Shown here one piece after another: positions 1-64,000 of a stretch of 64,000 nt of DNA. This DNA is from Deltaproteobacteria bacterium (GTDB lineage Bacteria > Desulfobacterota > Desulfuromonadia > Desulfuromonadales > BM103). The notes beneath the pieces are model-generated. The model was not told the DNA's origin. It saw nothing but the letters and a program-made list of their open reading frames with translations, and made no database searches. The stretch's first letter is position 1; each line of letters begins with the position of its first letter. The translations under genes were made by a program, and so were the position numbers. The stretch spans positions 1 to 64,000 of the forward strand of contig JAJRRB010000032.1 in assembly GCA_024279915.1 (NCBI GenBank). The letters are read 5' to 3'.

Positions 1-2
1 AT

Positions 3-98
3 CATTTTGCGACCATTACTTCTGACCATGAAAAACTTAGAGCGATTGGTATATCTACTCTATGGGAAGGCAAAAAGAACATTGTGTTCAAGGTATAA
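3..98 (+). CDS. C-terminal end of an unidentified protein (cut by window start)
   Basis: An open frame enters from the left edge and stops at TAA 96-98. The 31 visible residues (HFATITSDHEKL... ending KNIVFKV) have a normal protein composition, unlike the other two forward frames, which stop early or read as low-quality sequence. The family cannot be recognised from so little. No terminator hairpin is obvious just after the stop. Confidence 0.45.
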   Translation, partial: HFATITSDHEKLRAIGISTLWEGKKNIVFKV

Positions 99-407
99 GC
101 AAAGGACTAACAAGGGAATCAAGGGACGGAAAATACAGGGGTACTTCACTAAGAACTAAATCAGATTGCGGTGGTAGGTTGTGCATTCATACCGCCGCCC
201 GATTATCTCAAACCGTTATGTAGTGTCCTAGATGTCATGCCGCTGGCACATGGCCGCAGGTGTCTCGGCCACCAAGGTGTATAGGACGACTGTAGAGGTT
301 TTTGAGAGGTAATGATTGAAGTGTTTTAAGTGCGAATCAGAGTATCGTTTAATATTGTAGGGAACAAATGAGAGATAATGACAAACCGTTCATAGTGTAA
401 CAGGGGT
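99..407. other. Intergenic region with no recognisable gene
   Basis: About 310 bases without a convincing reading frame. A short minus-strand frame overlapping the next gene is a shadow. The stretch around 160-300 is GC-mixed with small inverted repeats (for example gcggtgg / ccgccgc near 170-200) but has no T-run, so I do not call a terminator. It presumably carries the promoter of the DUF3179 gene; I see no clear -35/-10 pair. Confidence 0.4.
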
Positions 408-1613
408 ATGGAAATGATATGGAGTGAAAAAGGGAAACAGAAGTCGAGTGGAATAAGAACGCTATTTGTCTTGTTGACGCTGGTCACGATCCTGCCGCTT
501 GCGCTCGGTGCGTTGTTGTTGAATGATGTCGGGCAGTTGTTCAATTTACCCACGTCCTGGGTCTTCAATTTCTACTATTATCGCATTCAGATAAGTATAG
601 CTGCATGCATCTTAGCCATTATCTTGGTCATTTATCAGTGTATCCATAAGGTGGCCAAAAAGTCCGTGATGGCTGTTCTGCTTCTCGTGGTCGCTGGCAG
701 CCTTTTCCTGACCCACACGTTTGTCCCAGACGTTTTTCTCCGTTCTATACAACATACGGCGCAATATACCTCCATTCAGGTCGGTGACGAGTTCCTTCAG
801 GGTGGTGACGAAGTCCTCGTGCTTGAGGTCAATGGCGTTGCCCGTGCTTTTCCGCGTCAGTGGATGAGGCTGCCGCATCTAGCTGGCGACGATTTTGCCG
901 GGGGGAAGGTCAGCATGTCCTACTGCGTCTTGAGTGACCTGCCGATCGGCTTCACCTCGGAGTATGAAGGCCAGATTACGGACTACAAGGTTATTGCCCA
1001 AGTTCATAACAACCTGGTTTTTGTCGACCGGAACAGTGGGGAACTCTTTCAGCAGATTACGGGAAAAGGAGTATATGGCAACCAGGCGTTGAAACAATAT
1101 CCGGTACAGAGGATGCCGTGGCATGCATTCCGCTCACTATATCCTGACGGTAGGGTTCTGGCATATCCTGATTTCAACCTGTTGGATCGAATCTCCACCT
1201 ACCTGTTTGACAGGGAGCTCGTAGATCACTACGCTGGCAAACCGCTCTTTCCCACCCTGGATCTCAAGGACGATCGCCTTCCACAGGGTGAACATGTACT
1301 TGGTATAAAGGCAGGTGGAGAATATCTTGCCGTGACGAAAAGCTTTATTGAGGCCAACACTCTTCACATGATTCAATTGGGTGGTGAAAATATTGTTTTG
1401 GCCTGGTTCCCCGAATATGAAACTTATGGAGTTTTTAAAGGGGAGTTGAATGGCAAGCCGGTGACGGTAAACCAAGTCGACCCCTACGGTCAGACCCCTG
1501 AGGGAAAGCTAGAGCGACTTAATACCTTTCCTGGGGTTTTCTGGATGGTCTGGAGCCACTGGTTCCCTGAAACGAAGCTTCTCAAGATGAAATCTGAAAA
1601 AGGTGTCCCATGA
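408..1613 (+). CDS. DUF3179 domain-containing membrane protein
   Basis: 401 residues. Three hydrophobic helices in the first 110 residues (about 19-40, 55-75, 85-105) anchor the protein; the rest is a soluble domain on the far side. The central part (about 120-380) matches the DUF3179 pattern: a MSYCVLSDLPIGF-like segment around a conserved cysteine, then NNLVFVDRNSGELFQQITG and a GVYG turn, followed by a W-x-x-F/W-P-x-T-like C-terminus. The family's biochemical function is unknown; members are often membrane-attached or secreted. The start at 408 has an AGGGGT ribosome-binding site; ATG 414 is an in-frame alternative. It is separated by 218 bases from the efflux operon, so it is probably its own transcript. 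Confidence 0.8.
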   Translation: MEMIWSEKGKQKSSGIRTLFVLLTLVTILPLALGALLLNDVGQLFNLPTSWVFNFYYYRIQISIAACILAIILVIYQCIHKVAKKSVMAVLLLVVAGSLFLTHTFVPDVFLRSIQHTAQYTSIQVGDEFLQGGDEVLVLEVNGVARAFPRQWMRLPHLAGDDFAGGKVSMSYCVLSDLPIGFTSEYEGQITDYKVIAQVHNNLVFVDRNSGELFQQITGKGVYGNQALKQYPVQRMPWHAFRSLYPDGRVLAYPDFNLLDRISTYLFDRELVDHYAGKPLFPTLDLKDDRLPQGEHVLGIKAGGEYLAVTKSFIEANTLHMIQLGGENIVLAWFPEYETYGVFKGELNGKPVTVNQVDPYGQTPEGKLERLNTFPGVFWMVWSHWFPETKLLKMKSEKGVP

Positions 1614-1793
1614 ACCACGACCCTGGGACATGAGATTATCACTTATGCAATTTTATCTAAACCCTGCCTTATCAACCAGGCAAACAACGGCTTCATCCCT
1701 TCTGGCAAGGGTTCTGAGCTTCCAACTGATGCACGTCTCAATTACAGGGTTATAGCTTGTTTAGGTAAGAGAAAATTATAATGAGATCTTATG

Positions 1794-1821
1794 TATTGAG
1801 TATTAAGTATTGAGTATTAAG
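1794..1821. repeat. 14-bp tandem direct repeat next to ribosome-binding site
   Basis: Two exact copies of TATTGAGTATTAAG (1794-1807 and 1808-1821) run directly into the GGAG ribosome-binding site of the efflux adaptor gene at 1832. Each copy is itself made of two related 7-mers. Copy number change here would move the promoter relative to the gene; that consequence is inference. Confidence 0.7.
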
Positions 1822-1831
1822 GAGAGATTTA

Positions 1832-3079
1832 ATGAGTCAACTGCAGTTGAAAATCCAGTCCTGCGTGCAAGCCCTTTTCCTTATTACTCTACTCCTGATG
1901 GGAGCCTGTCAAGAACCTCCTCCTCCGCCGCCTTCTCAGCCCCTTGAGGTTGTCGTAGAACCTGTTCAGCAAAGAGATTTCCCCATCTATGGTGTTTTTA
2001 TTGGTACCACTGACGCTTCACTTGATGTCGAAGTGCGAGCCCGGGTCAATGGTTTCATCCAGGAGATCTCTTTTACTGAGGGCAGCTTGATCAAGAAGGG
2101 TGACCTGCTATACCGGATCGATAACCGTCCCTACAAAGCCAGAGTGAATCGACTTAAAGCCAATCTGGAGAGCGCTCAGGCCCAACTGGCGAAAACCAAG
2201 CGTGATGTTGCCAGGTACAAACCGCTTTATGAACAGGACGCTGCAAGCCAGTTGGACCTGGATAACGCTCTTTCGGCCAGGGACCAAGCCAAGGCTGGTG
2301 TCACGGCCGCAGCGTCTGAACTCGAAGAAGCCAGACTTGAGCTTGATTACACCGAGGTTCTTGCTCCTGTCAGTGGTCTGGTGGGGGCTTCACGAGTTGA
2401 CTTGGGGGCATTGGTCGGCAGCGGTGGAGAGTCCTTGCTATCGTCGGTCAAGCGGGTTGATCCAATGTTCGTCAATTTTCATATGTCATCACTTGATTAT
2501 CTGAATGCCCGTCGTCGCAAAGCCAGTTCTGTGGAGATGCGCAAAATCGAACAGGAGGGCAAAGCTGTAGAAGGATATGTGCAGATCACCTTGCCCGACA
2601 ACACGGAGTACCAATATTGGGGAGATGTGGACTTTACCGAACCGCACGTAAACCCGAAGACAGGGACTTTTGCTGTTCGGGCTCTGGTGCCCAACCCGGA
2701 CCGGCAGCTGTTGCCTGGGCAACACACTCTGGTACGGCTGGAGCTGGAAGTGATCCCAGAAGCCATCATCATTAACGAAAAGGCTATCCAGATAGAGCAG
2801 GGCGGCACTTACGTGATGGTGGCCATGCCGGACGGCACGGCTGAGCGGCGCTCTATTGTTATTGGAGACCGCCATGAAGAGGAAGTCGTCGTTAAATCCG
2901 GACTGGCCGCTGGTGAAGAGATCATTGTCGAAGGCTTCCAAAAAGTCAGGCACGGTCAGAGCATTCGAACCGTCAGTGTTGAAGACTATGCTAAACGTTT
3001 AGAAGAGGAGGCGGCTGAAATGGACAGGGAGTCTGACCCGGGCGGATCGTCAGAGCCTGACAAGGAAGGCGCCAAGTGA
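1832..3079 (+). CDS. RND efflux periplasmic adaptor (membrane fusion lipoprotein, AcrA/MexA type)
   Basis: 415 residues. The signal peptide ends in a lipobox (LLMGAC, Cys26), followed by a proline-rich linker, so the mature protein is probably a periplasmic lipoprotein. Order of parts: barrel-sandwich half-motif near 80-95 (GSLIKKGDLLYRID), a coiled-coil hairpin at about 100-175 rich in Ala/Lys/Glu, the returning lipoyl half (VLAPVSGLVG), then beta-barrel and membrane-proximal domains; the tail is acidic. It links the inner-membrane pump encoded immediately downstream to the outer-membrane channel. Ribosome-binding site AAGGAGAG lies 8 bases before the ATG. The next gene's GTG overlaps this stop codon, which indicates translational coupling. 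Substrate cannot be deduced. Confidence 0.93.
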   Translation: MSQLQLKIQSCVQALFLITLLLMGACQEPPPPPPSQPLEVVVEPVQQRDFPIYGVFIGTTDASLDVEVRARVNGFIQEISFTEGSLIKKGDLLYRIDNRPYKARVNRLKANLESAQAQLAKTKRDVARYKPLYEQDAASQLDLDNALSARDQAKAGVTAAASELEEARLELDYTEVLAPVSGLVGASRVDLGALVGSGGESLLSSVKRVDPMFVNFHMSSLDYLNARRRKASSVEMRKIEQEGKAVEGYVQITLPDNTEYQYWGDVDFTEPHVNPKTGTFAVRALVPNPDRQLLPGQHTLVRLELEVIPEAIIINEKAIQIEQGGTYVMVAMPDGTAERRSIVIGDRHEEEVVVKSGLAAGEEIIVEGFQKVRHGQSIRTVSVEDYAKRLEEEAAEMDRESDPGGSSEPDKEGAK

Positions 3080-6000
3080 TTCCGCACTATTTCATCCGTC
3101 GGCCTGTCAGTGCTGCAGTCATTTCGATCGTCATCACGTTGGTCGGTTTGATTGCACTCTTTACCCTGCCGATTGACCAGTACCCCTACATCAGCCCGCC
3201 GTCAATCAAGGTCAGTACGTCCTTCCCCGGCGCAACCGCACTAACGGCCTCCGAGTCTGTGTCAACACCCCTTGAGCAGGAACTGAACGGCACTCCAAAC
3301 ATGCTCTACATGCGCTCTTCCAGTTCCAAGAGCGGAAGCGTTAATATCACAGTCACCTTTGATGTCGGTACAGACCCTGACCTGGCGGCTGTGGAAGTGC
3401 AGAACCGCGCCAAACAGGCTGATTCGAGCCTGCCTGGAGATGTTATGCAGGAAGGGGTCAATATCGACAAGGAGTCTTCGGTAGAGTTACTGAAAATGGC
3501 GTTGACCTCTACTGACCCGAAATTCGATGATGTCTACCTGTCCAACTACGTCACGATCAACATTGAATCGGCGCTGCGTCGGGTCCCCGGGGTTGGCCGT
3601 ACCCGAAACACGGGAGGGCGCAGTTACTCAATGCGGGTATGGCTCAGGCCTGATTTAATGGCCAGCCACAGCCTGACGACCAGTGATGTCATTAATGCGA
3701 TCAAGGAACAGAATGCCGAGGCTGCCGCGGGCTCATTGGGGGCTCAGCCGAATAAGGGAAACATCAGCCTCTCCTATCCAATTACCACTCAGGGGCGACT
3801 GACCCAGGCCAGCGAATTCGAAGAAATAATCGTGCGTGCGGATCCGTCTGGCGCCATGATCCGGTTGCGTGATATTGCCCGGGTAGAGCTTGACACGTCA
3901 GCCTATACTTTGGAATCGAAGCTCGATGGCAAGTCCGCTGCGATTTTGCAGGTCTATTTGATGCCTGGAGCCAATGCCCTCAAGGTGGCTGATGAAGTCA
4001 AGAGTGTAATGGCCGATCTCGCTGCGGGCTTTCCCCAAGGGGTTTACTGGCAGGTTTGGTACGATGCTTCAGCTTTTATCGAAGCAGCGGTTTGGGAAGT
4101 CCTGAAGACGCTGGTGGAAGCTTTGCTACTGGTACTCCTGGTGGTCTTCCTCTTTTTACAAAAATGGCGCGCCACGCTGATTCCGGCGCTGGCTGTCCCG
4201 GTCTCAATTATCGGGACCTTTGCCGCTATGGCAGCCTTTGGATTTACCCTCAACACCATCAACCTGTTGGCCCTGGTGCTCGCCATTGGTATTGTTGTGG
4301 ATGATGCAATTGTTGTTGTTGAATGTGTTGAACGCATCATGCAGGAAAAAGGTGTCGATGCAGCTACAGCCACAGAACTGGCTATGACCGAATTGACCGG
4401 CGCCCTGATCGCCACATCTCTGGTTTTAGCTGCTGTTTTTGTCCCGGTCGCCTTTATCCCGGGGATCAGTGGCATTCTCTATCGTGAATTTGCTGTCTGC
4501 ATCACCGTATCAGTACTGATCTCAACGATCGTAGCGTTGACCTTGAGCCCGGCACTCTGTGCTCTTTTGCTGGATAAAAATGAGAAATCAAGTAGTTGGC
4601 TAAAGCGGCTTTATGCAATCGTTGACAACTGGCTCGAGTTCGGCTCACATTATTACATGAAGGCCGTGGTCTGGACTCTGACACGACACAAACGCGCTCT
4701 TGTCGGTTTTTTGGTGCTGGTCATAGGTGCGTTCTTCCTGTTCAAATACCTTCCTACAAGCTTTATGCCTGCTGAAGACCAGGGCCGTTTCTTCGTTGAC
4801 CTGGAGTTGCCTGATGGGGCGTCGGTCAACCGTTCAGTCAAGATTGCCGATAGGGCGACGAAACTGGTTCAACAGCATGAGGCCGTGGCTCATGTCTTCA
4901 GCCTGGCCGGTGAAAGCAAGCGGTCCGGTGCTGACGAAGCTGACTCCACGCTCGAGGTTATCTTGCAAGATTGGGGTGAACGATCCGATTATGACGTGGA
5001 TCGTGTAATGCGTGAGGTCCAGCCGGAGCTTGAAAAAATCCTGGAAGCAGAGATCCGGCTATTCAAACCGTCTGCCGTGGCCGGTCTGGGCAAAAGCAAT
5101 GGTGTAGAGCTGGAGTTGCAGGATCGCAGCGGCACCAATTGGCAACAGCTCCCTGTTATTGCGCGACAATTGGCCCGTCGTGTAAAAAAACACCCGGCGG
5201 TTAAGAACATGTCGACAGATTTCAATGCTGAAATCCCTCTTTACGAGCTCAAAGTTGATCGTGCTCTGGCCAAGGCGATTGGTGTGCCGATCGCCGACAT
5301 TTACAGTACAATGCGCACTTTTACTGGTGCCAGTACAGTCAATGATTTCAACCTGTTTGGCCGTGTCTATAAAGTCCGGGTCCAGGCGGAAGGGAAATAT
5401 CGTGATCGCCCCAATGCGATTAAACACTATTATCTCCGATCACAGACCGGTGAGATGGTACCGATCAGCGTCCTCGCCAACCTGGATGTTACCACCGGGC
5501 CGGCCTCGGTTGTGCGATACAATATGTTTGCATCCGCCAGCATGGACGCAGAGCCTAACCCAGGTTATTCAACCGGTGATGTGATTACGGCCATACAGGA
5601 AGCTGCACGCGAAATTCTCCCCCAGGGAATGGGCTTTGAATGGACCGGTTTGACCTATCAGCAAATGCGCTCAAGTGGTCAGGCTGCTATCGCTATGTTG
5701 TTGGCCTTGGTTTTTGTTTTCCTGTTTCTTGCGGCTCTCTACGAAAGCTGGGTTACACCACTGGCAGTCTTGCTGATCGTCCCGATTGCCATGCTGGGGG
5801 CTCTCCTTTCTGCGTGGATCGGCGGGTTGGAGAACAATATTTTTACCCAGATTGCCTTCATTGCCCTGATTGGCTTGGCAGCAAAGAACTCTATCCTGAT
5901 AGTCGAGTTCTGTAATACCCTCTATCTGCAGGGCATGAAACCGGTAGACGCGGCACTGCAAGCTGCTCAACAGAGGTTCCGGCCGATTATGATGACCTCG

Positions 6001-6216
6001 ATTGCCTTTATTCTCGGAGTGATGCCGCTGGTTTTGTCTGCCGGACCCGGTTCTCTGAGTCGTCAGTCCGTCTCTATTCCAATCTTAGGGGGGATGATCC
6101 TGGCTACGAGTCTAGGCATTGTTTTTGTCCCTCTTTTCTTCGTAACTTTGGTTCGGCTCAGACGCAATCCGAAGGATGGTGAAACATGTTCGGAAGGAGT
6201 TCAGGGCCATGATTAG
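3076..6216 (+). CDS. RND multidrug efflux permease, HAE1 family (AcrB type)
   Basis: 1046 residues, the usual length for AcrB/MexB-type proton-driven pumps. The N-terminus (IPHYFIRRPVSAAVIS) is characteristic, with TM1 at about 10-30. Two large periplasmic loops follow TM1 and TM7. The proton-relay aspartates are present in TM4 as Asp409-Asp410 in GIVVDDAIVVVE, aligning with Asp407/Asp408 of E. coli AcrB, so the pump should be active. The GTG start overlaps the adaptor stop by 4 bases. The C-terminus (TLVRLRRNPKDG) overlaps the channel gene. Likely a hydrophobic-drug, bile-salt or solvent exporter; no local regulator gene is seen. Confidence 0.95.
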   Translation: MIPHYFIRRPVSAAVISIVITLVGLIALFTLPIDQYPYISPPSIKVSTSFPGATALTASESVSTPLEQELNGTPNMLYMRSSSSKSGSVNITVTFDVGTDPDLAAVEVQNRAKQADSSLPGDVMQEGVNIDKESSVELLKMALTSTDPKFDDVYLSNYVTINIESALRRVPGVGRTRNTGGRSYSMRVWLRPDLMASHSLTTSDVINAIKEQNAEAAAGSLGAQPNKGNISLSYPITTQGRLTQASEFEEIIVRADPSGAMIRLRDIARVELDTSAYTLESKLDGKSAAILQVYLMPGANALKVADEVKSVMADLAAGFPQGVYWQVWYDASAFIEAAVWEVLKTLVEALLLVLLVVFLFLQKWRATLIPALAVPVSIIGTFAAMAAFGFTLNTINLLALVLAIGIVVDDAIVVVECVERIMQEKGVDAATATELAMTELTGALIATSLVLAAVFVPVAFIPGISGILYREFAVCITVSVLISTIVALTLSPALCALLLDKNEKSSSWLKRLYAIVDNWLEFGSHYYMKAVVWTLTRHKRALVGFLVLVIGAFFLFKYLPTSFMPAEDQGRFFVDLELPDGASVNRSVKIADRATKLVQQHEAVAHVFSLAGESKRSGADEADSTLEVILQDWGERSDYDVDRVMREVQPELEKILEAEIRLFKPSAVAGLGKSNGVELELQDRSGTNWQQLPVIARQLARRVKKHPAVKNMSTDFNAEIPLYELKVDRALAKAIGVPIADIYSTMRTFTGASTVNDFNLFGRVYKVRVQAEGKYRDRPNAIKHYYLRSQTGEMVPISVLANLDVTTGPASVVRYNMFASASMDAEPNPGYSTGDVITAIQEAAREILPQGMGFEWTGLTYQQMRSSGQAAIAMLLALVFVFLFLAALYESWVTPLAVLLIVPIAMLGALLSAWIGGLENNIFTQIAFIALIGLAAKNSILIVEFCNTLYLQGMKPVDAALQAAQQRFRPIMMTSIAFILGVMPLVLSAGPGSLSRQSVSIPILGGMILATSLGIVFVPLFFVTLVRLRRNPKDGETCSEGVQGHD

Positions 6217-7606
6217 ATTCATTGTTTCAGTAGCCATGATAGTCCTTCTGGCGGCGTGCATGCTTGGCCCTGACTTTGTTTCACCATCGGCAACAACAGA
6301 TGTCGGTGAAGAGTTTCGGGTTCCGGATAATCATGCACAAACCTCTAAAACAGTCAGTTTGGCGGAACGTGAGTGGCGTGAAATATATCGTGATGAACAA
6401 TTGCAACTACTGATCGAGCAAGGACTGCTTAACAACCTCGATCTGCAAACTGCACGAATCAGGCTTGCCCAATCCAAAGCGGCACGCATACGGGCCCGTG
6501 CACCGCTGTTTCCGAAAGTCGATCTGGAAGCCATCTGGGAACGTGAGCGGGAATCCCATTTGAGCAAACCCGGCAGCAGTATCGGCGAAGAATATATTCT
6601 CGAAGGAGTCCTCAGTTGGGAAATTGATTTGTGGGGGGTCAACCGAAGAACCCTGGAAGCTGCTGACGCAGAATTGTCTGCAGTGCGATACGGTCTTTAT
6701 GGTCAACAAATCTCAATCATCGCTGCAATCGCAAACACTTATTTTGACTTGCAAAACGCCATCGATCGCCAAGAAATTACCGAAGCGACGATCAAGTCAC
6801 GAGAGAGGGCATTGCAATTGCTGACCCTGCGCAGAGATGGTGGCATCATCTCCGGTCTGGATGTTCGTCAAGCAGAGGTCGCTTTGGCTCAGGCTAAAGT
6901 AAAGTTGCCAGTAATCGTTTCAAGAAAGGTTCAACTAGAAAATGCCCTGCAAATTCTTTTGGGCGAAAAACCGACTCCGGTTGATATTCTCGAGCCTTTG
7001 GATACGGAAACTCTGCTGAAAGAGATCCCCGTTGGCCTGCCTTCGGATCTATTGAAGAGACGACCGGATATCCAGGTGGCGGAGGCCAAGTTGCATGCCG
7101 CAACTGCCTCGATTGGCATTGCCAAGGGAGCACTGTTTCCCAGCTTTACATTAACGGCTGGATATGGCCGCTTGAGTCCCACTCTGGATGATCTGTTGAA
7201 GAGCCAGGGGAAGACCTGGATTATCGAAGGCGGGGTTTTGCAACCCCTCTTTAATGCCGGTGCGAATCTCGCGAATCTCGAAATCGCTAAACTTGAAAAA
7301 GAGCAGGTTCTACTCAGCTATGAAAAAACCATCCTGACGGCCCTTGCCGAGGTCAGCGATGCGCTACAGGAATATTACAGCACTGATGAAGTGTTGCTGG
7401 CCACCGAGCAATTGGTTTTCTCTAGTCAGGAGTATCTACGTCTGGCTCTTTTGCAATATGGCAATGGAGTCTTGAGCTATCTTGACGTACTGGATGCTCA
7501 GAGACAACTATTTGATGCCGAACTGTCCCTGAGTGATGCGAAGAGTAAGAAGCTCAATGCCGTGGTTCAATTATATAAGGCGCTTGGCGGGGGATGGCAG
7601 ATTTGA
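6209..7606 (+). CDS. Outer-membrane efflux channel lipoprotein (OprM/NodT, TolC family)
   Basis: Third member of the tripartite pump. I place the start at ATG 6209 rather than the upstream ATG 6176: it is preceded by AAGGAG (about 6196-6201) and gives a clean lipoprotein signal peptide, MIRFIVSVAMIVLLAAC with the acylated Cys at position 17. Two OEP repeats follow, each with long helices, and the sequence has typical family landmarks: ILLGEKPT, GLPSDLLKRRPDIQVAE and a closing ALGGGWQ motif. The reading frame overlaps the permease gene by 8 bases. It should form the trimeric outer-membrane tunnel for the pump encoded upstream. Confidence 0.93.
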   Translation: MIRFIVSVAMIVLLAACMLGPDFVSPSATTDVGEEFRVPDNHAQTSKTVSLAEREWREIYRDEQLQLLIEQGLLNNLDLQTARIRLAQSKAARIRARAPLFPKVDLEAIWERERESHLSKPGSSIGEEYILEGVLSWEIDLWGVNRRTLEAADAELSAVRYGLYGQQISIIAAIANTYFDLQNAIDRQEITEATIKSRERALQLLTLRRDGGIISGLDVRQAEVALAQAKVKLPVIVSRKVQLENALQILLGEKPTPVDILEPLDTETLLKEIPVGLPSDLLKRRPDIQVAEAKLHAATASIGIAKGALFPSFTLTAGYGRLSPTLDDLLKSQGKTWIIEGGVLQPLFNAGANLANLEIAKLEKEQVLLSYEKTILTALAEVSDALQEYYSTDEVLLATEQLVFSSQEYLRLALLQYGNGVLSYLDVLDAQRQLFDAELSLSDAKSKKLNAVVQLYKALGGGWQI

Positions 7607-7716
7607 ATCTCTCTTCGAGGTGCAATAAATGGTTGTTGGGCGTTTAGTTGATATGCGGAGTTCTCTGTCAATTGTGGGTTTTATGAATGTTGGCGGATTT
7701 GTTGGAAAGAAATGCG

Positions 7717-8640
7717 ATGAATAGTGATTTGCTTTACTTCAGGCTACTGTTGATCTACCTGCTGATAATGATCGTTCCTGACAAGGTTCTGTCGGCGCAG
7801 ATTTGTCTGAAAAATGGAGACTGTCTCCACGGACAAATCGTTGATCAGACAGAGACGATGGTTACCATTCAACACTCTAATCTAGGCCTGTTGGTCATTC
7901 CTTTAGACGAAACGGTCGCACTTTCAGTCCCGGTAGATGCAGATCCCACCGTTGCGAACAGTGATGCCAAGGAATTGCCCGAGCAATGGAAGCATCGTGT
8001 ATTTCTGGGGTTTGGTGGCGAAGAAGGCAATGACGTTGGTTTTCATGTCAAGACAGGATTCTCATCTTCTTATGAGGATGATTTTGATCGTTGGAACATC
8101 ACTGCACGTTATCATTTTGAAACGGAAGACAATGAAAAAGATGATAGCAAGGGTCATTTTCACATCACCAAAGATTGGCTGAATCCAGAGACTCCCTGGC
8201 TATATTTTTTACAGTGGCGCTATCATTATGACAGTTTTAAATACTGGAAACACCGTGTCACGTTTTTTGTTGGCCTCGGGTACGATTTTGTCAAATTAGA
8301 CAACTTTGATTTCATTGGCCGAGCTGGCATTGGTGGTAGCCGGACCCGGGGTGTCGATGACAGGCTTTACCCCGAAGGCTTGTTGGGCATTGAAATGGCT
8401 TGGCGACCGAATGAGATTAACGAGTTGTTGACCGAAGTCACTGTTTATCCAGACTTGGGCGATTTAGCCGAATTCCGGACTTATTCCAAACTCGAATGGC
8501 GGGTTAAGTTAGATGCCGCAAGGGGGGTGAGCATTCGTTCCTCAATCGAGCATGAATACGAATCGGAAATCAACGAAAATGAAGATGATGAAAGACATTT
8601 CGATTTAACCTATTTCTGGGGTGTAGAGCTAGAGTTCTAA
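7717..8640 (+). CDS. DUF481 (YdiY-like) outer-membrane beta-barrel protein
   Basis: About 307 residues from ATG 7717, which follows a GGAAAG site and gives a normal signal peptide ending near VLSAQ; an upstream ATG at 7687 would add ten residues without improving the signal. The first 60 mature residues (ICLKNGDCLHGQIVDQ...) form the small beta domain often found ahead of DUF481. The rest alternates polar and hydrophobic residues and has aromatic strand ends (WLYFLQWRYHYD, FFVGLGYDF, closing VELEF with terminal Phe), as expected of a barrel inserted by BAM. Function unknown; the family has been linked to salt and alkaline stress. It may belong functionally to the decayed sulfatase region just downstream. 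Confidence 0.75.
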   Translation: MNSDLLYFRLLLIYLLIMIVPDKVLSAQICLKNGDCLHGQIVDQTETMVTIQHSNLGLLVIPLDETVALSVPVDADPTVANSDAKELPEQWKHRVFLGFGGEEGNDVGFHVKTGFSSSYEDDFDRWNITARYHFETEDNEKDDSKGHFHITKDWLNPETPWLYFLQWRYHYDSFKYWKHRVTFFVGLGYDFVKLDNFDFIGRAGIGGSRTRGVDDRLYPEGLLGIEMAWRPNEINELLTEVTVYPDLGDLAEFRTYSKLEWRVKLDAARGVSIRSSIEHEYESEINENEDDERHFDLTYFWGVELEF

Positions 8641-8823
8641 TTGTTGGCCCCTGCAACAGTCACTTTGGCTACTGAAGGTAAGATCATTCACGATGCCGAG
8701 TATTATATTATTGAGGCCCAGAACGGTGAAAGGTGGGCTGCCGGCGACAAACAGATCGACAAGAAGCTGGCTGACCTCCGCAAGAAAAACGGCGGGAAGC
8801 TCCTATGCTTCTCCCCCAGTTAG
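8641..8823 (+). pseudogene. Remnant of an arylsulfatase-type gene (N-terminal fragment)
   Basis: Sixty codons readable from TTG 8641, immediately after the DUF481 stop. The sequence contains GKIIHDAEYYIIEAQNGERW followed by a charged helix ending LADLRKKNGGK. I recognise this as the region that precedes the catalytic N-terminal strand (PPNI-hydrophobic-DD) in a family of secreted sulfatases. After GGK the frame runs into unrelated residues and stops, so the whole catalytic domain, including the Cys/Ser to be converted to formylglycine, is missing. No ribosome-binding site or signal peptide precedes it. The family assignment is from memory of the motif and should be searched. Confidence 0.5.
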
Positions 8824-8881
8824 CCAGAATTGTGGGTAACACTAAAGAGGTGTTGGTCACCCTGAGTCCGTTTATCAAACG

Positions 8882-9004
8882 ATGAAAACAAGCTATCGAA
8901 TAATCAGCATACTACTAGCCCTTTTGGGGTGTGTGGGGCCGGGCATCGCAATGGATCTTGAGCCACGCGCTTATTCAAATGTCCCCGTAGGTATGAACTT
9001 TTAA
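8882..9004 (+). pseudogene. Truncated start of a SphA-like outer-membrane transporter (phenol MetA-pathway family)
   Basis: A 40-codon frame: a signal peptide (MKTSYRIISILLALLGC...) is followed by MDLEPRAYSNVPVGMNF and then TAA. The motif DLEPRAYSN-x-PVG-x-NF is the conserved mature N-terminus of the PF13557-type outer-membrane transporter family, which normally continues for about 250 residues. Here the frame closes straight after the motif and no continuation is seen in the next 90 bases in any frame. I read it as the stump left after a deletion. It lies between a sulfatase remnant and a DUF3313 lipoprotein, families that I associate with the same type of locus. Confidence 0.5.
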
Positions 9005-9097
9005 CCAAATAGGTCGTTAAATGTGGACTTATGTGGACGTAAGAAATTTACGCGATCATTTAAGGGCTAACCAACTGCTGAAAAAGAGGTGAAAATA

Positions 9098-9760
9098 ATG
9101 CAAAGGTTAAAACTCCCAACAATATTTCTATTCTGCTTGCTTGTAGTCGGCTGTGCTCCTGGTGGTATGCATGGCGCTGAGAAAACTGGTTTCTTGGGAG
9201 ATTACAGTATGCTTAAGGACGGCGGTTCAAACCGTGCCGCACTTACTTATCGTAACCCCAATGCAAATTTTAAGGCCTACAACAAAATCATGTTCGATCG
9301 GGTCATTGTCTCCCTAAGTGATGATGCTGATTACAAAGGAATCGACCCGGCTATACTAAAGGAACTTACCGACTATTATCAAAATGCCCTGCTCAATGCT
9401 GTTAAAAGCAGATTTGAGATCGTTGACCAACCTGGTGTTGAGGTTCTTAGAGTGAGGGTGGCTATTACTGATGTCAAGCCAAGTAAGCCCGTTGCCAATA
9501 CCATGTCGACTCTTCTGCCTGTTGGCTGGGTTGTCTCTAGTGTAACCAAGGTTGCCAGTGGTGATAACCTTGGAACAGGAGAGGCCACTACGGAGATAGA
9601 CGTTCTTGATTCATTAACCTCTGTACGTCTGGCCGCAGCGGTTGATCGTCGTCAGGGCGGCAAGGCTGTTTTTGAAGGAAAATGGAGTGACACCAAAGAG
9701 GCCTTTGACTACTGGGCTGTCCGTTTTCGCCAACATTTGGACGAACTCCGTGGCGAGTAA
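9098..9760 (+). CDS. DUF3313 family lipoprotein
   Basis: About 220 residues. ATG 9098 is preferred over GTG 9089 because AAGAGGTG sits at the right distance and gives a compact lipoprotein signal (MQRLKLPTIFLFCLLVVGC, acylated Cys19). The mature part begins GFLGDYSMLK and continues with a YRNPNANFKAYNKIMFDRV-like strand, which is the DUF3313 signature; later TEIDVLDS and GKAVFEGKWSDT complete the fold. The family is of unknown function and resembles other small outer-membrane lipoprotein domains. The gene is intact although both preceding frames are decayed. Confidence 0.75.
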   Translation: MQRLKLPTIFLFCLLVVGCAPGGMHGAEKTGFLGDYSMLKDGGSNRAALTYRNPNANFKAYNKIMFDRVIVSLSDDADYKGIDPAILKELTDYYQNALLNAVKSRFEIVDQPGVEVLRVRVAITDVKPSKPVANTMSTLLPVGWVVSSVTKVASGDNLGTGEATTEIDVLDSLTSVRLAAAVDRRQGGKAVFEGKWSDTKEAFDYWAVRFRQHLDELRGE

Positions 9761-9829
9761 GGCGGTACTACATATAGTGACTTTTTTGGCCAACACGTTG
9801 ATCGGCCTCGCCGTCATACAGGTAAGAAT

Positions 9830-10276
9830 ATGATGAAAACTTTAGTCATGAACTATATGTTGTTTGTAAGGACGATAAAGAGATTGTCGGTAGTTAGTCT
9901 CTTTGTCGCTCTGATGGCAGGGGTCACGTTTGCAGGTGTCGAGTCGGTTGCAGCTCCTTCGCCGGACCTGTTGGCTCTTCAAGGCCGCTGGATCCGCACT
10001 GACGCCCCTTACGTGATCGAACTCCGTCACGCACAGGATGGTTCATTGCAGGCGGCTTACTTCAATCCGAAACCGATCAACGTCGGCAAAACGGAAACAG
10101 CGGAGCAGGTTGGGCTGGTTCAGATCTTAATTGAATTGCAAGATGCCAATTACCCAGGCTCAACCTATGTTCTTTCATATGATCGTTCGCAAGATCTGTT
10201 GGAAGGCATCTACTTTCATCCCGTCAGCAAGCAGAGTTATGAAGTGACTTTCGTGCGCCAGTTGGTTAGTCAGTGA
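9830..10276 (+). CDS. Small secreted protein of unknown function
   Basis: 148 residues. A long N-terminal signal (about 38 residues, basic region with FVRTIKR, then a hydrophobic core, cleavage near VESVAAP) leads into a compact 105-residue domain: LLALQGRWIRTDAPYVIEL, then alternating beta strands and SYDRSQDLLEGIYFHP. The pattern (small antiparallel sheet with a central WxR and a repeated Gly-Ile-Tyr strand) looks like a lipocalin-like or bacterial beta-sandwich fold, but I do not recognise a named family. It follows the DUF3313 gene by 69 bases on the same strand and may be co-transcribed. Confidence 0.6.
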   Translation: MMKTLVMNYMLFVRTIKRLSVVSLFVALMAGVTFAGVESVAAPSPDLLALQGRWIRTDAPYVIELRHAQDGSLQAAYFNPKPINVGKTETAEQVGLVQILIELQDANYPGSTYVLSYDRSQDLLEGIYFHPVSKQSYEVTFVRQLVSQ

Positions 10277-10400
10277 GCATCTCTTGTCCTCTTACACTGG
10301 AATCAGGGATGGTTGTGATTGCTGACCAGGCCGAAGTCTGGTATTTTGAGCAGCAAATCGACGGTTGTTTTAAACCTGTGATATTCATCAGACGAGGGAA

Positions 10401-11696
10401 ATGACTCCAGACCACCCTAAAAGCCGTCGATCCTTTTCCGATTTCCTTCTGCACCTCCATCCGCGAACTATTCCTGAAGAGAATCTGAGGCTGACTCTGA
10501 GCTGGGGACTCGGCGGCATGGCTGTCATGTTGGTCTGTCTGCTTTTTTTGACCGGTATCCTGCTACTTCTTACCTATCAACCCTCCACTGGCAGTGCCTA
10601 TGCTTCGATTGTCACCTTGACCCGCGAGGTTCGTTTCGGTCTCTGGATCCGCAACATCCATCATTGGAGCGCTAACCTGCTGGTTGTGATCGCCATGTTG
10701 CATCTGCTGCGGATCGTGCTGACTGGTGCTTTCGGACAGGGGCGGAGGCTCAACTGGATCATCGGTCTGTTTCTGCTCTTCCTGCTGCTCTCTGCCAACT
10801 TTACTGGTTACCTGCTGCCCTGGGATCAACTCGCTTACTGGGCGGTGACCATCTGTACCAGCATGCTCGGTTACATCCCGGTTGGCGGCTTATGGCTACA
10901 GGAACTGTTTCGTGGTGGGGCAGAGATCGGGCCGGCAACGCTGTCGAATTTCTGTGTTCTGCACGTGGCCTTTATTCCGGCCACTCTGTTTGTTCTGCTG
11001 CTCTGGCATTTCTGGTTGGTCCGCCGGGCGGGCGGGCTGGTGCAGGTAGAACATGATAATCCGGACGATGTACCAGTACAGCGTGTTCCGACTGTGCCGA
11101 ACCTGATCGTGCGTGAAGCAGCGGTAGGCCTGGTGCTGGTTGCTTTTATCCTGATTCTGGCGATTGTCTGGGATGCACCGTTGATGGAACAGGCCAATCC
11201 TGGTATGAGTCCCAACCCGGCCAAGGCTCCTTGGTACTTTCTCGGTTTCCAGGAACTCCTGCTGCACCTGCACCCGGTCTTTGCTTCCTTCCTTTGGCCG
11301 CTGCTCGGTGTTGCTGCCTTGCTTTGGGTTCCGTTCTGGCAGGACTCAGCTCTGCCGACTGGAGTCTGGTTCGGATCAAATAGTGGCCGCAGACTGGTTA
11401 TATGGACAGCAACAGTCGGTGCATTAACAACCCTGGCTATTATCCTGGCAGACAACCTGCTGCTTCAATCAAATGCTGCTGTTGCGGTTGATACCCTCGT
11501 CACGCGTGGCCTGCTGCCGACGGCTTTGTTGATTGCACTGTTGGTCGGTTTTTATTTTCTGCTGGTGAAGGGATTGAAATATACCCGTGCTGAAGCCGTG
11601 ATGGCCGGTATCGTCCTGGTGTTGGTTGCGTTGGCAGTTTGTACGATTATCGGTGTCTGGTTCCGGGGGGCGGAGATGCATCTGGTCTGGCTATAA
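10401..11696 (+). CDS. Cytochrome b of a bc-type quinol-cytochrome c oxidoreductase
   Basis: 431 residues, a cytochrome b6-type core fused with its subunit IV-like C-terminal part. Bis-histidine haem ligands are visible: His87 (or 88) and His101 in the second helix, His188 and His203 in the fourth. The 14 and 15 residue spacings follow cytochrome b6 rather than mitochondrial cytochrome b. The quinol-site region reads KAPWYFLGFQELL around 275, replacing the classical PEWY. The protein sits in the inner membrane and passes quinol electrons to the Rieske protein encoded next. The gene starts the operon; ATG 10401 has a weak purine-rich site (GACGAGGGA). Confidence 0.92.
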   Translation: MTPDHPKSRRSFSDFLLHLHPRTIPEENLRLTLSWGLGGMAVMLVCLLFLTGILLLLTYQPSTGSAYASIVTLTREVRFGLWIRNIHHWSANLLVVIAMLHLLRIVLTGAFGQGRRLNWIIGLFLLFLLLSANFTGYLLPWDQLAYWAVTICTSMLGYIPVGGLWLQELFRGGAEIGPATLSNFCVLHVAFIPATLFVLLLWHFWLVRRAGGLVQVEHDNPDDVPVQRVPTVPNLIVREAAVGLVLVAFILILAIVWDAPLMEQANPGMSPNPAKAPWYFLGFQELLLHLHPVFASFLWPLLGVAALLWVPFWQDSALPTGVWFGSNSGRRLVIWTATVGALTTLAIILADNLLLQSNAAVAVDTLVTRGLLPTALLIALLVGFYFLLVKGLKYTRAEAVMAGIVLVLVALAVCTIIGVWFRGAEMHLVWL

Positions 11697-11753
11697 AATC
11701 GGAACACGGGACAAGGGACGCGGAAAATCTTATGGATCAACAAGGCTTAGGTG

Positions 11754-12263
11754 ATGATGGAAAACCTTAACAGTGAAACGACTTCAAACTATGATCGTCG
11801 CCGATTTTTGAATCGGATCTGGGCGTTCTTTGGTGTTGTGGCTGCGGTGGAATTCGGCTGGCTGGGGTTGTCGTTTATGAACTCGCGCAAGGAGCGGAAT
11901 CAACCGGTCAAGACAGAAAGTATTATTGCTGCCGGGCCAATCGAGCGGTTCGCACCTGGTACGGTGACGGCAGTTCCAAGTGGCCAGTTCTACCTGGCCT
12001 GTCTGACTGACGGCAGTCTTTTGGCGCTGTCGCGAACCTGCACTCATCTTGGCTGTTCGGTTCCATGGGATGAAGAGAAAAACAAGTTCATCTGTCCTTG
12101 TCATGGTTCTACATTCAATTTAACCGGCGAAGTTCTGACCGCACCGGCGCCAAGACCGTTGGATATTTATCCGGTACGGATTGAGAATGGCATTATTAAG
12201 GTCGATACTTCCGCGTTGCAAAAGCGTGATCGTTTTGAACCAAGTCAGGCGACACGGATTTAA
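11754..12263 (+). CDS. Rieske iron-sulfur protein
   Basis: About 169 residues. The N-terminus has a Tat-like signal anchor (DRRRFLNRIW, then one hydrophobic helix). The 2Fe-2S binding boxes are complete: CTHLGC near residue 98 and CPCHGS near 118, giving two Cys and two His ligands. The disulfide cysteines of classic Rieske proteins are those in the same boxes. It should carry electrons from quinol at the cytochrome b Qo site to the multihaem cytochrome encoded downstream. Three starts lie in a row (GTG 11751, ATG 11754, ATG 11757); the site AAGGCTTAGG favours one of the ATGs. Confidence 0.93.
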   Translation: MMENLNSETTSNYDRRRFLNRIWAFFGVVAAVEFGWLGLSFMNSRKERNQPVKTESIIAAGPIERFAPGTVTAVPSGQFYLACLTDGSLLALSRTCTHLGCSVPWDEEKNKFICPCHGSTFNLTGEVLTAPAPRPLDIYPVRIENGIIKVDTSALQKRDRFEPSQATRI

Positions 12264-12347
12264 ACCCGAAACGAAGGTTAAGGGGGCAGGGTTAAGGGTT
12301 AAGGAAAGGCAAGGGGACATCCCCCGGATTAACAAAAAACATAAAAC

Positions 12348-14624
12348 ATGAACCAACCATCTAACGACATAAAACGCTGGGAACGGATCGCACTGGTTGC
12401 GGCGATTGTTATCCTGCTGTCACCGGTGCTTTACCTGCTCAAGGCGCAGACTGTTGCACCGCTGCCTGCCGCTGGTCCAGCGGAGTTTGTTGGTAGTGAG
12501 AAGTGCAAAAGATGCCACGAAGCCGAATACAATAAGTGGCGCGGTTCACACCATGACCTGGCCATGGATGTGGCTAACGAAACAACGGTGCTGGGTGATT
12601 TCTCCGATGTCAACTATACCGATCCATACAACAATGTCACCTCCCATTTCTATCGCAAGGACGGTAAGTTCTTCGTCCAGACTGAGGGGCCGGACGGACA
12701 GTTCGGAGATTTTGAGATCACTCACACCTTTGGCGTTACTCCTCTGCAACAATATCTGGTGCCGTTCCCGGACGGCCGCCTGCAATGTTTGAACATCGCC
12801 TGGGATATCGAGAAAAAAGCCTGGTATCGCCTGCCGCCATACGAGGTCAAGGATGCAAACGACTGGCTGCATTGGACCAGGGGAGGGCAGACCTGGAACG
12901 TCATGTGCGCCGAATGTCATTCGACTCGACTGACCAAGGGCTATGACCCTGATACCGGAGCATACCAGACCACCTGGTTCGAGATTGATGTCGGGTGTGA
13001 GGCTTGCCACGGGCCCGGATCAACGCACGTGGAATGGGCAGATAAGCCACCATTTGCTCGGGCACAAGTGGAGAATTACGCGCTGGACGTACACACTAAC
13101 AATCTAGAGACCACAGACCAAATTAACCTCTGCGCTCCCTGTCACTCGCGGCGGTTCCAACTCGGCGATAACTTGCATGCCGAAGGTGAATTGCTGGATG
13201 TGATGGTGCCGCAACTCTTGAGAGAAGGGCTCTATTACCCGGACGGCCAGATCCTGGATGAGGTCTATGTCTACGGTTCGTTTGTGCAGAGCAAGATGTA
13301 CCAGCACAGCGTACGCTGTAGCGACTGTCATGATATTCATAGTCTGAAACGCCACAAAGAAAAGAACGACCTCTGCACCCAGTGTCATCAAGCAGAAACC
13401 TATGACAGCAAGGCACACCACTTTCACAAGAAAGTGCACAATGGCAAGCCGAGTGATGGCCACCTCTGTGTCAAGTGCCATATGCCCGGACGTATCTACA
13501 TGGGCGCCGATTATCGACCCGATCACAGCCTGCGTATTCCACGTCCCGATCTGAGTGCCGAACTCGGCACTCCGAACGCCTGCTCGGCACAGAGCTGTCA
13601 TGCTGACAAACCGTTGTCATGGAATGTCGAGCATTACACCAAGTGGTATGGTGAGACCCGCAAGCCGCACTACGGGTCGATCATTGCCGCTGGTCGTGCT
13701 TATCAATCAGAGGCTGAAGCGAGCCTGATCCGTTTGGCCGAGGATACGTTGGTGCCAGCCATTGTGCGGGCGACAGCTCTGGAACTCTTGCGGGATTATC
13801 CATCCCCAGCAAGTCAGGTTGCTTTAGCCAAGGCATTGGAATCTGATGATGCTCTATTGCGTTACACAGCGATTCGTAGTCTCGAATACTTCGATGCGGA
13901 GACTCGGCTGAAACGTATCGCACCAAAACTCTACGACCCGGTCAAGGCTGTACGCATGGAAGCGGCGGTGATGCTCAGTGTAATGCCTGAAGAACGATTG
14001 CGAAAGGATGACCGGGAGGCGTTCAAAAAGGGACTCGAAGATTACCGAAGCGCAATGCGTTACAATGCAGACCTTGCTGCCCAGCGCTACAGCCTCGGCA
14101 ATCTGGCCGCAAATCTCGGCGATGATCCACAGGCGATCGTTGATTACGAGAAGGCAATCTCCATCGATGATCAGTTCTATCCGGCCAAGGTCAATCTGGC
14201 CATGCTTTACAATCAACAGGGGGATAACGGGGAAGCCGAACAACTCTTGCAGGAGGTGGTTGATCAGGAACCGGAGCTCTACCAGATCGCATATTCTCTT
14301 GGCCTTTTGCTGGCCGAGATGCAGAAGTATAAAGATGCTGAAGTTTACCTGAGCAAAGCCGCCACTGGGATGCCGGACTATGGTCGGGCCCATTACAACC
14401 ATGGTCAGGTTTTGCTGCTTCTGGATAAGCCCGATCAGGCAGAAACTGCCTTGCTGATGGCTCTGTCAATTGAACCCCGCAACCAAGACTTCTTTGTTGC
14501 GCTAGTGGATTTTTATCTCAAATCCGATCAAACGGAAAAGGCAAAAACTTTGGCTAACAACACTGTCCGCCTATTTCCTGGCCACACCGCAGCGATGGAG
14601 TTGTTACAATATCTGAGTCGATAA
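12348..14624 (+). CDS. Multihaem c-type cytochrome with HEAT/TPR C-terminus
   Basis: 758 residues. A signal anchor (about 12-33) exports the protein. Seven CXXCH haem sites are readable in order: CKRCH, CAECH, CEACH, CAPCH, CSDCH, CTQCH, CVKCH, plus one CX4CH (CSAQSCH near 415), so seven certain haems and possibly an eighth. The first part resembles cytochrome c554-like domains. From about 465 a HEAT-like helical stretch follows (LLRDYPSPASQVALAKAL), then three to four TPR repeats (about 560-750). It probably replaces cytochrome c1 as electron acceptor of the bc complex; the TPR tail suggests docking to another protein. It starts 84 bases after the Rieske gene. Confidence 0.88.
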   Translation: MNQPSNDIKRWERIALVAAIVILLSPVLYLLKAQTVAPLPAAGPAEFVGSEKCKRCHEAEYNKWRGSHHDLAMDVANETTVLGDFSDVNYTDPYNNVTSHFYRKDGKFFVQTEGPDGQFGDFEITHTFGVTPLQQYLVPFPDGRLQCLNIAWDIEKKAWYRLPPYEVKDANDWLHWTRGGQTWNVMCAECHSTRLTKGYDPDTGAYQTTWFEIDVGCEACHGPGSTHVEWADKPPFARAQVENYALDVHTNNLETTDQINLCAPCHSRRFQLGDNLHAEGELLDVMVPQLLREGLYYPDGQILDEVYVYGSFVQSKMYQHSVRCSDCHDIHSLKRHKEKNDLCTQCHQAETYDSKAHHFHKKVHNGKPSDGHLCVKCHMPGRIYMGADYRPDHSLRIPRPDLSAELGTPNACSAQSCHADKPLSWNVEHYTKWYGETRKPHYGSIIAAGRAYQSEAEASLIRLAEDTLVPAIVRATALELLRDYPSPASQVALAKALESDDALLRYTAIRSLEYFDAETRLKRIAPKLYDPVKAVRMEAAVMLSVMPEERLRKDDREAFKKGLEDYRSAMRYNADLAAQRYSLGNLAANLGDDPQAIVDYEKAISIDDQFYPAKVNLAMLYNQQGDNGEAEQLLQEVVDQEPELYQIAYSLGLLLAEMQKYKDAEVYLSKAATGMPDYGRAHYNHGQVLLLLDKPDQAETALLMALSIEPRNQDFFVALVDFYLKSDQTEKAKTLANNTVRLFPGHTAAMELLQYLSR

Positions 14625-14941
14625 TTCCTGATCTTCGGAAAGTTGACGAGTTATTTTGGAGTTTCTTTTCTGTAAGTGTGAACCTCAGCTTTCGCAAGGA
14701 AGTTGGGGTTTGACTACTTTTTTAAAATAGCCAACTCATTTACAAACTTACTGTGTTCGTGGCATGAAAGCACGTTGGATGCTTTCGATTATGAACATAC
14801 TGGCGGCTGTTTAATCGATTGTGGTGCTTTCATTTAGTTTGAATTCCAGTGACATATTATTATTGTGTTACTGGAATAAAAAAGGCTCTTGCATCCCTCG
14901 GCCGATATCTATATGATGCGTTTTCTGGTTACGAAAAAAGC
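14625..14941. other. Intergenic region upstream of tRNA pair
   Basis: About 320 bases AT-rich, without a credible gene; a 78-codon frame starting at 14849 runs through tRNA-Gln and is rejected. It contains the hairpin listed separately (14681-14726) and, at its right end, the tRNA promoter. Confidence 0.6.
14681..14726 (+). terminator. Possible terminator of the cytochrome operon
   Basis: AACCTCAGCTT (14681-14691) can pair with AAGTTGGGGTT (14700-14710) over 11 bp with two G-U pairs and an 8-base loop; a run of six T follows after ten bases. The T-run is further from the stem than usual, so moderate support only. Confidence 0.45.
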
Positions 14942-14970
14942 TTGACTCGCTTTGGCAATTTTGTTAAAAA
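14942..14970 (+). promoter_or_regulatory. Sigma70-type promoter of the tRNA-Gln/tRNA-Glu operon
   Basis: TTGACT (14942-14947), 17-base spacer, TAAAAA (14965-14970). The tRNA-Gln 5' end lies 12 bases after the -10 box, so transcription would begin almost at the mature tRNA. Confidence 0.6.
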
Positions 14971-14981
14971 CCACCCTGCTT

Positions 14982-15056
14982 TGGGGTGTCGCCAAGCGGT
15001 AAGGCAACGGGTTCTGATCCCGTCATTCGGGGGTTCAAATCCTCCCACCCCAGCCA
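14982..15056 (+). tRNA. tRNA-Gln (anticodon CTG)
   Basis: A complete cloverleaf: acceptor TGGGGTG pairs with CACCCCA, discriminator G and encoded CCA at 15054-15056. The anticodon stem ACGGG/CCCGT encloses loop TTCTGAT, giving anticodon CTG, which reads CAG (Gln). The T-arm contains GGTTCAAAT. It is the first gene of a two-tRNA transcript. Confidence 0.95.
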
Positions 15057-15100
15057 GTAATATCAGGGGAACATTTTCCCCGTGAGAGCATAGTTTATAT

Positions 15101-15178
<78 letters not shown>

Positions 15179-15184
15179 TTCAGG

Positions 15185-15222
15185 AACCCCGTGACTCATT
15201 TGAGTTGCGGGGTTTTTGTTTT
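15185..15222 (+). terminator. Rho-independent terminator of the tRNA operon
   Basis: AACCCCG (15185-15191) pairs with CGGGGTT (15208-15214), followed by TTTGTTTTTT. The position, seven bases after the tRNA-Glu CCA, fits. Confidence 0.85.
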
Positions 15223-15358
15223 TTGTGGTGAGCGAACACAGTTTCCTGAAAGGGTAAGTCTGCTTAAATCATGATTGACCTGCACCTACCACTCTAGTAG
15301 AACTTATCGGTATCATATCTCTAAGTACAAACAGAACCAGCACTACAGGACAGATACT

Positions 15359-16318
15359 TTGACAGACCTCAATAGAAACAACCTTGACCCTCAACACTTT
15401 GTTTTCTGGATGCCACCTGAAGGCCATGTGATTCACGTAGGAGCAGATCAGCAGGCGATGCCATTACCGCAAATCCCTCTACCTATCAAGATTGCTGCTA
15501 TGGATCGTCTTGAGATTGCGGAAGAGGGGCCTGACAACAATGCTGTAGGCGAGGGAGGATACGATTACCTTAGGCAATATCCTGAGTGTCTTAATAATAC
15601 AGAATATGCCGAGTTACTGCGTGATGGTTATGCTCACTTTCTTGCTGACATGGCTGCTCACGTAGTCATGCTCGACAAGAAAGATGTGGAGCCTGCTTAC
15701 ACTTTTCGCAAGCTAACCTACCTGAAAATTTTGCGATTGCTTGAACCTGAGAATGCTGGACTTCTCTGGCAGCTTGCACAGGGTTTTTACGATTTAGGCT
15801 TAACTTTCACAGAGCTACATCAGGTTCGTCGTAATTTGCTCGATTCAATGCGCTTCGGGCAAAATCTGCTAAAACTTAACATAGATGATCCTGCTGCTTT
15901 GAATCTTCTCTCAGAAATTGATATCCTTTTTGGCGATTACCCAACTGCAATTACAAGGCTCACTAAGTTGTTGGAGATAATGACCGATGAACCAGCAAAG
16001 ACACATGTAAAAGCCCGCCTGGAAACCTGCATCGAAGTGGGTTTCCCAGACCATCCTCTAATGGATGATCTGGAGTGTATAGGTGACGTTATGCAGCTTT
16101 ACGCCGCTAAGGATTATCTTTTGGCTACGGAGTTGCTTGAAAGGCTTGAGGAAGACACCTATTTCCTCTCCGAACTCAAGTCAGCGGACTTCCTCTGCCT
16201 GTTGGGAATGTGTCGCATCAAGACCGGTGATTGTGCCGGTGCTTTTGACGCTTTGAGTCAGGCTCTCGAAATGGAACCTGACCACAAACAGGCTCGTGAG
16301 ATGATTGATTCAATTTAA
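15359..16318 (+). CDS. TPR-like helical protein of unknown function
   Basis: The frame is open from ATG 15275, but the first 28 codons (rich in Tyr, His, Arg, Thr) look non-coding. I prefer TTG 15359, preceded by AGGA, giving about 319 residues beginning LTDLNRNNLDPQHFVFW. There is no signal peptide or membrane helix. Residues from about 90 to the end form helical pairs, with TPR-like units in LLEPENAGLLWQLAQGFYDLG and the final unit (FLCLLGMCRIKTGDCAGAFDALSQALEMEPDHKQA). Probably a cytoplasmic scaffold or binding protein. It is followed after 50 bases by a 45-codon membrane peptide gene. Confidence 0.65.
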   Translation: MTDLNRNNLDPQHFVFWMPPEGHVIHVGADQQAMPLPQIPLPIKIAAMDRLEIAEEGPDNNAVGEGGYDYLRQYPECLNNTEYAELLRDGYAHFLADMAAHVVMLDKKDVEPAYTFRKLTYLKILRLLEPENAGLLWQLAQGFYDLGLTFTELHQVRRNLLDSMRFGQNLLKLNIDDPAALNLLSEIDILFGDYPTAITRLTKLLEIMTDEPAKTHVKARLETCIEVGFPDHPLMDDLECIGDVMQLYAAKDYLLATELLERLEEDTYFLSELKSADFLCLLGMCRIKTGDCAGAFDALSQALEMEPDHKQAREMIDSI

Positions 16319-16368
16319 GGCTAGCAGCCTGTTAGACGAACAATAATCAGGATGTTGGAGGTGATATT

Positions 16369-16506
16369 ATGCAAAATGTTGGTATTGGTGATGTGATTTT
16401 TATCATTCTGGTCCTGGGTATTATCCATGGCATCATGTATCTTGTTACACAGGCAAGAAAGCGCAAATCACAAGCCAAAGATGACTCTGTTAACCCAACC
16501 GACTAA
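16369..16506 (+). CDS. 45-residue single-span membrane peptide
   Basis: Short frame MQNVGIGDVIFIILVLG..., ATG 16369 to TAA 16504-16506. It has a near-perfect ribosome-binding site (GGAGGTG, 16357-16363). One hydrophobic helix (about residues 7-26) is followed by a basic, then polar tail (QARKRKSQAKDD), so by the positive-inside rule the C-terminus is cytoplasmic. It resembles small helper or regulatory membrane proteins but belongs to no family I recognise. The strong initiation site is the main support for it being real. Confidence 0.6.
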   Translation: MQNVGIGDVIFIILVLGIIHGIMYLVTQARKRKSQAKDDSVNPTD

Positions 16507-16639
16507 CTCCCTCCGTCCCCAATACACATAGAGAAGAACCCTCTTTCTGTTGTTCGAATAACTCCCCCGTGCTATGCTCTGACCTGTTTTCGGCTTGCAC
16601 CTATTCAACCCTGTTTGCTAAACGAAATAGTCTAAATTA

Positions 16640-18118
16640 ATGAAACGTGGCATTTCACTTCTCCTGATGCTCACTCTGTTTTGGTGTGCAACTCCTGCGT
16701 TGGCATCCGATGCTGCTATCTCCACGTTATGGCCGTTTTTCGACTATCGCGCTTCAGAATCCGCTGACTACCAGAGTACTCATCTGTTCGGTCCTTTTAT
16801 CAAGTATGAAACCAAAGGGTTTGAAACAGAATATGCCCTGAGACCACTTTTTTACCGGGCCGTTGATGACAAAGGCATTTCACGGACAGAAGTTCTTTAC
16901 CCCGTTTTTGGTCACAAGAGAGAGAAGGATTACTCCAGTTTTCATCTCTTCCATTTGTTGAACTACACTTTTGAAAATTCTGGAAATTCTGACACAGATA
17001 TCGACACAACTGAAAGAGACAACCACAAACGCCACTATCTCTTCCCATTTCTCTTTTATGGTGAAGAGGAGCAGGGCACTTATATGGCTTTTTTCCCTAT
17101 TGGCGGTACTCTTTACAACTGGTTTAGCAAAGACCGGATATCTTTTACTCTCTTCCCTCTCTACAGTCGTACTGAGCGCAAAACCCAGCGGATTGATAAT
17201 GTCCTCTGGCCGTTCTTCGCAAAGATATCAGGTGAGAATGAGTCCGGTTACAAATTCTGGCCTATTTACGGTTCAAGCAGGAAGGAGGGTGTCTACCGGA
17301 AGAAGTTTTTTCTCTGGCCGATCTTTTTCTCGGAGTCTTTGAAGCTTGATAGTGACAATCCAAAAGAAGTTAGAGCGGCCTGGCCGCTCTATATCAGTAA
17401 AGAGTCACCGGAAAAAACTTCTCAAACGGCTTTCTGGCCTTTTTTTTCCTACACCAAAGATAACATCAAGGAATCCCAGTCGTGGAACATGCCCTGGCCA
17501 TTAATACGTGTGACCAGGGGCGAAAAATACCATGGAGTAAAAATACTGCCATTCTACTCAGACGAAACCATGGATGTTAAGAGGGAGAGATGGTACATTT
17601 GGCCGATTTATAAAATTGAAGAGATGCATAGCGATCTGATTGAACGTCGCCGTGATCGTATCCTTTTTTTCCTCTATCAGCATTTGAGAGAGAATAAAAT
17701 GGAGACTGGTGATTCGCTGCATCGTGTTGATCTCTGGCCTCTCTTTGGATACAAACAGACAAACGGTGTGAGTCACCTGCATATTCTTGCGCTACTGGAG
17801 ACTTTTTTTCCAGGCAATGAGGGGATTGAACGTTCGTGGGCACCTCTTTGGCGCATTTATCAACAGAAATGGGATCAACAGGGCAATAACGTAATCAGCT
17901 TGCTCTGGAACCTCTACTGGTTTGAGAGGCAGGGCAATAAGGTCGCTTGGGAGCTTTTTCCCTTGTTCCAGTATCGCAAAGAATCGACACAAGAAATAGA
18001 TGTCAGCTTTCTGAAGGGCCTGTTCAATTATCGCAATGGTGACGGTGGTAAGCAGCTTAATTTGTTTTACCTGCCTTGGGGGTTGCGTTGGGGAGCCCCA
18101 GCCACCAGTCAAATGTGA
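16640..18118 (+). CDS. Secreted protein with repeated WP-aromatic motifs, function unknown
   Basis: 492 residues. A signal peptide (MKRGISLLLMLTLFWCATPALA) is cleaved near residue 22. The mature chain repeats a short pattern, hydrophobic-W/F-P-hydrophobic-F/Y, about a dozen times at 20-50 residue intervals: LWPFF, LFPLY, LWPFF, FWPIY, LWPIF, AWPLY, FWPFF, MPWPLI, IWPIY, LWPLF, LFPLF. Each motif is followed by charged turns, as in a series of antiparallel strands. The likely picture is an outer-membrane or periplasmic beta-structure built of a degenerate repeat. It precedes the mlaEFD operon by 94 bases containing a small repeat, and may be connected with envelope lipids; that is inference. 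Confidence 0.7.
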   Translation: MKRGISLLLMLTLFWCATPALASDAAISTLWPFFDYRASESADYQSTHLFGPFIKYETKGFETEYALRPLFYRAVDDKGISRTEVLYPVFGHKREKDYSSFHLFHLLNYTFENSGNSDTDIDTTERDNHKRHYLFPFLFYGEEEQGTYMAFFPIGGTLYNWFSKDRISFTLFPLYSRTERKTQRIDNVLWPFFAKISGENESGYKFWPIYGSSRKEGVYRKKFFLWPIFFSESLKLDSDNPKEVRAAWPLYISKESPEKTSQTAFWPFFSYTKDNIKESQSWNMPWPLIRVTRGEKYHGVKILPFYSDETMDVKRERWYIWPIYKIEEMHSDLIERRRDRILFFLYQHLRENKMETGDSLHRVDLWPLFGYKQTNGVSHLHILALLETFFPGNEGIERSWAPLWRIYQQKWDQQGNNVISLLWNLYWFERQGNKVAWELFPLFQYRKESTQEIDVSFLKGLFNYRNGDGGKQLNLFYLPWGLRWGAPATSQM

Positions 18119-18127
18119 CCTTAGCTT

Positions 18128-18198
18128 AGATGTGCGCCCTGTCAAGTTGAGATGTGTCCCGGTCAGATTGTGGATTAGATGTGTATCCGATCAACTGT
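18128..18198. repeat. Three imperfect 21-22 bp tandem repeats
   Basis: Copies at 18128-18149, 18150-18170 and 18177-18198 share the pattern AGATGTG, two to three variable bases, CC, then G(A)TCAA/G and TTG/CTG. They fill the gap between the WP-repeat gene and mlaE, immediately upstream of the mlaE ribosome-binding region. Could be an operator array or a short decayed repeat. Confidence 0.6.
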
Positions 18199-18212
18199 AA
18201 ATTAGGCGTTTT

Positions 18213-18986
18213 ATGCGTTTTTTAAATACCATACTCACCAAGTTTCTGGCTGTCGCTCAGGGCGTAGGTGAGATGCTTGCGCTCCTTTGCGAGACGGTCT
18301 ACTTTTTCAAAGAAGCCCCGCGAAATTTGACCAGCATCTTCCGCCAGATGAGCATCATCGGGATCGGTACACTACCGATTGCCATGCTGGTCGCTCTCTT
18401 TGTCGGTATGGTGCTTGCCGTGCAAACAGGCTCAGAATTGGCCAGGTATGGCACCCAGGAAGCGATTGGTGCAATTGTCGGTATCTCAATGGTTAAGGAG
18501 CTTGGCCCGGTCATGACCAGTCTTCTGGTTGCCGGGCGCATTGGTTCGGCGATGGCTGCCGAGGTTGGAGCCATGCAGGTTTATGAGGAGATCGATGCTC
18601 TGAAGACACTGGAGATTAACCCGGTCCGCTACCTGGCTATGCCGAGGTTGATCGCCTGCCTCTTTGCTGTGCCAGCACTTGCTGCATTTGCGATGGTTGT
18701 AGGTGTTCTGGGTGGTGGTGTCGTTGCAGACATCAACCCGAAGATTGACGTTCCCTTTAGTGTCTACTACGACAATATGATTCGCGCCATGGGCTACAGG
18801 GAGATATTAAATGGTCTTCTCAAATCCATGGTTTTTGGTGGGATTATCGCTCATGTCGGCTGTTACATCGGTTTTAAAACCACTGGTGGTGCGCGTGGCA
18901 TCGGTGAGTCGACGACCCGGTCGGTTGTGCTGTCTTTCTTGCTGATAATGGTCGCGAACTATCTCCTGACCCGTTTGATGATGTAA
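18213..18986 (+). CDS. mlaE: MlaE-family phospholipid ABC transporter permease
   Basis: 257 residues, typical of the family. Five to six hydrophobic segments (about 55-80, 90-110, 145-170, 195-220, 235-255). The conserved region GTQEAIGAIVGISMVKELGPV and the AGRIGSAMAAEVGAM-QVYEEIDAL segment are classic MlaE. It forms the inner-membrane core of a lipid transporter with the ATPase and MCE protein encoded downstream, moving phospholipids between inner and outer membranes. The spacing to the ATPase gene allows an operon. It starts at ATG 18213 shortly after GGCGTTTT; the ribosome-binding site is weak. Confidence 0.93.
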   Translation: MRFLNTILTKFLAVAQGVGEMLALLCETVYFFKEAPRNLTSIFRQMSIIGIGTLPIAMLVALFVGMVLAVQTGSELARYGTQEAIGAIVGISMVKELGPVMTSLLVAGRIGSAMAAEVGAMQVYEEIDALKTLEINPVRYLAMPRLIACLFAVPALAAFAMVVGVLGGGVVADINPKIDVPFSVYYDNMIRAMGYREILNGLLKSMVFGGIIAHVGCYIGFKTTGGARGIGESTTRSVVLSFLLIMVANYLLTRLMM

Positions 18987-19099
18987 GGAATCTTGTTTTG
19001 AACCCTATAGGCTCTTTCTGGACCAAACTTGCACATGGTTTCGCAACCGATCTCATCGGCGCTGACGTATGTCAGATCGGTTACGAAGGTTCTGATGGT

Positions 19100-19849
19100 G
19101 TGAGTATTGAAATCAAGAATCTGAACAAGTCTTTCGGTGATAATCATGTCCTTAAAAACATCAACCTGAGCATCAAACCGGGTGAGACGTGCTCTATCAT
19201 AGGGCCGTCCGGTACCGGTAAAAGCGTGTTGCTTAAGCATATTGTCAAGCTGATCGATGCCGACAGTGGCCAGGTTCTGATTAATGGCCATGATATCAAT
19301 GAGACTAAAGATATAAATAAAAACCTTAATTTTCGTTACAGTATGGTTTTTCAGTCATCAGCGCTTTTCAACTCTTTGTCGGTTGGTGAGAACGTCGGTC
19401 TCTGGCTACGTGAAAAGCGGATATGCGGTGAAGTCCGTATCCGACGGATTATCAGGGAAAATCTTGAAAGGGTCGGTCTTGCTGGTAAGGAAGAGATGCA
19501 GACTGCGGAGCTCTCTGGGGGCATGAAAAAAAGGGTGGCAATCGCCCGTTCCCTGGCGATGAATCCTGATCTGATCCTTTATGACGAGCCAACAGCTGAA
19601 CTAGATCCGGTAGCGTCCGACCATTTGGCCAAAGTGATCATGTCACTGAAGGAGAAGGTCAATTTAACGACGATTATTGTCAGTCATGACCTCAGCTTTG
19701 CGCTTTACCTCTCCGACCGGGTTGCGATGATGCATGATGGCGAAATCATTGTTATTGGTACACCGGAAGAGATCAAGAAGAGTCAGAACCCGATCGTGCG
19801 AAACTTTATCTATACGACGACCAAAGGTATTCAGGAGGAAAAGGAATAG
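19100..19849 (+). CDS. mlaF: MlaF-family lipid transporter ATP-binding protein
   Basis: About 250 residues from GTG 19100, where the ABC domain naturally begins (SIEIKNLNKSFGDNHVLKNIN); the frame is open back to TTG 18998, and 34 more residues are possible but do not look like part of the family. Walker A is GPSGTGKS, the signature LSGGMKKR, Walker B LILYDEPTAELDP, switch histidine in IIVSHD. The Met-Lys-Lys form of the signature is typical of the MlaF group. The stop at 19847-19849 is one base before the MCE gene start, and the site AGGAGGAAAAGG for that gene lies inside this one. Confidence 0.93.
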   Translation: MSIEIKNLNKSFGDNHVLKNINLSIKPGETCSIIGPSGTGKSVLLKHIVKLIDADSGQVLINGHDINETKDINKNLNFRYSMVFQSSALFNSLSVGENVGLWLREKRICGEVRIRRIIRENLERVGLAGKEEMQTAELSGGMKKRVAIARSLAMNPDLILYDEPTAELDPVASDHLAKVIMSLKEKVNLTTIIVSHDLSFALYLSDRVAMMHDGEIIVIGTPEEIKKSQNPIVRNFIYTTTKGIQEEKE

Positions 19850-19850
19850 T

Positions 19851-20939
19851 ATGGCGATCTCAGTCGAACAGAAAGTCGGGTTGTTCTTTCTCGCAGCTCT
19901 CATTTTGGTTGCCGTAATGATCGAGCTTGTGGAGGACTGGCGCCCTTTTGAAGATCAATATCCATACATCGCTAAATTCAGCTCTGCTGTAGGGTTGAAA
20001 GTTGGCGATCCGGTCAGAATTGCCGGGGTTAATGCTGGTAAGGTTAAAAAGATAAGTATTGAGGACAGTCAGGTGCGCGTCGACTTTTTTGTCAATCGTG
20101 AAGATAGCGTTCGTGAAGACTCGCTTGCACAAATCCGACAGACCAGTATGCTGGGGGGCGTTTTTCTCGGTCTTGACTTTGGAACACCAGAGAGCCCTCT
20201 GCTCCCACCAGGTAGCCTGGTTCGTACGGAGAATCCGACTAACCTTGACCAATTGATTACGAATATCGATCGCAACCAGGATCGTGTTTTACGTCCGCTA
20301 GGCGATATTATCGAAAATAGCCGTGAACCGCTCACAGAGACGGTCAATCGTCTCGAACGTATTGTTACCAAGATTGATAAAGGCGAAGGAACTCTGGGCC
20401 GCCTGGTTAACAATCCTGCTTTATATGATGAGCTGACGACAATGTCTGTGCGCCTCAATCAACTACTGGCTAAACTTGAGAGTGGTGAAGGAACTCTCGG
20501 CAAACTGATTGATGATCCGGCACTGTATGACAATCTTAACCACACAATGATCAACCTTGCCGACCTCACAGATCAAATAAAATCCGGCAAGGGGACTTTT
20601 GGCAAGCTGCTGACAGATGACCGTCTCTACGAGGAGACGACTCTGACTTTTGCCAACCTCGGTGAGATTACAGAGAAGATCAACCAGGGTGAAGGTACAC
20701 TTGGCAGATTGATGAATGATGGTGTCCTCTATGACAATGTCCGCGACAGTATGGCAAGGATCAACAGTATCGTAGCTAAAATTGATGATGGACAGGGAAC
20801 ATTGGGCCGTCTGGTCAACGAAGACGATCTCTATCGGGATGCTAAAACCACTTTGCACAAGGTTGAAAAGGCTGTTGATGGCATCAGTGATACAGGGCCA
20901 CTTTCCGCCCTTGGGGTTGTGCTGGGCACGCTTTTTTAA
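19851..20939 (+). CDS. mlaD: MCE-domain (MlaD-like) substrate-binding protein with five 34-residue repeats
   Basis: 362 residues. The N-terminal helix (about 9-29) anchors it in the inner membrane; the MCE domain spans about 38-115 (FSSAVGLKVGDPVRIAGVNAGKV). After an amphipathic linker come five tandem 34-residue units, each starting G-x-GTLG-R/K-L and carrying a central LYD/LYE (first at about residue 180). The repeats continue to near the C-terminus. Standard MlaD is about 180 residues, so the tail doubles its length. MCE rings gather lipids for transfer; the repeats may extend the ring's periplasmic helical tube. The gene directly follows mlaF with a strong AGGAGG site. Confidence 0.9.
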   Translation: MAISVEQKVGLFFLAALILVAVMIELVEDWRPFEDQYPYIAKFSSAVGLKVGDPVRIAGVNAGKVKKISIEDSQVRVDFFVNREDSVREDSLAQIRQTSMLGGVFLGLDFGTPESPLLPPGSLVRTENPTNLDQLITNIDRNQDRVLRPLGDIIENSREPLTETVNRLERIVTKIDKGEGTLGRLVNNPALYDELTTMSVRLNQLLAKLESGEGTLGKLIDDPALYDNLNHTMINLADLTDQIKSGKGTFGKLLTDDRLYEETTLTFANLGEITEKINQGEGTLGRLMNDGVLYDNVRDSMARINSIVAKIDDGQGTLGRLVNEDDLYRDAKTTLHKVEKAVDGISDTGPLSALGVVLGTLF

Positions 20940-21109
20940 AAAACTTTCATAATCTATCGCTTTTTTTCACGTTTATTGCATACCACACTAAGTTAGGGGA
21001 CATTTACCCCTTTACTAGTCTTATCACGGATAAAGCGCCACTATTTACACCGTATCGGCATGTGCGAGGTCCGTTGCTGGCTTCACTTCTTTGGGTCTGA
21101 GGGGACTTT

Positions 21110-22066
21110 GTGAAGCGTTTTTGCATCTTGATCATATTTCTTCTGAGTGCTTGGCTCTGGATCCCTTCCGTGGCTGATGCTGCAGAGGAGCGTCTGATTG
21201 CTGTCATCATGGCAAACTCCCAGCAGCGCTATCAAGACATCCACACTGTTTTCGTTGAAAATTCAAAAACCTTCTGTGGGGACTCCTGTAAAATCTACGT
21301 TCAGACTCCTAACGCTGATATTATGTCGCTACGCAACAGTGTCAGAAAGGCGGTCGCTTTGGGCGCCGATCTGATTGTTACTTACGGTCCTTCCGCAACC
21401 TTGGCAGCAAAGGCGGAGCATCCTCCTATACCAACTCTTTTTGCGGATGTGTATGATCCCGTCAAGCTGGGCATAGTTTCAGCTAAGAAAAAAACTGGCC
21501 ATAACATGACAGGAATCCGTGGTGATGCACCGGTTCAGGCGCTCTTCAAGTACTTTGTTGAGGCAACGAACCCCGGTGAGTTGATCGTCCTATATGACAC
21601 CAAAAGCCCGGAGGGAAACCTGCAAAAAACAGTTTTGCTGGAAGCGGGCAAAAAGCGGGGAGTGACAGTGACTCCTCTGGCGGTAGTAAATACGGAGGAT
21701 CATATCGCTCTTCTTGAATCGGTTCCCGCCGATGCAGATGGCCTCTTTCTAGCTTGCAGTGAACATGCTGATTCCCAGCTCAGTCAAGTTTTGAACTTTG
21801 CTGCCAATCGTCAGCTGCCTGTCATTACCATGCGTGCAGGAGCGGCTGAGACAGGTGCTTTTATGGTTCTGGAAACCAGCGATGTGGAGCAGGGTCAAAA
21901 GCTCGCAGAGATGGCTGAACAGGTTCTTGCCGGCAAAAAAATCTCTGATCTCCCCATGCGTAAACCACACCAGGTTGCTTTTATTGTCAATCTGAAGGTT
22001 GCCAAAGAGTACGGCATCAATGTGCCGTTTCAGACCCTGTCTGTTGCTTCCAGAATCGTCCGTTAA
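21110..22066 (+). CDS. ABC transporter substrate-binding protein (TrpX-like, PF04392 type)
   Basis: 318 residues, GTG start. A signal peptide (KRFCILIIFLLSAWLWIPSVADAA) is followed by a two-lobe periplasmic binding fold: LIAVIMANSQQRYQDI at the start, LIVTYGPSATLAAK, PTLFADVYDPVKLGIV, ADGLFLACSEH and PVITMRAGAAETGAFM. The spacing and the phrase TYGPSATLAA are characteristic of the ABC substrate-binding family that includes TrpX-like proteins. No permease or ATPase gene of that family adjoins, so it may work with a distant transporter or as a sensor. It is transcribed in the same direction as the mla operon but 170 bases away. Confidence 0.8.
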   Translation: MKRFCILIIFLLSAWLWIPSVADAAEERLIAVIMANSQQRYQDIHTVFVENSKTFCGDSCKIYVQTPNADIMSLRNSVRKAVALGADLIVTYGPSATLAAKAEHPPIPTLFADVYDPVKLGIVSAKKKTGHNMTGIRGDAPVQALFKYFVEATNPGELIVLYDTKSPEGNLQKTVLLEAGKKRGVTVTPLAVVNTEDHIALLESVPADADGLFLACSEHADSQLSQVLNFAANRQLPVITMRAGAAETGAFMVLETSDVEQGQKLAEMAEQVLAGKKISDLPMRKPHQVAFIVNLKVAKEYGINVPFQTLSVASRIVR

Positions 22067-22414
22067 CAGTTTCTGCCCGGAAATCGCCCTTTTCCGCGAT
22101 CTCTGCGTCAATCTGCGCATTTGATTGTGCGGCGTAAAGTGCTACGCCTCCGCTCAAATACCTGATTTCCTTGACCTTGCGAAAAATTGTTGATTTCCAA
22201 ATCAGAAACGCACCTCACGCCCATTCAGAGTTTTCTGACGTTAATAATTGATCTCCACTGACTCAACGAATATAAGCGACAATAATTCCTCTGTTTTTGG
22301 TGAAATTGCCATTGACAATTCTTAACCTACCCTGATTAAATACAGCCGCGTTAACGAAGCGCAAAACAACAAATCAGCAGCCTGTACGGACAATCAATTA
22401 GCTGGAGGAAAAAA
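22067..22414. other. Intergenic region carrying the aminotransferase promoter
   Basis: About 350 bases without a reading frame worth calling. A sigma70-type promoter near the right end is listed separately. The 74 bases between that promoter and the ATG could be a long leader; I see no convincing riboswitch fold. Confidence 0.5.
22312..22341 (+). promoter_or_regulatory. Sigma70-type promoter upstream of aminotransferase gene
   Basis: Consensus TTGACA (22312-22317), an 18-base spacer and TTAAAT (22336-22341) lie about 75 bases before ATG 22415. Confidence 0.55.
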
Positions 22415-23719
22415 ATGAATCCCTTAGCCAAAGAACTGAATGAACACCTCAGTCAACATAACTCTAACGTACTTGAATCTCTCTCGGATCTGGGCAAAAA
22501 ACTGTTCTTTCCCAAAGGGATCCTGACTCAGTCTGCAGAGGCGAAAGAGAAGGCCCATCGCTTTAACGCTACGATCGGCATTGCAACTGAAGGTTCGGGG
22601 CCAATGTACCTACAGTGTATTCAGGACAAACTGAGTGAATTTGATCCGAAAGATATCTTTCCTTATGCACCTCCCGCTGGAAAGCCTGAATTGCGTTCTC
22701 TGTGGCGTGAAAAAATGCTGCGTGAGAATCCCAGCCTTGTAGGAAAACACTTCAGCAATCCAATTGTTACTAATGCTCTGACCCATGGCTTGTCGATCGT
22801 TGCTGACATGTTCGTCGGCGAGGGTGATCACCTGATTCTCCCTGACATGCTCTGGGGCAACTACAACCTGACCTTCGTCACCCGTTGCGGTGCGATTGTC
22901 AAGAAATTCCCAACCTTTACCACGGATCGTGGCTTTAATGTCGCGGCCTTCAAAGCTGAGTTGAAAAACAGTGCCGAGGAAAAGGGCAAGGTCGTGGTAC
23001 TCCTCAACTTCCCAAATAACCCGAGTGGTTACACGCCAACTGTAGCAGAAGGCGACGCAATCGTTGCAGCCATCAAGGAAGTTGCCGAGGACGGTTGCAA
23101 TGTTGTTGCTGTAACCGATGATGCCTATTTCGGCCTGTTCTATGATGACTCAATGAAAGAGTCTCTCTTCGGCAAGCTGGCTAATATCCACCCCCGTGTA
23201 CTGACGGTCAAACTGGATGGGGCCACCAAAGAAGATTACGTCTGGGGCTTCCGCACCGGCTTCATTACTTTCGCCGATGGATATGAGTATGAGAATGAGC
23301 CCGTGATTACGGCCCTGGAGAAGAAAACCATGGGTATTATCCGTGCCACTATCTCCAACTGTCCGCACCCCTCGCAGACATTTGTCATCGAGACGCTCAA
23401 GGCCCCGGATTATGCCAGTCAGAAGGCTGAAAAATTCGAAGTGCTGAAAGGTAGGGCCCTCAAGACCAAGGAAGTCCTCGACAGCGGTAAATATGACTCT
23501 TGCTGGAGTTACTATCCTTTCAACTCCGGTTACTTCATGTGCCTCAAGTTGAAGAAAGTTGATGCCGAGCAGCTACGTCTTCATCTGCTTGATAAATATG
23601 GTGTTGGTGCTATCTCAATCGGCAATACTGATTTAAGAATCGCTTTCTCCTGTATCGCTGAAAGTGATATTCAGGAGCTCTTCGATCTCATCTATCAGGC
23701 CGTTAAAGACCTGTCCTGA
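22415..23719 (+). CDS. PLP-dependent class I/II aminotransferase
   Basis: 434 residues, cytoplasmic (no signal). The fold-type I landmarks are visible: PYAPPAGKPELRSLW near 90, NALTHGLSIVADMFVGEGD near 130 (cofactor phosphate region), LLNFPNNPSGYTP (conserved Asn binding PLP), AVTDDAYFGLFYD (Asp/Tyr), and VKLDGATKEDYVWGFRTGF, where the Lys in ATKED is the likely Schiff-base lysine and the Arg in GFRTGF belongs to the substrate or phosphate site. The specific amino acid substrate cannot be assigned. Excellent ribosome-binding site (CTGGAGGAAAAAA). Monocistronic: promoter upstream, terminator downstream. Confidence 0.88.
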   Translation: MNPLAKELNEHLSQHNSNVLESLSDLGKKLFFPKGILTQSAEAKEKAHRFNATIGIATEGSGPMYLQCIQDKLSEFDPKDIFPYAPPAGKPELRSLWREKMLRENPSLVGKHFSNPIVTNALTHGLSIVADMFVGEGDHLILPDMLWGNYNLTFVTRCGAIVKKFPTFTTDRGFNVAAFKAELKNSAEEKGKVVVLLNFPNNPSGYTPTVAEGDAIVAAIKEVAEDGCNVVAVTDDAYFGLFYDDSMKESLFGKLANIHPRVLTVKLDGATKEDYVWGFRTGFITFADGYEYENEPVITALEKKTMGIIRATISNCPHPSQTFVIETLKAPDYASQKAEKFEVLKGRALKTKEVLDSGKYDSCWSYYPFNSGYFMCLKLKKVDAEQLRLHLLDKYGVGAISIGNTDLRIAFSCIAESDIQELFDLIYQAVKDLS

Positions 23720-23733
23720 ACCCTATGATCACT

Positions 23734-23769
23734 ACAGGGGCTCTGGTTAAACCAGTGCCCCTGTTTTTT
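23734..23769 (+). terminator. Rho-independent terminator after aminotransferase gene
   Basis: ACAGGGGC...GGTT pairs with ACC...GCCCCTGT (stem about 14 bp with small internal mismatch, loop AA) and is followed by TTTTTT. Confidence 0.88.
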
Positions 23770-23800
23770 AAGTTCGGCTTTTTCTCCAAAGGGAAGTGCT

Positions 23801-25024
23801 ATGCAGGTCGCCATCGACAGACTGCCTGACGCCTTGTACAGCTGCCCTCATTTCGATTGTCTCCTTACTCTCTGTGCGAAACAAAATGCTTATCTGGTTG
23901 GTGGTGCCATTCGTGATGGATTGATCGGTCGGCCAATCACTGATCTGGATCTGATCTCTGCCTCCGATCCCACCCAAATATCCAAACTATTTGCCCGGCA
24001 GATAGGTGGTCATTGGTTCTGGCTGGATAAAGAAAGGCTACAGAGCCGGGTGGTTGTCAATAATGGTGACGACAGTTTGCATTACGATTTTGCTTTGTTT
24101 CGTGCTCCGGATCTTGAGGGTGATCTTCTGGACCGGGATTTTACGATTAATGCGTTGGCTTTACCGCTATCCGAAGAGCTATCAGGTGTGACTCTGGTTG
24201 ATCCATGCTGTGGTATTGAGGATTTGCAGCAGAACTCTTTGCGCATGGTAGGCAAAGATTCTTTCATCAATGACCCCTTACGGATTATCAAAGGAGTTCG
24301 TCATGCAACCACGCTTGGTTTGGAGATTGACTCAGGCACTCTAAAGGCCATGCAAGTTGAAATTGGGGGTCTGGAACGTGTTGCACCAGAGCGGATTCGT
24401 CAGGAGATATGGAAAACTCTGGCGAGTGAACATGCTGGGCAAGGACTTCAGTTGCTGCATGAATGTGGGGCAGGGGAGAAGCTTCTTGGTGCTGACTTAT
24501 CCTCGTGTGTCGACAGGTTACAAGAGAAGCTTAACGCTTGTCGTGAACTATGGTGCCTGCTTACTCAGAGCCATCCCATTGTTAGAAAATGGTTGGCACA
24601 AGAGATTGAGCAAGGCTTCAGCAGTGAGATCTTACTCCTTTGGACTCTCCTGCTGACGTTAATTAATCGTGATTTGCCCATTCAGCTCGCCGAGAGGTGG
24701 CGCCTCAGTCGTAAAGCAAGGACCAATATCACCGCCCTTGGCGCGTTGGACCAGGTTGCGCTGAATGAGTTAGCCACTATCAGTCACAACCAAAGAGCCT
24801 TTATGTTGTGGGCAGACCGTTATCATATTGATCCGAAGCTTCTGCTTTTGTACATGACTGTTCTTGGTTCGCCAGAGACAACATTTACTTTAGATGATAT
24901 TGGTGTATGGGTGCCTCTGGTTGCTCTGCTTGACGGTCAGCGTCTCAACGATCTGGTCGATGGCCACTGGCTTCGTAGTGAACTGGGTCTCAAAGAGGGT
25001 CCGGGGATGACAAAGGCTTTGTAA
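23801..25024 (+). CDS. tRNA nucleotidyltransferase / poly(A) polymerase family protein
   Basis: 407 residues. The class II nucleotidyltransferase head is recognisable: LVGGAIRDGLIGRPITDLDLIS carries the GG-x-x-RD motif and the metal-binding D-x-D; later RDFTINALAL and DPLRIIKGVRHA match motifs B to D, and LERVAPERIRQEIWKTL motif E. The C-terminal half (about 220-407) is helical, but I cannot find an H...HD metal site, so the HD domain that many bacterial CCA enzymes carry is absent. It may add CCA (or only A or CC) to tRNA. The tRNAs in this window encode their own CCA, so repair is the probable role. tRNA-Gly follows. Confidence 0.82.
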   Translation: MQVAIDRLPDALYSCPHFDCLLTLCAKQNAYLVGGAIRDGLIGRPITDLDLISASDPTQISKLFARQIGGHWFWLDKERLQSRVVVNNGDDSLHYDFALFRAPDLEGDLLDRDFTINALALPLSEELSGVTLVDPCCGIEDLQQNSLRMVGKDSFINDPLRIIKGVRHATTLGLEIDSGTLKAMQVEIGGLERVAPERIRQEIWKTLASEHAGQGLQLLHECGAGEKLLGADLSSCVDRLQEKLNACRELWCLLTQSHPIVRKWLAQEIEQGFSSEILLLWTLLLTLINRDLPIQLAERWRLSRKARTNITALGALDQVALNELATISHNQRAFMLWADRYHIDPKLLLLYMTVLGSPETTFTLDDIGVWVPLVALLDGQRLNDLVDGHWLRSELGLKEGPGMTKAL

Positions 25025-25110
25025 CTCCTGAGAAATGCAGAAATTTTCGGGCAGGTCAGTAATACAGATGAGGCTCACCGTTTTCTTGTAGAGTCTTACC
25101 AGAATAAGGA

Positions 25111-25139
25111 TTGACTGGTGATTTTCGACACCCTATAAT
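25111..25139 (+). promoter_or_regulatory. Consensus promoter of tRNA-Gly
   Basis: TTGACT (25111-25116), 17-base spacer, perfect TATAAT (25134-25139). The tRNA begins 34 bases later, leaving a short 5' leader. Confidence 0.75.
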
Positions 25140-25173
25140 CACGCCCCTGAGCGGTTATAGAATTATAAAATTT

Positions 25174-25248
25174 GCGGGAATAACTCAGTGGTAGAGTGCA
25201 ACCTTCCCAAGGTTGAGGTCGCGGGTTCGAATCCCGTTTCCCGCTCCA
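25174..25248 (+). tRNA. tRNA-Gly (anticodon CCC)
   Basis: Acceptor GCGGGAA pairs with TTCCCGC, discriminator T, encoded CCA. The anticodon stem CAACC/GGTTG encloses TTCCCAA, so the anticodon is CCC (Gly, codon GGG). T-arm GCGGGTTCGAATCCCGT is perfect. Own promoter and terminator make it a single-gene transcript. Confidence 0.95.
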
Positions 25249-25258
25249 TTATAAAAAC

Positions 25259-25294
25259 AGCGGCTTACGATGAAAATCGTAGGTCGCTTTTTTT
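25259..25294 (+). terminator. Rho-independent terminator after tRNA-Gly
   Basis: AGCGGCTTACGAT (25259-25271), GAAA tetraloop, ATCGTAGGTCGCT (25276-25288): a 13-bp stem with two G-U pairs, continued by a run of T. Confidence 0.9.
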
Positions 25295-26069
25295 GTTGGT
25301 AATGGGCGTGAGCTTGCTCAAAAATTAGGACACTCTTGGGTTCCTGGGCCGCAATTGGAATATTGCTGAAAGTGGCGCTGTGTGCTTGTAATGGGAGACC
25401 GAAGAGAGTTATGGGGCTGTTTTTGGGGTCCAAAATGAGCCTATAGCATCTAAAAACGCACTTTTATGGGATGTTTATCTTGTAAAAACGGGATGCTAGC
25501 TTGGTCCGACCCCGATAAAATTGGAGGTGAAATGCTGGTCGAGGGTTAACGCCAATGTCCGGTTGAGGGCCTGAGAGAACGGTGAGGCGATAACTCTGAT
25601 TGGGCCAGGCAAGGGTCGATCATTTGGGTCAAAGGTTTGTGCGGATGTGCGTGGCCGAAAGGAGAACAGGATCAGATCTACGGTGTGGTCAGTATGCGGG
25701 TTGATGTTAACTCGGTATTGGCTTTGCCGATGGTGATGTATTATATTGTGTGCCAGTATTAATTTGTGACTGAAGGCAGTGGCACCGGAGATGCGGGACG
25801 AGTGTCGTCAGATCTTTGCGACAGCCTATAGGCGGCCCCGGGGAATTAAGAGCCTCAACCTGTGCGAGGTATGGGTTTAAGGTGATCGTCCCTCAGGCGT
25901 CACCAGACCTAGCCTGACAGCAATGTTGAACCAGACCCAATGCTCCTGTTAGGTATCTGTAATGCCCTCCATAGGGCGTCATGAGGAGTAACTCTGGCTG
26001 GGCAGGTAAGGGCCAGACTTGGGGCAGAGTGCTGTTGGGCAGACGCTTTTAAAGGGAGAGGGAGAACTC
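25295..26069. other. 775-base gene-free region between tRNA-Gly and STAND ATPase gene
   Basis: No frame here looks like protein. Seen: an inverted repeat TAGCATC (25444-25450) / GATGCTA (25492-25498), flanked on the inside by a repeated TAAAAACG; and two degenerate copies of a roughly 45-base segment (about 25588-25640 and 25984-26035) that share AACTCTG-x-x-TGGGC, AGG-x-AAGGG and TTGGG-x-CA-GAG. The base composition is more G-rich on the plus strand than the neighbours. It may be decayed mobile or structured-RNA sequence; no integrase and no tRNA-end direct repeat was found. Confidence 0.45.
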
Positions 26070-28622
26070 ATGCTAGGGATGGAGCCGATTACCACGACCA
26101 AGCTTCTCGGGTTACCAGTAAACCAAGCGACAACATGGGTTTTGACAAAAGCTAAAAACAAGTTAACGGATAAAAAGATTAATGTGATCTTTCATGAGGC
26201 CTTTGGCAACAATGATTACCACATTATCCTTGCCTTATGTGCGGACGAAACATTTCTCGGTCTGCTGTTTCAAGTCGCTGAAGGCAAAATAATTGATACC
26301 GTGAAACTATCAGAGCGGGGTCTCACCCTTGCAGAGACAGGCAAACTCAAGATCACCGCTACTGAAATTGACAGCCAGTTACGGTCATTCGCCCTCGACC
26401 TGTTGGAGCGTTACCGGGGTCAAAAAGGTGGAGCAACAGTTGGGGACCAATCCACAGCGTTCACTCATTTTTTTGAGCAGATGGATCGACGCTTGAACAG
26501 TAATTCTAAGTATACTTCTGAGAGTCCACTTCAGTACAATCTTCAACCTGGTTTTTATCTCGATCATGGCTCAAACGCCAATCTTTGCCACACGGGAAAA
26601 TGGACCAGAGAAATATTTAAAACACTAAAGAGCCAGTCAAGAACCGCCATAGCTCAGGGATCTCTCGTTGGTGAAGGTGGAATTGGCAAAACAGCCATAG
26701 CGATAGAGTATGCACACGAATACCAGCATAATTATGAGGGTGGAGTTTATTGGCTGGAAGTTGATCAAGGTATAGAGCTCCCTCTCCGGAACATGCTGGG
26801 ACGATTGGGTGTGGCAATTTCACCCGATGACACTGATGAAAGCCTACTTACCCTCTTTGTCGATAGTTTAAACAGGATACAAGAACAGAAATTGGTTATT
26901 CTCGATAACCTTGAAGACACAAACTTACCGAACCGCTTTGCCCTATCCAAGGGACATATTCTCGTCACCACACGTATGCCTAAAATAGCCATGCCGACAA
27001 TTGACATTCTACTGCCGCATGACGATGAGGCACTCGACATCCTTCTCGGTTATTCAAAATACAAAGATTCAGCACTGACCGACGAACAGGAAAAACTTGC
27101 GCAAGATCTCTGCCAACGATGCGGAAACCTTCCTCTGGCCCTGGAAATTCTTGGAACTATGCTCACCACCTTCGGGCTTGAATATGTCTCAGCTATGTCC
27201 GTAGACCTGTTAGATGAGGTTGAAAACGTCACCTCGAAAAAAGCCAAAACCACCATTCGTCAGGTTCTTGCCTTGGCAGAAAAGGAGTATAAACATCCCG
27301 AGGCCATGACTGCGTTGGTACACGCTGCTTATTTGCACCCAGACCATATTCAACCTGAGATCATTTCTTCTGCACTGTCTGTCACCCAACAAGAAGCTGT
27401 CAAAATGCTCGCGGCTCTTGCCGAATGGTCGGTTTTGAAGTCTCATAAAGACGGAAAATATACTTGCCACCGTCTCCTGAATGAGGCAGCACGAGATTTG
27501 GACGTTGATGATTCCGCAGGTGAACGAATGGCCGTTATTGTGGATTGCATGGTCAAAGATGAAACAGAGAAGGGGCTGTATCTCCTCGCCAATGGTTCTA
27601 TACCCCATATCCTTCATCTTTCTGGAATGGCTGATGAGTCTACTGAAGAAGAAAATCTCCCAAGAAATTCTTTTATGTATAAGTGGGCCAACTTTTTGAA
27701 AGATTGTGGTCACTACCAACTATCGGAAAAGCTACAACGCGTTTGCAGCGAACGAATCAAGCTTAGCAGAGGGGACGGACACTATGATTACGTAATTGGT
27801 CTCAACGGGCTTGCCCAGAGTCTTTCTGACCAACATAAATTTGAAGAGGCTGAATCTCTTTATCGTTTGATATTGAGCCTTATTGTTAAACACCATGGAA
27901 CAGAACATCTGCACTACGCTTATGCCCTTAACAATTGGGGCCTGTTGATTTGTTCTCATGGTTACGTCCTTACAGATGAGAATGATCGTCAAAGAAGGTT
28001 TAGAGAGGCAGAAATGCTTTTTGAAAAGGGATTGTCAGCCCTCGCTATGGTTCAAGGAGCTGACCATCCAGACCATGCTGTCTTCCTTGCCTCCATGGCT
28101 CTTGCAAAGGGACGTCAAGGCAAATACGAGGAGGCGGTATCCCTTTATATCCAAGCGATAGCGATTGATGAGAAAACTATAGGTACTGACCATCCCAGAT
28201 ATGCCAAACGTCTTAACGGTTTAGCTGATGTGCTTGGAGAACAAGGGGAATATGAAGAGGCGGAGAAATTGTATCGGCAAGTATTGATCATCCAAGAGAA
28301 AACTATAGGTACTGACCATCCTGTTTATCTCACATGTCTAAACGACATGGCATATATTTTCTACAGGAGGGGCAAACACAAAGAAGCTGAAAAGCTCTAT
28401 CTACAGGTATTGTCAACAGCCGACGACAAAATGCATTCTAGGTATCCAAATTATGTTTTGACTTGCAAAAACCTTGCTGATCTGTATCGAAATCAAGGCA
28501 AGTATGGAGATGCAAAAGCTCTCTACCGGAAGGCATTAACCATCTCAAGAGGCTCCAATGGGGAAGATCATCCTTTTACGTTGCAAATTGAAACAGCCAT
28601 TGCAGAACTTGATAAACAGTAA
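26070..28622 (+). CDS. STAND NTPase: NB-ARC ATPase with C-terminal kinesin-light-chain-type TPRs
   Basis: 850 residues from ATG 26070, chosen because GGGAGAGGGAG precedes it; the frame is open back to 26019. Parts: an N-terminal domain of about 140 residues that I do not recognise (GLPVNQATTWVLTKAKNKL..., Leu-rich, no TM); a linker; NB-ARC module with P-loop GEGGIGKT (201-208), Walker B KLVILDNLED (about 273-282), sensor HILVTTR (about 297), GNLPLALEIL (about 352); a helical part; and about six 42-residue TPRs (about 570-850) with GTDHP-x-Y linkers and EEAEKLYRQ-type helices. Such STAND proteins are ATP-switched sensors; bacterial examples include regulators and phage-defence proteins. The N-terminal domain would be the effector. 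Confidence 0.85.
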   Translation: MLGMEPITTTKLLGLPVNQATTWVLTKAKNKLTDKKINVIFHEAFGNNDYHIILALCADETFLGLLFQVAEGKIIDTVKLSERGLTLAETGKLKITATEIDSQLRSFALDLLERYRGQKGGATVGDQSTAFTHFFEQMDRRLNSNSKYTSESPLQYNLQPGFYLDHGSNANLCHTGKWTREIFKTLKSQSRTAIAQGSLVGEGGIGKTAIAIEYAHEYQHNYEGGVYWLEVDQGIELPLRNMLGRLGVAISPDDTDESLLTLFVDSLNRIQEQKLVILDNLEDTNLPNRFALSKGHILVTTRMPKIAMPTIDILLPHDDEALDILLGYSKYKDSALTDEQEKLAQDLCQRCGNLPLALEILGTMLTTFGLEYVSAMSVDLLDEVENVTSKKAKTTIRQVLALAEKEYKHPEAMTALVHAAYLHPDHIQPEIISSALSVTQQEAVKMLAALAEWSVLKSHKDGKYTCHRLLNEAARDLDVDDSAGERMAVIVDCMVKDETEKGLYLLANGSIPHILHLSGMADESTEEENLPRNSFMYKWANFLKDCGHYQLSEKLQRVCSERIKLSRGDGHYDYVIGLNGLAQSLSDQHKFEEAESLYRLILSLIVKHHGTEHLHYAYALNNWGLLICSHGYVLTDENDRQRRFREAEMLFEKGLSALAMVQGADHPDHAVFLASMALAKGRQGKYEEAVSLYIQAIAIDEKTIGTDHPRYAKRLNGLADVLGEQGEYEEAEKLYRQVLIIQEKTIGTDHPVYLTCLNDMAYIFYRRGKHKEAEKLYLQVLSTADDKMHSRYPNYVLTCKNLADLYRNQGKYGDAKALYRKALTISRGSNGEDHPFTLQIETAIAELDKQ

Positions 28623-28845
28623 GGGGCTGGCCTGAGATTGGGGCAATGAACTGCATGTAAGAGTTTGATCCTAGTGCTGGTATTCTATAACCGACAGGTC
28701 ATCAGGGGGATGCTTCATGTCTTCAGCCTCCACCCCAGACAAACTAACATCGGATCTATACGGTCACGTTTGATCGGGCAACGACCATCTGGGTATGTGT
28801 TTTCGTGGGACATGCAGAACCTGACATAATCTGACGAGTTTTTCT

Positions 28846-28888
28846 GGGAAAGGGGTCAGGGAAAGGGAAAGAGGAAAGGGGTCAGGCT
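28846..28888. repeat. Purine-rich low-complexity repeat (GGGAAAGGGGTCAGG type)
   Basis: GGGAAAGGGGTCAGG occurs at the left and AGGAAAGGGGTCAGG at the right, with GGAAAGGG between. Several G-runs could form a G-quadruplex. Similar short runs of AAGGG/TTAAGGG lie at about 12277-12312 after the Rieske gene. Confidence 0.55.
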
Positions 28889-28946
28889 TGACTAATGGGC
28901 ATTAGGGAGGTCCGCGACACGTGACTCGGGGGACGTAATACTGATT

Positions 28947-29138
28947 CTAATGCGGGAAGCTGACCGAGTTTCCATGGCCATCCACCTCAGCCCCTTCAAA
29001 CACCTCATTAACCAACAACACCGCCTCAATCCCATCTCTGCAGATCCCCGCCATTCTCTCAACCTCGTCAGTATGAAAAACAGCCGTGCCGGACGATTGG
29101 TCCAGGAGCGTTTTTGCCCCTTGTCTCGTATCTGCCAC
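28947..29138 (-). pseudogene. Possible gene fragment of unknown family
   Basis: Sixty-three codons from GTG (28947-29138, minus) read MADTRQGAKTLLDQSSGTAV..., ending EVDGHGNSVSFPH. Composition and codon choice look like a real protein, more so than the overlapping frame. There is no ribosome-binding site before the GTG and the frame closes quickly. I could not identify the family. I read it as a leftover C-terminal or internal fragment rather than a functional gene. Confidence 0.3.
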
Positions 29139-29204
29139 AAGATAGGTGTGGACTCTAGCCCGTTAGCAAACTCGACAACAGTTGGAATGAGTCACGTATA
29201 TACT

Positions 29205-30167
29205 TTACCTTTCGTTGAACACATAACGCCGGAAGGTCAATGCTGGAAGATAGTTAATAATTCGAGCAAGAGCCATCGTCACTATAAGTGAAAAAATGAG
29301 CCTCCCGAGCAGTAGCCCTGAATAGTGCCCACCAAAGGCCATAATGAACAACGTATCCTCCAGCAGACTGTGACACAGGCACATAAAGGAGAGAGACAAG
29401 AAAATATCCTTGTCAGACAGAGAACCTGAGCGGGCTTCTTGAATGATAAGGGCTCCCCCGTAAGAAAGCCCCAGCAATGCTCCTGCCATTGTCATAGATG
29501 TTGCCTTCTCGCCGATACCCATGAGGCGTAATAAAGGAGATAAGCATTTTGCGATCAACGGGGTAATCTTCAAGACATCAAGCATTTTCAATCCGAAAAG
29601 CAACGCTAGGATAATCCAGAAGATTGAGAAAAGTGCTTTGGTGCTACTTAGTGCCCATGGGAGCCAATCTTGTGATGCAGGACTGGTTGAAAGAAAGACA
29701 ACTTCGGCAGGTTGTTGAAAATCGGCAAAACCAGAATAGATGATGGACAACAATATTCCGTAGACTAGAGCGCAAACCAGACGGAGGCCCGTTGTGAAGA
29801 GAATGCCAGCCCCAGCTTTCTGGGCAATGCGCTGTTCTATTGGCAAGGAATGGGCGATCAAGATCATGGACCCAAGTACGGTTGCTTGAGCGACAGTCAA
29901 AGGGTGTTCCGGTAACAGGATGAGCAGAGCGGCCGCTCCAGCGTAGATATTGACGACCATGGCGGTTACCCAGACAAATCCCATCTCCCCTGGAAGTCCA
30001 ACCAGTTGCATCACGGGAGAAATAACTCGACCGATAATCTCAATGACACCGAACTCGACAGAGAAACGCACCAGAATCATCACCGGGACCATAACCTTAA
30101 GCAGTTCCCAGTATAGAGTGATGGTGTCGAGCAACAATTTTTTAGTACCGATCACAACCATGTTCAT
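29205..30167 (-). CDS. Nucleoside-recognition (GATE) domain membrane protein
   Basis: 320 residues, about eight to nine hydrophobic helices. Two related halves show the GATE pattern: MVPVMILVRFSVEFGVIEIIG with ISPVMQLVGLPGEMGFVWVTAM in the first, and LSPLLRLMGIGEKATSMTMAGALLGLSYGGALI in the second; the repeated G-L/I-P/G-x-E phrase with a conserved small-residue helix is characteristic of the GATE/SpmA-like family. Such proteins transport or gate small organic molecules, substrate unknown. The gene is divergent from an Lrp-type regulator with 118 bases between, which suggests amino-acid responsive control. The start at 30167 is preceded by a purine-rich GGAGCTTTCGA site. Confidence 0.78.
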   Translation of the reverse strand: MNMVVIGTKKLLLDTITLYWELLKVMVPVMILVRFSVEFGVIEIIGRVISPVMQLVGLPGEMGFVWVTAMVVNIYAGAAALLILLPEHPLTVAQATVLGSMILIAHSLPIEQRIAQKAGAGILFTTGLRLVCALVYGILLSIIYSGFADFQQPAEVVFLSTSPASQDWLPWALSSTKALFSIFWIILALLFGLKMLDVLKITPLIAKCLSPLLRLMGIGEKATSMTMAGALLGLSYGGALIIQEARSGSLSDKDIFLSLSFMCLCHSLLEDTLFIMAFGGHYSGLLLGRLIFSLIVTMALARIINYLPALTFRRYVFNER

Positions 30168-30291
30168 TCGAAAGCTCCAAACTGTGCAGTGAATGACAGG
30201 ATATACGGTGAGCTACAGAATTTGGATTTAAACATTGTTCTCGTTTGAGATATAATTCGAAAATAACGACTGGAGAGGAGAATAGTTGCAA

Positions 30292-30753
30292 ATGGACGCA
30301 ATGGACGGAAAGATTGTCGAAATACTACAAAACGATGCAAGCTTAACCAATATCGAGTTGTCGGAACGGGTCAACCTGTCACCCTCAAGTTGCCTGCGCC
30401 GTGTTCAACGCCTAAAAGATCAGGGCATATTGCTCAAAACGGTTGCGTTGGCAGATCCAGATAAACTCAATCGTAGCCTCATGGCAATTGTCGATGTGAC
30501 GCTAGAGCGCCATAGCGCTGATGCTCGTCAGGGATTTATGGAGCAATTGCTTTTGGAGCCCGCAGTTGGCCAAGCCTATAGTGTTACTGGAGAGACTGAT
30601 GTGCTACTGATTATGAACTTAGCTGACATGAAAGAGTATCAGTCGATTTGTGAACGACTGTCTAACCACGACCCCAATATAGTCAAATTCCGCACTCTCT
30701 TTGCAATGGAGCGCCACAAATACGAAACGGCTATTCCACTCAATGTTACCTAA
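30292..30753 (+). CDS. Lrp/AsnC-family transcriptional regulator
   Basis: 153 residues, start at ATG 30292 with GGAGAGGAG before it (TTG 30286 is also in frame). The N-terminal winged helix-turn-helix covers about 5-55 (DGKIVEILQNDASLTNIELSERVNLSPSSCLRRVQRLKDQGIL, read in pieces). The C-terminal ligand-binding RAM domain runs about 65-145 and includes GQAYSVTGETDVLLIM, with the Gly-x-x-Asp motif that lines the amino-acid pocket. A TATAAT box lies at 30251-30256 with a poor -35. It probably controls its own promoter and the divergent GATE transporter. Confidence 0.88.
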   Translation: MDAMDGKIVEILQNDASLTNIELSERVNLSPSSCLRRVQRLKDQGILLKTVALADPDKLNRSLMAIVDVTLERHSADARQGFMEQLLLEPAVGQAYSVTGETDVLLIMNLADMKEYQSICERLSNHDPNIVKFRTLFAMERHKYETAIPLNVT

Positions 30754-30899
30754 ATGGATTTTCTATTGATCACCTGGTAACAAAATATAAAGAAACATCG
30801 CAAAGGCTGCATTCTGGGAAGATCGCAACAAGACCTTGGTAAACGTGCAAACTTGGACATGAATGCTCTACGGTGCATACTGTTACGGAAGGGGGTGTC

Positions 30900-31391
30900 A
30901 TGAGTCAACTCATCACTTTGTTTCTTGCTGTGCTGCTCACCGGGTGCATCGGTCCCATTGACGACCACTCTGTGCAGGTTGATTTAAATACTCAGACTGT
31001 TGAGCGCTCTTATGCCTTATGCAAAAGTACAGTGGACTCAACTCCCGAGGCAATGAGACTAAGTGAATACTTTGTGCTGGGTAAGAATAGGGAAAGTTAT
31101 TATTTAGAGAAAATAGCGAACGAGAGCTACGCAACAGATGAACAGATATCAGATATTCGCAGCTATCATGACAATTTAAGTCTTTGCCGTGATAAGGCTG
31201 TCGAGAGCTTGCAGACTTTTATTGCCAGCTATGCACGACTCGTGTCAGATTATTTTAGCAAAGACGACGAAATAACAGCTGGTGTTGTAAATAAAAAAAT
31301 AACGATTGGAGACGCGAACAGAAAGGTTACGGAATCAGAGTATCAATTCTCTCTTAAAGAATATGACTTAAAAAACGTAACGAATCAGTAA
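30900..31391 (+). CDS. Small lipoprotein of unknown function
   Basis: 163 residues from ATG 30900, preceded by GGAAGGGGGTG; nine upstream in-frame codons are less likely. The signal MSQLITLFLAVLLTGC ends in a lipobox, Cys16. Asp follows shortly after (IGPIDD), not at position +2, so outer-membrane sorting is plausible. The mature part is mainly helical and charged, with a possible coiled coil (EYFVLGKNRESYYLEKIANE...SYHDNLSLCRDKAVESLQTF). No family recognised. It ends 50 bases from the convergent DUF4136 gene. Confidence 0.65.
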   Translation: MSQLITLFLAVLLTGCIGPIDDHSVQVDLNTQTVERSYALCKSTVDSTPEAMRLSEYFVLGKNRESYYLEKIANESYATDEQISDIRSYHDNLSLCRDKAVESLQTFIASYARLVSDYFSKDDEITAGVVNKKITIGDANRKVTESEYQFSLKEYDLKNVTNQ

Positions 31392-31441
31392 GGTAGCCAC
31401 CAAGTAAACATGGATATGGTGAAGAATTAACCGAACTTCCC

Positions 31442-32071
31442 TCAGATCACGCCTTTACTGTCCAGATCCTTGATGACCGTTTTTACAAAATCCTTCAGTA
31501 GTTTCTGAAGATTCCCGTCAATAACAGTTTCCAGCTGTGCCGACCAGATCATATCTTTGGTTTTGGTGTCGTAGAGGTTCGCTTCGACAGTGACAATTTC
31601 AAATTGTGTGATGGTCGCAGGCTCGTAGATGACCTCACGGCGTTGATTGTAGTAGCTGCCGTAGTTGCGGTAATAGGGGCGCTCGTAGTAGCGGCCACCA
31701 TCGTATGTCGTGATCCGGCCCGGGTTAACCACTTCTTCAGTGCGCTTGCCGGTTGCATGAACCATTAGGACCGAGTCGGCACCGTTGGTCTTGATGTTTT
31801 GGGCGATTTTGAATTCATCGATCTCTTTGCTTATGGGTAGGTCCTTGTAGCTAGAGATTCCTGTCACCCCATGATCGGCCAGTTGCTGGTTTAAGTCGTC
31901 TTCGAAGATTCGGCGGTGGATCTCCTGATTGGCGATACCGACAATGTAGACCTTTTTGACCTTGCTGTTATAGTCTGGGTTCTTCCAGGCACCGTTGAGA
32001 GTTGTTGATGAACAGCCTGCGAACAGCACCCCGGCCAAAAGTAGGGTCGTCCAGAATTGAATTGCTTTCAT
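31442..32071 (-). CDS. DUF4136 family lipoprotein
   Basis: 209 residues. ATG at 32071 has an almost perfect GGAGGTGGG site and gives the lipoprotein signal MKAIQFWTTLLLAGVLFAGC (Cys20, lipobox LFAGC); an upstream in-frame ATG at 32089 adds six residues. The mature N-terminus SSTTLNGAWKNPDYNSKV followed by KKVYIVGIAN is the DUF4136-like beginning. A central Tyr/Arg/Gly-rich insert (about 128-150: GGRYYERPYYRNYGSYYNQR) is low complexity and may be surface exposed. A conserved-looking DTKTKDMIWSAQLET strand follows. Function unknown. It faces away from the TAXI gene. Confidence 0.75.
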   Translation of the reverse strand: MKAIQFWTTLLLAGVLFAGCSSTTLNGAWKNPDYNSKVKKVYIVGIANQEIHRRIFEDDLNQQLADHGVTGISSYKDLPISKEIDEFKIAQNIKTNGADSVLMVHATGKRTEEVVNPGRITTYDGGRYYERPYYRNYGSYYNQRREVIYEPATITQFEIVTVEANLYDTKTKDMIWSAQLETVIDGNLQKLLKDFVKTVIKDLDSKGVI

Positions 32072-32211
32072 TTTATTGCCCACCTCCAAATTAATTCATA
32101 TTTTATCTGTCGCATCATAATAGAAAAGAGTTTGATCGGCAATCTTCAGTTTGCATTTTTTTATGACGAATATTTAATTTTGCGTTCTTACAAAGGGTTT
32201 GATGCTTTTTC

Positions 32212-32220
32212 TGTTATAAT
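32212..32220 (+). promoter_or_regulatory. Extended -10 promoter for TAXI binding-protein gene
   Basis: TGTTATAAT (32212-32220) is an extended -10 element (TG-n-TATAAT) 71 bases before the ATG at 32291; no good -35 is present, as is usual for this promoter type. Confidence 0.5.
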
Positions 32221-32290
32221 TGTGCATGCTGAAATCTCAAACTTTCTATGTGGATAACGTCTTCAGTTTATTCAAAAAAGGGTTGTTTTC

Positions 32291-33235
32291 ATGAAGTATA
32301 TCATCGTCTCTTCGCTACTCCTTCTGCTCTCTGTCTCCTCTTCCCTGGCAGTCAACTTGCGTCTCATGACTGGCCCCAAACAGGGAACCTATTATCAGGT
32401 CGGTCAGGACATTGCCGAGCAGACCGAGGAGGTCGGGCTGCACCTCGAGATTATTCCAACTGAAGGCTCGTGGGCGAATATCGTCGGCTTGTTCAACAAT
32501 GACGCTGAGTTCGCTATCTTCCAGATTGACGCTTTTCGGCAAGCGGCAAGGAACCTCTATAACAACAGTGCCGAAGATATTCACAATGAAATCAGGGTGG
32601 TTATGCCACTCTATAATGAAGAAATTCATGTTATTAAAGCAAAGGGGAGAACCCTTGATTTTGCTACCGAAGAGCAGTTTGTCGTAGGTTGTGGTCGTGA
32701 GAATAGCGGTTCCTGCCTGAGTGCTGGTGTGATCGCTGATTTTTATGGCAAAGAGTTTCGCTATGTCTACAAAGACTACGAAAATGCACTCGACGATCTC
32801 AGGGCAGGATCTCTTGATCTTGTCGTCATTACTTCTGGTAAGCCACACGGCCTGTTGGTCAATCAGCTTGGTATTGACCTGGTTTCTCTGCCACGTACGC
32901 GTAAAGCTGTTGATATCTATCTGTACACCGACATTACCGCAGACGATTATCCCTGGCTGGATCAACCAGTTGAAACCTATGCCGTTCGTTCCGTTTTGGC
33001 GACCATGATCCAGGAGCAGGAGGGGCTGGCCAATGATCTGGTCGGCACGCTCCATTTTGCAATCCAGGTTAACCAGGATAAACTCAAAAGGGATGGCCAC
33101 CCCAAGTGGCGGGATGTTTTTTTTACCGGGTATATTGAGAACGCCGGACATGTCGGTGCATTGCAGTCGATAGGTGTCTGTAAATTCATGAAGCGCTATG
33201 GGCATCGTTGTAGTGAGATGGCCACCAAAGAATAG
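32291..33235 (+). CDS. TAXI-family TRAP transporter solute-binding protein
   Basis: 314 residues. A signal peptide (MKYIIVSSLLLLLSVSSSLA) is followed by VNLRLMTGPKQGTYYQVGQD, the hallmark start of TAXI proteins (T/G-G-P-x-G-T-Y-Y). Other landmarks are EIIPTEGSWANIVGLFNNDAEFAIFQ, with the substrate-loop Gly-Ser, and LDLVVITSGKPHGLLVNQL. Family members bind dicarboxylates or amino acids for a TRAP-type transporter. No 4TM or 12TM permease gene adjoins, so the partner is elsewhere. The C-terminus contains two Cys (GVCKFMKRYGHRCSEM) that could form a disulfide. Confidence 0.85.
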   Translation: MKYIIVSSLLLLLSVSSSLAVNLRLMTGPKQGTYYQVGQDIAEQTEEVGLHLEIIPTEGSWANIVGLFNNDAEFAIFQIDAFRQAARNLYNNSAEDIHNEIRVVMPLYNEEIHVIKAKGRTLDFATEEQFVVGCGRENSGSCLSAGVIADFYGKEFRYVYKDYENALDDLRAGSLDLVVITSGKPHGLLVNQLGIDLVSLPRTRKAVDIYLYTDITADDYPWLDQPVETYAVRSVLATMIQEQEGLANDLVGTLHFAIQVNQDKLKRDGHPKWRDVFFTGYIENAGHVGALQSIGVCKFMKRYGHRCSEMATKE

Positions 33236-33325
33236 CTTATTGTCTTGATTCGTTTGTGTTTTCAGCTATTTGTCGTACTATTATAGGTGAAAGTCCTCTT
33301 GTTTCTGCCACGGATAATTGTTTGA

Positions 33326-33925
33326 ATGCATCAGATAGCCTGCCACGAATGTGACCTGATCCACGACATCCCTCCGATGCCTTCACGGGGGGCGGCGTGT
33401 TGTGTGCGTTGCGGTTCGGTACTGTTCCGAGCCCAGGAAAACAGCATCGACCGTACCCTGGCCTGGACCATCGCCGGATTAGTTCTCTATGTTGTCGGGG
33501 TCAGCTTTCCATTTCTGGCCATGAAAAATGGTCCGATCAGCAATGAAACAGGTCTTCTCACCGGAATTCAACTGCTTTTTGACCAGGGTATTATCCCGCT
33601 GGCGACCTTGGTCCTGCTGACTTGCGTTCTGATCCCACTTCTGCAGATGCTCGGTTTGCTCTATATCTTTATCCCGTTGAAACTGAACATCAGGGTCAAA
33701 TATGCGGTTCCTGTATTTCGTCTGTTTAAACACATCAAACCCTGGAGCATGATGGAGATTTACATGCTCGGTATCCTGGTCTCCATTGTCAAACTGGGCA
33801 AAATGGCAACGATCGTGCCGGGTCTGGCTGTCATCGCTTTCGGTCTGCTGATCTTTGTGTTGAGCTTCGCACTTTCTGCGGTTGATGAGCATATGGTCTG
33901 GGAAAAGTTGGGGGAGGACTCGTGA
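33326..33925 (+). CDS. pqiA: PqiA-type membrane protein, first half
   Basis: 199 residues. A zinc-ribbon-like N-terminus (CHECDLIHDI...CCVRCGSVLF, two C-x2-C pairs) is followed by four transmembrane helices, as in one PqiA unit. E. coli PqiA has two such units in one chain; here the units are separate genes. PqiA/YebS proteins serve MCE (PqiB) lipid-transport tubes in the inner membrane. The stop codon overlaps the next gene's GTG start by four bases, so translation is coupled. The start at ATG 33326 follows a weak site. Confidence 0.88.
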   Translation: MHQIACHECDLIHDIPPMPSRGAACCVRCGSVLFRAQENSIDRTLAWTIAGLVLYVVGVSFPFLAMKNGPISNETGLLTGIQLLFDQGIIPLATLVLLTCVLIPLLQMLGLLYIFIPLKLNIRVKYAVPVFRLFKHIKPWSMMEIYMLGILVSIVKLGKMATIVPGLAVIAFGLLIFVLSFALSAVDEHMVWEKLGEDS

Positions 33926-34560
33926 AAGCGACTCACGCCTCAGCCCGACAGCTCGGCCTGGTCAGTTGTCATGCCTGTCACCTGCTCAACCGTATCCCGA
34001 AGGTATTGGGTCATGCCTTCGCTTATTGCTCACGCTGTGGCGAGGAGTTGCATCAACGTAAGCCGAACAGCCTCAAGCGGACCTGGGCCCTGCTGATTGC
34101 GGCCATGGTCTTCTATATTCCGGCGAATGTTTTGCCGATGACGATCACCTCGGCGCTTGGAACGACTCAGGCAGATACCATTATGAGTGGAGTGATCTAC
34201 TTCGTAACCAGCGGTTCATGGGAAATCGCCCTGGTCATTTTCACCGCAAGTATTTTCGTACCGTTCCTGAAATTTACCATCCTGATCTACCTGTTGCTTT
34301 CTGTGCAGTTCAAATCGATAAAACGGCCCAAAAATCGTACCCGATTATACCGATTCACGGAAGCGATTGGACGCTGGTCGATGCTCGATATCTATGTTGT
34401 GACCATTCTGGTTGCCCTGGTCAAACTCGGTTTTTTGGCAGACATTGAGGCCGGACCGGCAGCCATCTATTTTGCTGCTGTTGTTGTTACCACCATGATT
34501 GCCGCAGAGAGTTTTGACCCGCGGTTGATCTGGGATGTTGTGGAGGAAAAGCATGAATGA
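33922..34560 (+). CDS. pqiA: PqiA-type membrane protein, second half
   Basis: 212 residues, GTG start overlapping the previous stop. The same architecture repeats: CHACHLLNRI and CSRCGEELHQ Cys pairs, then four helices with a VLPMTITSALGTTQADTI loop typical of PqiA paraquat-inducible protein A. It is not a copy of the preceding gene but its paralogous half. The two together equal one E. coli PqiA. The PqiB gene starts inside the last eight bases of this one. Confidence 0.88.
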   Translation: MKATHASARQLGLVSCHACHLLNRIPKVLGHAFAYCSRCGEELHQRKPNSLKRTWALLIAAMVFYIPANVLPMTITSALGTTQADTIMSGVIYFVTSGSWEIALVIFTASIFVPFLKFTILIYLLLSVQFKSIKRPKNRTRLYRFTEAIGRWSMLDIYVVTILVALVKLGFLADIEAGPAAIYFAAVVVTTMIAAESFDPRLIWDVVEEKHE

Positions 34561-36217
34561 AGGGAACTCTGAAATGAAGCATGTTGAGCAGGCACCAGAA
34601 GCACAGATCCAGACCAAACGCAGCTTTTCAATCATCTGGGTGGTGCCGATTATTGCCCTGCTGATCGGCGGTGGGTTAGCTTTTAAGGCAATGTCGGGAA
34701 AGGGCCCGGAAATCACCATCACTTTTGAGACAGCCGATGGCCTTGTGGCAGGTAAAACCCAGATCAAGTTCAAGGACGTCGAAGTTGGCAAGGTGACGCA
34801 AATTGATTTGAGTGAAGACCAATCCGGGGTTGTTATCACTGCCGAGATGAATACTAACGCTAAGCTTTATATGACAGATAAAACTGATTTCTGGGTGGTC
34901 CGAGCTCAAATTGCGGCTGGTGAAGTCTCTGGGCTGAGCACATTACTCTCAGGAGCTTATATTGGTTGTAATCCATCAACCGAGGGCCAGAAGACAAAAC
35001 AATTCAAGGGCCTGGAGAAACCACCGTTGGTTACCTTTGGTATGCCTGGCCATCACTTTACTCTGCAGTCTAAAGATTTGGGCTCACTCGACCGTGGAGC
35101 CCCAGTTTATTATCGGGGAATAAAGGTCGGTCAAGTTGTCGATTATGATTTCAACCACGAACGTGATGGCGTCGATATCAAACTGTTCATCGAAGCTCCT
35201 TTTCACGACAAAGTTCACGAGAACACACGCTTCTGGAACGCCAGTGGGGTTGATTTAACCATGGATGCGACAGGTATCAAATTAGACACCCAGTCGCTGG
35301 TTTCGATCATGCTTGGCGGGTTGACTTTTGATATGCCCAAAGATCAATCTCCCGGTGCCCTGGCTGAAGATAACAACATCTTTAAGCTCTTCAAAGACCG
35401 CGCAAGTATCGAAGAGAAAACCTACACTGTCAAAAAATTCTATATGATGTACTTTGACCAGAATGTGCGTGGTCTATCGCCTGGAGCGCCGGTGGAAATG
35501 AAGGGAATCCGTATTGGTGAAGTCGTCGATGTCAAACTGCAGATCAATAAAGAGACTCAGAAGATCGCGATCCCGGTCCTGATCATGGTGGAGCCAGAAC
35601 GAATTGATATACTGGTGACCGAGGAGGGGGTAGTTGCTGATGCGGAAGAAAAAAAAGAAGAGTTTGAAGAAAGTGGAGATAACCGATACGACTTTGTTAA
35701 AGCCGTTTCAAAAGGGCTCCGTGCGCAGCTAAAGACAGGCAACCTCTTGACTGGGCAGCTGTATGTGGATATTGATTTCTATCCAGAGGCCCCTCCGGTT
35801 ATAGCAGAACTCGGTGGGACTTATCCGGTCATCCCCACCATTCCGACACCACTTGAGCAGATTGCCGAGAGTGTTTCGAGAATCGTCAAGAAGGTCGAGA
35901 AGATTCCGTTTGATAAGATCGGCAAGGATTTGCAGGTTGCCATAGAGTCACTGACAGCGATGCTTGATGAGATCAAGGTTATGTCGGGTAATATCAACCA
36001 GGAGACGATACCTAAGGTCAATAGCGCACTCGACAGGCTTGAAGAAGCAATGGACGGAATAAAGGCGACCTTGGGCCCTGATTCTGCGCTTAATTACAAC
36101 GCTCGCCAGGTGACGAGCGAGATGGCACTGTCGATCCGGTCGATCCGGTCACTACTGGAGTACCTGGAACGTGATCCTCAGGCGTTGCTTCTCGGTAAGA
36201 AGGGAGATAAAAAATGA
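34553..36217 (+). CDS. pqiB: PqiB-type MCE protein (three MCE domains)
   Basis: 554 residues from ATG 34553, which has a strong GGAGGAAAAGC site; ATG 34535 would add six residues without one. One membrane helix (about 25-45, IIWVVPIIALLIGGGLAF) precedes three MCE domains: about 50-130 (FETADGLVAGKTQIKFKDVEVG), 155-240 (SLDRGAPVYYRGIKVGQV), 285-400 (GLSPGAPVEMKGIRIGEV). The C-terminal 120 residues are helical and form the long hollow needle in PqiB hexamers. The protein spans the periplasm to move lipids. PqiC follows with overlapping ATGA. Confidence 0.93.
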   Translation: MNEGNSEMKHVEQAPEAQIQTKRSFSIIWVVPIIALLIGGGLAFKAMSGKGPEITITFETADGLVAGKTQIKFKDVEVGKVTQIDLSEDQSGVVITAEMNTNAKLYMTDKTDFWVVRAQIAAGEVSGLSTLLSGAYIGCNPSTEGQKTKQFKGLEKPPLVTFGMPGHHFTLQSKDLGSLDRGAPVYYRGIKVGQVVDYDFNHERDGVDIKLFIEAPFHDKVHENTRFWNASGVDLTMDATGIKLDTQSLVSIMLGGLTFDMPKDQSPGALAEDNNIFKLFKDRASIEEKTYTVKKFYMMYFDQNVRGLSPGAPVEMKGIRIGEVVDVKLQINKETQKIAIPVLIMVEPERIDILVTEEGVVADAEEKKEEFEESGDNRYDFVKAVSKGLRAQLKTGNLLTGQLYVDIDFYPEAPPVIAELGGTYPVIPTIPTPLEQIAESVSRIVKKVEKIPFDKIGKDLQVAIESLTAMLDEIKVMSGNINQETIPKVNSALDRLEEAMDGIKATLGPDSALNYNARQVTSEMALSIRSIRSLLEYLERDPQALLLGKKGDKK

Positions 36218-36834
36218 TCGGATATGCTATGCGTAAATGTGGCTCAGGTGTCGTACTGTTCATCGTTGTCCTGCTGCTTTCCGGTTGTCTCGGTCGCAGT
36301 TCGCCAAAAGTTACTTATTACAGCCTGTTGAACATGGAGCAGTTGGGTGAAGTGCAATCGCTTGCAGCTCTCCCTGATGTCAAACTAGGAATAGGCCCCA
36401 TCTCGATTCCAGACAGTCTGAAACGTTCGCAGATTGCAACTCGTCAGCATGGTAACCAGTATGACTTTGACGAATTCAATCGCTGGGCAGGGCTTCTGGA
36501 AAGAGATTTAACTACCGTTTTGGGGGATAACCTTGGACAACTGCTTGGTGTGGAAAAAATCGGTTTTTTCCCGTGGCTACAGCATTTCAAGCCAACCTAT
36601 CGGGTCATTGTTAATGTGCTGCGGTTAGATGGTGCAATCGATGGCGAAGCAGTCCTTAGTGTCCGTTGGGCTGTTGCCGATGCCGATGGCAAGGACTACC
36701 TGGTTGGTAAGAAGAGTGAATATAGACAGCTGCTCGAAGATGCCAGTTATACTTCATTGATTAAGGCTGAGAGCCAGGTAGTCGCCGAATTGAGTAAAGA
36801 AATCGCTGAAGAGATCGTTGCTCTGGTGAAATAA
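36214..36834 (+). CDS. pqiC: PqiC-type outer-membrane lipoprotein (ABC-type transport auxiliary, YmbA)
   Basis: 206 residues. The lipoprotein signal is MIGYAMRKCGSGVVLFIVVL...LLSGC with the acylated Cys at about 25. The mature start SSPKVTYYSL is the family's characteristic strand (Y-x-L), followed by the VKLGIGPISIPDSLKRSQIATRQ segment and DEFNRWAGLLERDLTTVLGDNL. PqiC anchors the distal end of the PqiB needle at the outer membrane. It completes the four-gene pqi operon, which starts at 33326. Confidence 0.9.
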   Translation: MIGYAMRKCGSGVVLFIVVLLLSGCLGRSSPKVTYYSLLNMEQLGEVQSLAALPDVKLGIGPISIPDSLKRSQIATRQHGNQYDFDEFNRWAGLLERDLTTVLGDNLGQLLGVEKIGFFPWLQHFKPTYRVIVNVLRLDGAIDGEAVLSVRWAVADADGKDYLVGKKSEYRQLLEDASYTSLIKAESQVVAELSKEIAEEIVALVK

Positions 36835-36840
36835 TTGTGA

Positions 36841-36949
36841 GGGGACTGTCCCTGTTTCACACGGGGCTGTCCCCGGTTTAAATAAGGTAAAGGTACAATT
36901 CAAGCTTTTAAGACCAGGGACAATCCCCTTAACTGCGGGGACAGTCCCT
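36841..36949. repeat. Cluster of GGGGACTGTCCC-type palindromes between convergent genes
   Basis: Four related units lie in 110 bases: GGGGACTGTCCC (36841-36852), GGGGCTGTCCCC (36863-36874), AGGGACAATCCCC (36916 onward) and GGGGACAGTCCCT (to 36949). The last two pair into a hairpin of about 12 bp with one internal mismatch; the first two can do likewise. The right arm overlaps the pagL stop codon. This may be an intergenic repeat family or a bidirectional terminator; a T-run is lacking. Confidence 0.7.
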
Positions 36950-37480
36950 AAAAACGGTAACCCATGCCCACCATGTGCAGGTTGAGACCTGGATTGGCAT
37001 CGTACATACTGCCATTGGACGTGTGCTGAAAGCGGTAGTTGAGAACCATCGGTTGCCAGTTAATGGCCAGGCCGACGTGACTGGTAAATTGCAACCATCC
37101 ACCGTAATCATCTTTGCCGTATTCCTGGTCGGGCATCCAGGTCGGACGAAAGCCGATCTCGAATTCCATGGCATCGTCCCAAAAACCGAGTACCAGATCC
37201 GCACCGACAGCCAGCATACCGCTTTCATCATCTCTGGACTCAAGGTAAATTACCCCCATGTCGAAACGAGTAGTTAAAGTGGTCTGATCCCCAATACTGG
37301 CGCCCCAAGGCAATTGTTTCAAAAAGTAGATTTCTGCAGCGACATAACTCTCTTCCAGATATGGCCACTGTCATCTGCTCCTCCACGCATACCGATTTCC
37401 ACCTCAGCCGTTGTTGCAGCGTTTGACAATCCGGGCATCATGAAAAGACATAGCACATTTATTAAAATATAGTTTCGCAT
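36948..37480 (-). pseudogene. pagL: Lipid A 3-O-deacylase (PagL-type acyloxyacyl hydrolase) with a one-base frameshift
   Basis: Two minus-strand frames together make a full PagL-like barrel of about 175 residues. The first (from ATG 37480) has a signal peptide (MRNYILINVLCLFMMPGLSNA) and VEIGMRGGADDSG, then derails and stops. The second, in another frame, gives the expected SYVAAEIYFLKQLPW, continues DYGGWLQFTSHVGLAINWQP and ends in YRFQHTSNGSMYDANPGLN...GYRF, with the catalytic His-x-Ser pair in HTSNG. Restoring one base in the GGCC near 37363-37366 joins them (SG-PYLEESYV). Active enzyme removes the 3-O acyl chain of lipid A in the outer membrane. Either a true pseudogene or a sequence error. 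Confidence 0.75.
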
Positions 37481-37499
37481 AGATTGAGTGTGTGATTTC

Positions 37500-38066
37500 C
37501 TAGGAGATTGATTCAAAGAGGCTTTTGTAAAAAGTGTATGTTTCCATTCCAAGTGGATTCCCTTGTGATGCCAGAGAATCGATTCTCAGGAATTCGAGTA
37601 GCAGGGGGAATCTCGGGTCTGTCATATATTTACGTTGGTTCTTGCTGAGATTACTGGCTTTTTTTAACTGCCAGGAATGGTGAAAAATGTGATGGCGAAT
37701 GGTCCAGATGATTCTATCACGACGATCGGCTGGCAGATCAAGATTGTTGAGAATGATGTCAGCCATCTCTGCACCAAGCTTGGCATGGCCATAGGCGGTG
37801 ATTCGTCCGTTCTCATTTTGACTCGTCGTTTCCGGTTTTCCTATGTCGTGTAGCAGGGCAACCCACAGCAGGTCGGGGTCGCAATCAGAAGGGCAGGTCT
37901 CGATCGCCAGACGGGTGTGGATGGCGACATCGCCTTCGGCGTGAAATTCCTGTGGTTGCGGGGTCTCTGCCAGTGGAACCAGCTCAGGGATCGCCTCACA
38001 GAGACGATCCCACCATCCGGTTTTTCGTTCTCTTAGCTCCTCTTCGAGGCGGTCAAGCAAAGTCAT
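37500..38066 (-). CDS. HD-domain hydrolase related to the C-terminal domain of CCA-adding enzymes
   Basis: 188 residues, no signal. The HD metal site is complete: His50, His73-Asp74 (ALLHDIGKPET), Asp163 (LRIDSLAS), with additional His94 (AYGHAKLGAE) and His125-His126 (IRHHIFHH). The sequence around HDIGKPETTS...GRITAYGHAKLGAEMA strongly resembles the HD half of bacterial CCA-tRNA nucleotidyltransferases, which acts as a 2',3'-cyclic phosphodiesterase/phosphatase. No nucleotidyltransferase head is fused. It starts two bases after the CBS-HEPN gene ends, so both come from one message. Confidence 0.85.
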   Translation of the reverse strand: MTLLDRLEEELRERKTGWWDRLCEAIPELVPLAETPQPQEFHAEGDVAIHTRLAIETCPSDCDPDLLWVALLHDIGKPETTSQNENGRITAYGHAKLGAEMADIILNNLDLPADRRDRIIWTIRHHIFHHSWQLKKASNLSKNQRKYMTDPRFPLLLEFLRIDSLASQGNPLGMETYTFYKSLFESIS

Positions 38067-38068
38067 CT

Positions 38069-38878
38069 CTATTTCTTCTCTTGGCCGGTGCCTAAAGAGA
38101 CTACAGACTTCTCCAAGTTACTCTCCCAGCGGCTGCAGGCGATGACGATACGCTGCCAGCCGTCTGGGATGATCTCCTGGGTGTGGGCCAGATTATTTCG
38201 CAAGCTCTCAAATTCTTTGACCGCCTTGCGAGTCTCCTGACGTGACTTGTGACCTAAGGATTCCCGGATTTCTGCGTCGTAAGTGATGATCCAGCCCTTG
38301 TCTCCAAATTGCAGGCAGTCGATCAGTTCAACCTGCTGACCGCGTCGGTTCCTCTCCTCTTGAAGCTTTTTCGCCAGGATAAGGCGCTTCTCTGAGAGAA
38401 AGTCCTGCCATGAATTGTCAGCATAACGTTGCCGTAAAATCTCCGTCATGGTCATTTCGATCATAGTAATCATGCCAAAGAGGAACATGCGCATCGGGGG
38501 TTTTTCCAGATCGGTCAGGGTGATGATGGCGCCGACCCGATCCAGGATAGTGACAAAACATTGCTGGTTAATGGCCAGTGATTTGACCACATCAATGAGG
38601 TTGGCAGTGTCAGGGACCAGGTCGTCATCGGGCGTGAAAGGATGGAAATGATCGCCACAGGTCCCTGAGGTCAAATCCTCACGGCGTACATAACCTTCGA
38701 TCAGGCCATCTTGACGGACGCCGACAAGATTGAAGCCCTTGTCTTGCATAAACTGTTGAACGTCTGCTGCCTTGGCATAATCGTCAAAAGAAACCAGGGG
38801 CTCAGCAACATCCATGGCCGAGAAACCTTCGAGAAAAAGGCGACGCAGACGTGAACTTTGAGTATCTCTCCAGGGCAT
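38069..38878 (-). CDS. CBS-domain protein with C-terminal HEPN-like motif
   Basis: 269 residues, cytoplasmic. The N-terminal 130 residues form a pair of CBS domains (AADVQQFMQDKGFNLVGV, then VKSLAINQQCFVTILDRVGAIITLTDLEKPP), which normally bind adenine nucleotides. The remaining 135 residues are helical and contain FESLRNNLAHTQEI with Arg227 and His232: RX4H with the Asn after Arg, the pattern that marks HEPN nucleases and their relatives. An ATP- or AMP-sensing switch on a potential RNase is a reasonable model but is inference. It is the second gene of a compact minus-strand operon (TetR, this, HD). Confidence 0.78.
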   Translation of the reverse strand: MPWRDTQSSRLRRLFLEGFSAMDVAEPLVSFDDYAKAADVQQFMQDKGFNLVGVRQDGLIEGYVRREDLTSGTCGDHFHPFTPDDDLVPDTANLIDVVKSLAINQQCFVTILDRVGAIITLTDLEKPPMRMFLFGMITMIEMTMTEILRQRYADNSWQDFLSEKRLILAKKLQEERNRRGQQVELIDCLQFGDKGWIITYDAEIRESLGHKSRQETRKAVKEFESLRNNLAHTQEIIPDGWQRIVIACSRWESNLEKSVVSLGTGQEKK

Positions 38879-38899
38879 GGGGCCTCCGTAAATGAGTAG

Positions 38900-39460
38900 T
38901 TATAGGGCAGGGGTGCACACCAATTTGACGAATTCGTCAATAACTTGTTGTCTCTCAGGGCTATCCTTCGGTTCACATGATGCGGCAAAGATCCTGTCGC
39001 CGTGGTTGAAACTATGCATAAGCCTGGAGCGTAGTTCGGCTTGCATCTGGGAGAAGCCTTCGTCGAGGAAAAGACTTTTCATAAAATCAATTCGCCGTCG
39101 TATGACTCGGCCAATAACTTGTTTTGCATGGTTGTCATGAGTAGACCAGGCGACTAAAGCGAGTTCCAGATCTTCATCAACATGGGCGTTCACCAAGGCT
39201 AACAATCGGCTTAACTTCTCTGGTAAGGGACCTTCAATAACGCTCACTGCTCCGATGATCTCGTCAGTCAGAACTGTTTCCCAGTGGTTAAGCATACCCT
39301 GTAATAACGCTTCACGATTCAGGAAGTAACCATAGAAACCGCCCTTCGTAACACCGAGCTCACGAGCTAGGGCTTCGATTTTTACAGCGTCTATACCTTT
39401 GCAGCGTAACATCTCCAGCCCGCACTGAATCCAGTCCTCTCTCGTGTTAATCACTTTCAT
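38900..39460 (-). CDS. TetR-family transcriptional regulator
   Basis: 186 residues. The TetR helix-turn-helix is near the N-terminus: TREDWIQCGLEMLRCKGIDAVKIEALARELGVTKGGFYGYF (split in reading), with KGGFYGYFLNREALL typical of recognition helix and start of the third helix. The C-terminal ligand domain is all-alpha, with ELALVAWSTHD near the middle. It is separated by 21 bases from the CBS gene. A palindrome CATACG-N4-CGTATG lies in its own upstream region, probably its operator, shared with the divergent DUF2798 gene. Confidence 0.88.
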   Translation of the reverse strand: MKVINTREDWIQCGLEMLRCKGIDAVKIEALARELGVTKGGFYGYFLNREALLQGMLNHWETVLTDEIIGAVSVIEGPLPEKLSRLLALVNAHVDEDLELALVAWSTHDNHAKQVIGRVIRRRIDFMKSLFLDEGFSQMQAELRSRLMHSFNHGDRIFAASCEPKDSPERQQVIDEFVKLVCTPAL

Positions 39461-39516
39461 TATAAACCTGTCTAATCATTGAAATAGCTGAAATCCTTGG
39501 TACATTGTATAACTTT

Positions 39517-39532
39517 CATACGCTTCCGTATG
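39517..39532. promoter_or_regulatory. Probable TetR operator (CATACG-N4-CGTATG palindrome)
   Basis: A perfect 6-bp inverted repeat with a 4-base centre, within the 229-base divergent region between the TetR gene and the DUF2798 gene, 57 bases from the TetR start. Position and symmetry fit an autoregulatory operator. Confidence 0.6.
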
Positions 39533-39689
39533 TATGCTCCCTTATTGCACTGTCACAGGAAGCAATGTTAACACCATGTAAGTAAAACAGAAACAATCAA
39601 CAAGTTCAAATACAAGATTGCTTACGGCCTTAATAGCAAGATTACCACATGGGTCACGAAGGGCTGCCAAACAGCTGAGGAGTTGTTCA

Positions 39690-39917
39690 ATGAACGTAGT
39701 TCCAGACCGTGCTCGCCTTCTCTTTGTGGCCATTATGGCCGTAGTTATGGGATTGGTGATGTCATTGGTCATGACCTTGGTGAACGTTGGATGGTCCGCT
39801 ACGTTTCTAAGTTCGTGGTTCAGAGCATTCTGGATCGGGACAAGCGTAGCTTTTCCCGTAGCACTGGTGGTTGTACCGTTAGCTGATTTTGTGGTCGCCA
39901 GAACTCTGGGTGACTAA
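39690..39917 (+). CDS. DUF2798 small membrane protein
   Basis: 75 residues from ATG 39690, preceded by GAGGAG; the longer frame from 39618 reads non-coding residues first. Two helices are separated by a short loop (LLFVAIMAVVMGLVMSLVMTLVNVG and FWIGTSVAFPVALVVVPLADFVV, read in segments). The pattern M-S-x-V-M-T-L-V-N and F-P-x-A-L-V-V-V-P-L matches DUF2798, small membrane proteins of unknown function often next to TetR regulators. It is divergent from the TetR gene, which probably represses it. Confidence 0.75.
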   Translation: MNVVPDRARLLFVAIMAVVMGLVMSLVMTLVNVGWSATFLSSWFRAFWIGTSVAFPVALVVVPLADFVVARTLGD

Positions 39918-39965
39918 ACGACACACTGAAAACAGTTAAAATGACAGAGGTGAAGGGTGCAACCG

Positions 39966-41621
39966 ATGGGGAAATGGCAACAGGTAACAATCGCGGTCAT
40001 GGTTCTGAGCTCACTGGTTTTTTGTTCCAATAGTTATGCAGATTCAGGAGAGGTATATCAGAACGCGTTTATCGAGCACCTCGATCTGGGACCGGCCAGC
40101 GCCCTGAACATCGAGGCTCACGGCAGAAGTTCTGCAGATATCGATAATAAACTCACAGAGATCTACCATGGTAATGGGCTGCAGCCTTTTTGGATAAAGG
40201 ACGGTATGCCCAGCTCACGTGCCGTCGATATTATCTCGGTTCTGGACGATGCAGAAAGTCACGGGCTCGATTCGGCCAATTATCTTGCAGACAAAATCCA
40301 CAAATACTGGGACAGCAAGGATGCGACCGGTCTGGTACGGTTGGACATCCTTTTGACCATGGGTATGATGCGTTACGTGGCTGATCAGCGCGAGGGTCGC
40401 ATAGCACCGCGTGAGATTGATCCCGTACTCTTTGAAACGGCTCATGATGCTGAGGTAGACTGGGCCGCTCTCATGCAGGTAGCTTTTGAGACGCTGAATA
40501 TGAAAGCCTTTCTGGAGCAACAGGCACCGCCTGCCTTACAGTACCGAGAATTACGAAAAAAACTGTCTGAATATAGGGCTCTTGCTGTTAAGGGCGGGTG
40601 GCCGGAGATCCCAACTGGAGAGACTTTAAAAACAGACATGGAGGAGCAACGGGTAACAATTGTCAGGCAAAGGCTGGTCGCCACAGGAGAGTTAGCCACA
40701 GAGAATATGGTCAGTGCCGTCTTTGATGAACCTTTGGCTGAGGCCGTCAAGCGATTCCAGAGGCGTCACAATTTAAATTCGGACGGTGTGGTTGGCAAGC
40801 TGACGCTGGCGGCCATGAATGTCTCTGCTGAGGCCCGAATTGAACAGATAGTCATCAATATGGAGCGGTATCGATGGTTAAAGCGGTTCAAAGGTGATCG
40901 CCTGGTAGCAGTCAATATCGCAGGGTTCGAGGCAACGGCCGGCAAACCGGGGGAATTCGACTTAACCATGCCGGTAATAGTTGGCAAAACCTATCACGAA
41001 ACACCGGTTTTCAGTGACACGATAAAGTATGTTGAATTTAACCCTTATTGGAACCTGCCAGCGAGTATCGCCCGCACGGAAACACTGACTAAACTGAAGA
41101 AGGATCCCCATTATCTCAAAAAGCATAATATGCGTATGTTCCAGGGCTGGGAGCCGGATGCTCAGGAATTAGATGCCACAACCATGGATTGGAGTAAGAT
41201 TTCTGAAAGAGACATGAACCGATACCGTGTTCGACAGGATCCGGGCCCCAACAACGCCCTTGGCACTTTAAAAATTATGTTCCCGAATAAATATTCTGTC
41301 TATCTGCATGACACACCGGCTCATGGCTTATTCAGTCAGGATAGGCGCGCATTCAGCCACGGTTGCATTCGCATGTCCCGCCCAGCGGAAATGGCGGCAT
41401 GGGTGTTAGGCGGAGAAGAGAAGGGTTGGAGTCTTGAGCGGGTTAATAAAATTGTCAAAAACCGCGAGCGCAAAGTGGTCGTGTTGGATGAACCAATACC
41501 TGTATATATTTTGTATCGCACGGCGTTTGTGAACCCAGAAGACAATATGCTTTATTTTTATGAGGATATTTACGGTCGGGATAAACTGCTTGTAAAGGCG
41601 TTGTTTGGTGTTGGTAACTGA
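39966..41621 (+). CDS. Murein L,D-transpeptidase (YcbB/LdtD type)
   Basis: 551 residues from ATG 39966 (AAGGG site); GTG 39957 is in frame. A signal peptide (VTIAVMVLSSLVFCSNSYA) precedes an N-terminal scaffold domain; a peptidoglycan-binding motif (AVKRFQRRHNLNSDGVVGKLTLAAMN) is near 260-285. The YkuD catalytic domain follows, with His in HDTPAHGLF and the nucleophile Cys467 in SHGCIRM. The full YcbB architecture, including the large lid insertion, fits. The enzyme makes 3-3 crosslinks in periplasmic peptidoglycan. It lies 48 bases after DUF2798 but has no clear functional tie to it. Confidence 0.93.
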   Translation: MGKWQQVTIAVMVLSSLVFCSNSYADSGEVYQNAFIEHLDLGPASALNIEAHGRSSADIDNKLTEIYHGNGLQPFWIKDGMPSSRAVDIISVLDDAESHGLDSANYLADKIHKYWDSKDATGLVRLDILLTMGMMRYVADQREGRIAPREIDPVLFETAHDAEVDWAALMQVAFETLNMKAFLEQQAPPALQYRELRKKLSEYRALAVKGGWPEIPTGETLKTDMEEQRVTIVRQRLVATGELATENMVSAVFDEPLAEAVKRFQRRHNLNSDGVVGKLTLAAMNVSAEARIEQIVINMERYRWLKRFKGDRLVAVNIAGFEATAGKPGEFDLTMPVIVGKTYHETPVFSDTIKYVEFNPYWNLPASIARTETLTKLKKDPHYLKKHNMRMFQGWEPDAQELDATTMDWSKISERDMNRYRVRQDPGPNNALGTLKIMFPNKYSVYLHDTPAHGLFSQDRRAFSHGCIRMSRPAEMAAWVLGGEEKGWSLERVNKIVKNRERKVVVLDEPIPVYILYRTAFVNPEDNMLYFYEDIYGRDKLLVKALFGVGN

Positions 41622-41801
41622 ACATGAATTAAGAAGTACTGACTTCTCGCTCGTTTGCTCTGCCATTCAAACAAAGCTATTGAATTCGTTTGATTTAATC
41701 TGTAATGTTTAAGTCGTAAATACGGGTTCGTATAAACCAATAAAAATGTAATTACTTCTCGAAATCACTGTCTTAATTATCTTTCCTTAAAGGAGTTTGT
41801 T

Positions 41802-43046
41802 ATGACTGTTACTCGTTGCTCAGTAATGTCCGTCGCATTTTTGATCGTACTTTCCTTTTCCGCTTCTGCCTTGGAAGTGCCTTCTTTCCAAAAATTGCCC
41901 ATCACCCTTTCTGCCACCAAAACGTTACCTGAAGATTTACAAAAAGGCTCCAACTACCAGGTTGATGATGCGATCATCAATGATGGTCTCATCAATACCT
42001 ATTACCTGCAGACTGACTACGGCAAGTTGAAGATCGTCAGTGATGCGCTCTACATTGAACGCATTAACGAACTTCGCGCGCTGGAGCATATGGAAAAGCT
42101 GGAGCAAACAAAAGAGTTTGGGGAGGCAATGAAAAAGGGGGTAAAGGCGCCGATCAATACGGTCAAAAGTATGGCAACAGAACCGGTCGACACGGTAAAA
42201 GCCATTGGCAGCGGCATCAGCAACTGGGTGTCTGACATCGGTAATGCAGTGGTCAGTGACGACCCCAATCAGGCCGGGGTGTTTTCGACAGCTATTGGTT
42301 ACGCTGCTGCCAAGCGCGCATTTGCTTACGAATATGGCATCAATCCATACACCGATTTTCAGCCGGTGCAGGATAAAATGGGTGAGATCGCCCGGGCCAA
42401 CGTGGTCGGCGGTCTGACTCCGAAAATAGCCTTTGGTTTGATCAAGAAACCCGTCGGCACCGTCCTAAAAGTTACTGCGATGGCTGACACTATGAAAAAA
42501 ATGGCTCGCGATATGTCCCCTGATGAACTGGAAGACATCAACGAAGAGAAACTTAAAGCGATGGGGGTTTCCGACTCACTGAGCAAAAGGTTCTTACGCA
42601 ACTATAACTACGATCCTCAGGAAAAAACTTTGCTGGTCGGGGCCTTGGACGGCATGAAAGGGGTCGCGCATCGGGATTTAGTCATCCTTTCGGCATCTCA
42701 TGCTCCAGACAAGTCTGTAGCTCGTTATCTTAGCGTTCAGGCCCAGATGATGTTGGGTTATCATCAGAATATATCGTCAGCCCAAACCATTCTAAGCATT
42801 AATGGCGGCTTGGCATTACAGAACACAAAAGGTGTAGTCGTCGGTATCTCTCCGTATGATTATGCTGCCTGGACCAGCACCTTGAACAATAAAGAGATGG
42901 TTGCAACTGAGGTACTGAAACGGATTCAAGGGGTTTCCGGTAAGGAGCTTTGGATTGCCGGCAGGATAGCTCATCCGGCTCGCATTGCTATCGAGAGTCG
43001 TGGATGGGTGGTGCATGAGCAGGTGAGGGAGAAGTTGATCAAGTAG
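41802..43046 (+). CDS. Secreted protein of unknown function
   Basis: 414 residues. A signal peptide (MTVTRCSVMSVAFLIVLSFSASA) is followed by a charged N-terminal segment, a helical stretch of about 80-120 residues (YIERINELRALEHMEKLEQTKEFGEAMKKG, read in parts), a Gly/Ala-rich middle and a C-terminal portion with HRDLVILSASHAPD and AWTSTLNNKEMVATEVLKRI. There are no membrane helices after the signal. I do not recognise the family. A strong AAAGGAG site lies before the ATG. It ends 68 bases before the aspartic-peptidase gene on the same strand, so it could be the first gene of that operon. Confidence 0.65.
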   Translation: MTVTRCSVMSVAFLIVLSFSASALEVPSFQKLPITLSATKTLPEDLQKGSNYQVDDAIINDGLINTYYLQTDYGKLKIVSDALYIERINELRALEHMEKLEQTKEFGEAMKKGVKAPINTVKSMATEPVDTVKAIGSGISNWVSDIGNAVVSDDPNQAGVFSTAIGYAAAKRAFAYEYGINPYTDFQPVQDKMGEIARANVVGGLTPKIAFGLIKKPVGTVLKVTAMADTMKKMARDMSPDELEDINEEKLKAMGVSDSLSKRFLRNYNYDPQEKTLLVGALDGMKGVAHRDLVILSASHAPDKSVARYLSVQAQMMLGYHQNISSAQTILSINGGLALQNTKGVVVGISPYDYAAWTSTLNNKEMVATEVLKRIQGVSGKELWIAGRIAHPARIAIESRGWVVHEQVREKLIK

Positions 43047-43114
43047 ATATGGTTTCCATCCGTATTTTGTTTGATGATTTTTTGGCAGCGTAAATAAGCG
43101 CAAGGGTGTCACAA

Positions 43115-43660
43115 ATGAGTTTTAAAATCGTCATGTCGTACTCGTTCATAGTTTGTATTCTTCTGATGGCACTCCCTTCTGCTGCAGAACACAATGCGCC
43201 TGCTGACAAAGACTGCCAGAATATCTACAAACTTATGATTGTCGGCGAGATAGAACACGTTACCTTCAAGTTAAAAGATCTGCGTCTGAAAGCACGTATC
43301 GACACTGGAGCAACAACCTCGTCTCTTAGTGCTCAGGAACTACAACCGTTCGAGCGTGATGGCAAGAAATGGATAAAATTCTCGGTTACAGACCCTGTGA
43401 GCGAGAAGTTTTACGACTTTGAAAGGCCTGTGGTGCGTATTGCAGAGATCAAACGACATGGTGCTGCGGCTCAAGAGCGACCGGTCGTCAAATTGAAGAT
43501 CATGCTGGGTGATGTCGAAATGGAACGTGAGTTTTCGTTGACTGATCGTTCCAGATATACTTTTCCGGTGCTGATCGGGCGCAACGTTCTGAGTGGCAAA
43601 TTTCTGGTTGATGTTAATCGTAAATTCTCAACCAACCACATTGGAGAAAAAGAAGAATGA
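43115..43660 (+). CDS. Retropepsin-like aspartic peptidase (PF05618 type, annotated as ATP-dependent zinc protease)
   Basis: 181 residues from ATG 43115, where AAGGG lies at correct spacing; GTG 43106 is an alternative. A signal peptide ends near SAAEH. The fold shows KARIDTGATTSSLSA with Asp63-Thr64-Gly65-Ala66, the active-site triad of pepsin-like enzymes, then a flap-like KKWIKFSVTDP and VLIGRNVLSGKFLVDV near the end. This family always occurs with RimK-like ligases or the inactive transglutaminase protein; the stop overlaps the next gene's start by four bases. It probably acts in the periplasm. Confidence 0.88.
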   Translation: MSFKIVMSYSFIVCILLMALPSAAEHNAPADKDCQNIYKLMIVGEIEHVTFKLKDLRLKARIDTGATTSSLSAQELQPFERDGKKWIKFSVTDPVSEKFYDFERPVVRIAEIKRHGAAAQERPVVKLKIMLGDVEMEREFSLTDRSRYTFPVLIGRNVLSGKFLVDVNRKFSTNHIGEKEE

Positions 43661-45183
43661 AAGCGCGCCCGCAAATTTATATCATGGTCTCCCTCTTACT
43701 CTTCATTGGCCTCGGCCTGACGATATATAAGTGTTATGTGCTTGGGTTTATGTTTACACCGGGTACGGAAACCGTGTGGCAAGTTCAGGCTCGTATGCAA
43801 TTCGAAGCAGAGGGCGGGCCAGCTAAAGTCATCTTGACTATGAATGCACCTGATAAATCTATCCGACCTGTTTTCCGTGAAAAGTTCTTTGAAGACTACG
43901 AATGTGTCTTTGTTAACGAAGATGGTGTTCGCAAGGCCGTGTGGACACGTGATGATGCCCAAGGCATGCAAGTCATTTATTTCCGCGCAGATTTTTATCG
44001 TCTGAGCCCGCCCGTAGAACAAGTGCCCCCAACGGATGAAAATCCGCAGGATGTTCTGGAAGGACCACAGAGACTTGCCGGAGAGGACATCCTGCTGAGG
44101 GCAAGTGAGACAGCCACATCAGAGCTGGCACTTGCAATCAACGTCCTCGGCATGATGGATGAGGAAAGAAATGACCCTTATGTGAAGGTGCTGCTCGAAG
44201 AGGTTGAATACCGTACTGAATACATGGGGCAAGTATCAAAGGTCATTGCCATGGAAGGAATCCACTCCAGGGTTGTGAGGGGCTTGCGGCTACAGGGCAA
44301 GTATACCCAACGCTCCATTACTACCTTTATCCAAGTCTTTGCAGAGGGTAAATGGGTCTTGTTAGATCCGAAAGCACTAGTCGAGATACCGTTCTCAGAG
44401 GTGCTCTTGTGGCCTGAGAACACGCGCGGCCTGTTGGACGTTTATGGCGGCAGCAATTCGAGCGTTACTTTCTCTGTTTCCAGTGTCAAGAATAGTGCAG
44501 GTCAGCTGGCGGTAGACGCTGCACAATTAAGCGAAAGTAAGCTGGGTGATTTTTCGATCTATAGCCTCCCTATTGAAGATCAGAATACTTTCAAGTTGTT
44601 GCTGCTGATCCCTGTCGGTGCCTTGGTTGTCGTTGTTTTACGCAACCTTGTGGGCATCCGTACCTCAGGGACTTTCATGCCAATCCTGATTGCCTTAACT
44701 TTCATGCAGACTACGTTGTTGCTGGGCCTTCTGTTGTTCCTGGTTGTGGTGGGCGTTGGCCTGGTGATGCGCTACTACCTGAGTCATCTGAACCTTCTGC
44801 TGGTACCTCGCATCGCTTCTGTGCTGGTCTTCGTAATCATTATCTTTGCGGCCATCGGCATTGCCAGTCACAAGCTTGGCTGGCATTCGGGTCACGCTGT
44901 TATGTTCTTCCCGATGATCATCCTGTCATGGACGATTGAACGCAGGTCTGTGCTGTGGGAAGAAGAGGGTCCGCATGAAGTGTTGATTCAGGGTGGCGGC
45001 AGCCTATTCACAGCTTCATTGGCCTATTTGGTTATGATCAGTCCCAATCTTGAGCACCTGGTATTCAACTTTCCAGAGCTCTTGCTGGTCTTGCTTGCTA
45101 TCATCATCATGATCGGTAGCTACAGCGGTTTCAGGCTGCTTGAACTGGGGCGTTTCGAGCCGATGACAAGGAGTGATGAATAA
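43657..45183 (+). CDS. Inactive-transglutaminase/7TM membrane protein (Transglut_i_TM with 7TM_transglut)
   Basis: 508 residues. TM1 near the N-terminus is followed by a periplasmic region (about 30-300) with a beta-sandwich and a transglutaminase-like domain (VIAMEGIHSRVVRGLRLQ, FAEGKWVLLDP) in which the usual catalytic Cys is not visible, as in the family. Six to seven helices (about 310-500) follow: LLLIPVGALVVVVL, ALTFMQTTLLLGLLLFLVVV and so on. It joins the aspartic peptidase and the ATP-grasp ligase in a conserved three-gene set, start overlapping the upstream stop and the stop overlapping the ligase ATG by one base. Confidence 0.88.
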   Translation: MKARPQIYIMVSLLLFIGLGLTIYKCYVLGFMFTPGTETVWQVQARMQFEAEGGPAKVILTMNAPDKSIRPVFREKFFEDYECVFVNEDGVRKAVWTRDDAQGMQVIYFRADFYRLSPPVEQVPPTDENPQDVLEGPQRLAGEDILLRASETATSELALAINVLGMMDEERNDPYVKVLLEEVEYRTEYMGQVSKVIAMEGIHSRVVRGLRLQGKYTQRSITTFIQVFAEGKWVLLDPKALVEIPFSEVLLWPENTRGLLDVYGGSNSSVTFSVSSVKNSAGQLAVDAAQLSESKLGDFSIYSLPIEDQNTFKLLLLIPVGALVVVVLRNLVGIRTSGTFMPILIALTFMQTTLLLGLLLFLVVVGVGLVMRYYLSHLNLLLVPRIASVLVFVIIIFAAIGIASHKLGWHSGHAVMFFPMIILSWTIERRSVLWEEEGPHEVLIQGGGSLFTASLAYLVMISPNLEHLVFNFPELLLVLLAIIIMIGSYSGFRLLELGRFEPMTRSDE

Positions 45184-46127
45184 TGTTCAAATTCACCACT
45201 CCCGCTAAATTGAATAAGGCTGGTGTTATCGGTATGAACCGGCGCAATGTTGAGCTGATCGCTCAAAACAATCCTCGTCGCCTGTATCCTCTTGTCGATG
45301 ACAAACTCAAGACCAAACAGGTTACGCAAGGTGTGGGCATCGCGGTGCCTGCCATGATTGGTGTTGTTCGTACGCAGCATCACGTCGGGCAATTGGGCGA
45401 GTTTCTGAGTGACCTGAAAGGGTTCGTTATAAAACCTTCCAAAGGGAGTGGCGGTAAAGGCATTCTCGTGATTACTGGTCGCGATGGTGAGGACTTTGTC
45501 AAACCAAGCGGTAGCTGTGTCACTCTCAAGGAGTTACAGCACCATGTTTCGAGTACTTTAAGCGGGTTGTACAGTCTGGGTGGTAATCCGGATGTGGCTA
45601 TGATCGAGACGTTGGTGGAGTTTTCAGATGTGTTTGAAGGATTCTCATACGAGGGTGTTCCTGATGTGCGCGTTATTCTCTTTCGCGGCTATCCGGTGAT
45701 GGCGATGACGCGTCTATCCACACGTGAATCGGATGGTAAGGCCAATCTTCATCAAGGTGCCGTAGGGTTGGGTATCGATATTGCCACCGGTCGTAGTCTC
45801 AAGGCGGTACAGCATGGAAAACCGATTGAACACCATCCTGATACCGGGCGAAAACTGTCCGAGCTCAAGGTGCCTTACTGGGAGACTTTACTGAATCTCA
45901 CAAGCCGTTGTTACGATGTGACCGGGCTGGGCTACCTTGGCGCGGATATCGTGTTGGATAAAAATCTCGGGCCTTTACTGCTGGAGCTCAACGCTCGACC
46001 GGGTCTGGCAATTCAAATTGCCAACGGCATGGGGATGCGACCACGATTGTCGCTGATTGAATCACAGCGTGGCATAGAACGTAATGCAGAAGAAAGAGTA
46101 GCGTATGCAATGGAGGCCTTCGGGTAG
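45183..46127 (+). CDS. Alpha-L-glutamate ligase-like protein (RimK-related ATP-grasp enzyme)
   Basis: 314 residues, cytoplasmic. The ATP-grasp glycine-rich loop is KPSKGSGGKGI (about 85-95); the metal-binding end is LLELNARPGLAIQIAN (about 265-280). Length and the N-terminal LNKAGVIGMNRRN match the RimK-related glutamate-ligase-like family. It should form an amide bond between an acid and an amine, such as adding Glu residues to a peptide or protein. Its start overlaps the 7TM protein stop by a base. The acceptor is unknown and the membrane partners suggest an envelope-linked product. Confidence 0.9.
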   Translation: MFKFTTPAKLNKAGVIGMNRRNVELIAQNNPRRLYPLVDDKLKTKQVTQGVGIAVPAMIGVVRTQHHVGQLGEFLSDLKGFVIKPSKGSGGKGILVITGRDGEDFVKPSGSCVTLKELQHHVSSTLSGLYSLGGNPDVAMIETLVEFSDVFEGFSYEGVPDVRVILFRGYPVMAMTRLSTRESDGKANLHQGAVGLGIDIATGRSLKAVQHGKPIEHHPDTGRKLSELKVPYWETLLNLTSRCYDVTGLGYLGADIVLDKNLGPLLLELNARPGLAIQIANGMGMRPRLSLIESQRGIERNAEERVAYAMEAFG

Positions 46128-46131
46128 AGTC

Positions 46132-46953
46132 TTAGAAACCCACCACCAGATAGACGACCGGTCCCGGCATATCAACATCGTAAGTTTCCTTCTTGTTATT
46201 TGTTTCATAATCTACATCTACCGAGATGTAGGAATAGCCAGCGCCTACACCGACATTCTTGTATGGCCAATACTCCAGAGCACCTCTGGCAAAAATCAAA
46301 TCACCATCGTAATCGCCATAGCTCATACTCATCCAACCGCCACCATAATTAAAGAGCACATCATCTCTGAAGGCGTAAACACCACCGACATAAAGATTTG
46401 GCAGGGGAGCGGTGAGGCTCTCCCCCCCGCTGCCAAGATCGGTCTCGTTGCCATCAACAGTGGCTTTGCCAGAAATCTTCAAATCAAAGTCAGCAACATG
46501 AACACCGAGACCAATACCAAAGTTTGCTTTTCTAGATCTATAAATGTCGTAGCTGAGGTTGGCTACATAGAGATCTATGTCCAGACTGGAATCAAGGGTC
46601 CCGCCAACAGGGATAATCACGCCATCAAAGTCAAAGTCTTCCTCGACTCTCTTGTTTGCATCATCGCTGTAGCGGAAATAATCAAAACGGATGCGCCAGC
46701 GTTGGCCAATACGGAGGGTTGCTCCGAGGGTAATGTCCACTTCGTTCTCTTCAAGGCCAAGATCATCCATGTCGACCTTGGTTTTAGGTTGTCCCGACTT
46801 GGTGGTACTGAACTCCCCGGTCATATCGTAAGCAATGGCTCCGGCTCGTAAGGTGAAGCGTTTGTCCCAACCTTGGGTCGCAACGTCAGCGGCCCAACCA
46901 TTCAGACAGAAAACCGAGCCTAATAACGCCAACACTAGAATTGAAATTTTCAT
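46132..46953 (-). CDS. Outer-membrane beta-barrel protein
   Basis: 273 residues. Signal peptide MKISILVLALLGSVFCLNGWAA is followed by repeated amphipathic strands: LRAGAIAYDM, RIRFDYFRYSD, LYVANLSYDIY, ANFGIGLGVHV, PLPNLYVGGVYAF, GGGWMSMSYG, VGVGAGYSYISVDV and a terminal VVYLVVGF with the C-terminal Phe that BAM recognises. Probably an eight- to ten-stranded barrel of the OmpW/porin-like type with unknown ligand. It is convergent with the ATP-grasp gene (4-base gap) and divergent from the rdh operon. Confidence 0.8.
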   Translation of the reverse strand: MKISILVLALLGSVFCLNGWAADVATQGWDKRFTLRAGAIAYDMTGEFSTTKSGQPKTKVDMDDLGLEENEVDITLGATLRIGQRWRIRFDYFRYSDDANKRVEEDFDFDGVIIPVGGTLDSSLDIDLYVANLSYDIYRSRKANFGIGLGVHVADFDLKISGKATVDGNETDLGSGGESLTAPLPNLYVGGVYAFRDDVLFNYGGGWMSMSYGDYDGDLIFARGALEYWPYKNVGVGAGYSYISVDVDYETNNKKETYDVDMPGPVVYLVVGF

Positions 46954-47251
46954 TGCATGAACTCCCTATGATTTTTTTGGATAAGGTCTCTCTGAGCTTG
47001 CCTGGCCCTCGCGTTTATCAATACGCTGATTTTGTTTACAAAAACACTATTGCACAACCTGTTAATTACGATACTCCAGACAAATTGAACTTGTCAATGT
47101 GTTGGTCTAGATGTATATTTTCACAGTTATACTGTGCCGTACATATCAGCTGTCAACTATGAAGTGCAATGTTAATGTCAACCCAAACTAAACGTTAATA
47201 ATCGGTGAATCTAAAAACAATCTTTTAGTCTGATTTTTTCAGGAGATTGCT
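46954..47251. promoter_or_regulatory. Divergent regulatory region of OMP and rdh genes with two palindromes
   Basis: Two clean palindromes lie in the 298-base region. ATTGA-ACTTG-TCAAT (47084-47098) has perfect 5-bp arms and resembles an FNR/CRP-type site in its TTGA/TCAA halves though with a 5-base centre. CACAGT-TAT-ACTGTG (47122-47136) has perfect 6-bp arms. Both are 115-170 bases upstream of rdhA. Proteins binding them are not known; they could control the dehalogenase operon, the barrel gene or both. Confidence 0.5.
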
Positions 47252-48676
47252 ATGGCTGAAGAGAAGAAGAATTCGGTTGAAGTATCAGAGGACGAGGTAA
47301 TGGCCCCAGCATCTGAGCCTGGCGGGGTTGATGAGGGCCGGCGTAATTTGCTTAAACTCGGCATTGCTGGTGCCGGCGTCGCCGCTGCTACGGCGGGTGG
47401 CGTGGTTATTGCCAAAAAGCTGGAAGGAATCCCGCACGATGAGACCTATATCCCTATCCGTGAAGATTATAAACCTTTTGATGGTCGCAGCCTTATGCAG
47501 GCATTTGCCAGCAGCAAGCAACTGATTGCTAAATATCCCGAAAGAGTCAAAGCCTGGGAAAGGGAAGTACGCAAGCGGGATTCCAAGTGGGATGTCGTAG
47601 GCGGCAACGCGGAGTTCCGCAAGGGCAAGATGTCCGATGTCCCAGGTTTTACTCAACTCGATTATGCTCTTTCCCACGGGGCCTGGCACACGCAATCGAA
47701 ATTTCATGGTCCTGCTTACGGTACCAACGTCGGCCTGTTCTCCTGGGCCCAATCTGATGTCGCAAAAAACAAGTGGAAATTCAAGAGCCGGTTGGAAGCT
47801 TCAGATACGATAAAAAGTGCAGCCAAACTCTATCATGCTGCACGTTGTGGCATCGCCCCACATGATCCTCGCTGGGACTATCACCCGCTCTACGATCCGG
47901 TCACCGAAAAGGAATATAGCTGGGAGAAGGATTTCCCTTTCAAGCCGAAGTCAGTCATCGTTCTGCTCTCTGAAATGGATTATGTTGCCATGGCCGCAGC
48001 ACCGACCGTCCTCGCTGATGCGACCAGTGGACAGGGCTATACGGATATGGCGAATCAGGCCGGAAGTATGGCCAAATTTTTGCGCGGACTTGGCTATCAG
48101 GCGGTTGCTGCCGGCAATGATCTCGGTATCAGTACGGCCTATGCGGTTGCCGCCGGACTTGGTGAACTGGCACGCGCCGGGTGGGTCATTGCACCTGAGC
48201 TCGGTCCACGGATTCGCATCAGCAAGGTTTACACTGATTTCGATTTTGTCGAATACGACAATCCCCGCGAATACGGTGTGACCTCCTTCTGTGAAAACTG
48301 CAAACGCTGTGCGGTCGCCTGTCCCGCAAAGGCGATCACCCTTGATGACAAGCGCACCTTTGAACCGGTCTACGAGGGTGCCGAGGACCCTGATTATACC
48401 TGGAACAACAACATCGGAGTTTTCCAGTGGCACAGTGACAGCAAGAAGTGCTGGCAGTACTGGTGTGAAAGCGGCAGTAGCTGTGCCGCCTGTATCGCCG
48501 CCTGCCCCTACAACAAACCGGACTTCTGGCATCATCGCTTCATCGATGCCCAGAACGTAATCGCCCCTGGATGGGTTCACTCTGCCATGCGCGAGTTCGA
48601 CATTCTCTTCGGCTACGGTGACATCAACAACCCACAAAAGATCAAGGACTTCTACAAATCAGGGAGGAAGCTATGA
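47252..48676 (+). CDS. rdhA: Reductive dehalogenase catalytic subunit (RdhA), first copy
   Basis: 474 residues. An N-terminal Tat signal (EGRRNLLKLG, twin Arg at 30-31, then an Ala/Gly-rich hydrophobic stretch) sends the folded enzyme out. The central half should bind a corrinoid cofactor (region with SVIVLLSEMDYVAMAAAPT). Two ferredoxin-type clusters follow: C347-x2-C-x2-C-x3-CP (CENCKRCAVACP), and Cys400/411/414/418 ending CAACIAACPYNKPDFW. This layout is specific to RdhA; electrons pass through the clusters to cobalamin to replace halogen by hydrogen. Ribosome-binding site AGGAG. The stop overlaps the rdhB start. Substrate cannot be read from sequence. Confidence 0.9.
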   Translation: MAEEKKNSVEVSEDEVMAPASEPGGVDEGRRNLLKLGIAGAGVAAATAGGVVIAKKLEGIPHDETYIPIREDYKPFDGRSLMQAFASSKQLIAKYPERVKAWEREVRKRDSKWDVVGGNAEFRKGKMSDVPGFTQLDYALSHGAWHTQSKFHGPAYGTNVGLFSWAQSDVAKNKWKFKSRLEASDTIKSAAKLYHAARCGIAPHDPRWDYHPLYDPVTEKEYSWEKDFPFKPKSVIVLLSEMDYVAMAAAPTVLADATSGQGYTDMANQAGSMAKFLRGLGYQAVAAGNDLGISTAYAVAAGLGELARAGWVIAPELGPRIRISKVYTDFDFVEYDNPREYGVTSFCENCKRCAVACPAKAITLDDKRTFEPVYEGAEDPDYTWNNNIGVFQWHSDSKKCWQYWCESGSSCAACIAACPYNKPDFWHHRFIDAQNVIAPGWVHSAMREFDILFGYGDINNPQKIKDFYKSGRKL

Positions 48677-48966
48677 TGGATCTGACCTGGTACTTGTTGG
48701 GTGTTTTGACCGGAATCTCAGCGCTGATGCTGCGTTATCTGGCAGCACGCATGCAGCTGACATTGGTCACCTGGGGTGGTCTTCTCGCAGGTATTGGTGC
48801 TCTCCTGTTCTGCATTGCCTGGGCTGTGGGGGCCTACCTCGAAGGCGTTCCGCGTGCGGCCGCGATGGGTCTATTGATGTTTGTTCTGGGCGGGATCGTT
48901 ATTCTCACGGTTACTGCTCGCCTCATTGCCAAGCAAAATAGGGATCAACAGGGAGGTGCGTCATGA
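48673..48966 (+). CDS. rdhB: RdhB-like membrane anchor
   Basis: 97 residues, three hydrophobic helices (about 2-18, 30-55, 63-85) with the phrase GALLFCIAWAVGAYLEGVPRA between them, and a short basic tail. Small three-helix proteins encoded right after rdhA are the usual RdhB anchors that hold the catalytic subunit on the outer face of the inner membrane. The start ATG overlaps the rdhA stop codon (ATGATG), and the end overlaps the next gene by four bases. Its sequence is repeated as the first domain of the following gene. Confidence 0.85.
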   Translation: MMDLTWYLLGVLTGISALMLRYLAARMQLTLVTWGGLLAGIGALLFCIAWAVGAYLEGVPRAAAMGLLMFVLGGIVILTVTARLIAKQNRDQQGGAS

Positions 48967-50495
48967 TGAGCCTGACCTGGTATCTTCTTGGCTTGCTGAC
49001 GGTCGCTTCAGGAGAAGGGCTGCGGCAAGTGAATTTACGCTATAAACTTGATTGGATCGCCTGGGGTGGTCTCTTCTCCGGTATCGGTGCCCTCCTGTTC
49101 TGTATCGCTTGGGCTGTCGGTGCCTATCTCGAAGGTGTGCCAAGGGCTGCGGCCATGGGCTTGTTGATGTTTGGCTTAGGCGGCATTGTGATACTGGCGG
49201 TCGTCTCGAAGTATATTAATGCTCGACTGGAAAAAAGAGTTGTCATCGCGGCCGGAACACCTGCAATCGGTCCTGCGGCAGTCAAGAGCACAACCGTCGT
49301 CTCCGGTCCTCTCAAAACCTCTGTAGCAATCTCTCCTTTTGAAAAACAAATCTGGTCGGTACTTGGGCGTCTCGCTTACCTGAGTCTGGTCATTGCCTTC
49401 TTCCTCGGTTTGATGAGTGATGGCAAAGACTACGAGACCATGCTCCACCTGAAGTTTCCTGAAGCGAAATTGACCAAGCTTCGGGACAATCCAACAGTCT
49501 TCCGGATCGGTGCAGAAGAGAGCGGCAATTACGCTTTGATTCAGGAAGGGCAGGGCTATGGCGGGCCCTTCGTGATCGGTCTTCGCATCATGGAAGACGC
49601 CAAAATCCATGAAGTCGTGCTGTTCGACAACAAGGAGACTCCTGCTTTTCTCGACAAAATCGAAAAGGCGAATTTCCCGGCTCAGTTTGCTGGCAAGCAC
49701 GTAACGGATGACTTCCTGGTCGGTGCGGATGTCGATGTCATCAGCGGTGCCACGGTCTCGACTCGTGCTGCCACGATGGCGGTGCGCAACGGTGCCCATA
49801 TTGCCGCCACCGAATATTTCAAATTGAAACCGACCTGGAAGCCAGTGCCCTGGAATTTTGGCCTTGGCGAAATTCTGATCATATTGATGTTTGTTTTGGC
49901 GTTCGTCCCGAAGATCCACAAATCGACCCCCTGGAAACATCTCTACATGGTCGCATCGTTGGTGATCGTTGGTTTCTACATGAACGCCTCTATTTCTGTC
50001 AGTAGCCTCTCCGGGCTAGCTCTTGGCTTCATTCCGCCACTGAAAGAGCATATCGTCTGGTGGACCCTGGTGATGGGCAGTGTGTTATCTGTTGTACTGC
50101 TTGGCAAGAACGTCTACTGCTATCGCATCTGTCCTTTCTTCTGGGTTGAATGGCTGCTGAACAAGATTGGCGGCAGTGGAGTTAAGCTTTCTCCTGAGTT
50201 GCAGCTACGGTCGCGCTACGTAGCTAATGCCTGTCTCTGGGTGGCCTTGATGCTTGTTTTCCTCTCAACCTACCCTGGACTGGGCAATTATGAACCTTTC
50301 GCCATGATGTTCTCATTGGATGGAGTCGGGGTGCAATGGTACCTCCTGCCGTTGGCGTTGGTTGGTTCTTTTTTCCTGTCGAGTTTCTGGTGTCGCTTTT
50401 TCTGTCCGGTTGGCTACAGTTTTAACCATCTGTTGAGCTGGCGGCGCAGGATCTTGGATAAATTTAAAACAAAAGAAGAATCGATGGAGGTTTGA
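48963..50495 (+). CDS. Fusion of a RdhB-like anchor and a RdhC/NosR-type flavoprotein
   Basis: 510 residues. The first 90 residues duplicate the preceding RdhB (the IGALLFCIAWAVGAYLEGVPRA stretch is identical and the rest similar). Then come a helix near 132-150, a periplasmic FMN-binding domain (about 160-280) with DVDVISGATVST, the threonine-FMN attachment motif used by ApbE transferase, and four to five helices with two CX3CP motifs, CYRICPFF and CRFFCPVGYSFN, as in NosR and RdhC. It should take electrons from the quinol pool and deliver them to RdhA. The separate RdhC in other bacteria lacks the N-terminal RdhB part, so this fusion is unusual. Confidence 0.82.
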   Translation: MMSLTWYLLGLLTVASGEGLRQVNLRYKLDWIAWGGLFSGIGALLFCIAWAVGAYLEGVPRAAAMGLLMFGLGGIVILAVVSKYINARLEKRVVIAAGTPAIGPAAVKSTTVVSGPLKTSVAISPFEKQIWSVLGRLAYLSLVIAFFLGLMSDGKDYETMLHLKFPEAKLTKLRDNPTVFRIGAEESGNYALIQEGQGYGGPFVIGLRIMEDAKIHEVVLFDNKETPAFLDKIEKANFPAQFAGKHVTDDFLVGADVDVISGATVSTRAATMAVRNGAHIAATEYFKLKPTWKPVPWNFGLGEILIILMFVLAFVPKIHKSTPWKHLYMVASLVIVGFYMNASISVSSLSGLALGFIPPLKEHIVWWTLVMGSVLSVVLLGKNVYCYRICPFFWVEWLLNKIGGSGVKLSPELQLRSRYVANACLWVALMLVFLSTYPGLGNYEPFAMMFSLDGVGVQWYLLPLALVGSFFLSSFWCRFFCPVGYSFNHLLSWRRRILDKFKTKEESMEV

Positions 50496-50497
50496 TT

Positions 50498-50650
50498 ATG
50501 GAAAAGCAGGAAAAACAATCAGTGGCGCAACCGTCTCCAATAGAAACGCATGCATGGGGTCAGATGCTGGCCAACAGCCTCTGGGTAGTGACCTTGCTGA
50601 TGGTGCTGGCTTTTTTCTGGCAATCTTTCGGCGAAATGTTAGCGAAGTAG
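50498..50650 (+). CDS. 50-residue single-span membrane peptide in the rdh operon
   Basis: Too short for most gene callers. ATG 50498 follows GGAGGTTTG at ideal spacing and two bases after the previous stop. The 50 residues are a polar first half (MEKQEKQSVAQPSPIETHAW) and one hydrophobic helix (about 25-42, NSLWVVTLLMVLAFFW). Position between rdhBC and the second rdhA suggests an accessory subunit, perhaps an anchor for RdhA2 or a stabiliser of the flavoprotein; no family recognised. Confidence 0.65.
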   Translation: MEKQEKQSVAQPSPIETHAWGQMLANSLWVVTLLMVLAFFWQSFGEMLAK

Positions 50651-50674
50651 TAATTGCATATAAGATGAGGATTC

Positions 50675-52114
50675 ATGAGTCAGGAATTTGACGACAATCA
50701 TACTCCGAATAACGACACCACAGAAAGTGTATCTGAGCCAGTAGAGCACGTTGATAAAGGTAAACGGACTTTTCTCAAGCTCGGCGTAGCTGGCGCCGGA
50801 GTTGCTGCTGCGACAGCAGGCGGTGCGTTCATCGCCCACAAACTGGAAGGCACACCGATGGATGACATTGTGCCACCGGACGGGATTGCCAAAGACTTTA
50901 AACCGATGGATCAGAGAAATCTGATCTTGACGTTTGCCGGAAGTGAAGCTTTGAATAAAAAACATCCCGAGAGAAAAGAACTCTTTAACAAGGTCCTGAA
51001 AAAAGAGAACCCTGACCATCCAGAATTTGATTTCAGAAAAGATTACAAGGCTATGCGTACCCGTCCCATTCGTGATGAACCGGGCTATACGCAGCTGGAC
51101 AAGGCGTTGCAAATGTCCACAATGTCCACCTGGAAATATGTTTCTCATAATGAAGGTAATGGTCAACCTGGCGATGGCATATTGAATTGGGATCAGTCCA
51201 GCGTTGCCAAACAGAAGTACAAGTTTGACAGTAAAAATGAGGCCACTCTGGCCATCAAAAGCGCTGCTCGCATCTATGGCGCACAAGCTTGCGGGATTGC
51301 CAGATTTGACCGGCGCTTTGTTTATGAGCCGATGTATGATATGGCCAAAGAAGAGACTTTGAGTTGGGACAAGGATGTCCCGTTTGAACCCAAATCAGTC
51401 ATCGTCATGTTGTGGGAGATGGATTACCATTGTATAGCCACGGCGCCAGCCTGGACAGCCGATGCAACCGTTGCTGAGGCTTATACGCGGCAGGCTACAG
51501 GAGCCGCCCAGATGGCCCAGTTTCTCAAAGGCCTCGGTCACCATGCGATCGGTGCCGGAAACGACATGGCAAACAGCGTTGCCTATGGGGTGCTGGCTGG
51601 GTTGGGCGAAGGCGCCCGTAACGGCCACCTGATTGCCCCGGAAGTCGGTTGCCGGGTGCGCATCAGCAAAGTTTTTACAGATTTTGATTTTTTCGATTAC
51701 GCCCAGCCACGTGATTTTGGGGTCAAGAGTTTCTGCGAGCACTGCAAACGGTGTGCTACCTCATGCCCATCCAAAGCGATCAGCTTCGATGATAAGCCGA
51801 GTCTTTATCCCACTTATTCGGACAATAAAGAAGACACCTGGAACAATCTCAGTGGACTTTACAAGTTCCATAGCGACGCCAAAAAATGTTTCATGTTCTG
51901 GACTCAGAATGGCAGCGGTTGTGCCGCCTGCATAGCCGCCTGCCCATACAATAAACCGGATTTCTGGCACCACCGTTTCATCGATGCACAGAATGTCATA
52001 GCCCCTGGCTGGGTGCACAGCATCATGCGTGAGATGGATATCGTCTTTGGCTACGGAAATGTCGCTGACCCGGAGAAAGTGAAGAAATTCTGGAAGAGAG
52101 GGAGTAAGGTGTGA
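50675..52114 (+). CDS. rdhA: Reductive dehalogenase catalytic subunit (RdhA), second copy
   Basis: 479 residues, clearly homologous to the first copy along its length. The cluster region is intact: C354 onward CEHCKRCATSCP, and a second set ending CAACIAACPYNKPDFW at 416. The Tat-type signal reads DKGKRTFLKLG, with Lys-Arg where twin Arg is expected. The corrinoid part carries SVIVMLWEMDYHCIATAPAW at the position of SVIVLLSEMDY in copy one. No rdhB follows directly; the 50-residue peptide or the fused anchor may serve it. Substrate may differ from copy one because the central regions vary most. Weak ribosome-binding site (AGATGAGG). Confidence 0.9.
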   Translation: MSQEFDDNHTPNNDTTESVSEPVEHVDKGKRTFLKLGVAGAGVAAATAGGAFIAHKLEGTPMDDIVPPDGIAKDFKPMDQRNLILTFAGSEALNKKHPERKELFNKVLKKENPDHPEFDFRKDYKAMRTRPIRDEPGYTQLDKALQMSTMSTWKYVSHNEGNGQPGDGILNWDQSSVAKQKYKFDSKNEATLAIKSAARIYGAQACGIARFDRRFVYEPMYDMAKEETLSWDKDVPFEPKSVIVMLWEMDYHCIATAPAWTADATVAEAYTRQATGAAQMAQFLKGLGHHAIGAGNDMANSVAYGVLAGLGEGARNGHLIAPEVGCRVRISKVFTDFDFFDYAQPRDFGVKSFCEHCKRCATSCPSKAISFDDKPSLYPTYSDNKEDTWNNLSGLYKFHSDAKKCFMFWTQNGSGCAACIAACPYNKPDFWHHRFIDAQNVIAPGWVHSIMREMDIVFGYGNVADPEKVKKFWKRGSKV

Positions 52115-52139
52115 GCTGTTATATTTTTCTGAAACTACT

Positions 52140-52149
52140 TGTGATCACA
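52140..52149. promoter_or_regulatory. CRP-type TGTGATCACA palindrome
   Basis: A perfect 10-bp palindrome with CRP-like half-sites back to back (no 6-base centre), 26 bases after rdhA2 and 169 bases before the next gene. Symmetry is clear; CRP binding is doubtful because of the missing centre. Confidence 0.3.
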
Positions 52150-52317
52150 GATGATTTTATCACTTGTTATGACTTGCGAATTTAGCTTTGTGTTGTATCC
52201 TATGTATCTATAACCTTTGAATTAATTTGAAGCTTTACCGAGGGCTGATAACCCCCATCATATGTTGTATAGAATCACGTCATTTATCGCCGTTGATTGA
52301 ATCTTCAGGAGAAACAC

Positions 52318-53904
52318 ATGCGTTTTTTTGTTGTATTGTTGTTGGGCGTTGCTCTGCTGACGCCCGGATGTATCAAAGTTGGTCCCGATTTCTCCACAGC
52401 GCCAGCACCTGTCTCCGATCAATGGCTTGATGCCGAAGAGAAACAGATCAGATCCGAACCTGGTGATCATGCAGAATGGTGGAAGACCTTCAACGATCCG
52501 ATTCTGGATCAGTTGGTCCAGATGGCCTATCAGCAGACCCTCTCGCTGCAGGTCGCAGGCTTACGAGTTCTTGAAGCTCGTGCCGAACTGGGTTTCGTGA
52601 CCGGTCATCTCTTTCCTCAGGTCCAGCAGGCAAGGGGGGACATTTCTACCGTCGGTGCCAGTAAGAATGAAGCGAATACTCTCGGTATAGACCCGAGCTG
52701 GAAGACTGGCGGCCTTGGTTTCGATACCGCCTGGGAGATGGACTTCTGGGGCAAATTCCGACGTGGAGTTGAATCGGCCGACGCTTCCCTGATCGCCTCC
52801 ATCGCAGATTATGATGATGTTCTGGTGGCCCTGACCGCTGAAGTCGCTCGTGCTTATACTTTGATCCGCACTTTCGAGGAACGAATCCTGATTGCCGAGC
52901 AGAACATCAAGATCCAACAGCGTTCTCTGGAAATTACTGAAGCTCGCTTTGAGGCCGGTCTGGTTACGGAACTCGATACACAGCAGGCCAGAGCCTTGCT
53001 GAACAGTACCAAGGCATTGATTCCTGGCTTCAAAGCAGGTTTGCGGCAGGCCCAGAATGCTCTGAGTGTTCTGCTCGGAACCCCTCCCGGAGATTTACAT
53101 CAAATCATTGTTGCCAACGGATCGATTCCGGCAGCCCCGGTTGAAGTTGCAGTAGGTATTCCGGCAGAGTTGTTGCGTCGCCGGCCAGACATTCGCCGTG
53201 CTGAAATGCAGGCAGCTGCCCAGAGCGCTTTAATCGGGGTTTCCAGGGCAGACCTTTTCCCGCATTTTTCGCTGGTCGGCTCAATTGGTCTACGTTCCAG
53301 TAATAACTCTCCAACCCGAGCTGGTGGCGCAGGAGGTAGCAGTTTTGGTGACCTCTTCGACAGTGACAGCTTTGAATATTTCGTTGGGCCAAGCTTTCGT
53401 TGGGACATTTTGAACTACGGCCGCATCAAGAACCAGGTTCGTGTTCAGGACGCTCGTTTCCAGCAGCTGCAGGTCAATTACCAGGAGACTGTCCTGCGTG
53501 CTGCCAGGGAAGTGGAAGACGGCATGGTCGGCTTCCTGCGCAGCCAGGAAGAGGCCGGTTTCCTGACCAAGAGCGTCAACGCCTACAAACGTTCCGTTGA
53601 CCTTGCCCAGATCCAGTACCGTGAAGGTCTGATCGATTATCTGCGGGTACTTGACAATCAGCGCGCATTAACTGCTGAACAGGACCGGTTGATAGCGACG
53701 CAAGGTGATGTTGCTTTGAGCCTGATTGGCATGTATAAGGCGCTGGGCGGTGGTTGGCAGATCCGTTCTGGACAGAATCTCGTGCCTGAAGAGATGCAGC
53801 AGGAAATGGCCGAACGCACCGATTGGGGTGATCTGCTGAATCTTGAGGAGCAAGTACCGCAAACGACAGAAGAACGCTCTGACTGGCGTTGGCCGGATTG
53901 GTAG
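52318..53904 (+). CDS. Outer-membrane efflux lipoprotein (NodT/TolC family)
   Basis: 528 residues from ATG 52318, preceded by CAGGAG; seven in-frame codons upstream lack a site. The lipoprotein signal is MRFFVVLLLGVALLTPGC (Cys18). The long helices of two OEP repeats, the phrase GIPAELLRRRPDIRRAEMQ and the closing KALGGGWQIR are present. The C-terminal 45 residues after ALGGGWQ (VPEEMQQEMAERTDWGDLL, acidic, Trp-rich) extend beyond the family norm. It opens the second efflux operon. Confidence 0.93.
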   Translation: MRFFVVLLLGVALLTPGCIKVGPDFSTAPAPVSDQWLDAEEKQIRSEPGDHAEWWKTFNDPILDQLVQMAYQQTLSLQVAGLRVLEARAELGFVTGHLFPQVQQARGDISTVGASKNEANTLGIDPSWKTGGLGFDTAWEMDFWGKFRRGVESADASLIASIADYDDVLVALTAEVARAYTLIRTFEERILIAEQNIKIQQRSLEITEARFEAGLVTELDTQQARALLNSTKALIPGFKAGLRQAQNALSVLLGTPPGDLHQIIVANGSIPAAPVEVAVGIPAELLRRRPDIRRAEMQAAAQSALIGVSRADLFPHFSLVGSIGLRSSNNSPTRAGGAGGSSFGDLFDSDSFEYFVGPSFRWDILNYGRIKNQVRVQDARFQQLQVNYQETVLRAAREVEDGMVGFLRSQEEAGFLTKSVNAYKRSVDLAQIQYREGLIDYLRVLDNQRALTAEQDRLIATQGDVALSLIGMYKALGGGWQIRSGQNLVPEEMQQEMAERTDWGDLLNLEEQVPQTTEERSDWRWPDW

Positions 53905-54006
53905 AAAAGACAATTTTGAATTTGTAGTTTTGAATTTTGAATTATATAGATAACAACTGAACTAATTGCCCGTTACTGGTCAACAGTAACAAACGACAGG
54001 TGAAAC
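53905..54006. repeat. AT-rich repeat TTTTGAATTT between efflux genes
   Basis: The sequence TTTTGAATTTGTAGTTTTGAATTTTGAATT (about 53914-53944) has three TTTTGAATT units, the same kind of intergenic low-complexity run as near 1794-1821. No gene or hairpin is present in the rest of the gap. Confidence 0.5.
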
Positions 54007-55116
54007 ATGAAAATCCAACGTATCTATTTAGTCCCGTTGCTTATTGCAGCTCTTTTGCTGCCTGCTTGCAAAGAGGAAGTCGAGAAGAAGGAAGTAATTC
54101 GTCCGGTGAGGTCAGTACGGGTGGCTGGAGAGTTGCAGATGTTAGCCGGTCGTTCCTTCCCCGGCAAGGCGACTGCCACGCAACAGACCAATCTGGCATT
54201 TCGGGTCGCCGGCCCTCTTACTGAATTTCCGGCCCAGGTCGGTGACGAAGTCAAGAAGGGTGACGTCCTGGCCAGAATCGACCCGCGAGACTTTCAGGTT
54301 GAACTGCGCAATGTCCAAGGGCAGCTGAAAAGGACCCAGGCGTCATTGGAGCTGGCAACCAGTGATTATGATCGAGTTAAACGCGTTGCGGCAAAAGACC
54401 CAGGCGCCATCAGTCAGGCTATGATCGATAACAAGAAGGGTGCCCTTGACAGTGCTAAGGCCCAGGTACAGTCGCTACAGGCAACCGTAGCTACCGCTAG
54501 AGATAATCTGAACTATACCTACCTCAGGGCGTCTTATGATGGAACTGTGGTCGAGACGTTTGTGGAAAACTTCGAAGATGTGCAGGCTAAACAATCGATC
54601 ATCCGCCTGGTTGATACCCGTAAGATGGAATTTACTATCAATATACCGGAAAGCCTGATCTCCCGGGTTGCTGATGTCGAAACCGTGCTGGTTCGTTTCG
54701 ATGTCTTCCCCGACCATGATATCCCGGCAACTATCAAGGAAGTTGGTAGAGAGGCCTCGAAGACCACCCGAACCTATCCGGTCACGTTGATCATGGACCA
54801 GCCTGAAGGACTGCGGATCCTGCCCGGTATGGCCGGAAAGGCCTGGGCAGACAAGGTCTCCGCAGAACTGACCAAAGATACGACCGGAGGGCCAACTGTG
54901 CCGGTTGCTGCCACTTTCACCGAGAACGGAAAATCCTATGTCTGGGTCATCAATGAGGATTCCATGACGGTGACACGACAGGAGGTCACATTGGGTCGCG
55001 TTACCAATGATGGGGTTACGACACTCGGCGGTCTCAAGGGCGGAGAGCTGATTGTCTCAGCTGGCGCTCATTCCGTGGTCGAAGGACAGCAAGTTCGTAT
55101 TTTAGAGAAACAATAA
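54007..55116 (+). CDS. RND efflux periplasmic adaptor lipoprotein
   Basis: 369 residues. The lipoprotein signal MKIQRIYLVPLLIAALLLPAC ends in Cys21. The two lipoyl halves surround the coiled-coil hairpin (about 95-165): GDEVKKGDVLARIDPRDFQVEL before it and YLRASYDGTVVETFVENFEDV after it. The beta-barrel domain and membrane-proximal domain follow, including TENGKSYVWVINEDSMTVTRQ. It connects the permease encoded 31 bases downstream to the channel upstream. The adaptor is unlike the one at 1832 in length and sequence, so the two pumps are not recent duplicates. Confidence 0.92.
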   Translation: MKIQRIYLVPLLIAALLLPACKEEVEKKEVIRPVRSVRVAGELQMLAGRSFPGKATATQQTNLAFRVAGPLTEFPAQVGDEVKKGDVLARIDPRDFQVELRNVQGQLKRTQASLELATSDYDRVKRVAAKDPGAISQAMIDNKKGALDSAKAQVQSLQATVATARDNLNYTYLRASYDGTVVETFVENFEDVQAKQSIIRLVDTRKMEFTINIPESLISRVADVETVLVRFDVFPDHDIPATIKEVGREASKTTRTYPVTLIMDQPEGLRILPGMAGKAWADKVSAELTKDTTGGPTVPVAATFTENGKSYVWVINEDSMTVTRQEVTLGRVTNDGVTTLGGLKGGELIVSAGAHSVVEGQQVRILEKQ

Positions 55117-55147
55117 ATTGGATAGACAATAAACGGGAGAGTTCCGC

Positions 55148-58100
55148 GTGAACCTTGCAAAAATAGCCATTGAAAAAAAGGTTGTAACTTACTTTGTGTC
55201 CTTCATGATGTTGCTTGCCGGGGTCGGCAGTTATTTCTCCCTTGGACAGTTGGAGGACCCGGAATTTTCAATCAAGTCTGCCCTCATCGTAACAACTTAT
55301 CCAGGAGCCAGTGCCGAAGAGGTAGAGCTTGAGATAACCGATCGTATTGAGATCGCCCTGCAAGAGCTCACAGCGGGAGATTATGTCGAATCCTTTTCTT
55401 CTCCCGGACTGTCCGAAATTAAGGTCGAGTTCAAGCCGGAATACTGGTCCGACCGTCTTCCCCAGGTTTTTGATGAGCTGCGCCGCAAGATTCGCGACAT
55501 TGAAGCAGACTTGCCGCCTGGTGCCGGACGGCCCGTGATCAATGACGATTTCGGTGATGTCTACGGCATGGTGCTGGCCCTGACTGGTGACGGCTATACC
55601 TACCAGGAGATGGAAGAGGCGGCCAAAAGTTTGAAAAAGGAGTTGAGCCTGGTCAAAGGTGTGGCCCGAGTCGAACTCTGGGGCGTACAGCCCAAGGTCA
55701 TCTACCTTGATTCTTCGGAGACCCAGCTATCCCAACTCGGCCTGACCGATTCCAGCATCATCTCTACCTTGAAAAATCAGAATATGGTGGTCGATGGCGG
55801 TGGCTTGAACATCCAGAACAAACGCACACGGTTCGCTCCGTCCGGAGAATTTCAGTCTCCCGAAGACATCGCCGATCTGGCTATCCGCGCCTCTCTGGCT
55901 GATGAACTTTCCAACCTGGCGTCTGCCAGTTCAGGCGACAGCCTATATCGTACAACCGACGACCTGATCCGCATCCGTGATATCGGTACGGTTAGCCGTG
56001 GCTATCTCGACCCAGCCAAGACTTTGATGCGCTATAACGGCGAACGGGCTCTCGGGATTTCTCTCGCCAACGTCTCCGGAGCCAACGTCGTTGAGGTCGG
56101 CACAGCTATCGATACACGTCTTGATGAATTGATTGAAAATCTGCCTGTTGGCTTGGAGTTGCATCGGGTTCACTGGATGTCAGATATCGTCGATACGTCT
56201 GTCAAGGGGTTCTTTGTCCGCTTGGCCCAGGCAATTGCTATCGTTCTCATTGTCTTGTCTGTGTCCATGGGTTGGCGTATGGGCCTGATTATAGGTACCG
56301 ACCTGATCTTTACGATTCTCGGCACTCTGGTTTTTCTGGCTGTTCTGGGTATTGACCTGCAGCGGATGTCACTGGGTGCACTGGTTATCGCTCTGGGTAT
56401 GATGGTCGACAATTCGATTGTAGTTGCAGATGGTTTTGTTGTTCGTCTTCAGAAAGGAATGGACCGCAAACAGGCTGCTGTCGAAGCAGCCAGCCAACCT
56501 GCTACTCCGTTGCTCGGCGCGACAGTGATTGCCGTAATGGCCTTCTATCCAATCTATGCTTCGACCGAGAGTGCCGGTGAATATTGCCGGACCCTCTTTA
56601 CCGTTGTGGGCATCTCTCTGATGTTCAGTTGGGTGATCTCACAGACCCTGACGCCGCTCAAGTGTATGGATCTGCTTCCTGACCCCAAACAGGATGATGA
56701 AGGCAGCGACCCCTATGACACCAAGATGTTCCGCGCCTTCCGCAGTGTTCTTGATAAAGCGATCCGTATGCGGGTTCTGTTCATGGGCTGCATGCTTGGT
56801 CTGCTGGTTCTGGCTGGCGGGGGTTTTGGCTTTGTTGATCAGCTCTTCTTCCCCGACTCGTCGATGACCAAAATCATGATTGATTACTGGGGAGACCAGG
56901 GAACCCGCATCGAATTTGTTTCAGAGGATATTAAGCAGATTGAGGAGAGGTTGCTTGCGGATGAACGGGTCGAAGCTGTCTCAACTTTTGTCGGTGCTGG
57001 TCCACCTCGTTTCTATCTTCCGGTCGACCCGGAAGGGGCTAACACGGCCTATGGGCAGTTGATTGTCAATACCACTGATGCCAAGTCGATTGATGCTCTG
57101 ATTGCTGATATCAAGCCATGGCTGGATGAAAGCTTCCCGAATGCCCTGATCCCGATTCGTAAGTACGGAGTCGGCCCTAGTAATACCTGGAAATTTGAGG
57201 TTCGTATCAGTGGTCCTGCCATTGCAGATCCTCAAGTATTGCGTGGCCTGGCCGAAGAAGGTTTGGAGATTCTGCGCAACGAGCCGGTTGCGGGCGAGAT
57301 GCAGACTGATTGGCGTCAGCCAGTCCCCAAGCTGGTGCCGCTCTATAATCAGGAGCGCGCTCGTTGGGCTGCGATCACCCGTGAGGATGTGGCGAACACC
57401 ACGAAACGTGCTTTTGACGGTCGAAGTGTAGGGCTCTACCGGGAGAATGATGACCTGATCCCGATTGTCCTGCGCTTGTCTGAAGAGGACCGGGAAAATG
57501 TCAACAAGCTGGAGTCGCTACAGGTTCAGGGTGCCATGAGCACTGAAACGATCCCCATCGCTCAGGTGGTCGACGGTATTGAAACAGTGTGGGAGGACTA
57601 TTTTATCGGCCGGCGTGATCGTCGTCGGACCATTACCCTCCAGGCTAACCCTATCCTCGGACAGACCAATCCGACCCTGGTTGCCGCCGTTCAAGACCAG
57701 ATCGAAGCGATCGAACTGCCCCCGGGGTACACCATGGAGTGGGGTGGCGAGAAAGAAGACTCGGCCAAATCACAGCAATCGCTCATCCCTGGAATGATCC
57801 CGGCCTTTGCGGTTGTGCTTCTTCTCATTGTGGCACTATTTAATGCCATAAAACCACCGCTGATTATCCTCTGCACCATCCCTTTTGCCTTCATCGGCAT
57901 TACCGCTGGTCTGCTCGTGTTTAACACGCCTTTTGGTTTTCTGGCTCTGCTTGGGGCCATGAGTCTGGCCGGGATGATGACCAAGAATGTTATTGTCCTG
58001 CTCGATGAGGTCAATATCCAACTGGAAGAGGGGAAATCGCAATACGATGCGATTATCGGCGCGGCTATGTCACGCCTGCGTCCCGTGGTGTTGGCGGCGG

Positions 58101-58264
58101 CGACAACCGTGCTTGGTGTTGTCCCGTTGCTGCAGGATGTTTTCTGGGTCGGATTGGCGGTCACAGTTATGACTGGCTTGACCTTTGGAACTATCCTGAC
58201 CATGTTGGTGGTGCCGGTACTTTATTGTATGTTCTTCAAAATACCGTCACCAAAAGTAGAATAA
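55148..58264 (+). CDS. RND efflux permease (hydrophobe/amphiphile exporter subtype)
   Basis: 1038 residues, GTG start behind ACGGGAG. N-terminus NLAKIAIEKKVVTYFVSFMM, large loops after TM1 and TM7 as usual. In TM4 the motif is GMMVDNSIVVADGF with Asp421 followed by Asn422 instead of two Asp as in AcrB; this D-N form is normal for a separate RND subgroup and leaves one charged relay residue. A second landmark, TTVLGVVPLLQDVFWVGLAVTVMTG, is in TM11. The operon order (channel, adaptor, permease) is the reverse of the first pump. The termination hairpin lies 67 bases downstream. Confidence 0.93.
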   Translation: MNLAKIAIEKKVVTYFVSFMMLLAGVGSYFSLGQLEDPEFSIKSALIVTTYPGASAEEVELEITDRIEIALQELTAGDYVESFSSPGLSEIKVEFKPEYWSDRLPQVFDELRRKIRDIEADLPPGAGRPVINDDFGDVYGMVLALTGDGYTYQEMEEAAKSLKKELSLVKGVARVELWGVQPKVIYLDSSETQLSQLGLTDSSIISTLKNQNMVVDGGGLNIQNKRTRFAPSGEFQSPEDIADLAIRASLADELSNLASASSGDSLYRTTDDLIRIRDIGTVSRGYLDPAKTLMRYNGERALGISLANVSGANVVEVGTAIDTRLDELIENLPVGLELHRVHWMSDIVDTSVKGFFVRLAQAIAIVLIVLSVSMGWRMGLIIGTDLIFTILGTLVFLAVLGIDLQRMSLGALVIALGMMVDNSIVVADGFVVRLQKGMDRKQAAVEAASQPATPLLGATVIAVMAFYPIYASTESAGEYCRTLFTVVGISLMFSWVISQTLTPLKCMDLLPDPKQDDEGSDPYDTKMFRAFRSVLDKAIRMRVLFMGCMLGLLVLAGGGFGFVDQLFFPDSSMTKIMIDYWGDQGTRIEFVSEDIKQIEERLLADERVEAVSTFVGAGPPRFYLPVDPEGANTAYGQLIVNTTDAKSIDALIADIKPWLDESFPNALIPIRKYGVGPSNTWKFEVRISGPAIADPQVLRGLAEEGLEILRNEPVAGEMQTDWRQPVPKLVPLYNQERARWAAITREDVANTTKRAFDGRSVGLYRENDDLIPIVLRLSEEDRENVNKLESLQVQGAMSTETIPIAQVVDGIETVWEDYFIGRRDRRRTITLQANPILGQTNPTLVAAVQDQIEAIELPPGYTMEWGGEKEDSAKSQQSLIPGMIPAFAVVLLLIVALFNAIKPPLIILCTIPFAFIGITAGLLVFNTPFGFLALLGAMSLAGMMTKNVIVLLDEVNIQLEEGKSQYDAIIGAAMSRLRPVVLAAATTVLGVVPLLQDVFWVGLAVTVMTGLTFGTILTMLVVPVLYCMFFKIPSPKVE

Positions 58265-58330
58265 ATACAAGGTGTTGGGCTTTGGGTGTCGGGTTTAATA
58301 GCCTGGGTCATAAGTTAAAGAAATAAACAT

Positions 58331-58366
58331 GGCAGGTTGCTTTTTTTGAGTTGCCTGCCTTTTTTC
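58331..58366 (+). terminator. Terminator after the second RND operon
   Basis: GGCAGG (58331-58336) pairs with CCTGCC (58354-58359); the loop is 17 bases and T-rich, and seven T follow the stem. Stem short but T-run good. Confidence 0.6.
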
Positions 58367-58391
58367 TAAATGGAATTGTTGAGAATTAAAG

Positions 58392-60215
58392 ATGAAAAGA
58401 AAGTCATTCCCTGCTCGCTCTGTTCTCATGGTTGTTCTCTTGTTTAGTGCAGTTCTGCTCTGCGCGGGGCATGTTTTTGCTGCAACGGGCAATGTGCCTG
58501 CCACAGAGTTCCCTCCTGATCTGCAAAGTTACAATGATGCAGGGCAAGGTGTTCTTGAACGCTTGATCCACCGGGTCAAGGTGAACCCGTTCAACCTGGT
58601 GGGCTCTCTGATCTTCCTCTTTGCCATTATCCATACTTTCCTGGCGAGTAAATTTACGGCCATCTCCCACCGCCTGGAACATGAGCATGATGCCAAGAAA
58701 GAGCAGGGCCTGGTCCACAGGAACTCGGTTTCTCACGGTTCCAGGTTTATGCACTTTATGGGTGAGGTTGAGGTGGTTTTTGGTCTTTGGGCTCTGGCAT
58801 TGATGTTTGCTGTTGTAATTTTCTTTGACTGGTCAACAGCTGTTGATTATATCAGCTATAAGGTTAATTTCACCGAAGCACTCTTTGTTGTGGTCATCAT
58901 GACGCTGGCCTCCACCCGTCCGATTTTGAAACTCTCTGACATATTCATGGAGAAAATCGCCAATTTGCTCGGCGGTTCTCTGGCCGCTTGGTGGCTGACG
59001 ATCCTTACTCTTGGCCCGTTGCTTGGTTCTTTCATTACTGAGCCGGCCGCCATGACGATCTCAGCATTGTTGCTGGTTCGTAAATTTTATGTGCTGAAGC
59101 CGAGTACCAAGTTCAAGTACGCCACGATTGGTCTGCTATTTGTCAATATATCCGTCGGTGGCACTCTGACTCATTTTGCCGCACCACCAGTTTTGATGGT
59201 TGCGGAACCATGGGGCTGGGGGATGGGCTTTATGATGGTGAATTTCGGTTGGAAAGCCGCAATCGGCATCGTGCTTGCCAACGGGTTTTACTATTTTATG
59301 TTCCGAAAGGAATTCAGCCAACTGCAGGAACAATTCACATTCTTTAGATTGAAAAATGAAATTTTAACCAAACATCTTTCTCGTGAAGAGATGGAAACGG
59401 CTATTGATACTATTGGTGAAGAGATCAGAACCGAAGGTGGCTTTCGTGAGAAATTGACAGATCTGGTCGATGAATATGCTACGAAAATAAGAAAACGAAT
59501 GGAAGGTCAATACTTGCAAGATTGTGAGCGTCTGGATATTGATCTTGATCTGGCCCGCAAGGCTTTTCATAAGCGTTTTGAAGAGGTTCGGTTGTATCGG
59601 ATGAGGAGGGAATTCCCTCATCTTCTGAGTCAAGAGGAGAGAGCCCCATTCGTTGATCCGGAATGGAATACTCGCGAAGACCCTGTGCCGATCTGGATGA
59701 TGGTTGCCCATATTCTGTTCATGGGTTGGACTATCTTCAATGCCCACCATCCCGAGTTGTTTATCCCTGGTATGTTGTTCTTTCTCGGTTTTGCCGTGGT
59801 TACAGCCGACCATCAAAATGAAATTGACCTCAAGCCAGCGTTGCTGGTTGGGTTTTTTCTTGGCGGATTGGTGACTCACGGTGGTGTGCAAGGCTGGTGG
59901 ATCGAACCGGTTCTTGGGAGCCTTTCTGAATTACCTTTGATGGCCGTTGCCACAGTTCTGACAGCGCTCAATGACAACGCAGCCATTACTTACCTTAGCA
60001 CTCTGGTCCCCGGTTTTACAGATAGCTTGAAATACGCTGTGGTCGCCGGAGCTGTAACCGGTGGTGGTCTGACCGTGATTGCCAATGCTCCTAACCCGGC
60101 TGGTCAAGCGATTCTCAAGGACCACTTTGAGAACGGGGTCGCGCCCTTGGGCTTGTTGCTGGGCGCGCTTATTCCTACGTTCATTATGTTCGCAATGTTT
60201 CTGATCTTCAGTTGA
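58392..60215 (+). CDS. Putative Na+/H+ antiporter (PF07399 type)
   Basis: 607 residues. A signal-like helix (RSVLMVVLLFSAVLLCAGHVFA) precedes a periplasmic stretch, then at least ten hydrophobic helices in two groups, about 65-320 and 440-607, separated by a large cytoplasmic helical loop rich in charges (about 325-430). Landmarks: SASTRPILKLSD-like segment, AAWWLTILTLGPLLGSFITEPAAMT with an acidic Glu in the helix, NISVGGTLTHFAAPPVLMVA, and ALNDNAAITYLSTLVPG with the Asp and Asn typical of ion-translocating helices. The family exchanges Na+ for H+ at the inner membrane. Followed by glutamate dehydrogenase. Confidence 0.8.
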   Translation: MKRKSFPARSVLMVVLLFSAVLLCAGHVFAATGNVPATEFPPDLQSYNDAGQGVLERLIHRVKVNPFNLVGSLIFLFAIIHTFLASKFTAISHRLEHEHDAKKEQGLVHRNSVSHGSRFMHFMGEVEVVFGLWALALMFAVVIFFDWSTAVDYISYKVNFTEALFVVVIMTLASTRPILKLSDIFMEKIANLLGGSLAAWWLTILTLGPLLGSFITEPAAMTISALLLVRKFYVLKPSTKFKYATIGLLFVNISVGGTLTHFAAPPVLMVAEPWGWGMGFMMVNFGWKAAIGIVLANGFYYFMFRKEFSQLQEQFTFFRLKNEILTKHLSREEMETAIDTIGEEIRTEGGFREKLTDLVDEYATKIRKRMEGQYLQDCERLDIDLDLARKAFHKRFEEVRLYRMRREFPHLLSQEERAPFVDPEWNTREDPVPIWMMVAHILFMGWTIFNAHHPELFIPGMLFFLGFAVVTADHQNEIDLKPALLVGFFLGGLVTHGGVQGWWIEPVLGSLSELPLMAVATVLTALNDNAAITYLSTLVPGFTDSLKYAVVAGAVTGGGLTVIANAPNPAGQAILKDHFENGVAPLGLLLGALIPTFIMFAMFLIFS

Positions 60216-60319
60216 ATTAGTCTTTACTGTCAAAAGGCGCTGATGTGCTGTTGTTATAGCGAAGTGGGCTAACGACAGCTCTGAGTATTTATTAACCCCC
60301 AAACAGTATGGAGAACGCC

Positions 60320-61735
60320 ATGTCAGCCGAACAGCCACACAGCTTTATGCACAGTGTCAAACGGATGTACGATTTCGCCGTTTCAAAAATGGACTTACCG
60401 ACAGGGATTGCTGAACTGTTGGGCGAATGCCGTACCGTTTATCAGGTTCGCTTTCAGGTCAAAATAAATGGTGAATATCAGGTATTCAAAGGCTGGCGTG
60501 CCACCCACAGTGAACACCAGCTACCAGCTAAGGGTGGCATCCGGTTTGCCACCGAAGTTAACCAGGATGAAGTCGAAGCATTGGCTGCCCTGATGACCTT
60601 CAAGTGCGCGGTGGTTAATGTCCCCTTTGGTGGTTCCAAGGGTGGTCTTTGCATCGATCCGCGGGCCTACAGTCGCGAGGACCTCGATATGATTACCCGC
60701 CGTTTTGCCCTGGAGCTGGAGAAAAAGGGGTATCTGAGCCCCGCTCTGAATGTGCCGGCTCCAGATATGGGGACTGGCCCACGAGAAATGGCCCTCATGG
60801 CTGATATCTACCGGACACTGCATCCTGGTGATATTGATGCAGCGGCATGCATCACCGGGAAACCGCCCGAGATGGGGGGAGTAGAAGGTAGGACCGAAGC
60901 CACCGGGCGTGGAGTGCAGTATGCCATGCAGGAATTTTTCCGTCATTCAGAGGATATTGCCGCTGCTAGCTTGTCTCCTGGTCTGACCGGAAAACGTGTA
61001 GTTGTCCAAGGCCTTGGTAATGTTGGTTACCATGCTGCCAAGTTCCTTGAGGAAGAAGACGGTTGCCTGATTATCGGTATCATTGAACGTGACGGCGGCC
61101 TTTGGAGTGAAAAAGGTCTTAATGTCGAAAGTGTCTTTGCCTATCTGCAGGAGCACGGTGGCGTCAAGGGCTACCCTGATGCCGAATACGTTGCTGATGG
61201 TAATTCATTGCTCGAAGCAGATTGCGACATCCTGGTGCCGGCGGCACTTGAGAGCCAGATTCACGAAGGAAATGCTGAAAAAATCAAGGCCAACCTGATT
61301 GTTGAAGCTGCTAACGGCCCGGTTACAGCTGAGGCTGACGAAATCCTGCGTCAGCGCGGTAAGATTATCATCCCGGACATGTATGCCAATGCCGGTGGAG
61401 TAACAGTCTCTTATTTTGAATGGACTAAAAACCTGGCGCATATGCAGTTTGGTAAGATGGGCCGCCGTTTCATGCAGTCCAGAGCTGAATCAGCGGTAGA
61501 TGCTCTGGAACAGGTTATGGGTGACAAGTTCCCTGAAAAGCTTCGTCAGGGTTTTGAAAAGGAAGCCGACGAACTCAACCTGGTACGCTCGGGTCTGGAA
61601 GATACAATGTGCGAAGCTTATCAGGAGATTCGCGAGATCTGGCATTCTCGCGACGACGTGCCTGACCTGCGAACTGCAGCGTATATTCTGGCGATTGGCC
61701 GTGTAGCTCATTACTACACGGAGTATGCGCTTTGA
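60320..61735 (+). CDS. Glu/Leu/Phe/Val-type dehydrogenase (probably glutamate dehydrogenase)
   Basis: 471 residues from ATG 60320, with GGAG six bases before; ATG 60308 is in frame but would place that GGAG inside the gene. The substrate domain has FKCAVVNVPFGGSKGGL with the catalytic Lys and GGSKGG turn. The catalytic Asp is in APDMGTGPREM. The dinucleotide domain starts VVQGLGNVGYHAAKFL (GLGNVG). It oxidatively deaminates glutamate or aminates 2-oxoglutarate in the cytoplasm; a larger size (about 470) is typical of a subgroup. NAD or NADP preference cannot be judged safely. Lies between two antiporter genes. Confidence 0.88.
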   Translation: MSAEQPHSFMHSVKRMYDFAVSKMDLPTGIAELLGECRTVYQVRFQVKINGEYQVFKGWRATHSEHQLPAKGGIRFATEVNQDEVEALAALMTFKCAVVNVPFGGSKGGLCIDPRAYSREDLDMITRRFALELEKKGYLSPALNVPAPDMGTGPREMALMADIYRTLHPGDIDAAACITGKPPEMGGVEGRTEATGRGVQYAMQEFFRHSEDIAAASLSPGLTGKRVVVQGLGNVGYHAAKFLEEEDGCLIIGIIERDGGLWSEKGLNVESVFAYLQEHGGVKGYPDAEYVADGNSLLEADCDILVPAALESQIHEGNAEKIKANLIVEAANGPVTAEADEILRQRGKIIIPDMYANAGGVTVSYFEWTKNLAHMQFGKMGRRFMQSRAESAVDALEQVMGDKFPEKLRQGFEKEADELNLVRSGLEDTMCEAYQEIREIWHSRDDVPDLRTAAYILAIGRVAHYYTEYAL

Positions 61736-61771
61736 TACACCTATTAACGCACGACCACAAATCATAATCTT

Positions 61772-63372
61772 ATGGATCCCATATTTATCACGATAGCTTT
61801 TGTCCTCGGCTTCCTGGTCCGCCAGGTTGGCTTACCTCCGCTGGTCGGTTTCCTTGCGGCCGGGTTTGTGCTCAACGGCCTGGGTTTCGAAGGCGGGGAA
61901 ACGTTGCAAACCTTTGCCGATCTCGGCGTAACTCTGTTGCTTTGCTCAATCGGTCTCAAGCTTGACCTGAAAAGTCTCACCAAACCGGAGGTCTGGGCCG
62001 GTGCTTCGCTACACATGGCTATTACGGTTGCAGTCTTCAGCGTTGGGGTGTTCGGGCTCGGCATGGCCGGGCTACCGTTCTTTGTTGATTTAACCTTTTC
62101 CACGGCAATTCTGGTCGCTTTTGCACTGAGCTTCTCCAGTACCGTCTTTGCTGTTAAAATCCTCGAAGAGAAGGGCGAGATGGGGGCTATGCATGGTCGG
62201 GTCTCCATCGGTATCCTGATTATGCAGGATATCTTTGCCGTTCTTTTCCTGACTTTCTCCCTCGGCAAACTGCCGTCCTTCTGGGCAATCCTGATACCCG
62301 TTGCTCTCTGGGGACTGAAACCGGTCTTGTACCGTTTGATGAGTCGTAGCGGACATGGCGAATTACTGCTCATGTTTGGATTGTTCGCTGCACTGGTTGT
62401 TGGAGCGAGTGGCTTTGAACTGGTTGGACTCAAAGCTGATCTCGGTGCCTTGATCCTGGGAATCCTTCTGGCGGGACATGCAAAGAGCTCGGAGCTGTCA
62501 AAAACACTGCTTAGTCTCAAAGAGCTTCTGCTGGTTGGATTCTTCCTGAACATCGGCATGTCGGGTGCTCCGACTCTGGCGGCGGTCGGAGTGGCTGCTC
62601 TGCTGGTGCTTGTAGTCCCTCTGAAAGTTGCTCTCTTTTATATTCTTCTGACGCGGTTCAAGCTGAGGGCGCGTTCCTCGCTCCTCGGCTCGCTGAACCT
62701 CGCCAACTACAGCGAGTTCGGCCGCATTGTTGCCGCAGTGGGGGCCACGCAAGGCTGGCTGAGTCCGGAGTCGTTGGTGATCATTGCTCTGGCTCTTTCC
62801 GCGACCTTTGTCATCGCTTCACCACTGAATACTGCGGCTGACGTGCTCTACAGTAAATATCGCGAGCGGCTGTGTAAATTTGAGACCAATACACGACACC
62901 CGGATGATCAACCGATTGATCCTGGTGATGCAAGTATCGGCATTTTCGGCATGGGTCGGATCGGCACCATGGCCTATGATTTTATGCACGAGAAATACGG
63001 CAATACCGTTCTCGGTTTTGATTTCAATCCCGAGAAGGTCAAACAACATTGCGAAACAGGTCGTCGTGTTGTCTATGCAGATCCAACGGATCCGGATTTC
63101 TGGCCTCGTATTACACGACGGCAAGGACAATCGCGTATGATCTTACTGACCATGCCGAAACATCAGGCCAATCTGGCCGCAGTCCGGCATTTGGTGGAGA
63201 TCGGTTTTCAGGCAAGATCGCTGCGATCGCCAATTTCGATGACCATGTCACGGAATTGAAGGAAGCGGGAGCTGAGGCGGCTTTCAATTTTTACAACGAA
63301 GCCGGACTCGGCTTTGCCGAACATGCCCGGAAGATTCTCGAAGATCAGAAAGGGCACGAGTCCGAGTCATGA
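61772..63372 (+). pseudogene. CPA2 monovalent cation/proton antiporter (Kef/Ybal type) with one-base frameshift
   Basis: The frame from ATG 61772 encodes about a dozen helices (DPIFITIAFVLGFLVRQVGLPPLVGF, LVAFALSFSSTVFAVKIL, GLKADLGALILGILLAG) then a TrkA-N Rossmann domain (IGIFGMGRIGTMAYDF, GxGxxG) near 390. At about codon 480 the frame turns to nonsense and stops at 63259. The neighbouring frame continues naturally: GKIAAIANFDDHVTELKEAG...HARKILEDQKGHE to TGA 63372. One G missing from the GG at 63211-63212 (CAG-GGC) explains it. Without it only the last 54 residues of the regulatory domain are lost. Possibly a sequence error. The natural stop overlaps the K+ channel start. Confidence 0.8.
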
Positions 63373-64000
63373 AACTACACGTTCCTGGTATAAAAACCTT
63401 CATTCTGGGTCGTTACGGCAGTCTGTTGATGGTCTTGGTCTGTCTGATCATTTTTCAGCCCCTTGTTGAGACAATGGTCGGTCGGTTTCTTGTAGAGGTT
63501 TTGTTCGTTGTTGCTCTGCTTGCGGGTCTACGTGCCGTGCAAATTAAACGGGGATTGTTCCGTTTTGAAATGTATCTGATGATAGCCAGTATTTTGATCG
63601 GCTATTCCGGAACAGTACTGAATAACGATTTCTTGTTCAGTGTGGGTCTGGCCGGTGAATCTTTGTTCCTGGCTCTGGTCGCCATGATCATCTTGTCCGA
63701 CCTTTTTAAAGTTACGAAGGTGTCAGGGGATACCCTGGCTGGGGCTGTTTGCGTCTACCTGCTGATCGGCTTGATCTGGAGTTATCTCTACCTGCTGGTT
63801 GAAATATGTGTCCCGGGATCATTCTCCTTCACACAAGGGGATGCACGTCTGCAATTGTGGGTTGCAAAGGAGTTTTACCCCTTCTTCTATCTCAGTTTGG
63901 TCACCTTAACCACGGTTGGCTATGGCGACTTGTTGCCCGTTGGTACCATGGCAAGGACACTTGCCACTCTGGAGGGTATCCTGGGTCAGGTTTACCTGAC
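63369..64000 (+). CDS. Potassium channel protein (cut by window end)
   Basis: The ATG at 63369 overlaps the antiporter stop in the restored frame (ATGA), supporting a coupled operon. About 210 residues are visible. Three to four helices precede a pore: the selectivity filter TTVGYGD is at residues 181-187 with pore helix FYPFFYLSLVTL before it, and the following helix begins LATLEGILGQVYL at the window edge. This is the Ion_trans_2 (PF07885) pore domain. The preceding helices (AGESLFLALVAMIILSDLFKV) are family-like. The rest of the protein lies beyond the window. Confidence 0.85.
   Translation, partial: MKLHVPGIKTFILGRYGSLLMVLVCLIIFQPLVETMVGRFLVEVLFVVALLAGLRAVQIKRGLFRFEMYLMIASILIGYSGTVLNNDFLFSVGLAGESLFLALVAMIILSDLFKVTKVSGDTLAGAVCVYLLIGLIWSYLYLLVEICVPGSFSFTQGDARLQLWVAKEFYPFFYLSLVTLTTVGYGDLLPVGTMARTLATLEGILGQVYL

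Follow-up and report, generated by a model that had tools for sequence, protein, structure and literature searches.

The closest structurally described counterpart of the locus reported here is the PceA2B2 complex of D. hafniense TCE1 (8q4h), in which menaquinol lies between the catalytic subunit RdhA and the membrane anchor RdhB and a redox path runs to the catalytic site without RdhC; there the anchor binds RdhA and the quinone through helix 2, helix 3 and the loop between them, and helix 1 forms the anchor–anchor contact (PMC10624902, excerpt). The function of the flavoprotein RdhC is disputed: it was initially proposed to be a regulator (PMC5928378, excerpt), PceC is about 50-fold scarcer than PceA, and experimental evidence for a complex of RdhC with RdhA and RdhB was absent as of the excerpted account (PMC8905343). 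Two further arrangements are relevant. The Geobacter lovleyi pce island (pceT-pceC-pceA1-pceB1-pceA2-pceB2) likewise places one RdhC by two RdhAs, but its two pceAB blocks share 99.8% identity, and no fusion is reported in the excerpted description (PMC3403914). Hybrid RDases also join N-terminal RdhB-like helices to another Rdh subunit, although there the RdhB is attached to RdhA, which lacks a Tat signal (PMC6797604, excerpt), and in our locus it is attached to RdhC.

The locus occupies positions 47252–52114 of the stretch of DNA analyzed (64,000 nucleotides, herein the window) and lies on a single strand. The gene order given in the initial annotation was recovered, with open reading frames at the expected places:

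47252–48676, + strand: rdhA1, 474 aa, catalytic subunit with an RR Tat motif, two 4Fe-4S motifs and catalytic Y263/N289/R322
48673–48966, + strand: free RdhB, 97 aa, membrane anchor
48790–48891, + strand: matched segment of free RdhB, aa 40–73, covering most of helix 2, the E-G-V loop and the start of helix 3
48963–50495, + strand: RdhB-RdhC fusion, 510 aa
48963–49217, + strand: RdhB domain of the fusion, aa 1–85, the model of which was superposed on PceB
49080–49181, + strand: matched segment of fused RdhB, aa 40–73
49554–49793, + strand: FMN-binding domain of the fusion (PF04205), motif SGATVS, Thr264 codon at 49752–49754
50118–50135, + strand: first CX3CP motif of the fusion (CYRICP, residue 386), CX3CP in 4/4 fusions
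50391–50408, + strand: second CX3CP motif of the fusion (CRFFCP, residue 477), CX3CP in 4/4 fusions
50498–50650, + strand: small one-helix membrane peptide, 50 aa from ATG (52 aa if from the TTG at 50492)
50675–52114, + strand: rdhA2, 479 aa, catalytic subunit with a Tat motif reading KR, not RR

The genes are tightly packed: rdhA1 overlaps free RdhB by 4 nt, as free RdhB does the fusion, and gaps of 2 nt and 24 nt separate the fusion from the peptide and the peptide from rdhA2. Compared with PceA2B2, the window shares the RdhA fold and catalytic residues, the RdhB fold and the quinone-pocket Lys/His/Asp/Tyr; it differs in encoding two RdhAs and two unlike RdhBs, one of them joined to RdhC, in an EXE motif that reads EGV and in an Asp at the position of Arg499.

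Sequence and predicted fold support the identification of RdhA1 and RdhA2 as genuine reductive dehalogenases. They score 185.0 and 181.2 bits against the NCBIfam RDH model (TIGR02486, cut-off 160.35) and only 29.8 and 31.2 bits against the QueG equivalog (TIGR00276, cut-off 200); RdhA1 matches 8q4h in the PDB at E 3.7e-65, and the predicted model of RdhA2 lies far nearer PceA (8q4h_A, E 2.5e-31) than its best QueG match (E 2.7e-5). The possibility that they are epoxyqueuosine reductases, on which the original assignment could have failed, is hence ruled out. Among 34 aligned RdhAs, RdhA1 and RdhA2 included, all eight Fe-S cysteines and the catalytic Tyr/Asn/Arg are invariant (34/34 each). The catalytic positions were referenced to Y246, N272 and R305 of S. 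multivorans PceA. The first position of the Tat motif is K in 3 of the 34. Both proteins retain the quinone-pocket residues (PceA K489, H495, D515, Y520), as transferred through the RdhA1–8q4h alignment. Identity between the two is 78% over residues 411–474, 60% over 226–340 and 39% over 61–225; C-termini are 62–81% identical throughout the clade, so that their likeness is not special to this pair.

The two RdhB domains are identical at 60 of 85 aligned residues (71%) and share a run of 31 identical residues, longer than the stretch of more than 20 first noticed. By sequence, free RdhB finds PceB (8q4h_C) as its top PDB match, albeit weakly (E 0.51). The predicted model of the fused domain superposes on the same chain with Z 11.8 and 1.7 Å over 85 of PceB's 89 residues, where unrelated helical structures score Z 7.5 or less and values under about 13 may reflect a common helical-bundle arrangement. 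The three-helix arrangement of PceB is thus seen in the model of the fused domain and extends to free RdhB through their 71% identity; helix 1 falls below the hydropathy threshold, and its assignment follows the predicted model. The first Glu of the EXE motif is present in 54/54 RdhB domains and the second is missing in 38/54, as in both copies here; since it is present in only 16/54, the motif is an unsound criterion for RdhB in this group.

Downstream of its RdhB domain the fusion carries FMN_bind (PF04205; aa 198–277, E 5.5e-10), the model of which adopts the RnfG fold (e.g., 7zc6_G: Z 12.7, 3.5 Å, 132 residues). SGATVS at aa 261–266 agrees with the RdhC FMN motif [S/T]G[A/S]TX[S/T] (PMC5928378, excerpt); variants occur in relatives (SRAT in one, AGAT in another), and none of the four fusions has lost the FMN threonine or either CX3CP motif. 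No cysteine lies past residue 481, so the C-terminal 4Fe-4S motifs are absent, as in the PceC/RdhC family of the pceABCT operon, which shares the FMN and both CX3CP motifs but differs from the window in that our RdhC has an N-terminal RdhB domain and, encoded just behind it, a small conserved membrane peptide. Matches of the C-terminal membrane part to the NosR and NapH models fall well under the whole-protein cut-offs. Hydropathy and charge are consistent with a fusion: with 7 K/R to 2 D/E, the joining stretch (aa 82–132) has the composition of a cytoplasmic segment, and the last RdhB helix and first RdhC helix would therefore meet there; judged from charge and hydropathy, the FMN, probably covalent, would be periplasmic.

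A first scan of the genome collection with the fusion alone returned no relatives. Among 52 related loci, 3 of 38 RdhC genes encode the fusion beside a free RdhB, as open frames in three other genomes (L062, L063 and L064), which rules out sequencing error and bears out the initial claim of a real fusion. All three fall within one RdhA clade (99/97), and the free RdhB–fusion pair occurs in all four clade genomes where these genes are visible. The marine rdhABC loci (L065–L113; Shewanella, Photobacterium, Ferrimonas, Desulfobacterales and Bacteroidota), of which the Proteobacteria/Desulfobacterales part adjoins the fusion clade in the tree, differ in that RdhB and RdhC are separate in 35/35 RdhC genes found; the order rdhA-rdhB-rdhC is seen in 31/49. 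The suggestion that one flavoprotein serves two RdhAs is borne out in the window to the extent that one RdhC gene lies beside two RdhAs, but it does not generalize: Pseudodesulfovibrio MC-06 (L063) has free RdhB and fusion, yet its genome gives one RdhA match at E 1e-15. Two RdhAs are hence not required, and a strict rule of two RdhAs to two RdhBs is ruled out. We found no printed RdhB-RdhC fusion or rdhC-linked small peptide in open-licence PMC literature.

The free and fused RdhBs match each other by genome, mainly in the segment presumed to face RdhA and quinol. Over this segment (aa 40–73, its borders chosen after the alignment was inspected) within-genome identity is 97% in the window and 94, 74 and 88% in the other genomes, against 62–65% between genomes; in the flanks the values are 42% within vs 35–36% between (aa 1–39) and 35% vs 34–47% (aa 74–88). 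Pairing by genome scores 0.88 and ranks first of only 24 possible arrangements, the next best scoring 0.82. Trees that unite the fused RdhBs across genomes as one clade are rejected (AU p 0.0036), as are those that unite the free RdhBs (AU p 0.010). In the window pair, the matched segment has pN 0.03 and pS 0.78, which confirms the many silent changes originally remarked upon and is as high as the between-genome mean pS of 0.75, leaving recent gene conversion unsupported there. An old duplication kept under protein-level selection thus stands as regards constraint in the window, but a simple old duplication is at odds with the AU tests and with the matching by genome. Within-genome pS is 0.49 in L062, 0.48 in L063 and 0.60 in L064, the lowest between-genome value being 0.57; because it is lower in L062 and L063, old gene conversion is possible in these two.

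The small peptide belongs to an unnamed family that follows rdhC. Such an ORF stands at 30/34 rdhC stops of related loci as opposed to 15/471 control stops, and it is under purifying selection in relatives. Among the marine loci, it lies behind most rdhC genes with enough downstream sequence, and G261 (which fits Geobacter lovleyi) has a small membrane ORF 3′ of rdhC. The best Pfam (E 0.0028) and NCBIfam (E 0.007) matches of 22 family members, one member each, are unconvincing, as was everything found in the PDB. A "short additional locus" that separates rdhC5 from rdhD5 in Desulfitobacterium hafniense DCB-2, said to lack coding evidence in the excerpted text (PMC9888536), may be comparable by description.

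In line with the initial annotation, a Pfam scan of 45 window proteins detected no CRP/FNR, MarR, trigger-factor or corrinoid families; a TetR at 38900–39460 is the sole regulator seen. With a threshold of E 0.001, the only RDH-family matches in the genome are rdhA1 and rdhA2. Two ApbE genes in the genome count in favor of the reading set out below, and the lack of any CobT (PF02277) match in the genome counts against it where the supply of corrinoid is concerned. Compared with shuffled sequence, the counts of promoter-like (8 vs 5.5 ± 2.0) and terminator-like sites (6 vs 6.1 ± 2.2) are not telling. The case for the adjoining RND pump as part of the operon is weak, as the pump also occurs, at 65–67%, in relatives within the genus and the family. 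Carriage by phage or plasmid was likewise rejected: viral contigs gave 59 pattern matches, none related to the window RdhAs, and fusion matches in five plasmid records reach just 24–26% identity over 56–68% of the fusion.

We hypothesize, giving the idea about an even chance, that the locus is a respiratory dehalogenase operon in which the same RdhAs can dock on two different anchors, one of which carries the flavoprotein. RdhA1 and RdhA2, presumed to be Tat-exported and to contain a corrinoid and Fe-S clusters, resemble each other in their C-terminal helices and would use these to dock on either RdhB, at the face made by helix 2, the loop and helix 3, and electrons would pass from menaquinol at this face through two Fe-S clusters to the corrinoid, the substrate presumably being an organohalide. 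One anchor would be free and the other covalently continuous with RdhC, which would have a periplasmic, covalent FMN and a NapH/NosR-like membrane part and be joined by a small one-helix partner from the adjoining gene. The most likely assembly would be asymmetric (RdhA-RdhB beside RdhA-RdhBC), so that each fused anchor would bring a single RdhC, which may supply or tune electrons, or re-activate the corrinoid, at the RdhA surface. Such a B–BC heterodimer predicts the segment pattern, because in PceA2B2 it is the helix 2–3 face that binds RdhA and quinone and helix 1 that pairs the anchors.

The order A1-B followed by BC-peptide-A2 could instead denote two independent homomeric modules that pair RdhA1 with free RdhB and RdhA2 with the fusion and have different substrates and electron intake, as the strong divergence of the RdhAs at residues 61–225 (the greatest beyond the signal region) would allow. 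We consider this rather unlikely, as the nearly identical RdhB faces and alike RdhA C-termini leave little sequence room for specificity, L063 retains both RdhBs with a single RdhA match and the order in L062 is A-A-B-BC. Somewhat doubtful, though a little easier to credit, is a role for the RdhC part in maturation, corrinoid activation or regulation instead of steady electron supply, the fusion keeping it near RdhA. The scarcity of PceC relative to PceA (PMC8905343, excerpt), the quinol path that PceA2B2 has of its own (PMC10624902, excerpt) and the regulator role first proposed for RdhC (PMC5928378, excerpt) all favor it; an RdhC tied to its anchor nevertheless conflicts with a C:A ratio of ~1:50 unless the free anchor dominates, and the FMN threonine and CX3CP motifs kept in every fusion are a further point against it, though one compatible with this alternative as well.

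It is also conceivable, but improbable, that the fusion is near-neutral, RdhB having been duplicated in an A-B-C operon, the stop of the second copy before rdhC lost and the matched segments made by conversion. Plain A-B-C order in 31 of the 49 marine loci and the reduced matched-segment pS within L062 and L063 are consistent with such a history. The window pair, at between-genome pS and with a pN of 0.03, argues against it, as does the persistence of fusion and free copy across four genomes, their RdhAs sharing only about 50% identity with those of the window.

The recurrence of the fusion in four genomes, with its presumed docking face matched to that of the free anchor, is genetic evidence for contact between RdhB and RdhC, and the natural fusion offers a direct construct for testing the disputed role of RdhC; the conserved peptide encoded after rdhC may be a subunit that has so far been missed. 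A broader proposal, which we advance only tentatively, is that the B–BC heterodimer forms an asymmetric quinol:organohalide oxidoreductase and that the peptide family is a general RdhC subunit across organohalide-respiring bacteria. If true, each anchor dimer would pair matched quinol- and RdhA-binding faces with unlike helices 1 and would hold exactly one tethered flavoprotein and one one-helix subunit, different RdhA heads would plug into either side of it, and the small peptides would be an overlooked subunit of RdhC.

The operon consists of the five genes, in the order, that the initial annotation had read from the sequence:

47252-52114, + strand: rdhA1, free rdhB, rdhB-rdhC fusion, a gene for a 50-aa one-helix peptide, rdhA2

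Free rdhB overlaps its neighbour on either side by 4 nt, and the two later gaps measure 2 and 24 nt, which suggests that all five genes form one transcript. The catalytic subunits RdhA1 and RdhA2 both score above the TIGR02486 cut-off and, as do 34/34 aligned rows, retain all eight Fe-S cysteines as well as the catalytic Tyr, Asn and Arg; the Tat motif of RdhA2 reads KR, not RR. In the PDB, RdhA1 finds its top match in Desulfitobacterium PceA (8q4h, E 3.7e-65), and RdhA2, modelled with AlphaFold2 on a 34-row alignment (pLDDT 83.5), matches 8q4h_A at E 2.5e-31 versus E 2.7e-5 for the best epoxyqueuosine reductase (QueG), so that the initial assignment to the reductive dehalogenases holds against the QueG alternative. 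At the quinone-pocket positions equivalent to PceA K489/D515 (alignment A8), 16 of the 34 RdhAs carry Lys/Asp and 18 Glu/His, with no mixed pair; the swap tracks the RdhA tree, may be a single event and suggests other proton or quinone chemistry in the marine RdhAs that bear it.

Identification of the membrane anchor RdhB rests jointly on fold, operon place and a conserved Glu loop, because the free RdhB matches PceB by sequence at E 0.51 only and Foldseek aligns the fusion with PceB at E 1.2 (probability 1.00). In an AlphaFold2 model of the fusion (40-row alignment, pLDDT 87.2, pTM 0.79), residues 1-85 superpose on 85 of the 89 residues of PceB (8q4h_C) at Z 11.8 and 1.7 A, compared with Z <=7.5 for unrelated helical rows, a score to be read with the structural tool's caution that for helical bundles Z below ~13 may reflect a common arrangement. 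The FMN part aligns structurally with RnfG chains (Z 12.5-14.1), and the fusion carries the RdhC-defining motifs as set out in PMC5928378. Since the linker (aa 82-132; 7 Lys/Arg, 2 Asp/Glu) lies in the predicted cytoplasm, the end of RdhB is joined to the start of RdhC with both topologies kept. Across the 54 RdhB domains of the window and loci L062-L113, the first Glu of the EXE loop motif is invariant and the second, the residue proposed for proton release, is missing in 38 (V 20, I 9, Y 8, M 1). Another RdhB fusion, a 479-aa protein with hydrophobic stretches, an RdhB-like N-terminus and no RdhC profile match, lies downstream of rdhA in genome G079 (L055 7881-9320).

RdhA relatives occur in 3/136 genomes of the order (E 1e-20), 3/277 of the class and 27/395 sampled from the phylum (both E 1e-30), own genome included each time. 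The fusion protein is matched in 29/40 genomes (own and relatives), outside its own genome through the FMN domain only, and the fusion itself is present in 2/390 genomes sampled from the phylum, own included. When named genomes were scanned with an RdhA alignment, using two peptide patterns and hence not exhaustively, 52 loci were obtained, chiefly from marine Gammaproteobacteria, Desulfobacterota and Bacteroidota. By manual count (split reading frames taken as one, some genes cut by contig ends) these hold 38 RdhC genes, three of them fused to RdhB, and the fusion was thereby recovered in related genomes, each time with a free RdhB immediately upstream.

Loci with the fusion (A, rdhA; B, free rdhB; BC, fusion; s, small peptide)
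L062, Desulfobulbaceae CSMAG_2379: A-A-B-BC-s
L063, Pseudodesulfovibrio MC-06: B-BC-s-A
L064, Deltaproteobacteria GLR311, 3630 bases: A-B-BC, then contig end

In a 56-row tree, the four genomes with the fusion contribute six RdhAs, which form one clade (99/97); within it, the position of window RdhA1 is weakly supported (86/45) and the two RdhAs of L062 are not sisters. An RdhA fragment in L112, 82-85% identical to one L062 copy over three compared regions, lacked the length needed for the tree, and the L112 contig stretch stops ahead of any rdhB.

Identity between free and fused RdhB is 68% in the window, 62% in L062, 61% in L064 and 42% in L063, against 40-53% between genomes. With segment borders picked by eye, residues 40-73 show 97, 94, 74 and 88% identity within the four genomes versus 62-65% between them; the corresponding values are a mean of 42% versus 35-36% for residues 1-39 and 35% versus 34-47% for residues 74-88. 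Trees uniting all fused copies (p 0.0036) or all free copies of the fusion genomes (p 0.010) are rejected, both on an 88-column alignment whose identities had been seen before testing. The strong protein-level selection first proposed for the RdhB pair is borne out in the window's matched segment (pN 0.03, pS 0.78). Between genomes, pS averages 0.75 (minimum 0.57), compared with 0.49 in L062, 0.48 in L063 and 0.60 in L064; from these values, selection best explains the window's segment, and old gene conversion is possible for L062 and L063.

In the PceA2B2 complex of Desulfitobacterium (PMC10624902), PceB helices 2 and 3 and two PceA helices enclose the quinone, the PceB helix 2-3 loop binds the PceA C-terminus, and the B-B contact runs through PceB helix 1. 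The observed pattern of segment matching is what would be expected if free and fused RdhB formed a heterodimer that docks the same RdhAs. It could also result from two separate modules with RdhA tails that remain similar; the tails are 62-81% identical throughout the fusion-genome clade.

A peptide-type ORF (28-90 aa, one strong hydrophobic stretch, start -25 to +100 nt from the rdhC stop) follows 30/34 RdhC genes with enough downstream sequence versus 15/471 other ORFs of at least 150 aa in the same loci (Fisher p 7e-33, on rows that include relatives and so lack independence: 36 RdhCs form 20 clusters at 70%). By eye, three of the four misses have the peptide (L082, 92 aa; L098 and L100, earlier starts) and L110 does not, while the 30 include a 76-aa protein of different look behind the RdhC of L088 (5509-5739) and the second RdhC of L091 (13154-13384), which score 96 and 102 bits. 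The peptide thus looks homologous in 31/34 cases on inspection, on a short, weak alignment (25% mean column identity, 22 members); pN/pS runs from ~0.1 to 0.56 in nine pairs of relatives, and the family found no convincing match in Pfam or NCBIfam. The peptide gene follows the fusion at L063 7893-8030, and an apparent start lies at L064 3544-3630, where the contig ends. In genomes G079 and G261, the latter from the same class as the window's genome and with tandem rdhAs behind rdhC, a small membrane ORF likewise comes after rdhC; none was found behind the RdhC-like gene of G059 (L058; 101 bits). The RdhC-like flavoproteins of L133 and L134, matched via the RdhC part alone, also precede small membrane proteins of another look, so the association with a small partner may extend more widely in this flavoprotein superfamily. 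Such differing proteins behind low-scoring flavoproteins (L088, L091, L133, L134) span 70-92 aa.

Genome G001, of the same genus, has window 37.5-38.9 kb and most of 52.3-64 kb as flanking blocks ~2.2 kb apart, and window 38.9-52.3 kb, operon included, is absent from the corresponding place. As no RdhA match was found among the searched other genomes of the genus and family either, the operon is, by genome comparison, accessory. The genome encodes two ApbE flavin transferases elsewhere, and CobT has no match in the 98%-complete assembly. The L062 locus adjoins an ApbE gene, an RND pump, an OEP and a 416-aa protein (256-1299, 2331-7140, 8711-9958); its pump and OEP are related (59 and 53%) to the window's pump genes (52297-58264), and the 416-aa protein, also in L112, to window 41802-43046 (26%). 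The window further encodes an HD-domain and Swt1-like HEPN gene pair (37500-38878, - strand), common to G001, and an 867-aa NB-ARC and TPR protein (26019-28622).

Among open-licence papers, we found no RdhB-RdhC fusion variant of the operon in print. We hypothesize an asymmetric complex and its electron route; the anatomy of the operon is solid, and among respiratory dehalogenase operons it is a genuine variant.
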